The position numbers and the translations under genes were made by a program. A model generated the notes under the pieces. It was not told the DNA's origin, made no database searches, and saw nothing but the letters and a program-made list of their open reading frames with translations. From Chitinophagales bacterium (GTDB lineage: Bacteria; Bacteroidota; Bacteroidia; Chitinophagales; Chitinophagaceae), in assembly GCA_013297995.1 (NCBI GenBank), contig JAAFJB010000031.1:1-32710 (forward strand): a stretch of 32,710 nt of DNA, in the 5' to 3' direction. Below, in pieces: positions 1-32,710 of this stretch (the first letter of the stretch is position 1; every line of letters starts with the position of its first letter).

Positions 1-735
1 GAGGAGATCCGTGAACTTGCGAATGAATTTGGAATGTGGATTATTGAAGACGCTTGTCATTCACCCGGAGGTTATTTTATTGATTCAAAGGGAAATAAGC
101 AAAATTGTGGGAATGGAAATTATGCAGAACTTGCCATTTTTTCTTTTCATCCCGTTAAACATATTGCAGCAGGAGAAGGCGGTATGATTACAACGAATGA
201 TGAAACTCTTTATAAAAAGTTATTAAATCTTAGAACCCACGGAATTCAGCAAGATCCTACAAAAAAAATATTTCATCATGGGGTATGGTATTATGAAATG
301 CAAGAACTTGGATATAATTATCGATTAACAGATTTTCAAGCTGCATTGGGTAAAAGCCAATTGAAAAGAGCCGAAGAAGGATTGAAGAAAAGAAAGGAAA
401 TAGCAAATATTTATTATAATGCTTTTAAAGAATCCAACTTTATTAAAGCACAATCTGGTGTTATAGAAGGTCATGCCTATCATTTGTATATTATTGAAGT
501 GGAACATAGAAATGAATTGTTGGTTTTTTTAAGAGAGCAAAATATTTGGTGTCAAATCCATTATATACCTGCACATTTAATGCCCTACTACAGACAGTTT
601 GGTTGGAATGATGGTGATATGCCTAATGCTGAAAACTATTATCAGCAATGTATTAGTTTGCCAATTTTTCCAACCCTTTCTGAAGAAGAACAACAATTTG
701 TAATTCATAAAATTCAAGATTTCTTTCATGGGTAA
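1..735 (+). CDS. pseC: PseC-type UDP-sugar aminotransferase, 5' truncated
   Basis: PLP-dependent DegT/DnrJ/EryC1-family aminotransferase. In the pseudaminic acid pathway PseC transfers an amino group to C4 of the UDP-4-keto-6-deoxy-HexNAc made by PseB. The reading frame is open from base 1, so the gene begins upstream; the ATG at 34 is internal. Roughly the N-terminal third of a family member of about 380 residues is missing. Visible landmarks are the EDACHSPGG cofactor-phosphate region (bases 46-72), the Schiff-base lysine in FSFHPVKHIAAGEGG (Lys codon 157-159) and the LGYNYRLTDFQAALG segment, all close to Campylobacter PseC as I remember it. The stop overlaps the pseF start by 8 bp, consistent with one operon. 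Family assignment is firm. The substrate is inferred from the homology and the pseF/pseG neighbours. Confidence 0.9.
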   Translation, partial: EEIRELANEFGMWIIEDACHSPGGYFIDSKGNKQNCGNGNYAELAIFSFHPVKHIAAGEGGMITTNDETLYKKLLNLRTHGIQQDPTKKIFHHGVWYYEMQELGYNYRLTDFQAALGKSQLKRAEEGLKKRKEIANIYYNAFKESNFIKAQSGVIEGHAYHLYIIEVEHRNELLVFLREQNIWCQIHYIPAHLMPYYRQFGWNDGDMPNAENYYQQCISLPIFPTLSEEEQQFVIHKIQDFFHG

Positions 736-1426
736 TATAGCAATAATTCCTGCAAGAGGAGGAAGTAAGCGGATTCCAAGAAAAAATATCAAAGGTTTTT
801 TAGGAAAACCAATTATTGCTTACTCTATTGAGGCAGCAATTGCAAGTGATTTGTTTGATGAAGTAATGGTATCAACAGATGATGCTGAAATTGCTGAAAT
901 TGCTGTTAAATATGGAGCTAAAGTTCCGTTTATGCGAAGCCCAATTAATTCTGATGACTTCGCAGGAACTGCCGAGGTTCTCGTAGAAGTGCTTAATGAT
1001 TATTCAAAGAAGAATACATTGTTTGAATACGCTTGTTGTATTTACCCTACAGCACCATTAATTAAAGTGAAGAATATCATTGATGGATTAGATCTATTGT
1101 TAAGAAATAAATTTACTTCAGTATTTCCGGTATGTGCTTTTAGCTATCCAATATTACGAGGATTGAATAGAGATAACTCAGGTAAAACTAAAATGTTGTG
1201 GCCAGCAAATATAAATAAACGTTCACAAGATTTGGAACTAGCTTATCATGATGCTGGTCAGTTTTATTGGATAGATAATTCACTTTTTTTAAAAGAAAGT
1301 AAACTATTTTCTTCTAATTCTGGAACAATAGTATTAAATCAAACAGAAGTTCAAGATATTGACAATGAAAATGATTGGGAAATAAGTGAATTAAAGTATA
1401 AATTGTTAGTTAAAAATGGGGGTTAA
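728..1426 (+). CDS. pseF: CMP-nonulosonate (pseudaminate) cytidylyltransferase
   Basis: Activates a nonulosonic acid with CTP to give the CMP-sugar donor; cytoplasmic. The 232 residues match the usual PseF length of about 230. The N-terminal nucleotide-binding signature PARGGSKRIPRKN (residues 8-20) is followed by GKPIIAYSIEAA, as in PseF/NeuA-family enzymes. STDDAEIAEIA and CIYPTAPL further on also fit the family. The ATG lies within the end of pseC (8-bp overlap), and the stop lies 11 bp inside pseG. No Shine-Dalgarno sequence is seen. PseF rather than NeuA or LegF is chosen from the N-terminal pattern and from lying between pseC and pseG; the exact NulO is not proven by sequence. Confidence 0.9.
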   Translation: MGNIAIIPARGGSKRIPRKNIKGFLGKPIIAYSIEAAIASDLFDEVMVSTDDAEIAEIAVKYGAKVPFMRSPINSDDFAGTAEVLVEVLNDYSKKNTLFEYACCIYPTAPLIKVKNIIDGLDLLLRNKFTSVFPVCAFSYPILRGLNRDNSGKTKMLWPANINKRSQDLELAYHDAGQFYWIDNSLFLKESKLFSSNSGTIVLNQTEVQDIDNENDWEISELKYKLLVKNGG

Positions 1427-2414
1427 AAATAAAATATATTTTAGAGTTGATTGTGGAAATTCAATTGGTTTAGGGCACATCGTGAGGTGCTTAGCGTTGT
1501 CTGAAATGCTCAGCTCAAATTTTGAATGCTGGTTTGTTATGAGACATCCTAATGATCTAATTAAAAACGATGTATATGCTGTAGGTAATAAATTGATATG
1601 CCTTTTAACAGATGATGAAGATGAGTTTATAAATAAGTTAAATGGAACAGAAATTGTAGTTATTGATGGATATGGTTTTGGTGAAGCTTTGCAAAAAAAA
1701 ATAAAAAATCAGGGATGTAAATTAGTTTGTATTGATGATATGAATGAGCAACATTTTTTTGCTGACATTGTAATAAATCATGCTTTAATGGCTAACGAAA
1801 ATCAATATTCAATAGAAAAATATACTAAGTTACTGTTAGGGAAAGAATATATTTTAGTAAGAAAGCCATTTCTGGATGCAGCAAAAAATAGAACTATTAG
1901 AGCCATGGATTTCAAAAATTTTTTTATATGTATGGGGGGTGCCGATAAAGATAATTTAACGCATTATATCACATCTATTATTGCAAGTTTTTCTTGTGTA
2001 GAGTCAATCAGGGTTGTAATTGGAAGCGCTTATTTGGGCGATGTGGAAGCGTTAAAGCTTTTTCATTCTTCAATAAAAATTTACCAAAATGTCAGCCCTA
2101 GTGAAATGGTCGATTTAATGCAGATGTCGGAGTTAGGTATTGTTCCTGCAAGTGGAATTTCATACGAATGTTTAGCTGTAGGACTGCCATTGATTGTTGG
2201 TCATTATATTCAAAATCAATATGCTTTTTATGAAGCGTTAGTGAGTCAAACAAATATCATTGGCGTTGGCTCTTTAAAAGAGATTAATAAATACAATCTT
2301 GAACGAGCAATACAAAAGTTAAAGTTGAATATTAATCAAGGTTCAACTTATGTAGTTGATGGCAATCAACAAGCACGATTTTTAAGCGCATTTAATTATT
2401 TAGCAGCATCTTGA
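1416..2414 (+). CDS. pseG: UDP-2,4-diacetamido-trideoxy-hexose hydrolase PseG
   Basis: GT-B-fold hydrolase of the PseG/SpsG family. It removes UDP from the diacetamido-trideoxy-altropyranose intermediate to release the free sugar for the NeuB-type condensation. The N-terminal motif GLGHIVRC (residues 18-25) carries the histidine (His21) equivalent to the catalytic base of Campylobacter PseG. The C-terminal half has the nucleotide-binding CMGGAD and SGISYECLAVGLPLI segments. It is 332 residues long, somewhat longer than the shortest PseG proteins, and I see no fused GNAT acetyltransferase (PseH) domain. It overlaps pseF by 11 bp and the next gene by 4 bp. Confidence 0.88.
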   Translation: MGVKNKIYFRVDCGNSIGLGHIVRCLALSEMLSSNFECWFVMRHPNDLIKNDVYAVGNKLICLLTDDEDEFINKLNGTEIVVIDGYGFGEALQKKIKNQGCKLVCIDDMNEQHFFADIVINHALMANENQYSIEKYTKLLLGKEYILVRKPFLDAAKNRTIRAMDFKNFFICMGGADKDNLTHYITSIIASFSCVESIRVVIGSAYLGDVEALKLFHSSIKIYQNVSPSEMVDLMQMSELGIVPASGISYECLAVGLPLIVGHYIQNQYAFYEALVSQTNIIGVGSLKEINKYNLERAIQKLKLNINQGSTYVVDGNQQARFLSAFNYLAAS

Positions 2415-3121
2415 GAAGATTAATTATTATAACAGGAGCAAATAAAGGACTTGGTAAAGAATTCTTCAATTTGTTTCATCAAAATAATAATGGAAATGAT
2501 ACCATTGTATCTATATCAAGAAGGTTATCTTCTGAACAAGAAAATCTAGTTGATGGCAATGAAAATAGGTTTGTGTTTATTAAAACTGATTTATCGAAAC
2601 TGGAAAACACTTCATCACTAAAGCAACTTGAAAATTATAAGGAAAATGTGGATCGAGTAGTTTTTATAAGTAATGCTGGAATTGTTACTCCGATCAATAA
2701 TATTGGATTATTAAATGAAATTGACCTTATGAATTCTATATATGTAAATGTAATTTCCCCTGCTATTATTATTAACTACCTTTTTAAAATTTTTGAAGGA
2801 AAAAAAATCGATATAATTAATATTTCTTCTGGGGCTGCAACTACCGTAGTTGAAGGATGGTCTGCCTATTGTAGTGGGAAAGCATATATCCATATGTTTA
2901 TCGAAGCTTTGAAAATTCAAGAAAAAGGTAATAATAATGTCAATATTCATAATATTGATCCAGGTACAATTGACACAGCCATGCAACAAGAAATCAGAAA
3001 TGCTAATGTTAAAGGATTCACAAAACATGCTGAATTTGTAAAACTAAGTGTTGAAGGCAAATTGAAAGATGCAAAAACTATTGCATTAGCAATACTCACT
3101 AAAGAAAAATTAATTATTTGA
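2411..3121 (+). CDS. SDR-family oxidoreductase
   Basis: Classical short-chain dehydrogenase/reductase of 236 residues with a single Rossmann fold. It has the cofactor motif TGANKGLG (residues 8-15), NAG at 88-90, the active-site serine in INISSG (139/140), and catalytic Tyr153 and Lys157 in SAYCSGK. The glycine-rich loop is at the very N terminus, so the TTG at 2411 is the only reasonable start. It forms a TTGA overlap with the pseG stop. The substrate is unknown; the position between pseG and the NulO synthase suggests reduction or oxidation of a sugar or of a substituent on the NulO. It is not an extended NDP-sugar epimerase, because it lacks the C-terminal substrate domain. Confidence 0.82.
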   Translation: MRRLIIITGANKGLGKEFFNLFHQNNNGNDTIVSISRRLSSEQENLVDGNENRFVFIKTDLSKLENTSSLKQLENYKENVDRVVFISNAGIVTPINNIGLLNEIDLMNSIYVNVISPAIIINYLFKIFEGKKIDIINISSGAATTVVEGWSAYCSGKAYIHMFIEALKIQEKGNNNVNIHNIDPGTIDTAMQQEIRNANVKGFTKHAEFVKLSVEGKLKDAKTIALAILTKEKLII

Positions 3122-3822
3122 AAATAGCAGTACTTTCTGATATACATGCAAATCACTACGCACTAGAAGCTGTTCTTTCTAGTGCTAAAATTATAAAAGT
3201 AGAGAAACTATTAATACTTGGAGATAATGTCGGATATTATTACAACCCAGATAAGATTCTTGATATGCTTAAAGAATGGGATTGTGATATGATAAAAGGA
3301 AATCATGAAGTAATTATGGAGAAGTTGGCTAAAGGTATTATTGAGCCTAATTCTTTGAAAAATAAATACGGTAGTGGACATCAAATTGCTATTAAAAAAT
3401 TATCATCGTATCAATTTAATGAACTAGTGAATTTACCAGAAAAAAAAGCAGTGACAATAAATGAAGTGAAGGTATTGATGTGTCATGGTTCTAATTGGGA
3501 CAGTAATTATTACCTATATCCCGATACTAATATAGAAGTACTTGAAAAATGCAATGAGCCATTGATAGACTTTGTAGTTGTAGGGCATTCACACTATCAG
3601 TTTGCATATCGAAATATAAATAGTATATTAATTAATGTTGGTTCTGTAGGTCAATCTCGTAGTGTAGGGGGAGTAGCAAATTGGGCAGTGATCAACACAT
3701 CAAATAAAAGCTTCGAACTAAAGTCAACTCACTATGATATAAGACCTCTTTTAGCAGAAATTAAGTCTATTGACCCAGAAGTAAGTTATCTACGTGAAAT
3801 TTTAAAAAGAAGGAACTCTTGA
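3118..3822 (+). CDS. Calcineurin-like metallophosphoesterase (YfcE/MJ0936-like)
   Basis: Binuclear-metal phosphoesterase of 234 residues. Metal-ligand motifs appear in family order: SDIH (Asp8, His10), GDN (35-37), GNHE (61-64), the CHGSN histidine (His123) and GHSH (156-159). The length and the SDIHANHYALEAVL opening fit the single-domain MJ0936/YfcE phosphodiesterase group rather than PPP phosphatases. The TTG start overlaps the preceding stop as TTGA, and the same overlap links it to the next gene. It lies between an SDR and an ATP-grasp gene in the NulO module. Canonical pseudaminic acid synthesis has no phosphatase step, so its substrate is open; it may hydrolyse a phosphate or phosphodiester on a pathway side product. 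Confidence 0.85.
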   Translation: MKIAVLSDIHANHYALEAVLSSAKIIKVEKLLILGDNVGYYYNPDKILDMLKEWDCDMIKGNHEVIMEKLAKGIIEPNSLKNKYGSGHQIAIKKLSSYQFNELVNLPEKKAVTINEVKVLMCHGSNWDSNYYLYPDTNIEVLEKCNEPLIDFVVVGHSHYQFAYRNINSILINVGSVGQSRSVGGVANWAVINTSNKSFELKSTHYDIRPLLAEIKSIDPEVSYLREILKRRNS

Positions 3823-4763
3823 AGACCAAATATAATATTCTTGTTACAGGCTGTGGTGGGGATATTGGCCAAAGCATTGGAAAAATACTTAAGTCAAGTG
3901 CCCTATTTTCTAATGTGATAGGGTGTGATATGACTGATGAACATGCCAGTATTTTTATTTATGACAAGGTAATTATAGTTCCTGCTTGTAAGTCTTCAAA
4001 ATATATTTCTTCATTAGAAGCAGTAATTAAACAAGAATTGATAGATATAATATTGCCTATTTCAGAGCCTGAGTTAAGACTTTTAAGTGTGTTGAGGATT
4101 GAATATACCTTCCTGAATAAAATGCTTATTTGTGCGAATTTAAAAGCGATGGAAATTGGTTTCGATAAATATGCTACAGCTATTTTTTTACAAAGAATTT
4201 CACTACCTTTCCCAGTTACAAAAATTATCGGAGACATTATAGATCCGACGTTTCCTTTGATTCTAAAAAGTAGAACTGGTGCAGGAAGCAAGTCTATTTT
4301 TGTTTTGAATGATATAGAAGAGTTCAAATTTTACAAGCGAAAATATCCTGATTTTATTACACAGGAATTACTTGTAAATGCTAATGAAGAATATACATGT
4401 GGTGTTTTTAAAAGCATAGATGGGGATCTGAGAACAATCATCTATCGAAGGAAGTTAGTAGATAGCTACTCTGGGTTTGGTGTAGTAGTAGAAAACGAAG
4501 CAATTGAGCAGCTGCTAACCACAATTGCCGATGGACTAGCATTACGAGGCTCAATAAATGTTCAGTTAAGACTAGCCGAAAAAGGCCCATGTGTATTTGA
4601 AATCAATCCTAGGTTTTCAAGTACAGCTATGTTTAGGCATTTGATGGGTTTTGAAGATATTATTTGGAGTATACAGGATGCGCTAGGTATTCCAGTTTCT
4701 AATTATAGCAAGCCATTAGTGGGAACTAAATTTTATAAAGGGTTTACTGAATATGTAAAATAA
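3819..4763 (+). CDS. ATP-grasp ligase (CarB-like), first copy
   Basis: ATP-grasp enzymes join a carboxylate to a nucleophile, usually an amine, through an acyl-phosphate. The 314 residues contain an N-terminal Rossmann-like pre-ATP-grasp domain (VTGCGGDIGQSIG, about 9-21), an ATP-contact lysine in FPLILK (Lys150), a glycine-rich loop GAGS (154-157), and the metal-binding EINPRFS (261-267) whose Glu and Asn coordinate magnesium. The TTG start overlaps the previous stop as TTGA, and one base separates it from the synthase gene. It resembles the second ATP-grasp gene downstream in domain layout and C-terminal motif, so the two look like diverged paralogues. The substrate is unknown; attaching an amino acid or other acyl group to a NulO is an inference from context. 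Confidence 0.82.
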   Translation: MKTKYNILVTGCGGDIGQSIGKILKSSALFSNVIGCDMTDEHASIFIYDKVIIVPACKSSKYISSLEAVIKQELIDIILPISEPELRLLSVLRIEYTFLNKMLICANLKAMEIGFDKYATAIFLQRISLPFPVTKIIGDIIDPTFPLILKSRTGAGSKSIFVLNDIEEFKFYKRKYPDFITQELLVNANEEYTCGVFKSIDGDLRTIIYRRKLVDSYSGFGVVVENEAIEQLLTTIADGLALRGSINVQLRLAEKGPCVFEINPRFSSTAMFRHLMGFEDIIWSIQDALGIPVSNYSKPLVGTKFYKGFTEYVK

Positions 4764-4764
4764 T

Positions 4765-5799
4765 ATGAGTAAGATAATTGATACTTGGTTTTCTAAAATA
4801 AGTGATGAAAACAATTGTTACATAATTGCAGAAATAGGTAGTAATCACAATGGTAATTTTGATCTAGCATGTGAATTAATTGAAAAGGCTGCTGATGCTG
4901 GAGTTAACGCTGTTAAGTTTCAAACATTTAAAGCGAGCAATCATTATTCCACAAAAACTCCAAGAATCAGTTTGTATAATCAAAATGTTTATGAATTAAT
5001 AGAAAGCCTAGAAATTAATAGAGCATGGCATACCGATCTTGCTAAGCTATGCAAGTCTAGGAAGATAGATTTTTTGGACTCACCCTGTGACATAGATGCT
5101 GTGATACTAGCAGAATCTGTCGATATGCCATTGATGAAATTGGCATCTTTTGATATGATTGATATAAGACTTTTGGATGCAATTAGCAAAACAGGAAAGG
5201 GTTTAATTTTCTCTACAGGAATGTCAAATATGGCTGAAATTGAAATGGCAGTTAATATTTGCAGGAAAAACAAAAACGATAAAATTATAGTGTTACAGTG
5301 CACATCTATTTACCCAGCTCCAATTCATTTATCGAATTTGCGGGCAATGGATACTATCAAAAAAAGTTTTAATGTTATCACTGGCTATTCTGATCATACA
5401 CTCGGAGATCATATTGCATGTGCGGCAGTAGCCATAGGTGCTAAGGTTATAGAGAAGCATTATACATTGAATAGAAATTTAGAAGGACCTGATCATAATT
5501 TTGCGATTCAGCCAGAAGAGTTAAAACAAATGATCAATAAAATAAGAGATATTGAAGGTAGTTTAGGTGATGGGATGAAAAATGGCCCTAGATCAGAAGA
5601 AATGGAATCTTATACAATAGCAAGAAGAAGCCTTATCGCAAATAGAGATATTGAGGAGGGTGAAATTATTAAAGAAAACGATATTGTTGTAAAAAGACCT
5701 GGTCTAGGGGTTCATCCTTCTATGATTCAATATGTTGTAGGAAGAACTGCAAAGAAAAAAATAATGAATGATGAACCAATAACATGGGATTTAATATGA
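4765..5799 (+). CDS. NeuB-family nonulosonic acid synthase (pseudaminic-pathway context)
   Basis: Condenses phosphoenolpyruvate with a six-carbon diamino or amino sugar to form a nine-carbon nonulosonic acid. The N-terminal TIM barrel shows AEIGSNHNG (22-30), KFQTF (51-55), STGM (150-153), GYSDHT (207-212), EKHYT (230-234) and GPDH (241-244). A C-terminal antifreeze-like SAF domain covers about 288-344 (ARRSLIANRDIEEGE onward). The length of 344 residues is typical. Context with pseC/F/G argues for a PseI role, but textbook PseI carries AELSANH at the first motif, whereas this one resembles NeuB, LegI or SpsE there and at GPDH. The RPGLGVHP segment in the SAF domain is compatible with both. 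I therefore leave out a gene symbol. Confidence 0.88.
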   Translation: MSKIIDTWFSKISDENNCYIIAEIGSNHNGNFDLACELIEKAADAGVNAVKFQTFKASNHYSTKTPRISLYNQNVYELIESLEINRAWHTDLAKLCKSRKIDFLDSPCDIDAVILAESVDMPLMKLASFDMIDIRLLDAISKTGKGLIFSTGMSNMAEIEMAVNICRKNKNDKIIVLQCTSIYPAPIHLSNLRAMDTIKKSFNVITGYSDHTLGDHIACAAVAIGAKVIEKHYTLNRNLEGPDHNFAIQPEELKQMINKIRDIEGSLGDGMKNGPRSEEMESYTIARRSLIANRDIEEGEIIKENDIVVKRPGLGVHPSMIQYVVGRTAKKKIMNDEPITWDLI

Positions 5800-6746
5800 G
5801 AAAAAAATTATTGTTATCAGGACTAGGGGGTTCTCCCTTTCCATATCTTCATAATCAACTTGCGAAGAAATATGATTTGTATTATATTGACTCAGATGCA
5901 CAACTTTCAAAATTGTATGAAGGATTTAATTTTTACATAGCACCATTAGTCAATAATCCAAATTATTTCAATTTTGTTCATAAAGTTTTAGTAGACAATA
6001 AAATCGACTTTTACATTCCTTTAATTGATGAAGAAATCGTAGAAGCAAAAAATCGATTTGATAAAGAATTTGGAGTTAAGGTGATTGCTCCAAATTCAAA
6101 TTTTTCATCTTTGTGTTTAGATAAATACTCTTTGATGCAGAGTCTTTTGGAAAACAATGTCTCTAATATTAAATCTATAAAAGGGGAGCAGTTCGACGAC
6201 AATACTTTCTTCCCAGTTTTTATTAAGCCAAACTCTGGTAGGGGGAGCAGAGGGATAAGAAAGATTAATACTCAGAAAGAATTAGAAGCTTATTATGTAC
6301 TAGAAAAATATGATCCTAAGGACATACTGGTACAGGAGTTTGTTACTGGAGATGAGTTTACTGTTGGAGTTTCTGTAAATAATCATAACCAATTGATGTC
6401 TATTAGTACGAGGCGAATCATAAAAAAGAAAGGTATTACCCAAATTGCTGTAAATGAGAATTGTAAAATTATTGAACAAGCTGCTGATAAAATTGTTCAA
6501 ATATATAGACCTTGTGGTCCTTTCAATATTCAGTTGTATCTTACTGATAAAAACGAGGCTAAGATTTTTGAAATCAATCCGCGTTATTCGACAACAATTA
6601 TTATGAGTTATGCAGGAGGTATTGATGAAATATCGCTATTTATTGATAATTATGATGTTGATAAGTTAGATTTTTCTATTCAAATACCTGCTGAAAATAT
6701 AACATTACACCGAAGGTGGGAAAATTGCTTTTATGAGAAATTATAA
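5796..6746 (+). CDS. ATP-grasp ligase (CarB-like), second copy
   Basis: Second ATP-grasp enzyme of the NulO module. I chose the ATG at 5796 because it overlaps the synthase stop as ATGA and places the hydrophobic first strand (KKLLLSGLGG) at the N terminus. An in-frame ATG at 5784 would add only four residues. The 316 residues show the ATP-contact lysine in VFIKPN (Lys144), a glycine-rich loop GRGS (148-151), QEFV before the adenine pocket, and metal-binding EINPRYS (259-265). It shares layout and C-terminal motif with the ATP-grasp gene on the other side of the synthase but is clearly diverged. It overlaps the next gene by 14 bp. The acyl donor and acceptor are unknown. Confidence 0.82.
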   Translation: MRKKLLLSGLGGSPFPYLHNQLAKKYDLYYIDSDAQLSKLYEGFNFYIAPLVNNPNYFNFVHKVLVDNKIDFYIPLIDEEIVEAKNRFDKEFGVKVIAPNSNFSSLCLDKYSLMQSLLENNVSNIKSIKGEQFDDNTFFPVFIKPNSGRGSRGIRKINTQKELEAYYVLEKYDPKDILVQEFVTGDEFTVGVSVNNHNQLMSISTRRIIKKKGITQIAVNENCKIIEQAADKIVQIYRPCGPFNIQLYLTDKNEAKIFEINPRYSTTIIMSYAGGIDEISLFIDNYDVDKLDFSIQIPAENITLHRRWENCFYEKL

Positions 6747-7620
6747 GTTGCTTATAGTTGGAGGGACAGGATATTTGGGAAGGCACTTGCGAAAAATACT
6801 GGGCAACGATTGTGGTATATTTTTTACTGGTACAAAATCAATCGAAGCTGAAAATTATATATACATTGATTTTAAAAACCCTTCTTCCTTCGAAACATTA
6901 AAAGGTGTTTTTTTTGAAAAAATTTTGATATTATCAGCATCTATTTCTGGAATTGGTCACAGTAGCCTTGCAAGCAAAGACATTGATGTAAATACTTTTG
7001 CCTATGCCACATTTTTAGAATTTATAAAAATCAATTCTATTTGCGAAAAAATTATATATATATCATCTATGACAGTCTATGGCAGTAGGAATTGCTTGCC
7101 TGTATTAGAATCAGCTAGCTTATCTCCTGTTCATTCGTATGGGTTAAGTAAAAGGATAGCAGAACAATTTACTGAGTTTGTTTGTAACACTTCGCCAATA
7201 AAAGGATTAGTTGTAAGGCTTCCAGGGCTCTATGGAGGTGATAGGGAAAGTGGATTTATATATAATGCTATCAAAACATGCCTCTGTAATAGACCACTTG
7301 TTATAGATATAAACGGATTGAAATACTGGGAAGCAATTGAAGTCAACGACGCATCCATTGCAATATGCGAATTAATGAATACTCACTCTTGGGATGCTTC
7401 TTGTGATGTGTATAATATTTCCTATGGCGAACAATTTGATATTTTTAAAACAGCTCGTTTAATTAAGTATACAACAAATTCGACTAGTGATATAGTAGTT
7501 AAAGGACTAAACAGCTATGAAGATTTTTTTCTTGATAACCGTAAGCTTAAAAGTGTCATTAATTTTAATAAATCATTTATTGGTTCACTAAATAAATATA
7601 TAAACAAATTTAAATCTTGA
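6733..7620 (+). CDS. NAD-dependent epimerase/dehydratase family protein
   Basis: Extended SDR acting on nucleotide-sugar-type substrates. It has a dinucleotide-binding GGTGYLG (10-16) and the active-site triad SSM/Tyr136/Lys140 in SYGLSK, with the VYGS segment common in RmlD/GalE-type enzymes and RLPGLYGG later. At 295 residues it is at the short end for the family. It overlaps the upstream ATP-grasp gene by 14 bp and the downstream phosphatase by TTGA. It could be a 4-ketoreductase, epimerase or dehydratase; nothing in the sequence decides the substrate. It does not have the longer PseB/FlaA1 pattern, so I do not propose it as the missing PseB. Confidence 0.82.
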   Translation: MRNYKLLIVGGTGYLGRHLRKILGNDCGIFFTGTKSIEAENYIYIDFKNPSSFETLKGVFFEKILILSASISGIGHSSLASKDIDVNTFAYATFLEFIKINSICEKIIYISSMTVYGSRNCLPVLESASLSPVHSYGLSKRIAEQFTEFVCNTSPIKGLVVRLPGLYGGDRESGFIYNAIKTCLCNRPLVIDINGLKYWEAIEVNDASIAICELMNTHSWDASCDVYNISYGEQFDIFKTARLIKYTTNSTSDIVVKGLNSYEDFFLDNRKLKSVINFNKSFIGSLNKYINKFKS

Positions 7621-8357
7621 CTTATATAATAGGCGATATCCATGGCGAATCTGAAAAATTAATAATGTTGCTAACAAACATTAGATTATTCGATAAAAAG
7701 CCATTATTTATTTTTGTTGGGGATTATATTGATAAAGGGCTAGATCCAAAGAAAACACTTGATTTTCTTCAAATTTTTAAAACATATAATGATTGTGTTT
7801 TTTTAATTGGTAATCATGAATATGCGTGGATGAATCTAACTAGTACTCAAAATCAAAATAATTTTACAACCTACTTAGAGAAATATGGAGGGGATAATAC
7901 AATATCTTCTTTTGGCGAGAATGATTTTTTTAATACTCAAAAAAGGTTGATGGACGACTACCATTCTTTTTTTTCGAGTTTGAAGCCTTATTATATTATT
8001 AACAACTATTTTATTTGTCATAGTGGTATTAGTCAAGTAAACTACCTACGCCAACCTACGGAATTGGAATCAAGGGATTTTTTATTTAACAGGTATGATT
8101 TTTTAAAAACAGATACTTTTTATTGTAATAAGTATATAATGATTTTTGGGCATACACCATTTTATTATCCATATATTGATACATATAAAATTGGAATAGA
8201 TACAGCTGCTTTTTTTTATAAAGAACGACCCTTAACCTCATTTTGTGTCGAAACTAAAATTTTTCTTAATTCAAACAATCAAAATAAACATCTTAGCGAT
8301 TTCTCGTTAAATATTTGTCCAAATATTGTAAGGTTTAATCCAATGAACAATTTTTAA
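7617..8357 (+). CDS. PPP-family (ApaH/PrpA-like) metallophosphatase
   Basis: Second phosphatase of the module, from a different branch than the first. The PPP signatures GDIHG (6-10), GDYIDKG (35-41, a conservative form of GDxVDRG) and GNHE (65-68) are complete. They are followed by metal-ligand histidines His135 (CHSG) and His179 (GHTP). It is 246 residues long. The GDIHG motif starts at residue 6, so only the TTG at 7617 can be the start; it forms a TTGA overlap with the epimerase stop. One base separates it from the PIG-L gene. Relatives dephosphorylate proteins or dinucleotide polyphosphates. In this setting a sugar-phosphate or other small molecule is more likely, but that is inference. 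Confidence 0.83.
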   Translation: MTYIIGDIHGESEKLIMLLTNIRLFDKKPLFIFVGDYIDKGLDPKKTLDFLQIFKTYNDCVFLIGNHEYAWMNLTSTQNQNNFTTYLEKYGGDNTISSFGENDFFNTQKRLMDDYHSFFSSLKPYYIINNYFICHSGISQVNYLRQPTELESRDFLFNRYDFLKTDTFYCNKYIMIFGHTPFYYPYIDTYKIGIDTAAFFYKERPLTSFCVETKIFLNSNNQNKHLSDFSLNICPNIVRFNPMNNF

Positions 8358-8358
8358 A

Positions 8359-9078
8359 ATGGCTAGATTGTCTTTTCTAAATGACACTAAAATTTTACTT
8401 GTAGTTGCACATCCAGACGATGAATTATTAGGACTAGGTGCTACTATGCATAAATTGATCAATTCATATAATGTAAATGTACATGTTGTTATACTAGGCG
8501 AAGGCATCACTTCAAGGTCTGATAGCAGAAATACAGACTTATGGCAAAACGAGTTAGTAACACATAAAAAAAATATAACTAATGCACAAAAGGCTATAGG
8601 TTATCAAAGCCTTAGTATTTATGATTTTCCAGATAACCGTTTTGATACAATCGCTTTATTGGATATCATAAAAGTAATTGAAAAAGAAAAGAATAGCTTT
8701 CAACCAGATATTATTTTCACTCATCATGGAGGCGATTTAAATATTGATCATCAACGTACATTCGAGGCAGTAATGACAGCTTGTAGGCCAATGGCTCAGG
8801 AAACAGTAAAAACAATAATTACATTTGAAACGCCTTCAGGAACTGAATGGAGATCCCCAACTGATCCTAGATATTTTTTACCCAATTTCTTTGTTTCGGT
8901 TTCTGAGGCAGACATAGAAGCTAAAATTACAGGTATGGAGTCTTATGAATTCGAAAGAAGAACTTACCCCCATCCTCGTTCTCCTGAAGCCTTAAGAATT
9001 CAAGCTAAACGTTGGGGAATTGCCGTTGGTGCCCAATTTGCGGAAGCGTTTTGTATTGTAAGGAGTATATCAGTTTAA
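8359..9078 (+). CDS. PIG-L/LmbE-family deacetylase
   Basis: Zinc-dependent de-N-acetylase family that removes acyl groups from amino sugars. The 239 residues carry the zinc and catalytic motif AHPDDE (17-22; His18, Asp20, Asp21) and the THH...DH region (121-131; His131 as third metal ligand). This layout is typical of the soluble family. It starts one base after the PPP phosphatase and closes the NulO module; an 18-bp gap follows. In context it could remove an N-acetyl group from the NulO or a precursor. That would expose an amine for the ATP-grasp ligases. The biochemical class is secure; the substrate is inferred. Confidence 0.87.
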   Translation: MARLSFLNDTKILLVVAHPDDELLGLGATMHKLINSYNVNVHVVILGEGITSRSDSRNTDLWQNELVTHKKNITNAQKAIGYQSLSIYDFPDNRFDTIALLDIIKVIEKEKNSFQPDIIFTHHGGDLNIDHQRTFEAVMTACRPMAQETVKTIITFETPSGTEWRSPTDPRYFLPNFFVSVSEADIEAKITGMESYEFERRTYPHPRSPEALRIQAKRWGIAVGAQFAEAFCIVRSISV

Positions 9079-9096
9079 GTTCGTTTCAAATTAATT

Positions 9097-10737
9097 ATGA
9101 ATTTAATTAAAAGTTATTCGGTTTTTAAAATAGTTCTAAAAAATTATTTTATCAACTCTCGGAATTCAAAATTCGAGAAATTTTTTATTATAAAACTTAG
9201 TCAATTTAAGATAAAATGGAAGCCTTTCAATAAGAAAATTATTCTTGCCGCAATTGTGGATGATTTCGCCATGGCTATTAAAATAGCTTCTGCTTCTCAT
9301 AACCTTGCGAAAATTCATGATGCAAATATTGGACTTTACTCTATTGCTACACAAGTAGAGGACTCAGTTTTTAAGAATAATAAATTTTGGGATTCGATTT
9401 ATTCGGAAGTGTGGTACAGAAGGCTTGATAATATTTTTCTTTCTTTTGGTGGGAAATTATTGTACAGAAATGTTTACAATAATAAAAATGAGTCAATTGA
9501 TAAAGAACTAAAATTTATTCTGAGTAACATTAAAAGTAAGGAGGATGTAATTGCGATTAAAATTCAAGGAATCCATGTTGGAGATTTAGTATATGATACT
9601 TATATGCGAATGGGAAATAGAGCAACTGTAGATATACATGACCCGTTCTTAATACACAATATTAAACAGGCATTGTATATTTATTACGGCTTTAATAATA
9701 TTTTGGAGAAATACGAATTGAAAGCAATTGTTAATAGTTATACTGCATATATCCAATTTGGAATCAATGTGAGGTTAGCTGTAAATAAAGGGATACCTGT
9801 ATACACAGTTGGATCTAGTAATAACTTAGTCCATCGAGTTCATCATGCTTTTTTTTCACATCATAATAATCATTTTAACTATAAAAAATGCTTTTATAAA
9901 CTTGAAGAAAAAGAAGAAAAATTAGCAAATGCAAAGCAATACTTTGAAAAAAGATTTTCAGGACAAGTAGATGCTGCTACTAGTTATATGAAATCTTCTG
10001 CTTTTAACTCATCACACAATAGCAAATTAGATACTATTGATTGGAATAATGCAGTAATTGTTTTAGCACATTGTTTTTTCGACTCGCCGCATATTTACAG
10101 GGGTTTGTTATTCCCAGATTTTTACGAGTGGATTACTTATACAATTGATAAACTATTAATGGTTGAAGGAATTAGTATTTTAATTAAACCACATCCAAAT
10201 GGTGTAGAACAAAATGATACAATTTTTGAAGAATTGAACTTAAAGTATAGTAGTGAAAAGGTAATATTTATAGATAAAAATACATCGCAGCTACAGTTAT
10301 TGAACGCCAAGCCAAAAGCAATCATAACTGCTTATGGAACTGCGGCTTCAGAATTTGCTTATGCTGGAATTCCAGTACTGAGTATATATGATAATCCATT
10401 CACAGGGTATGGGTTCACTAAAATAGCATATAGTATTTCAGATTACGGAAGCATGTTAAGCGATATTCAGCACTTAAAGGTTGAAATAGATAAAAATGAA
10501 ATTCTTGAATACTATTACATGCATCATCTTCACTATATGGGTGGTCATCACCCAGATTGGCTTGAAATCAGTAAGTATAAAGGTGCTACAAATTGCGATA
10601 ACTTTTTAATAGATTATTTGCCAAAAATGAATACAGCTTACTTTTCTCGAGTAGATAATATTATTAGCGATGGAATAAGAATTGCCGAGCAAGAACACAA
10701 TGATGTTGATGATTTTATAAAGGAAACTAATGCATAG
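9097..10737 (+). CDS. Capsule-synthesis (KpsS/KpsC)-like putative glycosyltransferase
   Basis: 546 residues without a signal peptide. The C-terminal half has features of a GT-B fold, such as those of the Capsule_synth and CDP-glycerol-transferase groups: ILIKPHPNG (361-369), then AYGTAASEFAYAGIPVL (412-428), where a Ser/Thr-Glu pair and a glycine-rich turn normally hold the donor phosphate. The N-terminal third (about 1-240) is not recognisable to me. It begins 18 bp after the PIG-L gene and overlaps the next gene by 8 bp. KpsC/KpsS-type proteins transfer acidic keto sugars (Kdo) and some are known or proposed as NulO transferases. Lying directly behind the NulO genes, it is the best candidate here for CMP-NulO transfer, but this is inference. 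Confidence 0.6.
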   Translation: MNLIKSYSVFKIVLKNYFINSRNSKFEKFFIIKLSQFKIKWKPFNKKIILAAIVDDFAMAIKIASASHNLAKIHDANIGLYSIATQVEDSVFKNNKFWDSIYSEVWYRRLDNIFLSFGGKLLYRNVYNNKNESIDKELKFILSNIKSKEDVIAIKIQGIHVGDLVYDTYMRMGNRATVDIHDPFLIHNIKQALYIYYGFNNILEKYELKAIVNSYTAYIQFGINVRLAVNKGIPVYTVGSSNNLVHRVHHAFFSHHNNHFNYKKCFYKLEEKEEKLANAKQYFEKRFSGQVDAATSYMKSSAFNSSHNSKLDTIDWNNAVIVLAHCFFDSPHIYRGLLFPDFYEWITYTIDKLLMVEGISILIKPHPNGVEQNDTIFEELNLKYSSEKVIFIDKNTSQLQLLNAKPKAIITAYGTAASEFAYAGIPVLSIYDNPFTGYGFTKIAYSISDYGSMLSDIQHLKVEIDKNEILEYYYMHHLHYMGGHHPDWLEISKYKGATNCDNFLIDYLPKMNTAYFSRVDNIISDGIRIAEQEHNDVDDFIKETNA

Positions 10738-12454
10738 TGATCTTTCTCCAATAGTATTATTTGTTTATAATAGACCAAAGCATACAGCAGCTACTTTATT
10801 AGCTTTATCTAAGAATAAACTCGCCAACAATTCTTTATTATATGTTTTTGCAGATGGTTTAAAGGAAAATGCTAACGCTGAACAAAGAGAAAAAGTAAGA
10901 GCTACACGAGAAGTGGTAAGAAGCCAAAACTGGTGTGTGAAAACAATCATTATAGAAAGGGATAACAATTTAGGACTTGCAAACTCAATAATTACTGGTG
11001 TTTCTCAGGTAATAGAATTGCATGGAAAGGCAATAGTTATGGAAGATGATATTCTTCCTCGAAAAGGCTTTTTAAAGTACATGAACGATGCTTTAAACAT
11101 GTATGAATTGGATGATAAAGTTGGATGCATTAATGCTTGGAATTATGCATTAGATACATCAAAACAAAAAGACTCAACATTTTTTTTAAAAGGGGCAGAT
11201 TGCTGGGGTTGGGCTACTTGGAAGCGTTCGTGGGATCTGTTTGAATCGGATGGACAAAAATTGTTAAATGAAATTAAAGCGAGAAAGCTTGAGTACAGCT
11301 TTAATAGAAACGGAACTCACGACTTTGTTAGGATGCTAGAGGATCAAATAGCCGGTAGGAATGATTCTTGGGCTGTTAGATGGCATGCCTCTCTTTTTTT
11401 AAATAATAAGTTTTGTTTGTGGCCCACTAAATCAATTGTAACAAATATTGGTTTGGATGGGTCAGGAATACATTCGGGTACCAATGAAATAGAGCAAAAT
11501 AGTGTATCGTTTATAAATGTTCAAAAAATTGAGGTTAAAGAATCTGAATGGTTTTTTAATGCCTATCGGAAAAAAAATACCAAAAGTATAAAGTTCAGTT
11601 TTATTCGATTTTTATGGAACAGGTTAAAATTATTAAACATTCGTGAATTTATCCCTCCAATATTCTACCGTATTAAAAGTTCAATATTTCCAACAATACA
11701 GCAGTCAAAAAGTATTTGGAATGGTAATTATGATTCTTGGGAAATAGCCTCAAATTTATGCACTGGTTATAATGACCAACTGATTCTAGAAAATTGTAAA
11801 AACGCACTGCTAAAAGTTAAAAAAAATGAAGCAGTATACGAGCGCGATAGTGTTTTATTCGATAAACCCAATTATAGCTGGCCTATTGCTACAGGGCTAA
11901 CCCAAATTGCATTAAATAAGAATAAAAAATTAAGCGTATTAGATTTCGGTGGAAGTTTAGGAACTACTTATTTTCAGAATAAATTTTTTCTGAATACATT
12001 AGATAACCTGATTTGGTCAATTGTTGAACAACCGAAATTTGTTGAGGTTGGGCGTGATTTTTTTGCAGATGATCATCTTGAATTTCATTTTACACTGGAA
12101 GAATCGCTTGCTCAAAATAAAGCCGATGTACTTATTTTAAGCGGGGTATTACAATATCTAGATGATCCTGAAAAATGGATAAAACAGTTTATTCATCATC
12201 AATTTGAATATATTTTTATTGATAGAACTGGATTTATAGATCAATTTAATGCTAGGATTCTGATTCAGTCTGTTCCTGCTGAAATTTATAAAGCAGCTTA
12301 TCCAGTATGGTTTTTTAACGAAGAAAAATTTAAATCGTACTTTCTGAATAAGTATGATTTAATCAGCGATTTCAATAGTTTCTGTGATTTGGATACTATT
12401 TCTGATGATGGTAAAAAATTATATTGGAAAGGATTTTTACTTAAACATAAATAA
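10730..12454 (+). CDS. Two-domain glycosyltransferase (GT-A) + SAM methyltransferase (TIGR04325-like)
   Basis: A fusion of 574 residues. Residues 1 to about 300 form a GT-A domain of the bacterial GNT-I-like/GT2 type: PIVLFVYNRPKH (8-18), RDNNLGLANSI (78-87), the metal-binding MEDDILP (104-110), and WGWATWKRSW (159-168), which is typical of this subgroup. A basic linker follows. From about 329 a methyltransferase domain starts with IWNGNYDSWEIA and has the SAM-binding loop VLDFGGSLGT (403-412), the pattern of the LIC12133/TIGR04325 family. One polypeptide probably adds and methylates the same sugar, or caps the chain. It overlaps the upstream gene by 8 bp, and the next gene begins immediately after its stop. 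No frameshift joins the halves; the frame is continuous. Confidence 0.82.
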   Translation: MHSDLSPIVLFVYNRPKHTAATLLALSKNKLANNSLLYVFADGLKENANAEQREKVRATREVVRSQNWCVKTIIIERDNNLGLANSIITGVSQVIELHGKAIVMEDDILPRKGFLKYMNDALNMYELDDKVGCINAWNYALDTSKQKDSTFFLKGADCWGWATWKRSWDLFESDGQKLLNEIKARKLEYSFNRNGTHDFVRMLEDQIAGRNDSWAVRWHASLFLNNKFCLWPTKSIVTNIGLDGSGIHSGTNEIEQNSVSFINVQKIEVKESEWFFNAYRKKNTKSIKFSFIRFLWNRLKLLNIREFIPPIFYRIKSSIFPTIQQSKSIWNGNYDSWEIASNLCTGYNDQLILENCKNALLKVKKNEAVYERDSVLFDKPNYSWPIATGLTQIALNKNKKLSVLDFGGSLGTTYFQNKFFLNTLDNLIWSIVEQPKFVEVGRDFFADDHLEFHFTLEESLAQNKADVLILSGVLQYLDDPEKWIKQFIHHQFEYIFIDRTGFIDQFNARILIQSVPAEIYKAAYPVWFFNEEKFKSYFLNKYDLISDFNSFCDLDTISDDGKKLYWKGFLLKHK

Positions 12455-13297
12455 ATGACAGAATTACCATATCTGAATCTAGGTTGTGGCGCACATTTTC
12501 ATCCTGAATGGACTAATATTGATTTTGTGAGTACGGGAGAAGGGGTTATTGCTTACAATCTAACTCAAGGCGTTCCTTTTGCAGATAATAGTTTTGATGT
12601 AGTATATCATTCCCATGTTTTAGAGCATTTCACCAAAGAGGCTGGACAGAGATTTATTCAGGAATGTTACCGGGTTTTAAAGCCGAATGGGATTATTAGA
12701 ATTGCCATTCCTAATTTAGAAGCTATTATAAATAATTACAAAGAGCTACTTGAGCAGTTGAAAGCCAATCCAAATGATGCTTATCTTCAGGAATGCTATG
12801 ATTGGACAATGCTTGAAATGTACGACCAAACTGTTAGAAATAGTTCTGGAGGCGAAATGGTAAATTATCTTTCACAGCATAAAATTATTAATGAAGACTT
12901 TGTGATTGAAAGATGCGGATACGAAGTAAAATATATTATTGATAACTATAGAAAGCAAAAAAAATCACTAACGCTACAAAATGCTTACAAACCTTCTATT
13001 ATACAAAGGGTAGTTAATTTGCCTTCAACACTAAAAAGGAAATTACTAAATTATTTATTAGGGTCTGATACTAGAGCGTTAAAGATTGGAAAGTTTAGAC
13101 TGGGAGGAGAAATTCATAGCTGGATGTATGATAGCTTCTCTCTGGGCCGTCTTCTAAAATCTGCTGGGTTTGAAGAGATTAAAGAATATACAGTTTCTGA
13201 AAGTGGTATACCAAACTGGAATGATTTTGGTTTGGAAATAATTAATGGTAAAACCAGAAAACCCGATTCATTATTTATGGAGGCTAGAAAGAAATAA
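12455..13297 (+). CDS. Class I SAM-dependent methyltransferase
   Basis: 280 residues with the SAM-binding motif LNLGCGAHFHPEWTNIDF (7-24), the post-I segment PFADNSFDVVYHSHVLEH (41-58) and a CYRVLKPNG motif. Together these give a Methyltransf_11-type Rossmann methylase. The C-terminal part (about 150-280) is a family-specific insert around GEIHSWMYD and a final catalytic-domain strand. It starts at the base after the previous stop and ends at the base before the next gene, so the three genes are probably co-translated. The substrate is presumably a hydroxyl of the glycan or a nucleotide sugar; the sequence does not tell which. Confidence 0.83.
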   Translation: MTELPYLNLGCGAHFHPEWTNIDFVSTGEGVIAYNLTQGVPFADNSFDVVYHSHVLEHFTKEAGQRFIQECYRVLKPNGIIRIAIPNLEAIINNYKELLEQLKANPNDAYLQECYDWTMLEMYDQTVRNSSGGEMVNYLSQHKIINEDFVIERCGYEVKYIIDNYRKQKKSLTLQNAYKPSIIQRVVNLPSTLKRKLLNYLLGSDTRALKIGKFRLGGEIHSWMYDSFSLGRLLKSAGFEEIKEYTVSESGIPNWNDFGLEIINGKTRKPDSLFMEARKK

Positions 13298-14347
13298 ATG
13301 CTGCACTTTGCAACTCTGTTTGATATTAACTACCTCTCCCGTGGGTTAGCTTTAATTCATTCTTTGGAACAGCATTGCTCAGTTCCTTTCAAGGTATTTG
13401 TATTATCGCTTGATGAGCAAGTACCTATTCATTTTAAGAAAAACCCAAATAAAAATGTTTTAGTAATACAGTTGTCTGAAATTGAAACATATTTCCCTGA
13501 CTTACTTATAGCAAAAGCAAATAGAAAAAAAGTTGAATATTATTTCACCTTAAGTCCATATTTGCCTTCATACTTATTCGAAAAATATCAGGAAGTTCAG
13601 CAGATTACAACCTTGGATGCTGATATTCTTTTTTTTTCAGATCCTGCAATAATTTTCAAAACTTATCCAAAAGCTTCTATCTTAATAACTCCACATGCAT
13701 TTCATAAAGGAATTGAATATATGTGTAAGTGGGGTGTTTTCAACGTGAGTTTTCAGTCTTTTAAAAGAACAGAAGAAGCAATCTTGTGTTTAGATATTTG
13801 GAAAAAACAATGTTCTGATTGGTGTTATGACGAAATTGATCCTACGGGAACAAAATTTGCTGATCAAAAATATTTAGATGACTGGCCAATTTTATATAAG
13901 AGTTTGTGCGTGATTAATATTTCCTCTGTTGGCTTAGCACCTTGGAATATTAAGAACCACATAATTTCTACTCACAATCATAAAATTTCGGTAGATGGCA
14001 TTCCACTCGTTTATTATCATTTTCATGGACTTAGGCTTATCACAAATAATTTCATTACTCATTCTTTAGATAGCTATGAAGCAATTAGCTCTGCTAAAAA
14101 TAAAGCAGTTCAAAAGATCTATCATATATATATGCTTTCGTTAAGTAATTTTCAATATTTTAATTTGCAAGAAACTGATAATTCCATAGCAAGATATCAA
14201 GTAAATGGCGAAGGCATTTTTAAGAAAATCATCACAAGTAATGGCGTATTATTTGTTTCTAAATGGATTGTATTCCATTTTAACCTTACTAAGATTTCTT
14301 GTTTTATAAGAATGATATTTAATAAGATTTCAAGTTTAGTACGTTGA
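13298..14347 (+). CDS. GT8-like glycosyltransferase
   Basis: 349 residues. The N terminus HFATLFDINYLSRGLALIHS (3-22) and the metal-binding DADILFF (107-113) in TTLDADILFFSD match retaining GT-A transferases of the GT8/GT24-like group. The YYHFHGL motif (residues about 241-247) provides a later conserved histidine region as in bacterial relatives. The last 40 or so residues are hydrophobic and basic, which may give peripheral membrane attachment. It starts directly after the methyltransferase stop. Donor and linkage are unknown. Confidence 0.72.
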   Translation: MLHFATLFDINYLSRGLALIHSLEQHCSVPFKVFVLSLDEQVPIHFKKNPNKNVLVIQLSEIETYFPDLLIAKANRKKVEYYFTLSPYLPSYLFEKYQEVQQITTLDADILFFSDPAIIFKTYPKASILITPHAFHKGIEYMCKWGVFNVSFQSFKRTEEAILCLDIWKKQCSDWCYDEIDPTGTKFADQKYLDDWPILYKSLCVINISSVGLAPWNIKNHIISTHNHKISVDGIPLVYYHFHGLRLITNNFITHSLDSYEAISSAKNKAVQKIYHIYMLSLSNFQYFNLQETDNSIARYQVNGEGIFKKIITSNGVLFVSKWIVFHFNLTKISCFIRMIFNKISSLVR

Positions 14348-14417
14348 ATGCTAAAAAAACTTAGAAAATTTGAAAAAACTGAAGTATCGCCTACAGTATT
14401 AATCTTTTATTATTTGC

Positions 14418-15305
14418 ATGAAATATTCTAAAATAACTGTTGTAACTCCTAATTATAACCAAGCAAGGTTTCTTGAGTATACGATTCAATCGGTACTTTC
14501 TCAAAATTATCCCAATCTCGAATACATAATTATTGATGGCGGCAGCACTGACGGATCAGTAGATATCATAAAAAAGTATACTGATAAACTTCATTTTTGG
14601 GTTTCAGAAAAAGATTCTGGTATGTACGAAGCAATTCAAAAAGGCTTCTCGAAAAGCACGGGTGAAATAATGACCTACATCAACTCGGATGATATACTCC
14701 ACCCTTACTCCCTATTTACTGCAAATATTATTTTTTCACAGTATGAATACATTCATTGGATTAATGGATTTGATAACCAGATTGATGAAAACAATAGAAT
14801 TGTTACAGTGCGAGATACGATTCCAAATTGGACAAAATATCATTATTTAACGGGTCAATACCAATATATACAACAGGAAGGAGCATTTTGGACTAGAGAT
14901 CTTTGGAATCGAGCAGGCGGGCATATAAAATCTACTTTATCATGTGCTGGTGATTTAGAGCTATGGAGTAGATTTTTTTGCAGAGAAAAATTGTACTATT
15001 TGCCATTAATACTAGGTAGTTTTCGCTTAAGAAGTGCTGGACAAAAATCTATGGAACAATTAGATATATATGAGCGCGAAGCTTTAACTATTCTGTCAAA
15101 TATGTCGCCTATTGATAATTTTGAAAAAAAAATTGTTAAAATGTATTTTAGTACTACCTGGAAAATTTTAAGAAAGTTGAATAAGAGAAGAATTTACAAG
15201 TTGTTTGGATATTTAGAGCTGTACAATATTTTTATTGTTCATCAATCAAAATTCTTTTTTGATAGAGCTTCTCAACAATTTAAACTAGTACAAAGTAATC
15301 ACTAA
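14418..15305 (+). CDS. GT2 family glycosyltransferase
   Basis: Inverting GT-A glycosyltransferase of 295 residues. Family motifs are VVTPNYNQARFLEYTIQSV (8-26), IIDGGSTDGS (38-47), the nucleotide-sugar/metal site NSDD (89-92), and QEGAFWTRDLW followed by DLELW toward the acceptor side. The WVSEKDSGMYEAIQKG segment is typical of the WcaA/colanic-acid-type subgroup. A 70-bp spacer separates it from the preceding gene, containing only a 27-codon open frame that I do not accept. A 14-bp gap follows. Likely cytoplasmic face of the inner membrane; sugar specificity unknown. Confidence 0.87.
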   Translation: MKYSKITVVTPNYNQARFLEYTIQSVLSQNYPNLEYIIIDGGSTDGSVDIIKKYTDKLHFWVSEKDSGMYEAIQKGFSKSTGEIMTYINSDDILHPYSLFTANIIFSQYEYIHWINGFDNQIDENNRIVTVRDTIPNWTKYHYLTGQYQYIQQEGAFWTRDLWNRAGGHIKSTLSCAGDLELWSRFFCREKLYYLPLILGSFRLRSAGQKSMEQLDIYEREALTILSNMSPIDNFEKKIVKMYFSTTWKILRKLNKRRIYKLFGYLELYNIFIVHQSKFFFDRASQQFKLVQSNH

Positions 15306-15319
15306 ATTAAATTATTTTA

Positions 15320-16063
15320 ATGAGTTCTTTAAAATCTATAATTCATAAACTAGTTAAAATTAGGCCTTTCTTATGGGGCAGTATTATTTATAACTATGAA
15401 GCAGAAATAATACGACGTCTCATTGATGAGCCTAAAGACAAAAGAAATCATAATAAATTACAATTTGAGAGATGTAAAAAATGGTTTTTAGACAAGGGCG
15501 ATGAACTTCATAGGCTGAATTATCCATTAACAAAAGACTCAATTGTTTTAGATGTTGGAGGATATATTGGAGATTTTGCATCAGCTATTTATTGTAAATA
15601 CAAATGCAAGATATTTGTATTTGAACCTATTCCTCAGTTTGCAAATAATATTGCTAATAAATTTTCTAAAAATGGTGACGTTATAGTGTTTGATTCAGCA
15701 TTGTCTAAGTTTAACAGTGTTTCATCAATAAGTTTTGAGGGAGATAAATCCTCATTATTTAGTAAAACAAATCAGCTTTCGATTAAATTAATGAGCGTTA
15801 CTCATTTTTTTAATCAACATGGCATTTCTAAAGTTGATTTAATGAAATTGAATATCGAAGGGGGAGAATACGAATTGCTTGAAGAAATTATTGAAACTGG
15901 ATTAATAAATTCAATTGTAAATATTCAAGTTCAATTCCATGATTTTAATATTGAAAATGCAGAAAATAGGATGAAAGAAATACAAGATAATTTGTCTAAA
16001 ACACATAGGCTCACTTATCAGTATGAATTTGTTTGGGAAAATTGGGAACTAATTAATATTTAA
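15320..16063 (+). CDS. FkbM-family methyltransferase, first copy
   Basis: 247 residues with the FkbM O-methyltransferase pattern: SAM-binding VLDVGGYIGDF (77-87), the acidic ribose-contact strand FEPIPQ (101-106) and the motif MKLNIEGGEYELLEE (175-189), where many relatives read KIDVEGxE. The Asp-to-Asn change in this motif is a mild deviation. Such enzymes methylate hydroxyls on sugars or polyketides. The stop overlaps the next start by one base (TAATG). Only the overall motif order is shared with the second FkbM gene downstream, so the two probably act on different positions. Confidence 0.84.
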   Translation: MSSLKSIIHKLVKIRPFLWGSIIYNYEAEIIRRLIDEPKDKRNHNKLQFERCKKWFLDKGDELHRLNYPLTKDSIVLDVGGYIGDFASAIYCKYKCKIFVFEPIPQFANNIANKFSKNGDVIVFDSALSKFNSVSSISFEGDKSSLFSKTNQLSIKLMSVTHFFNQHGISKVDLMKLNIEGGEYELLEEIIETGLINSIVNIQVQFHDFNIENAENRMKEIQDNLSKTHRLTYQYEFVWENWELINI

Positions 16064-16953
16064 TGATCATAGTTGAGTTAAATGGCGGTTTAGGAAATCA
16101 AATGTTTCAATATGCATTTGCAAGGTCGATCCAATTAGATACAAATTCAGAGTTGTTTTTTGATTTGAATCAATTTGAAAATAAGGCTACTGATTTTTTT
16201 AATACTGGCAAATCAATTAGAAGATTTGAATTAGATTCTTTTAATCTTAAAATCAATTTTTTAAAAGATGCACATAGGACTTTTTTTCCAAAGTCTTTAT
16301 TCAAACGGTTTATTTTGAAATTCTATAAATTTCTAAATATTAAGTCTATTGTATTTGAAAGTTCAACTAAACATGATGCGTCAATTTTAAAAAAAATTAA
16401 ACATCAAACTTACTTTATAGGACATTGGCAAAGCCCCAAATACTTTAGTAAGTATAAATCAATCTTAGTACAGGAGTTTCAATTTCTTTTAAAATTTAAT
16501 AGAGATATCGAACTGGAAAATCATATTATGAATTCTAATTCAGTATCTATTCATATAAGAAGAGGCGATTATGTATCTAATAACGAAGCAAATAAAGTAC
16601 ATGGTATTTCTACGCTTGAATATTATAAGTCAGCAACTGATCTATTAAATATTAAATATAATAATATCTGCTGGTATATTTTTTCTGATGATATTCATTG
16701 GTGTAGAGCAAATTTTATGTGGTTACAGAATATAGTTTTTGTTTCTCCTAATTTATTACCATCCCATTATGATATGTATTTGATGAGTTTGTGTAATCAT
16801 AATATTATAGCCAATAGTACTTTTAGTTGGTGGGGGGCTTGGCTAAATCAAAATGAAAATAAAACTGTTATAGCACCCAAGAATTGGTATGCAGATTTAC
16901 AATTAAATAGTCAAAGCTCTGATTTGATACCTACTGAATGGATTCGTTTATGA
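16063..16953 (+). CDS. GT11 alpha-1,2-fucosyltransferase-like protein
   Basis: 296 residues with the hallmark motifs of GT11: the N-terminal LNGGLGNQMFQYAFA (6-20), the GDP-binding SIHIRRGDYV (162-171) and the C-terminal NSTFSWWGAWL (251-261), with FSDD (207-210) between. GT11 enzymes transfer L-fucose, usually alpha-1,2, from GDP-fucose; some members use other deoxy sugars. The TAATG start overlaps the FkbM gene and the next gene is ATGA-coupled. No GDP-fucose biosynthesis genes (gmd, fcl) are in the window, so the donor must come from elsewhere in the genome. Confidence 0.9.
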   Translation: MIIVELNGGLGNQMFQYAFARSIQLDTNSELFFDLNQFENKATDFFNTGKSIRRFELDSFNLKINFLKDAHRTFFPKSLFKRFILKFYKFLNIKSIVFESSTKHDASILKKIKHQTYFIGHWQSPKYFSKYKSILVQEFQFLLKFNRDIELENHIMNSNSVSIHIRRGDYVSNNEANKVHGISTLEYYKSATDLLNIKYNNICWYIFSDDIHWCRANFMWLQNIVFVSPNLLPSHYDMYLMSLCNHNIIANSTFSWWGAWLNQNENKTVIAPKNWYADLQLNSQSSDLIPTEWIRL

Positions 16954-17984
16954 GTGAAGTACTTGTGTCAGTAATTTTACCAGTATATAATTGTGAGAAG
17001 TATATTGGAGATGCCATTGAATCAATATTAAACCAAACATACAGTCAAATTGAACTTATCATTATAAACGATGGATCTACTGATAATACACACGGGATAA
17101 TAGCAAAATATTTAGATAAAAGAATTAGGTATTTTCATGATATACTTAATCGAGGAATTGTATATGCTCTTAATAAAGGAATAAATGAATCAAACGGATG
17201 TTTGATATTCAGGATGGATGCAGATGATATATCACTTCCAGAGAGAATTGCAGACCAAGTAAAATTTATGCAATTAAATCCATCTATTGATCTTCTTGGA
17301 AGCAAAGCTTTTTTTTTCACAGATGATAAGATTAATAGTAAAGAAATACACGGAAATTCATATAACTCACATAATGTAATTAAAACATTATTGTTTCTGT
17401 ATAGTCCATTTATTCATCCAACTATAGTTATCCGAAATTCAATTAAACTTAAGCCGTATTTATATTATTCTGAAGATTCAAATTATGGGGATGATTATGA
17501 GTTTTTCACCAGAAATGCAGGTAATTTTAGATTTGGATTTTTTGATAAGGTGGTTTTAAAATATAGAATTCATATTTCTGAATTTAGGCTTTCAAGTAGC
17601 CATAAAGCAGAACAATATAAATTAAGTACATCAAGGTCACGATTAAAATATTTCGCTAAAAATATTCCTAATTTCAATACAGGGTTGGTTGTACATTACG
17701 AAAATGTCTTTTATAATAGTTTAAAAATTAATTTAGTTACACTAAAAAAAACGATTCTTTTTTTCTTGTATTTTAAAGACTTTATTCAATCTCAAGAATT
17801 TAGCAAAGCTGAACATAAGTTTATCGATTTACAAATAAATAGAAAATATTATAATTCAATTTATCAGTTTTCTAAAATTGGATTCAATGCTTTTATCTTA
17901 TATTATAAATATTCCATTAAGTTGGGTAGATTTAACATTCTAAGTGAGATTAAATTTTTTTCAAAATCGGTGTTAAAAAAATAA
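16950..17984 (+). CDS. GT2 family glycosyltransferase
   Basis: GT-A glycosyltransferase, 344 residues from the ATG at 16950, which makes an ATGA overlap with the GT11 stop. A second in-frame ATG at 16938 would add four residues. Motifs are VSVILPVYN (6-14), NDGSTD (40-45) and the metal site RMDADDISLPERI (88-100), which defines the large bacterial GT2 group. The last 100 residues are rich in Tyr, Phe, Lys and Ile and very AT-rich at the DNA level. A 101-bp spacer without a gene follows. Acceptor and donor unknown. Confidence 0.87.
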   Translation: MSEVLVSVILPVYNCEKYIGDAIESILNQTYSQIELIIINDGSTDNTHGIIAKYLDKRIRYFHDILNRGIVYALNKGINESNGCLIFRMDADDISLPERIADQVKFMQLNPSIDLLGSKAFFFTDDKINSKEIHGNSYNSHNVIKTLLFLYSPFIHPTIVIRNSIKLKPYLYYSEDSNYGDDYEFFTRNAGNFRFGFFDKVVLKYRIHISEFRLSSSHKAEQYKLSTSRSRLKYFAKNIPNFNTGLVVHYENVFYNSLKINLVTLKKTILFFLYFKDFIQSQEFSKAEHKFIDLQINRKYYNSIYQFSKIGFNAFILYYKYSIKLGRFNILSEIKFFSKSVLKK

Positions 17985-18085
17985 TTTTAGTATTACTACT
18001 TTCCAATTAATAATTCTAAAATTATGGCTCACTACTAAAAGAAATAGATCCTTCGCAATTATTGAAATTATTCTTCCTTCGTAAC

Positions 18086-19207
18086 ATGAAACAAAATTTC
18101 AAACCAAAATTATTTATTATTTGTACTGGACTTGGTAGTGTAAAACGCGGATTTGAAACATACATTGAGGACCTTGCTAATATGCTCACTATTGATATGC
18201 AGCTTGATGCTCAAATTTCAGTTTATGCTGGTGCGGATTTTGAATTTAAAAATTTTAAAGCTAAAAAAGTTCTGAATATTTCAAGAAATAACAAATTCTT
18301 GCAATTTTTTGTAAAAGATAATTCCAAACTTTTTGATATAGAACAATTTAGTTTTTTTTTCTCGTTTGCATTCAAAATATTTTTTAATAGACCTAAAGCA
18401 ATTTATCTGGGAGAATATAATCTGTATTGTTATTTATATAAACTAAGACAATTATTTGGTTATAAGTATTCTTTAATATTGTACACAGGCGGACAGGCCT
18501 ATCCTGGTTTGTTTAACCCTACCCTTGATTTTGTTCATCATGTAACAGATATTTATTATAATAAATCACCTGATTCAACCAAACGATTAGCTAGAGAATT
18601 TTTAATTCCACATTTTTTAGTAATTAATAGTGAGTTTGATATTAATATCTATAATAGGATCATACAAATTTCAAAAGGGAAAAAAATTATTTTATCTGTT
18701 GGCACTTTAGATAAAAAAATTAAAAGATTTGATGTTTTAATTAAGTGTTTGGAGCCAATTAAAGAACATGTTTTTCCCGTTTTTCTTGGTGATGACACAA
18801 CTGAAACAGCTGATTTAAGAGATACAATAGACTCGGTTTTTGGAAAAAATAACTATATAATTTCTAAAGCTAGTAGGTCAGAATTACCTGCGTATTATAG
18901 TGCTGCTGCAGTTCTTGTCTCTTTTTCTTTACATGAATCTTTTGGGTTGGTTAATCTTGAAGCCATGCTTTGGGGTACTCCTGTAATTTGTCATGAATAT
19001 GCGGAAGCTGTTTTTGTGTTAGCTAATAGTTTTCCTTTATATGATTTGAAAAATCAACCAAAGCAATTACATAATTTACTTGAACCGTATTCATCTCGAA
19101 TTAAGTATCCTGCATTGAGAAATTTTGTAATTAATAAGTATGAAAAAACTAAACTAAGTTTTGCGTATGAAAATATGTTTAAAAAAATATTAGCCAATGA
19201 TAGCTGA
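18086..19207 (+). CDS. GT4-type glycosyltransferase
   Basis: GT-B retaining glycosyltransferase of 373 residues from the ATG at 18086. An in-frame TTG at 18062 would add eight residues, but 18086 lies nearer the first core strand (KLFIICTGLG). Motifs are the N-terminal GLGSVKRGFE (15-24), the donor-domain strand SVGTLDKKIKRFD (204-216) and the EX7E-type HESFGLVNLEAM (283-294). The GSVKRGFExY opening is characteristic of one GT4 subgroup in surface-polysaccharide loci. It follows a 101-bp gap and is followed by an AT-only palindrome with a T run, so a transcript boundary here is possible but weak. Confidence 0.82.
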   Translation: MKQNFKPKLFIICTGLGSVKRGFETYIEDLANMLTIDMQLDAQISVYAGADFEFKNFKAKKVLNISRNNKFLQFFVKDNSKLFDIEQFSFFFSFAFKIFFNRPKAIYLGEYNLYCYLYKLRQLFGYKYSLILYTGGQAYPGLFNPTLDFVHHVTDIYYNKSPDSTKRLAREFLIPHFLVINSEFDINIYNRIIQISKGKKIILSVGTLDKKIKRFDVLIKCLEPIKEHVFPVFLGDDTTETADLRDTIDSVFGKNNYIISKASRSELPAYYSAAAVLVSFSLHESFGLVNLEAMLWGTPVICHEYAEAVFVLANSFPLYDLKNQPKQLHNLLEPYSSRIKYPALRNFVINKYEKTKLSFAYENMFKKILANDS

Positions 19208-19224
19208 TTGATTTTGTTGTTATT

Positions 19225-19250
19225 CATTAATATTAATGTAATTTTTTTTT
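19225..19250 (+). terminator. Weak terminator-like palindrome and T run
   Basis: CATTAATATTAATG (19225-19238) is a perfect 14-base palindrome, followed after a short TAA by nine T (19242-19250). It sits in the 49-bp space between a GT4 and a GT2 gene. The stem is almost entirely A/T and has no real loop, so it would be a poor intrinsic terminator. It may simply reflect the AT-rich intergenic sequence. Confidence 0.22.
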
Positions 19251-19256
19251 AATACA

Positions 19257-20069
19257 ATGATTTTCTCAATTATTATCCCTACTTATAACAGGCAAGAACA
19301 GCTTTTGGCCTGCCTTAACAAGCTGTCTAAGGAATATCAACAATTCAATCCATCTGAATATGAAATTATTATTTCCGATGATAATTTTTGCTCTGAAACC
19401 AAAATTTCATTTCCTTCCGGAATAGAGAATATTAGAAGAATTAAGGGGCCTTCAAATGGGCCAGCAGCAAACAGAAATAATGGTGCCAAGCAAGCATCAG
19501 GCGATTGGTTGATCTTTATTGATGATGATTGTTTGCCTCAGAATAATATTTTAGATTCTTTTTTTACTGCTATAAAAAAGAGAAATGAAAATGAATACGT
19601 ATTTGAAGGCAAAATTATAGCAGATAGATTGCAAGAAAGATTTGATGAAGAAGCCCCAATTAATATTAAAGGAGGGTGTTTGTGGTCTTGTAATTTTTGT
19701 ATTAAAAAAGAAATTTTTTACACAATTGGTATGTTTGATGAGTCTTTTCCATACCCCTCCATGGAGGATTCTGATTTAAATATTAGGCTCAGTAGTACTT
19801 ATCCCATTGTTTTCAGTGAAAAGTCAATTGTAGTACATCCATGGCGAAGAATAGCTTTATTTTCAAATTTTAAAAAAAGGTATTTCTCTTTTCGGTATTA
19901 TGTGAGGAAGCACCATTCTAGCAATCTTATTGATTTTAGAATCAGTAGAATCAAAATATTTTTGGGTAGTTGCTTATTTGATTTCAAACTGTTATGCAAT
20001 TTTCAGTTTAGAGGTACTTTTTATTTCTTAGAAAAAATGATCTTTAATTTCATTACTATATTTATATGA
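19257..20069 (+). CDS. GT2 family glycosyltransferase
   Basis: 270-residue GT-A enzyme with IIIPTYNR (5-12), SDDNF (40-44), a GPAANRNNGAKQASGDW segment and the metal-binding IDDDCLP (88-94). The PSMEDSDLNIRL motif later matches the acceptor-side ED of GT2. The final 30 residues are hydrophobic and may attach the protein to the membrane. Its start has no Shine-Dalgarno sequence, only AT-rich DNA. The stop is ATGA-coupled to the FkbM gene, suggesting paired sugar addition and methylation, though that is inference. Confidence 0.86.
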   Translation: MIFSIIIPTYNRQEQLLACLNKLSKEYQQFNPSEYEIIISDDNFCSETKISFPSGIENIRRIKGPSNGPAANRNNGAKQASGDWLIFIDDDCLPQNNILDSFFTAIKKRNENEYVFEGKIIADRLQERFDEEAPINIKGGCLWSCNFCIKKEIFYTIGMFDESFPYPSMEDSDLNIRLSSTYPIVFSEKSIVVHPWRRIALFSNFKKRYFSFRYYVRKHHSSNLIDFRISRIKIFLGSCLFDFKLLCNFQFRGTFYFLEKMIFNFITIFI

Positions 20070-20833
20070 TAACAAGTCCTTTATTTAGAAGAATTAAAGA
20101 ATCAATATTTCATAGATTTATTGGTAAGTATTCGCTCATTTCTGCTGATAACTATCGTCTAAAAAAGTTAATTTTTGCACCAAAAAATCAAATGAAATTA
20201 TTTGGAGCAAAAGATATTATTTCTGATAATATTGCTTACTTAGGTTATTATGAGTGGGAACTAAGTTTTGTAATTCAAGAATTAAGCAAGGAAGCCAAAG
20301 TAATGGTAGACGCAGGTGCTAATATGGGTTATTTCTCTATCCTCTTTCTTGCTAATGCTACAAACGGAATCATCTACTCATTTGAACCTAATCCGCCAAT
20401 TTTTAAACTTTTAGAAGAGAATATTCAAATGAATAAATTCTCAAACAATGCTTTTATTTATAATCAAGCACTAGCAGCCCAAGCTGGGAAGCTTAATTTT
20501 AGTTTTGGTTCTCAATCTGAGCAAAGTGGATGGGGGCATATTGATCCTAATTCAAACTCAAGCGTAATTGCAACTACTATTGATGAATCTGTTCCTAAAG
20601 ATACCATAATTGACATTTTAAAAATTGATGTTGAAGGATATGAGTTTGAAGTTTTGAAAGGAGCAAAGCAAGCTATTCAAGACAAACGGGTTAAGAATAT
20701 ATTTTTTGAACTCAATGAAGGGATGCTCCATGCTAACGGACTTTCGGGTGATACTCTTTTAGGTTTTCTTAATGAAGTAGGGTATCAAATTCAAAATGTT
20801 ACCAACGAAATTGCATGGGCAAAACTGCATTGA
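20066..20833 (+). CDS. FkbM-family methyltransferase, second copy
   Basis: 255 residues with canonical FkbM motifs: VDAGANMGYFS (81-91) for SAM, FEPNP (106-110), and KIDVEGYEFEVLKG (186-199). All key residues are present, unlike the first copy, which has Asn in place of the Asp. The preceding 80 residues form the usual family cap. The ATGA start overlaps the GT2 gene, and the next GT4 gene begins inside its last codons. Probably O-methylates a glycan hydroxyl. Confidence 0.87.
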   Translation: MITSPLFRRIKESIFHRFIGKYSLISADNYRLKKLIFAPKNQMKLFGAKDIISDNIAYLGYYEWELSFVIQELSKEAKVMVDAGANMGYFSILFLANATNGIIYSFEPNPPIFKLLEENIQMNKFSNNAFIYNQALAAQAGKLNFSFGSQSEQSGWGHIDPNSNSSVIATTIDESVPKDTIIDILKIDVEGYEFEVLKGAKQAIQDKRVKNIFFELNEGMLHANGLSGDTLLGFLNEVGYQIQNVTNEIAWAKLH

Positions 20834-21972
20834 TACATCCCTTAATTATTACCAATCAATTTCCCCCTAATTTTGATGGTGTAGGCGATTACTCATACCA
20901 TCTGCAATCATTATTAATTAGAGAGGGAGTTCAGGTAGGAGTTATAACCAGTAATAATGATAGCAAAACGCCTCTTGCTGCTAATTTGTTTCCTATTATT
21001 CATAAATGGAATTTCCATGGATGTATGAAATTGTATAAACTAGTTAAACAAAAAAATACGAATTGTTTGTTGATTCAATATGTACCTTATGCTTTCAATA
21101 AGTCAGGATTTCCATTGATCTTTATATTTTTTATTGGGCTTTTCCGAATTCAAGGAGTTCACATTCATACCAATTTTCATGAAGTTTCAATACGCATTAA
21201 AGGCGAATCACTTATCTCAAAAATTAGAGCGGTGTTACAAAGAATCTTGGCTTATTTGTTGTGCGTTTTTTCTGATACAATACAAACCAGTAACAAATAT
21301 TATGCTTCTTTATTATATCCTTTTAAAGTTGCAATTCTACCCATCCCCTCAAATTTTGAGTTTGTTATTCCTACTCCACTTTCAAAATTGAATGAGTCAG
21401 GTAATTCACTTACAATTTCTGCCAATGCAAATCGTTGCACACCAGTTTTGCTAAATTCTATTGCTATACTAAAGCAACTGGTAAAACATAATATTAGGTT
21501 ATACATTATTGGGCGAGCTTACCCAACTGATTTAGTAGCAATAAATCAATTATTAAGTGAATACGATTTAATAAACGAAACTTCTTTTTTTGTAAATGAT
21601 AAAGCTGAAACAATTGTGCAAGTATTGTTGGAATCTGATATTTTTATTCAATTAGAAAGTGTTTCACCCCATGGTTACGGTGGTGTTTCATCAAAAAGCG
21701 GTACAACCGCAGCAGCTATGCATCTTGGCATTCCAATTATTTCCACCTGTGGTGATATGACGGATCAAGAACTGTTTAAGCAGGGTGAGAATATTTGTTT
21801 GGTGCCCTTTAATGATCCCAATATAATTTCTGAAAAAATAGTTGAACTATTTAAAAATAAGGGTTACCATACTGCATTAAGTACGAATGCAAAGGAAAGT
21901 TATAATAGCCATTTTGCTTGGATAAACACCTTAAATTATCATTTGAATTCTGTACTTAAAAATAACAATTGA
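20815..21972 (+). CDS. GT4-like glycosyltransferase
   Basis: 385 residues if started at the ATG at 20815, overlapping the FkbM gene by 19 bp. A TTG at 20830 would make a TTGA overlap with the FkbM stop, the pattern used by six other genes here, and would still keep the N-terminal strand, so the true start is uncertain. GT-B features are TNQFPPNFDGVGDYSYHL (13-30), which carries the glycine-rich loop of the acceptor domain, and the donor-side HGYGGVSSKSGTTAAAM, with an aliphatic segment LGIPIIST. The usual EX7E is not clear, so it is a divergent member. It is TTGA-coupled to the membrane protein that follows. Confidence 0.75.
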   Translation: MGKTALIHPLIITNQFPPNFDGVGDYSYHLQSLLIREGVQVGVITSNNDSKTPLAANLFPIIHKWNFHGCMKLYKLVKQKNTNCLLIQYVPYAFNKSGFPLIFIFFIGLFRIQGVHIHTNFHEVSIRIKGESLISKIRAVLQRILAYLLCVFSDTIQTSNKYYASLLYPFKVAILPIPSNFEFVIPTPLSKLNESGNSLTISANANRCTPVLLNSIAILKQLVKHNIRLYIIGRAYPTDLVAINQLLSEYDLINETSFFVNDKAETIVQVLLESDIFIQLESVSPHGYGGVSSKSGTTAAAMHLGIPIISTCGDMTDQELFKQGENICLVPFNDPNIISEKIVELFKNKGYHTALSTNAKESYNSHFAWINTLNYHLNSVLKNNN

Positions 21973-23270
21973 TCACAAAGCAAAAGTCTCCCAATGCGCT
22001 GAATATTTATTTAAAGATATTTTTATTTATCTATCTTTTTACAGTATTGGGTGGAGCATTTCGCAAATGGTTTATCTCTTCCAAACAAATTGGCAATGCT
22101 ATATTATTTGTACAAATACTTGTGCCATTCACTTTTTTTTTTATAAAAGGAGCGCAAAAAAATTGGAGAATTGGCAATCCTACTTATACTGTATTAATTT
22201 TAGTATTATTAATTGGGGTAATCAATCCACTGAATCTTACTATCTATCATGGTATTTTAGGATTTCTACTCAATTTCAGTTTCTTTTTTATTCTTTTTTT
22301 TTACATCAATAACCGCTCATTTTTCCGATTTGAATTAATACTTCCAACTATTGTGATTGCAGGAATTGCCCAACTTTGTTTAGGTTTTTTTCAATATACA
22401 CAGCCAAGTACTAGTTTTATCAATACCTATGCAGATGTTGAATCAGTTGGTAGCGTAGCTTTGGTAGGTAATGCGGCAAGAATCACAGGTACATTTTCTT
22501 ATATCAGTGGATTCACAGGATATTTGTTTTTTAATAGTCTGCTTGCTTGGGCTATGATCAAGTACCAGTACAAAAGCATTTACACCATTTTTATTTTAAT
22601 GATGGGCTTGGTAGCTTGTTTTATGAGTGGTGCTAGAGCCGCCACTTATTTATACTTAATCATATTAACTGGTTTATTTATTGCTGAGTACAGTTCAGTA
22701 GCTAAAGTGGTTTTTGATTTTAGGCTGATTCTTCCCGCCATGATAATTCCCTTAATTTTAATTGGAATTGGCAGTGAAAAATTTACGGGCATTATTGAAA
22801 ATGCTTTTTCTGGTTTTTCTGAAAGAAGAAAATCTGGTGTAGAAACGGGTGAAGAAACAACCCGCATTATTGGTGATTTTATAGAATTACTCAATTTTAA
22901 GGGTAATTATCCCTACTTAGGAGTTGGGCTGGGTAGTACATATCAGGGAGCTACTAAGTTATTCGGTTTCTCTCCCTATGTAATTGAGTATGGTTTTTAT
23001 GAATCTGAACTAATTAGAATTCTATTGGAAGGAGGTGTGCTATTATTAATTACAAGAATTGTAGTTACAATTTACTTAATTCGCCAATTACTTATTCCTA
23101 CTATTGGCAAAATTTTTCTTGGCATAATACTTACATTTTTCTTCCATGTTATTTTTAATGTTTACAATGCTGTATTTGCAGCTTTAGGAATTATACTCGT
23201 AGATTATTTTTATTACCGACAACATAGAATTCAGCTGACTGAATTACAACAAAAAATAAAAAAAACTTAA
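21969..23270 (+). CDS. Wzy-type polymerase / O-antigen ligase-like membrane protein
   Basis: 433 residues dominated by hydrophobic segments, roughly ten or more predicted helices by eye. A large hydrophilic loop lies at about 265-345, the expected periplasmic catalytic loop of this superfamily. Conserved features are MSGARAA (219-225), comparable to the SGSRG motif, and YLGVGLGS (316-323), then an E...R pair (346-350). Members either polymerise lipid-linked repeat units (Wzy) or ligate them to lipid A core (WaaL); sequence alone does not separate the two. The TTG start is fused to the GT4 stop (TTGA). It is the only polytopic membrane protein in the window. Confidence 0.82.
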   Translation: MITKQKSPNALNIYLKIFLFIYLFTVLGGAFRKWFISSKQIGNAILFVQILVPFTFFFIKGAQKNWRIGNPTYTVLILVLLIGVINPLNLTIYHGILGFLLNFSFFFILFFYINNRSFFRFELILPTIVIAGIAQLCLGFFQYTQPSTSFINTYADVESVGSVALVGNAARITGTFSYISGFTGYLFFNSLLAWAMIKYQYKSIYTIFILMMGLVACFMSGARAATYLYLIILTGLFIAEYSSVAKVVFDFRLILPAMIIPLILIGIGSEKFTGIIENAFSGFSERRKSGVETGEETTRIIGDFIELLNFKGNYPYLGVGLGSTYQGATKLFGFSPYVIEYGFYESELIRILLEGGVLLLITRIVVTIYLIRQLLIPTIGKIFLGIILTFFFHVIFNVYNAVFAALGIILVDYFYYRQHRIQLTELQQKIKKT

Positions 23271-23275
23271 TTTTT

Positions 23276-23917
23276 ATGATTGAACGTTCTAACAAAGGTC
23301 TACACGATTTTATTATTAACAAAATAATTCATCAAAAAGCTAAAACCAGTTTTTCAAATATTTTGGATATTGCTTCTGGTAGCGGTGCATGGTTGGGTAG
23401 ATTCACAAATATTGAACCTGCAAAAAAAATGGGTCTCGACTTAGACGTGAATCAGTTTCAATTAAAGGATGTGGATGCAAGGGCATTTAATTTTGATGAT
23501 TATTCAGATGAAATATTTGGAAACTTTGACCTTATCACCTGTATTGAATTGATTGAACATTTGGAGAATCCTGGTAAATTAATACAACTAATTAAAAACA
23601 ATCTTTCTAAAGATGGCACTTGCGTAATGAGTACGCCAAATATCCACAGCATACCCGCTCGGCTCCGATTTTTGCTCAAGGGACGATTAGGCCATTTTGA
23701 TGATAAAAGCGATCCCACCCATATTTATCCTGTGTACACTGAAAATTTAGTTCGAGTTTTAAGCAACCATAATCTTTTATTAACTGATACTATTTCATAC
23801 CCTTATTGTAATAACTATGGCATCGGCATAAAACTGATCGCTTCAATACTAAGTCCCTTTATTCCTAATAGTGTTTTTGGTGATAATATTATTTATATCA
23901 TCAAACACAAATCCTAA
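23276..23917 (+). CDS. Class I SAM-dependent methyltransferase
   Basis: 213 residues with a SAM-binding motif ILDIASGSG (29-37), the acidic post-I strand KMGLDLDV (51-58) and CIELIEHLENP (89-99), the Methyltransf_23/UbiG-like pattern. It begins 5 bp after the polymerase stop. A following GT4 gene starts 7 bp after its stop. The substrate is unknown; it may finish a terminal sugar, as chain-end methylation is common in such loci. The composition here begins to shift to the less AT-rich block downstream. Confidence 0.83.
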   Translation: MIERSNKGLHDFIINKIIHQKAKTSFSNILDIASGSGAWLGRFTNIEPAKKMGLDLDVNQFQLKDVDARAFNFDDYSDEIFGNFDLITCIELIEHLENPGKLIQLIKNNLSKDGTCVMSTPNIHSIPARLRFLLKGRLGHFDDKSDPTHIYPVYTENLVRVLSNHNLLLTDTISYPYCNNYGIGIKLIASILSPFIPNSVFGDNIIYIIKHKS

Positions 23918-23924
23918 TATTCGA

Positions 23925-25055
23925 GTGAACCTGCTTTACATTCTCGAACGTCCTATTCAAAACTATCTGCCTTATACATTAATGTCAAATGCTGATGGTG
24001 TAAAGGCTAGGGTGATTTATTTTGAAAAGGATGGTGGCAGTTTATCTGGAAATGAAAATATCAACCAATCTGTTTTTAATAATGTGAATCTATACTCCTT
24101 TAACTATGAATGGGTTGCTGGCTTTTCACCACTGCTAAAATCAATTAGAAATGCAGATACTATTATTGTGTATGGCCACCACCACCCATTTTTTAAAATC
24201 AGTATTGTACTCGCTAAACTATTGTGCAAAAATTTAATCCTTACCTCAGACGCTACCAACCAAGAAGGAATTGCTGGTAGTAATGGATGGAAACTTAAAC
24301 TAAAACCCTTTATTTTTAAACTATTATACAACCATATTGCGACTGCTTTATTCGTTCCTTCTAACGCCAGTAGAAATTACTTTGAAAAAATTGGAATAAA
24401 AAAAATAAGAATTATTTTAACTCCTTATACCGTTAATGAAGACTTTTTGTTGAATTCACTAAACTCTTTTAATGCAAGCCAGTTAAAAACTTCACTCGGT
24501 ATTAATGATAGCGATACCATTTTTCTTTTCTGTGGCAAGCTTATTCAACGCAAGCGACCAGAAGATTTTTTAAAAGCTTTCGCTTTGCTCAATCATGCCA
24601 ATGACAAATTGATTATAGTGGGTGATGGACCGCTGAGAAATACTGTTGAACACTTAAGCGTTGAACTGAATTTAAAAGACAAACTTATTATTACTGGTCT
24701 TGTTCCTTACCACCAACTAGCTGCCTACTATGCTATGGCTTCTGTGCTTGTGGTTCCTGCTGAGCACGAGCCTTACGGTCTTCCAGTGAATGAAGCGATG
24801 ATTCTTGGTACTCCCGTTATTGCCAGCAACGCTGTTGGTGCTGCGGGTGATTTAATTGAAGAAGGGATAACTGGTTTTACTTATCCTGTTGCAGATATAA
24901 ATGCATTGGCTGCAAAAATGCAGCTCATCATTGACCAGCCCTATTTATTAAATAGTCTATCTGTGAATGCAGTAAACAAAATGAAAACCTGGAGCAGTCA
25001 ATCTAATGTGATTGCTCAATTGAATTTCTTTAAACTGAAGGGCTGGATCAATTGA
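23925..25055 (+). CDS. GT4 family glycosyltransferase
   Basis: 376 residues from the GTG at 23925. The frame is open further upstream, but another GTG at 23871 would add 18 residues and overlap the methyltransferase by 47 bp. Starting at 23925 puts the hydrophobic NLLYILERP strand at the N terminus, as expected for GT-B enzymes. Donor-domain motifs are GKLIQRKRPED (204-214), GDGP (233-236) and the EX7E motif EPYGLPVNEAM (282-292), all intact. First of three consecutive GT4 genes; its stop is TTGA-coupled to the next. Retaining glycosyltransferase, donor unknown. Confidence 0.86.
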   Translation: MNLLYILERPIQNYLPYTLMSNADGVKARVIYFEKDGGSLSGNENINQSVFNNVNLYSFNYEWVAGFSPLLKSIRNADTIIVYGHHHPFFKISIVLAKLLCKNLILTSDATNQEGIAGSNGWKLKLKPFIFKLLYNHIATALFVPSNASRNYFEKIGIKKIRIILTPYTVNEDFLLNSLNSFNASQLKTSLGINDSDTIFLFCGKLIQRKRPEDFLKAFALLNHANDKLIIVGDGPLRNTVEHLSVELNLKDKLIITGLVPYHQLAAYYAMASVLVVPAEHEPYGLPVNEAMILGTPVIASNAVGAAGDLIEEGITGFTYPVADINALAAKMQLIIDQPYLLNSLSVNAVNKMKTWSSQSNVIAQLNFFKLKGWIN

Positions 25056-26041
25056 AAATTATTATCTACAGCTCTACCTTTCTTCCCAATATTGGCGGCC
25101 TCGAAAATATTATGGCTGGTCTTGCCGATGAACTTGTAGCAATGGGTCACCAAGTGATTGTTTATACGGCTACCTATCAGCAGCATGCTACCGCTGTATT
25201 GAATTATCCGGTATTGGTTAAAACTTCAAATAGGCAGCTTAATAATGCCATTGCTTCTGCTGATATTTATCTGGAAGCCAATATTAGCCTAAAAAATTTA
25301 TTGCCCGGATTACTCAATAGAAAAAAATGGTGGCTGGTTCACCATATTCAATACGATCATCAGAATTCACCTTTGGCGCTTCTTAAAAATCAACTTTGTA
25401 AGCTGGCTAAAAATATAAGCGTAAGTAATTTTATTTCGAAAAAATTATCTATGCCTTCTGTGGTGATTAATAATTTTTACGATCCTATTTTTACACATAC
25501 TAATTTGGGTAATCGGAATTACGATTTTGTTTTCTTGGGTAGACTAGTCTCTGATAAAGGTGTTGATAGATTTATTAATGCATTACATGCTACCAATAAA
25601 AACTATTCTTGCTTAATTATTGGAGATGGAGAGGATAAAACAGATTTGCAAACATTGGTAGAAAAATACAATCTCAGTAATCAAATTTATTTCGCTGGTA
25701 TGCTCTCTGGCAAAGCCTTAGTAGCCGCTTTAAATTCCGCTAAAACAATGGTTATTCCCTCTATATGGGATGAGCCTTTTGGGGTAGTTGCTTTGGAAGG
25801 TATGGCTTGTGGTTGTAAGATTGCTTGCTCCGATAAATCTGGCCTAAGAGAAGCTACTGGTAATACTGCTTTTTTCTTCAACCCAAATGATTTTCCCTCC
25901 ATGGTAAAAGCATTGGAAGATTCACTTGATTTTTTACCCTCCGTTGCAGATCAACAAAATATACAGCAACATTTGATGAATCATAGTCGCTCTTTTATTG
26001 CTAAAAAATATATAACTCAGTTTGAAAGTTCTCGTCTCTAA
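25052..26041 (+). CDS. GT4 family glycosyltransferase
   Basis: 329 residues, compact for the family. Motifs are the acceptor-domain GGLEN (15-19), the donor-domain GRLVSDKG (163-170), GDGE (191-194) and EX7E in EPFGVVALEGM (241-251). The TTG start is required, because the core strand KIIIYSSTF begins at once and no other start codon is near. It overlaps the stop of the previous gene as TTGA, and the next gene begins 20 bp before its own stop. Likely adds one sugar of the repeat unit. Confidence 0.86.
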   Translation: MKIIIYSSTFLPNIGGLENIMAGLADELVAMGHQVIVYTATYQQHATAVLNYPVLVKTSNRQLNNAIASADIYLEANISLKNLLPGLLNRKKWWLVHHIQYDHQNSPLALLKNQLCKLAKNISVSNFISKKLSMPSVVINNFYDPIFTHTNLGNRNYDFVFLGRLVSDKGVDRFINALHATNKNYSCLIIGDGEDKTDLQTLVEKYNLSNQIYFAGMLSGKALVAALNSAKTMVIPSIWDEPFGVVALEGMACGCKIACSDKSGLREATGNTAFFFNPNDFPSMVKALEDSLDFLPSVADQQNIQQHLMNHSRSFIAKKYITQFESSRL

Positions 26042-27233
26042 TCCCTCTTTACAACATACGCGTAATACGGTGAAAGCCTTGCAGGCTCAAGGTCACGAAA
26101 CTTATTTTGCTACGGCTTACTGGTTTCATCCCAATGGTTGGTTTGAAAAAATAGTGGCGGTTTTTTTTCCTGCTTTATTCAAATCCCTTCAATCTAAATG
26201 CGACTCGGAGATTCCAACGGACAAAGTCATCACAAGATTTTCAGCTCTTTTTTTACCTTTTCTGAATCGCTTGCTCAAACGTTCTGTTGAGTACAGTTCT
26301 TATACAGAAGATCGCTTTCACGATATATGGGTGAGTAAATGGGTTGAATTACACAAACCCCAGTTGGTAATTGGCTATGAAAAATCTTGCCTCAGAAGTT
26401 TTACCGCTGCTAAAAAACACGGAGCTATTACCTGCTTAGATTTGGCTCAGGTTCATCCCTATTTTATTCGGCATCTTCGCCAACAACATCCTTTTTTCAA
26501 ATCTATTACGGGTAGTGAATCTCTTTTTAATACCATCGCTCAACATAAATTGAATGAATACCAATTAGCCGATAAAATTATTTGCATCTCCCCATTTGCT
26601 AAAAGTACATTATCGGAATATGGAGTAGGGCTTGAAAAGATTGAACTCACTATTTTGGGCTTTAACCCCCAAATATTTTATCCAAACGCTACTAAAATAA
26701 TCAATACCCATGAACCCCTTCGCTTGATTTATGCAGGCATCATCACCAAAAGAAAAGGCATTCATATTTTATTGGAATCACTTAACTCTTTTCCCTCCAA
26801 TAGTATTCATCTTACGCTAATTGGTCCCGCTGGTGATGCCAGTGATTTACTCGCTGCTTACAAGAATACTTTGCCTATTCAATATATTCCCGCCTGCTCC
26901 CAACTTGAATTGGCCAATCATTTTAGAGCGGCTCATATTTTTGTTTTCCCCAGCTTTCTTGATAGCTGGGCCGCTGTGGTTGCCGAAGCCATGGCTACTG
27001 GACTACCCGTTATTACTACTTCGTCTACCGGTGCTTCTGCTATGGTTGATAGGCATTGTGGCTTTGTTATTGAACCGGGTAATTTGACTGAATTAAATAG
27101 TGCCATTCAATTTTTTATTGATCATAAATCTGAAATTCCCAGCATGGGTATTCATGCAGTTCAACAAATTGCCCCCTATACCTGGAAGCGGTACAACCAA
27201 GAACTCAAGAACTCAATCAACCCAATAACTTAA
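26022..27233 (+). CDS. GT4 family glycosyltransferase
   Basis: 403 residues from a TTG that sits 20 bp inside the previous gene. KVLVSNPSLQHTRNTVKALQ is the expected first beta-alpha unit of a GT-B fold, so a later start is unlikely. Donor-domain motifs are YAGIITKRKG (237-246), LIGPAGD (266-272) and DSWAAVVAEAMATG (314-327), which stands in for the usual EX7E with Asp at the first position. The N-terminal domain is longer than in its two upstream paralogues. The stop overlaps the asparagine synthase start as TAATG. Confidence 0.83.
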   Translation: MKVLVSNPSLQHTRNTVKALQAQGHETYFATAYWFHPNGWFEKIVAVFFPALFKSLQSKCDSEIPTDKVITRFSALFLPFLNRLLKRSVEYSSYTEDRFHDIWVSKWVELHKPQLVIGYEKSCLRSFTAAKKHGAITCLDLAQVHPYFIRHLRQQHPFFKSITGSESLFNTIAQHKLNEYQLADKIICISPFAKSTLSEYGVGLEKIELTILGFNPQIFYPNATKIINTHEPLRLIYAGIITKRKGIHILLESLNSFPSNSIHLTLIGPAGDASDLLAAYKNTLPIQYIPACSQLELANHFRAAHIFVFPSFLDSWAAVVAEAMATGLPVITTSSTGASAMVDRHCGFVIEPGNLTELNSAIQFFIDHKSEIPSMGIHAVQQIAPYTWKRYNQELKNSINPIT

Positions 27234-29020
27234 TGTGCCGAATAGCTGGTATTATTTCTCCCAACGCTAAGCCCGATATGGCTGCTATTATTGCCATGCG
27301 CGATACTATGCAGCATGGTGGCCCCGATGACGCAGGTATTTTTACCGATGATACTGCTGGCATTGCCCTGGCGCATCGCAGGTTATCGCTGCTTGATCTT
27401 TCCGCTGCTGGTCACCAACCCATGTTGAGTAGCAACCAACAACTCATTATTGTTTTTAATGGAGAGATCTATAATTTTCAAGTGCTGAAACAAGAACTCA
27501 TCCTTCTCGGGCACCATTTTATTTCTCATTCCGATACCGAAGTTATTTTGGCCGCTTATCTACAATGGGGGACTAACTGTTTTGAAAAATTCAACGGTAT
27601 GTTCGCCCTCGCCATTTATGATATTCAAAAACAAGAACTAATTCTTGCCCGGGATCATGCTGGCATTAAACCGCTATACTATAGTTTCTCTAACGGTAAT
27701 TTTTATTTTGCCTCCGAGACAAAAGCTTTTAAACAAATCAACCCCAATTGGAAGGAACAGCGCGACTGGAAAACTTACTTACTTGTTTTTGGTCATATTC
27801 CCGAACCCTTTACTACTTTGGACGGCGTACTGAGCTTGCCCAAAGGCAGTTTTATGAAACTGAATATTTCGCAGCTTTCTCATTCCATTCACTATTTTAA
27901 TAAACCCAATTATAATTATACCATTCACAATGAATCCATTGCCATTGATGCCATTAGAACCACCCTTCGCGATGCCGTTAAAACACATTTGATTGCTGAT
28001 GCACCCATTGGCTTGTTTTTAAGTGGGGGTATCGACTCCAGCATTCTTACCCTGCTTGCCAAAGAATTTATTGGTGAGCATTTACATACACTGTCGATCG
28101 ACTTTAACCAGTCCGCTTTCTCCGAAAAAAAGTACCAAGACATCATCATTCAACAAACCAACGCCAAACACCAATCCTTCACCGTTGATCAATCGCTTTT
28201 TGAACATTCAATGGATGATATCTTAAACGCAATGGATCAACCCAGTAATGATGGTATCAACTCCTATTTTATTACCAAATATGCCCAAGCTGCTGGACTA
28301 AAAGCGGTGCTTAGTGGTATTGGTGCTGATGAATTATTGGGGGGTTATCCTTCTTTTAAGCGCGCGGGTATGCTTGCAGAATCTCAGCTCATTCCTAATT
28401 TTATTTTTCCACTTGCTGAATTTTTAAAAGGCGATAAAAACAAAAAAATCCGTTTTCTGGAAAGGAAAAATGCAATGGGTCAGTACCTCTTCAACCGTGG
28501 TTTTTTTACCCCAGCTCAAGCTTCAAATATTTTAGGTATCTCTATCCTTGAAATTCAACAAGCTATTGATAAAATAATTTTACCTGATTTTGTACAGCAG
28601 CTCGAGCTTCAAGAACAAGTAAGTTTTACAGAGACCAATCTCTATATGCAAAACCAATTGCTGCGCGATACCGATTATATGAGTATGTGGCATTCCATTG
28701 AAGTGCGTGTGCCTTTTCTCGATAAAGATTTTATGCAAGTATGCCAGAGCATTCACCCGACTATTCGTTTTAGCGGTGGCCCCAAACACTTACTCATCAA
28801 GGCTTTTAAAGATATACTGCCCGAAGAAATTTGGAACAGACCCAAGCAAGGTTTTATTTTTCCTTTTCAACAATGGTTTGCTACCATGCAATTACCGCTA
28901 ACTGATTCTGCATTATTACAAGCCTATAAATCTGGTCTTCCTTCTGGTAAAACTCACTGGAGCAGGTACTGGTGCTATTGCTTGAGTCAACTTAAAAATA
29001 ACAACAACAAATCTTGGTAA
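27233..29020 (+). CDS. asnB: Asparagine synthase-type glutamine amidotransferase
   Basis: 595-residue class II amidotransferase. The N-terminal glutaminase has Cys2 as nucleophile (MCRIAGI), HRRLSLLD (48-55), NGE (76-78) and SDTE (100-103), which bind glutamine. The C-terminal synthetase has the PP-loop SGGIDSS (264-270) for ATP. Length is typical for AsnB. It uses glutamine nitrogen to amidate a carboxylate. Flanked by GT4 genes and joined to them by overlaps, it may amidate a uronic acid of the glycan, as AsnB-like proteins in some O-antigen loci do, rather than make asparagine. That role is inferred. The DNA is visibly richer in G+C than the 10-23 kb part. Confidence 0.9.
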   Translation: MCRIAGIISPNAKPDMAAIIAMRDTMQHGGPDDAGIFTDDTAGIALAHRRLSLLDLSAAGHQPMLSSNQQLIIVFNGEIYNFQVLKQELILLGHHFISHSDTEVILAAYLQWGTNCFEKFNGMFALAIYDIQKQELILARDHAGIKPLYYSFSNGNFYFASETKAFKQINPNWKEQRDWKTYLLVFGHIPEPFTTLDGVLSLPKGSFMKLNISQLSHSIHYFNKPNYNYTIHNESIAIDAIRTTLRDAVKTHLIADAPIGLFLSGGIDSSILTLLAKEFIGEHLHTLSIDFNQSAFSEKKYQDIIIQQTNAKHQSFTVDQSLFEHSMDDILNAMDQPSNDGINSYFITKYAQAAGLKAVLSGIGADELLGGYPSFKRAGMLAESQLIPNFIFPLAEFLKGDKNKKIRFLERKNAMGQYLFNRGFFTPAQASNILGISILEIQQAIDKIILPDFVQQLELQEQVSFTETNLYMQNQLLRDTDYMSMWHSIEVRVPFLDKDFMQVCQSIHPTIRFSGGPKHLLIKAFKDILPEEIWNRPKQGFIFPFQQWFATMQLPLTDSALLQAYKSGLPSGKTHWSRYWCYCLSQLKNNNNKSW

Positions 29021-30102
29021 ACAGAACCGCTTTTATTTACCTAACCGCTTTTTCTCGCACTGGCGGCATTGAACAGTTTAATAAAAATATATTGGCTGCG
29101 GCTAATAATAATGGGGTAGACGCTTTTTCCATTTACGATGATGCTCCTGATGAAAAATATTTCAGCAGATTCGCTTTTAAAGGATTTAATGGAAACAAAT
29201 TAGCTTGCTTATGGGCTTTGCTGAAACAGGCAAAACAATACCATACCATTTTAATTGGGCATATCAACCTAGCTCCTTTTATTTTTTTAGTAAAACTTTT
29301 TCATCCTACTGTTAAGCTGGTATTATTTGCGCATGGTATTGAAGTGTGGAAACCCCTCACCGGGAAAAAATATTGGTTATTAAAAAACACGCATTCCATT
29401 TTTGCGGTGAGTCATTTTACCAAATCAAGTTTATTGGCCAATAACCCAAGTATTAAAGCCGAGAAAATAAGTATCTTACCCAATGCTTTGGATCCTTTTT
29501 TTGCCTACCCTACTAATTTTAATAAACCCCATTATTTATTAGAGAGATATGGTTTAAAATCGAGCGATAAAATATTACTCACCATTGCACGCCTCTCTTC
29601 GGAAGAGCAATACAAGGGCTACGACCAAGTGATTAAAATTTTACAGGAGTTAAATGAATCTGATGCAACTATTAAATATTTATTGGTAGGGAAAGCAGAT
29701 GAAATTGAATTAAATCGAATCAATCATTTAATTGAAACGGAAGGTGTTGGTAATCGGGTTATCCTAACTGGCTTTGTGAGCCAAGCCGAATTGATTGATC
29801 ATTATCTACTGGCTGATATTTTTATTTTACCCAGTACAGGCGAAGGTTTTGGCATTGTATTGATTGAAGCGTTGGCCTGTGGCTTGCAAGTAATTGCCGG
29901 CAATAAAGACGGCAGCGTTGATGCCTTATTAAATGGCAGTCTGGGTACTTTAATAGATCCATTTGATTCCGAAGCTATTTTAGAATCAATCAATTTTGCT
30001 CTTAGTGCTGACAATATAAGTCCTAATAATATTCAACAGATAGCTTATTTAAACTTTAGCTTCTCTACTTTTAAGAAAAATTTTAATGCCATTCTTGGCT
30101 AG
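29014..30102 (+). CDS. GT4 family glycosyltransferase
   Basis: 362 residues from a TTG overlapping the asnB stop by 7 bp; the first strand (RTAFIYLTAFSRTGGIEQF) begins immediately, so this start is well supported. Motifs are GGIEQF (17-22), HGIEVW (107-112), the donor-domain ARLSSEEQYKGYDQ (192-205), LVGKADE (224-230) and EX7E in GEGFGIVLIEALACG (276-290). All catalytic-loop positions are present. It ends the less AT-rich GT4/asnB block; a 31-bp gap separates it from an AT-rich gene. Donor and acceptor unknown. Confidence 0.87.
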   Translation: MVNRTAFIYLTAFSRTGGIEQFNKNILAAANNNGVDAFSIYDDAPDEKYFSRFAFKGFNGNKLACLWALLKQAKQYHTILIGHINLAPFIFLVKLFHPTVKLVLFAHGIEVWKPLTGKKYWLLKNTHSIFAVSHFTKSSLLANNPSIKAEKISILPNALDPFFAYPTNFNKPHYLLERYGLKSSDKILLTIARLSSEEQYKGYDQVIKILQELNESDATIKYLLVGKADEIELNRINHLIETEGVGNRVILTGFVSQAELIDHYLLADIFILPSTGEGFGIVLIEALACGLQVIAGNKDGSVDALLNGSLGTLIDPFDSEAILESINFALSADNISPNNIQQIAYLNFSFSTFKKNFNAILG

Positions 30103-30133
30103 TACATAGGTATAATCGTTATAAAACTCATAG

Positions 30134-31021
30134 ATGAATATAAAATTCGTATTTTCCTTTACCTCTTCTGGCTTGTTTTCGCAAGTAAATAACTTTTTAC
30201 TAGCACTATTATATGCGCATAAAAATGGGTTTGAAATTATTATTGACTACCAATATTTAGCTACAACTGATGAGAAAACTTTAAAGGAGATTCTAGATTT
30301 AAGGAAATATGAGAATTGCACGTCAAAAATTATTTGTAATGCTTCTAATAGAAATTTAGAAACATTTACTTTCGGTTATTCTGGGATCGCCAAGTATCTT
30401 CGAGTTGTAAAGTATTATTTTAATATCTTTTTATTCAGAGTTTATTCATTGGTTACCAATTCTAAAATTGATTTATTCCAGAAGCATTGGGAAAAAATAA
30501 GACAATTAAGGTTGAATCTATCTGAAAGTGATAAAGAATATTTATTTTCTATTTCGAAAAGAATATGGGTTCATTCTAATACGAATTCTTCCCAGCCAAG
30601 CTCAAAATATATAGGCGTTCATGTTCGAAGGGGCGATAAAATTACAGAGACTGATTTTATATCTATAGATAAATATTGTGTTGAAATCTTAAAACATTGT
30701 GAAATGAATAAGATTTCTATAGTTTATTTGTTCATTGATTCAAAGGCAGATGGGGTTAGATTAAAATCAAAATTAAATAATTTGAATGTGATAGTTGATA
30801 CTGGTTTACATGAGAATGGATATGACCAACAAAATCATTCTAATCTTTCTAATGAAACTAAAGCTATTCAAGCTTTATTATTATGTGATTTAGTTAATTT
30901 AATGATTAACAGTTCTTATTTTATTGGATCTTTTGATAGTAATCTTTCATCTTTTATTTCTATTATGCGTGAAAATAAAAATGTTACTGATTTACGGAAC
31001 GGAGGGTTGCTAATTTATTGA
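30134..31021 (+). CDS. Fucosyltransferase-superfamily glycosyltransferase (GT23/GT11-like)
   Basis: 295 residues. The GDP-sugar motif GVHVRRGDK (161-169) is the diagnostic element of fucosyltransferases of the GT11/GT23/O-FucT superfamily. IDSKAD (201-206), LLLCDL (248-253) and GSFDSNLSS (265-273) follow in the order seen in GT23 and NodZ-like alpha-1,6-type enzymes. The N terminus SSGLFSQVNNFLLAL replaces the GGLGNQ motif of GT11, so it is not a close copy of the GT11 gene at 16063. DNA is clearly more AT-rich than the preceding GT4 gene. A gene-free stretch of 419 bp follows. Confidence 0.68.
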   Translation: MNIKFVFSFTSSGLFSQVNNFLLALLYAHKNGFEIIIDYQYLATTDEKTLKEILDLRKYENCTSKIICNASNRNLETFTFGYSGIAKYLRVVKYYFNIFLFRVYSLVTNSKIDLFQKHWEKIRQLRLNLSESDKEYLFSISKRIWVHSNTNSSQPSSKYIGVHVRRGDKITETDFISIDKYCVEILKHCEMNKISIVYLFIDSKADGVRLKSKLNNLNVIVDTGLHENGYDQQNHSNLSNETKAIQALLLCDLVNLMINSSYFIGSFDSNLSSFISIMRENKNVTDLRNGGLLIY

Positions 31022-31440
31022 AAACAGATTGTACTAATATGATTGTTCCATCACCCTCTTTTGGATAATATTTTGAATGGTGTTTAAACCGGATCGAAAC
31101 TAATATACACAAATTTAAAACCAAACTTTTATGGGAAAAAATCAATAACGCGGTTTTTTCATCCTTGCTGGAGAGGGTTCACCGTAAATCGCATTAAGAA
31201 TATAAGCTTTAAGCTACATTTACAATACTGCTAGAAACCCATTGGATATTCAGCAAAAAACGCAAAATAATTTTGGATTTCCGTTGTTTAAAAGCCGGTT
31301 ATCGCAGTTTTTATAATACATCTTTCATAATGTAAACTTGATGAATATTAACGACTTACAAAAACTCCTTTGCAGAATTGACCTTTGTTTTTTTTACAAC
31401 AATTTTCAAATCAACTAATTTTGGTTAATTAAAAAACGGA
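31022..31440. other. Gene-free stretch between fucosyltransferase-like and RhuM genes
   Basis: 419 bp, by far the longest gene-free stretch in the window. I see no convincing reading frame, RNA gene, strong terminator or inverted repeats typical of insertion sequence ends. The three forward frames are broken by many stops. There are only short AT-rich inverted segments, for example GAAAAAA (31135-31141) against TTTTTTC (31154-31160). It may be the decayed edge of an insertion or hold the RhuM promoter. Confidence 0.6.
31416..31423 (+). promoter_or_regulatory. Possible Bacteroidota -7 element before the RhuM gene
   Basis: TAATTTTG fits the Bacteroidota -7 consensus TAnnTTTG and ends 17 bp before the RhuM start. 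A TTTG at 31384-31387 could be the -33 element, but the 28-base spacing to the -7 box is longer than usual. A lone match of this kind is expected by chance in AT-rich DNA. Confidence 0.25.
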
Positions 31441-32463
31441 ATGAACAATAAAAATCTGCAAATACGAAACAGCACTGCCGAGTTTCTCATCTTCACCTCT
31501 CAGGCAGGCGAAAACGGGATTGAAGTCCGCTTTCAGAATGAAACAATTTGGCTTTCGAAAAAAATGATGGCAGTATTGTTTGATTGCAGTGCCGACAATA
31601 TTTCGCTTCATTTAAAAAATATTTTTAAGTCAAAAGAACTGGATGAAAATGCAGTTGCCGAGGATTTCTCGGCAACTGCATCAGACGGAAAAAACTACAA
31701 AATTAAACACTACAATCTCGATGCAATCATTGCCACAGGTTATCGCGTCAATTCAAACAGAGCCACACAGTTCAGACAGTGGGCTACTTCGGTGTTGAGA
31801 GATTTTGCTATTCGTGGGTATGTGTTGGACAAAGAGCGGTTGAAGAACGGTGCATTTTTAAGTCAAGCATACTTTAATGATTTGCTTGCAGAAATAAGAG
31901 AGATAAGAGCAAGTGAACGGAATTTTTATCAAAAGATAACCGACATTTACGGCACTGCAATGGATTACAAATCGGATGATGATGTAACGAAAACTTTTTT
32001 TGCCTCAGTTCAAAACAAATTGCATTTCGCTATTCACGGACATACAGCAGCCGAGTTAATTGTATCAAGAGCAAACAGCAAAAAAGAACAAATGGGCTTA
32101 ACTACATGGAAGAATGCACCCGAGGGGAAAATTATTAAGACCGATGTTTCCATTGCCAAAAATTATCTAACCGAAAAAGAAATCAAAAACCTTGACCGTT
32201 TTGTAACGATGTATTTAGATTATGCAGAAACACAAGCGGAACGGAATATTCCAATGACAATGAAGGATTGGGTTGGAAAGCTAAATGCCTTTTTGCAGTT
32301 TAATGAAAAGGATATTTTGAAAAATGCAGGGAAGGTTACACAGGCAATTGCTAAAGCATTTGCCGAAAGTGAATTTGAAAAGTATCGTATTGTTCAGGAC
32401 AAACTTTTTGAAAGTGATTTTGACAAGACAATAAAAAAATTGAATAAAGAATTAGGGGATTAA
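31441..32463 (+). CDS. RhuM family protein (putative DNA-binding virulence-associated family)
   Basis: 340 residues of the RhuM family, named after a Salmonella pathogenicity-island protein; its function is not established. The N-terminal domain shows WLSKKMMAVLFDCS (37-50), resembling a helix-turn-helix start, and the strongly conserved YNLDAIIATGYRVNS (91-105) with RATQFRQWAT (107-116). The second half has HGHTAAELI (199-207) and an acidic, helical C terminus. Length is typical and the gene looks intact. It has no evident role in glycan synthesis, is preceded by 419 bp of gene-free DNA, and lies among glycosyltransferase genes, so it is probably accessory DNA. An exact inverted repeat lies within its coding sequence. 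Confidence 0.85.
   Translation: MNNKNLQIRNSTAEFLIFTSQAGENGIEVRFQNETIWLSKKMMAVLFDCSADNISLHLKNIFKSKELDENAVAEDFSATASDGKNYKIKHYNLDAIIATGYRVNSNRATQFRQWATSVLRDFAIRGYVLDKERLKNGAFLSQAYFNDLLAEIREIRASERNFYQKITDIYGTAMDYKSDDDVTKTFFASVQNKLHFAIHGHTAAELIVSRANSKKEQMGLTTWKNAPEGKIIKTDVSIAKNYLTEKEIKNLDRFVTMYLDYAETQAERNIPMTMKDWVGKLNAFLQFNEKDILKNAGKVTQAIAKAFAESEFEKYRIVQDKLFESDFDKTIKKLNKELGD
31649..31681. repeat. Perfect 14-bp inverted repeat inside the RhuM gene
   Basis: ATGCAGTTGCCGAG (31649-31662) and CTCGGCAACTGCAT (31668-31681) are exact reverse complements separated by the five bases GATTT. It would form a strong stem of 14 pairs with a 5-base loop, in DNA and in mRNA. It encodes roughly NAVAEDFSATAS, a region just before the conserved YNLDAII motif. 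It could arise from codon choice or be a regulatory or protein-binding structure. Confidence 0.85.
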
Positions 32464-32556
32464 TACATCATTATTACGAAATCCTTAAGGCTGATAGAGA
32501 CATAGAAATTAAAAAAAAATGCTTGATCAATAAAATATAAACTTTTCATCCCCTTA

Positions 32557-32710
32557 ATGCCCCTTAAAAAAGTCCTTATTATCTACGAATATTTTTACCC
32601 AGCTTATAAAGCAGGGGGCATTGTGCAGTCCCTCCGCAACCTAGTGGCGCTGATGGGTAAACAATACCAGTTCTATTGCATCACGGGTGGGTATGATCTG
32701 AATGAAACGG
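32557..32710 (+). CDS. GT4-like glycosyltransferase, N-terminal part (3' truncated)
   Basis: An open frame from the ATG at 32557 runs off the window end. The 51 visible residues begin MPLKKVLIIYEYFYPAYK, followed by AGGIVQSLRNLVALM. This is the usual first beta-strand and glycine-rich loop of GT-B GT4 enzymes, with the AGG-x-x-x-S pattern where the loop binds the acceptor or donor. The composition resembles the 24-30 kb GT4 block more than the genes just before it. It begins 93 bp after the RhuM stop. The catalytic half lies outside the window. Confidence 0.75.
   Translation, partial: MPLKKVLIIYEYFYPAYKAGGIVQSLRNLVALMGKQYQFYCITGGYDLNET

Follow-up and report, generated by a model that had tools for sequence, protein, structure and literature searches.

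A NeuB-type synthase gene in a Chitinophagales bacterium is flanked on both sides by an oxidoreductase, a phosphatase and an ATP-grasp gene, and this arrangement raises two questions: whether the six neighbors form a single tailoring set, and what chemistry they would bring to a nonulosonic acid (NulO). We addressed both questions in the whole stretch of contig JAAFJB010000031.1 that was analyzed (32,710 nucleotides, hereafter the window).

Organization of the Locus

The genes concerned are as follows.

34..735, plus strand: PseC aminotransferase, C-terminal part (TIGR03588, 267 bits on this part; gene start on contig C179)
728..1426, plus strand: PseF, CMP-pseudaminate cytidylyltransferase (TIGR03584, 300 bits, above cut-off)
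1416..2414, plus strand: PseG, UDP-sugar hydrolase, acetyltransferase domain not found (TIGR03590, 193 bits, above cut-off)
2411..3121, plus strand: SDR1, short-chain dehydrogenase, variable slot of cassette I (Pfam adh_short)
3118..3822, plus strand: MPE1, metallophosphoesterase of cassette I (Pfam Metallophos_2)
3819..4763, plus strand: ATPg1, ATP-grasp ligase of cassette I (ATP-grasp_3, PylC-like_N)
4765..5799, plus strand: NeuB-family synthase of a non-PseI clade, found with cassette II in L134 (Pfam NeuB and SAF)
5784..6746, plus strand: ATPg2, ATP-grasp ligase of cassette II (Pfam ATP-grasp)
6733..7620, plus strand: SDR2, epimerase-type NAD enzyme of cassette II (Pfam Epimerase)
7617..8357, plus strand: PPP2, PPP-type phosphatase of cassette II (Pfam Metallophos)
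8359..9078, plus strand: PIG-L de-N-acetylase of cassette II, beyond the extent first annotated (PF02585)
9097..10737, plus strand: orf546, possibly a transferase, adjoining PIG-L (no Pfam or NCBIfam match)

The seven ORFs at 2411-8357, all on the plus strand, overlap by 4-16 bases or stand one base apart, and the ORFs and their Pfam classes agree with the order given in the initial annotation (SDR, metallophosphoesterase, ATP-grasp, NeuB, ATP-grasp, epimerase-type SDR, PPP phosphatase). The extent 2411..8357 assigned to the set holds for these seven ORFs but not for the unit, which runs on into PIG-L at 8359-9078. The ATP-grasp pair had been described as diverged paralogues, and the two proteins indeed show 27% identity across 239 aa (E 2.6e-15) and share FEINPR[FY]S; likewise, the phosphatases and the SDRs do belong to different branches, MPE1 and PPP2 having only a superfamily in common (27% over 112 aa, E 7e-7) and SDR1 and SDR2 giving no significant match. 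The motifs that were looked for are present in the window proteins; SDR1 matched TGxxxGxG and YxxxK, and gave no match to two strict SDR patterns. As had also been claimed, none of the six flanking enzymes is a textbook pseudaminic acid (Pse) enzyme, and a NulO with added chemistry, perhaps an amino-acid or acyl modification, appears to be the best reading of the gene content. Specifically, we proposed with moderate confidence that the window contains a locus of capsule or O-antigen type, with a pseudaminic-acid-like PseB-PseC-PseF-PseG pathway whose usual N-acetylation step would give way to, or be edited by, two cassettes for N-acyl tailoring.

Two Independent Cassettes

The six genes had been regarded as one mirrored tailoring set. 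Each half was found without the other half in other genomes, which rules out a single mirrored unit: the apparent mirror consists of two independent cassettes that lie next to each other, and these are separate conserved gene sets tied to NulO synthases. The recurrence around neuB/pseI homologues from which the annotation had sought support was observed in distant genomes, within Bacteroidota and in other phyla.

Cassette I consists of an SDR, methyltransferase or epimerase gene followed by a metallophosphoesterase and an ATP-grasp gene, and lies upstream of PseI in several phyla. Loci were gathered by ATPg1 alone, as the best 80 of 341 ATP-grasp relatives, and adjacency was counted by tblastn because ORF picking missed the ATPg1 ORF in 11 of the 80 loci; a side was considered testable with at least 900 nt of contig upstream or at least 1300 nt downstream. 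Among these best 80 of 341, a phosphoesterase lay at most 460 nt upstream of the ATPg1 homologue in 74 of the 79 testable loci, a synthase lay at most 2.2 kb downstream in 56 of 71, and both were present together in 53 of 70. The window has the same arrangement, with adjacent phosphoesterase and ATP-grasp genes and the synthase after them. ORF-based inspection of the 80 loci showed that the SDR1 slot often holds a methyltransferase, an epimerase or another gene elsewhere, and in one locus (L024) the SDR is fused to PseG.

These loci also bear on an alternative, that the oxidoreductases, or perhaps the whole cassettes, alter NulO stereochemistry by 8- or 4-epimerization like EpaA/EpaB or ElaA/AciE, with the ATP-grasp and phosphatase in a side role. 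According to the available text, SDR and aldo/keto reductase/cytidylyltransferase enzymes of Acinetobacter turn Pse into 8ePse (PMC12053666), and aldo/keto reductase (AKR) and SpsF genes are present in many cassette-I loci. However, the near-invariant pair of cassette I is the phosphoesterase and the ATP-grasp, whereas the SDR slot is the changeable one, and L037 has no labelled AKR. The EpaA/EpaB-type set (AKR, CTP_transf_3 protein and SDR) was incomplete in the window and C179, where a purpose-built AKR HMM gave no match at E 1e-3 and PseF was the only cytidylyltransferase match (Pfam on part of the window ORFs). Thus, epimerization seems quite unlikely, and N-acyl tailoring remains our preferred reading.

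In 60 sequences, the FEINPR motif of ATPg1 (260-265) and Q182 were invariant and E183 nearly so; alignment A5 comprised the window and 59 of the 60 listed sequences (L051 omitted), and alignment A6 the window and 56 of 60 (L044, L048, L051 and L085 omitted). Pfam, the alignment and the predicted structure of ATPg1 (pLDDT 94.8) together showed the ATP-grasp fold and conserved residues expected of carboxylate-amine ligases. The MPE1 model was nearest to 2gju and to SapH (3qfm), and LpxH was not among the 50 matches listed for it. Even next to more distant ATP-grasp homologues a phosphatase gene was found in 6 of 11 loci (HAD in five, PHP in one), one of the six with NeuB on the other side; L013 (the window's own ATPg2) and L015 (the same gene as L011) were omitted from the 11.

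Some of these resemblances would suit a different activity, in which the ATP-grasps would produce a carboxyl- or carbamoyl-type substituent, or attach an amino acid, while removal of a nucleotide by-product (for example a dinucleoside polyphosphate or UDP) would fall to the phosphoesterases. The best NCBIfam match of both ATP-grasps, below cut-off, is "carbamoyl phosphate synthase-like protein"; the ATP-grasp model resembles carboxylases and the MPE1 model an Ap4A hydrolase; and the best NCBIfam match of PPP2 is to symmetrical Ap4A hydrolases, at 43 bits where the cut-off is 176. By contrast, ATP-grasp ligases proceed via acyl phosphates and not acyl-AMP, and the HAD-family neighbors in five homologue loci would more likely be phosphomonoesterases. 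We therefore regarded this alternative as rather unlikely, and N-acyl tailoring as the better account.

Cassette II, NeuB-ATP-grasp-SDR-PPP phosphatase-PIG-L, occurs in that order in the window and is conserved in the window order in L134, a locus of another genus (identities of 70, 53, 44, 46, and 68% for NeuB, ATPg2, SDR2, PPP2, and PIG-L). A further genus (L106) has part of it, with ATPg2 (45%), PPP2 (38%), PIG-L (63%) and PseI, and an opposite-strand ORF that by eye resembles an aldo/keto reductase in the place of SDR2. Cassette I was not found in the stretches of L134 or L106. Two weak ATPg2 matches, L107 and L108, were rejected as cassette II, and a plasmid search with ATPg2 gave nothing at E 1e-20. 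The window synthase groups with those of L134 and L056 (support 100/100) outside the 63-row PseI clade; it scored 361 bits for NnaB (cut-off 400) versus 295 for PseI (cut-off 340), so that neither curated cut-off, including that of PseI, was reached.

Could such genes have gathered in a variable capsule locus by chance, without joint function? Capsule loci shuffle frequently. With the own genome counted each time, ATPg1 was present in 3 of 395 genomes of the phylum (E 1e-40 or better) and ATPg2 in 3 of 396 genomes of the order (E 1e-30 or better). Nevertheless, both halves keep their order and spacing in distant genomes, and because the two gene sets are conserved there, the gathering exceeds chance. 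Chance gathering is thus largely refuted by recurrence, and we consider it extremely improbable.

A Pseudaminic-Acid-Like Pathway without a PseH Match in the Cluster

PseF (300 bits, cut-off 206) and PseG (193 bits, cut-off 154) exceeded their cut-offs, and PseC scored 267 bits on a truncated part, the cut-off of 423.5 referring to the full length. The N-terminal half of PseC lies on contig C179, whose sequence overlaps the window start by 125 identical bases, and PseB lies next to PseC on C179 (524 bits with a purpose-built HMM). No PseH was found in the window or C179 with four purpose-built acyltransferase HMMs, and no GNAT domain was found in the window PseG; the best TIGR03585 match in the own genome (64 bits, cut-off 93) is on another contig.

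The same absence was observed elsewhere. PseH-like GNATs, searched for with two purpose-built HMM families, occurred in 14 of 16 cassette-I loci with the AT3 aminotransferase and in none of 19 with PseG and without AT3. Pfam likewise found no GNAT on 13 unlabelled ORFs of these 19 loci, and the PseG frames in the 35 loci (310-434 aa) are too short for a fused GNAT, apart from L024, where the extra part is an SDR. Both clusters with cassette II alone retain a GNAT fused to PseG. Among cultured environmental carriers of cassette I, the cluster of Neolewinella marina MKG-38 (L066) gave no match to the four acyltransferase families; Pedobacter foliorum LMG 31463 and Mucilaginibacter phyllosphaerae have a NeuD-like gene. 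Because a PseH-type GNAT was found in none of the 19 PseG-containing clusters without the extra aminotransferase, we proposed that cassette I probably stands in for the acetyltransferase PseH. MPE1 was also considered as a substitute for PseG, because 17 of the 80 loci have GNAT188 without PseG (an ORF-based count, with the ATPg1 ORF missed in 11 of 80) and searches of two whole genomes (G014 and G060) gave no match to PseG; yet MPE1 occurs alongside PseG too.

The PIG-L protein matches PF02585 and carries the AHPDDE motif, and among proteins of solved structure those closest to it in sequence are diacetylchitobiose deacetylases. In a survey of 18 non-own genomes with PIG-L (15 loci fetched plus L106 and L108; G113, with an internal stop, omitted), 10 of the 15 fetched loci had PIG-L inside a Pse cluster. 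A formyltransferase-like gene is directly upstream of PIG-L in L031, L045 and L058; an orf546 homologue adjoins PIG-L in L045. The probable role of PIG-L is to strip the acetyl group from an amine on which cassette II would act.

Proposed Chemistry

We suggest that the ATP-grasp of each cassette would activate a carboxylic acid with ATP and link it through an amide bond to a free amine of the sugar. The partner phosphoesterase would strip a phosphate, most likely one carried by a phosphorylated hydroxy-acid donor and taken off after ligation, and the SDR (elsewhere a methyltransferase or epimerase) may trim either the sugar or the acyl group. Cassette I would probably acylate the PseC-derived amine (N7), replacing PseH, and cassette II probably the GlcNAc-derived amine (N5) once PIG-L has taken off the acetyl group. 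The leading guess for the acyl group is a glyceroyl type, because N-glyceroyl and di-O-methylglyceroyl pseudaminic acids exist. The formyltransferase-like/PIG-L neighbors and the PIG-L genes in Pse clusters favor deacetylation followed by reacylation, and the phosphatase pairing in distant ATP-grasp loci and the PseG-SDR fusion count for N-acyl tailoring, as do two precedents, Cj1295 of Campylobacter jejuni and the ATP-grasp mutant of Clostridioides difficile. A NulO-9-phosphate or sugar-6-phosphate was an unlikely phosphatase substrate, because PseB-type sugars are 6-deoxy.

More tentatively, this may be a general mode of NulO decoration, in which the ATP-grasp joins a sugar amine with a phosphorylated, phosphoglycerate-like hydroxy acid, to be unmasked by a dedicated but interchangeable phosphatase (YfcE/SapH-type, PPP-type, HAD or PHP); the ligase would replace PseH (N7) or follow PIG-L (N5), and the window NulO would possibly have both amines so modified.

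Sugars of the pseudaminic type cover flagella, capsules and S-layers, with wide variation in their N-acyl groups. The genes for N-glyceroyl-type groups are an acknowledged gap, those for this step being mostly missing: for Tannerella forsythia, the available texts call the candidate gene elusive and the biochemical and genetic basis a major challenge (PMC6120980, PMC6388019). If true, ligation of a phosphorylated hydroxy acid and its unmasking would supply these genes. The conserved ATP-grasp/phosphatase pair beside a synthase, which, judging by record titles, is also found in cultured environmental strains, offers a candidate open to direct testing, and a gene marker from which acyl variants could be predicted.

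Comparison with Known Systems

Neither cassette was found described in the open-licence papers searched. Compared with the textbook PseB-C-H-G-I-F pathway, the window has PseC, PseF and PseG, with PseB on the abutting contig; unlike it, no PseH was found in the window cluster, the synthase lies outside the PseI clade, and two ATP-grasp/phosphatase cassettes and PIG-L are added. In the available account of Shewanella oneidensis, sfmABCDE takes part in modifying flagellin with a mono-N-acetyl Pse-like sugar bearing a further moiety, and similarly combines a NeuB-like synthase, an SDR and an ATP-grasp (412 aa, likened to the window by description); however, sfm has a TPP enzyme and a methyltransferase, whereas the window has a phosphatase and PIG-L (PMC3765264). 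In the type B flagellin locus of Clostridioides difficile (CDR20291_0245), an ATP-grasp is similarly required for an amide-bearing terminal sugar, its mutant lacking the peptidylamido sugar, although the available text names no NulO synthase or phosphatase there (PMC5207246). For Campylobacter jejuni Cj1295, the authors propose that the C5 acetamido group is removed and methylglyceroyl put in its place; it has an aminopeptidase-like domain rather than PIG-L, and the ligating enzyme is not named in the available text (PMC3068675). Finally, in the Acinetobacter psaABCDEF/psaABCGHF modules, psaE encodes an acetyltransferase in contrast to the window ATP-grasp, whereas a likeness lies in the N7 acyl group of Pse, which varies depending on what takes the place of psaD (nucleotidase) and psaE (PMC9676051).

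Organization of the cluster

The seven ORFs around the nonulosonic acid (NulO) synthase and the enzyme classes given to them in the initial annotation were borne out by ORF calls and by domain and family profile searches. From PseC (34) to the PIG-L de-N-acetylase (9078), every gene lies on the + strand, overlapping its neighbor or one base apart. The window starts inside PseC; another contig of the assembly, C179, carries the N-terminal half of PseC, with 125 bases identical to the window start, and PseB upstream. We infer that the full cluster is PseB-PseC-PseF-PseG-SDR1-MPE1-ATPg1-NeuB-ATPg2-SDR2-PPP2-PIGL. By eye, the upstream ORFs of C179 resemble an ABC-transporter ATPase and permease, a polysaccharide co-polymerase, and an export protein.

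Two further window genes were assigned by eye: an AsnB-like glutamine amidotransferase (27233-29020) in the same glycan locus and, beyond a gap at its right end, a RhuM-like protein (31441-32463). For Tannerella forsythia, excerpts of PMC6120980 propose an AsnB-like protein for the acetamidino group on pseudaminic acid (Pse).

Conservation of the two cassettes

Orthologues of ATPg1, the ATP-grasp ligase of cassette I (SDR1-MPE1-ATPg1), were rare in Bacteroidota (E ≤ 1e-40 in 3/395 genomes of the phylum, counting the window's own) but tightly linked to their neighbors: in all four first orthologues (G014, G060, G440, and G246) the metallophosphoesterase (MPE), ATPg1, and a synthase stood in a row. 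Scanning named genome contigs with the ATPg1 alignment gave 341 relatives, of which the best 80 loci were kept. Among these, judging by record titles, 39 were from Bacteroidota and others came from phyla including Bacillota, Pseudomonadota, Planctomycetota, and Nitrospirota. Of 79 testable loci, 74 had MPE on the same strand no more than 460 nt upstream of ATPg1; a synthase start lay up to 2.2 kb downstream in 56 of 71 testable loci, and 53 of 70 showed both. Cassette I is nearly certainly a conserved NulO-linked gene set. The slot before MPE was variable: in the 57 of these 80 loci with MPE called beside ATPg1, it held an SDR1-type gene (24), a methyltransferase (9), an SDR2-like gene (6), PseG (4), GNAT188 (3), an epimerase (2), or others (9). 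PseG and an SDR are fused in one protein in L024.

The searches identified ATPg2 orthologues in G255 and G631, two further genomes that belong to one other family of the same order. The G631 locus (L134) carries NeuB-ATPg2-SDR2-PPP2-PIGL (cassette II) in the exact window order, with identities of 70%, 53%, 44%, 46%, and 68%, respectively. In G255 (L106), PseI is adjoined by ATPg2, PPP2, and PIGL, with an opposite-strand ORF between ATPg2 and PPP2. PPP2 had no match at E 1e-8 when searched against ORFs from 84 loci. Resting on three genomes, cassette II is well supported as a conserved NulO-linked gene set. Cassette I was absent from both the L134 and L106 stretches, and ATPg1 had no match in G255 at E 1e-40; the window is therefore composite, with cassette I ahead of a complete cassette II.

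The synthases of the window, L134, and L056 formed one clade (100/100) outside a 63-row PseI clade (100/99), and scored higher for NnaB (361-363 bits) than for PseI (295-316 bits), both below cut-off. Those of L016, L020, L031, and L042, with cassette I, and of L106, without it, exceeded the PseI cut-off (454-512 bits). L056 carries cassette I, so synthases of the window type are not confined to cassette II. Beside the Pse genes, an additional NeuB-like protein of divergent sequence was seen at L020:4230-6002 (fused to a CTP_transf_3 domain), L016:14171-15187, and L134:5922-6914.

Distribution of acetyltransferases

The window and C179 gave no match to our HMMs for two PseH-like GNAT families (one of them PseH1), NeuD-like hexapeptide proteins, and formyltransferases. 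The best PseH match of the genome (64 bits; cut-off 93) lay on a different contig, and such matches mean little, since 13 of 14 control genomes showed a PseH match too, one of them over cut-off. We tallied GNATs in the 53 loci with PseC upstream among the best 80 of 341. Where PseG was present without the extra aminotransferase AT3 (n = 19), no GNAT was found (NeuD-like 6, formyltransferase-like 3, none of the four families 11), whereas PseH1 accompanied PseG with AT3 in 14 of 16; thus, where PseG is present, GNAT tracks AT3 and not the PseC step. PseG frames at these 35 loci were too short for a fused GNAT, L024 apart, and Pfam found no GNAT in ten unlabelled ORFs from 5 of the 19 loci or in one each from L024, L037, and L091. 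Loci without PseG carried GNAT188 in 14 of 18. Among clusters lacking cassette I, L134, L106, and L141 had a GNAT fused to PseG and L137 had one beside it, but none was recognised in L138, L140, L146, L148, or L149. On our reading, cassette I probably stands in for PseH; the PseG-free loci do not match this reading in a simple way.

GNAT188 and PseG were mutually exclusive among the best 80 of 341 loci (PseG 46, GNAT188 17, both 0), and PseG had no match in G014 or G060.

Proposed N-acyl tailoring

At 11 loci with more distant ATP-grasp homologues, selected neighbors were scanned. HAD (L006, L010, L011, L107, L108) or PHP (L005) proteins adjoined the ATP-grasp gene in six, with NeuB on its other side in L006; PIG-L adjoined it in L008, and neither phosphatase nor PIG-L was recognised among those neighbors in L007, L009, L012, and L014. 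Partnership of this group with four phosphatase families (YfcE/SapH-type, PPP-type, HAD, and PHP) argues that ATP-grasp and phosphatase act together, and the HAD partners suggest a phosphomonoester substrate. We consider putative NulO N-acyl tailoring by this pair somewhat favored; the predicted N7 and N5 assignments are tentative, and glyceroyl as the putative acyl group is rather unlikely.

PIG-L occurred in 19 of 395 phylum genomes (E 1e-40, own included), and the nearest solved relatives of the window protein by sequence are diacetylchitobiose deacetylases. Among 15 further neighborhoods, 10 contained PseG and/or a synthase and 4 a formyltransferase-like gene; in cassette-I loci L031, L045, and L058, a gene of this type lies directly 5' of PIG-L. 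This pattern suggests deacetylation followed by re-acylation; in the window, ATPg2-SDR2-PPP2 would fill the place of the formyltransferase.

Two large carbamoyltransferase-like ORFs (family by eye only; L138:6487-8163 and 10182-11966) flank a synthase and PIG-L inside a Pse cluster and may represent a further acyl donor to the amine that PIG-L would free. An L-amino-acid-ligase-like ATP-grasp (LAL_C2; L140:5753-6952) shares its cluster with a NeuB-type synthase, PseG, and PIG-L; no GNAT was recognised there.

Comparison with known systems

The open-licence literature yielded no paper tying a metallophosphoesterase to Pse and none tying a PIG-L deacetylase to it, which does not prove absence. 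For nonulosonic acid with ATP-grasp, it yielded the Shewanella sfm paper only (PMC3765264); for ATP-grasp with Pse, it yielded three papers, PMC6321876 among them. Excerpted sources describe the T. forsythia N-glyceroyl gene as elusive (PMC6120980, PMC6388019) and treat Cj1295 with di-O-methylglyceroyl Pse (PMC3068675), psa modules (PMC9676051), a Clostridioides difficile ATP-grasp (PMC5207246), Clostridium Pse (PMC13317340), and EpaA/EpaB (PMC12053666).

A GNAT, an aldo/keto reductase, an SpsF-like cytidylyltransferase, and a HemL-like aminotransferase recur together at L042:4603-8627 and similar loci. The reductase and SpsF resemble EpaA (8-epimerisation), and together with the aminotransferase they could produce an 8-amino NulO resembling the one from Flexibacter maritimus, which bears a hydroxybutyramide (excerpt of PMC3210612).
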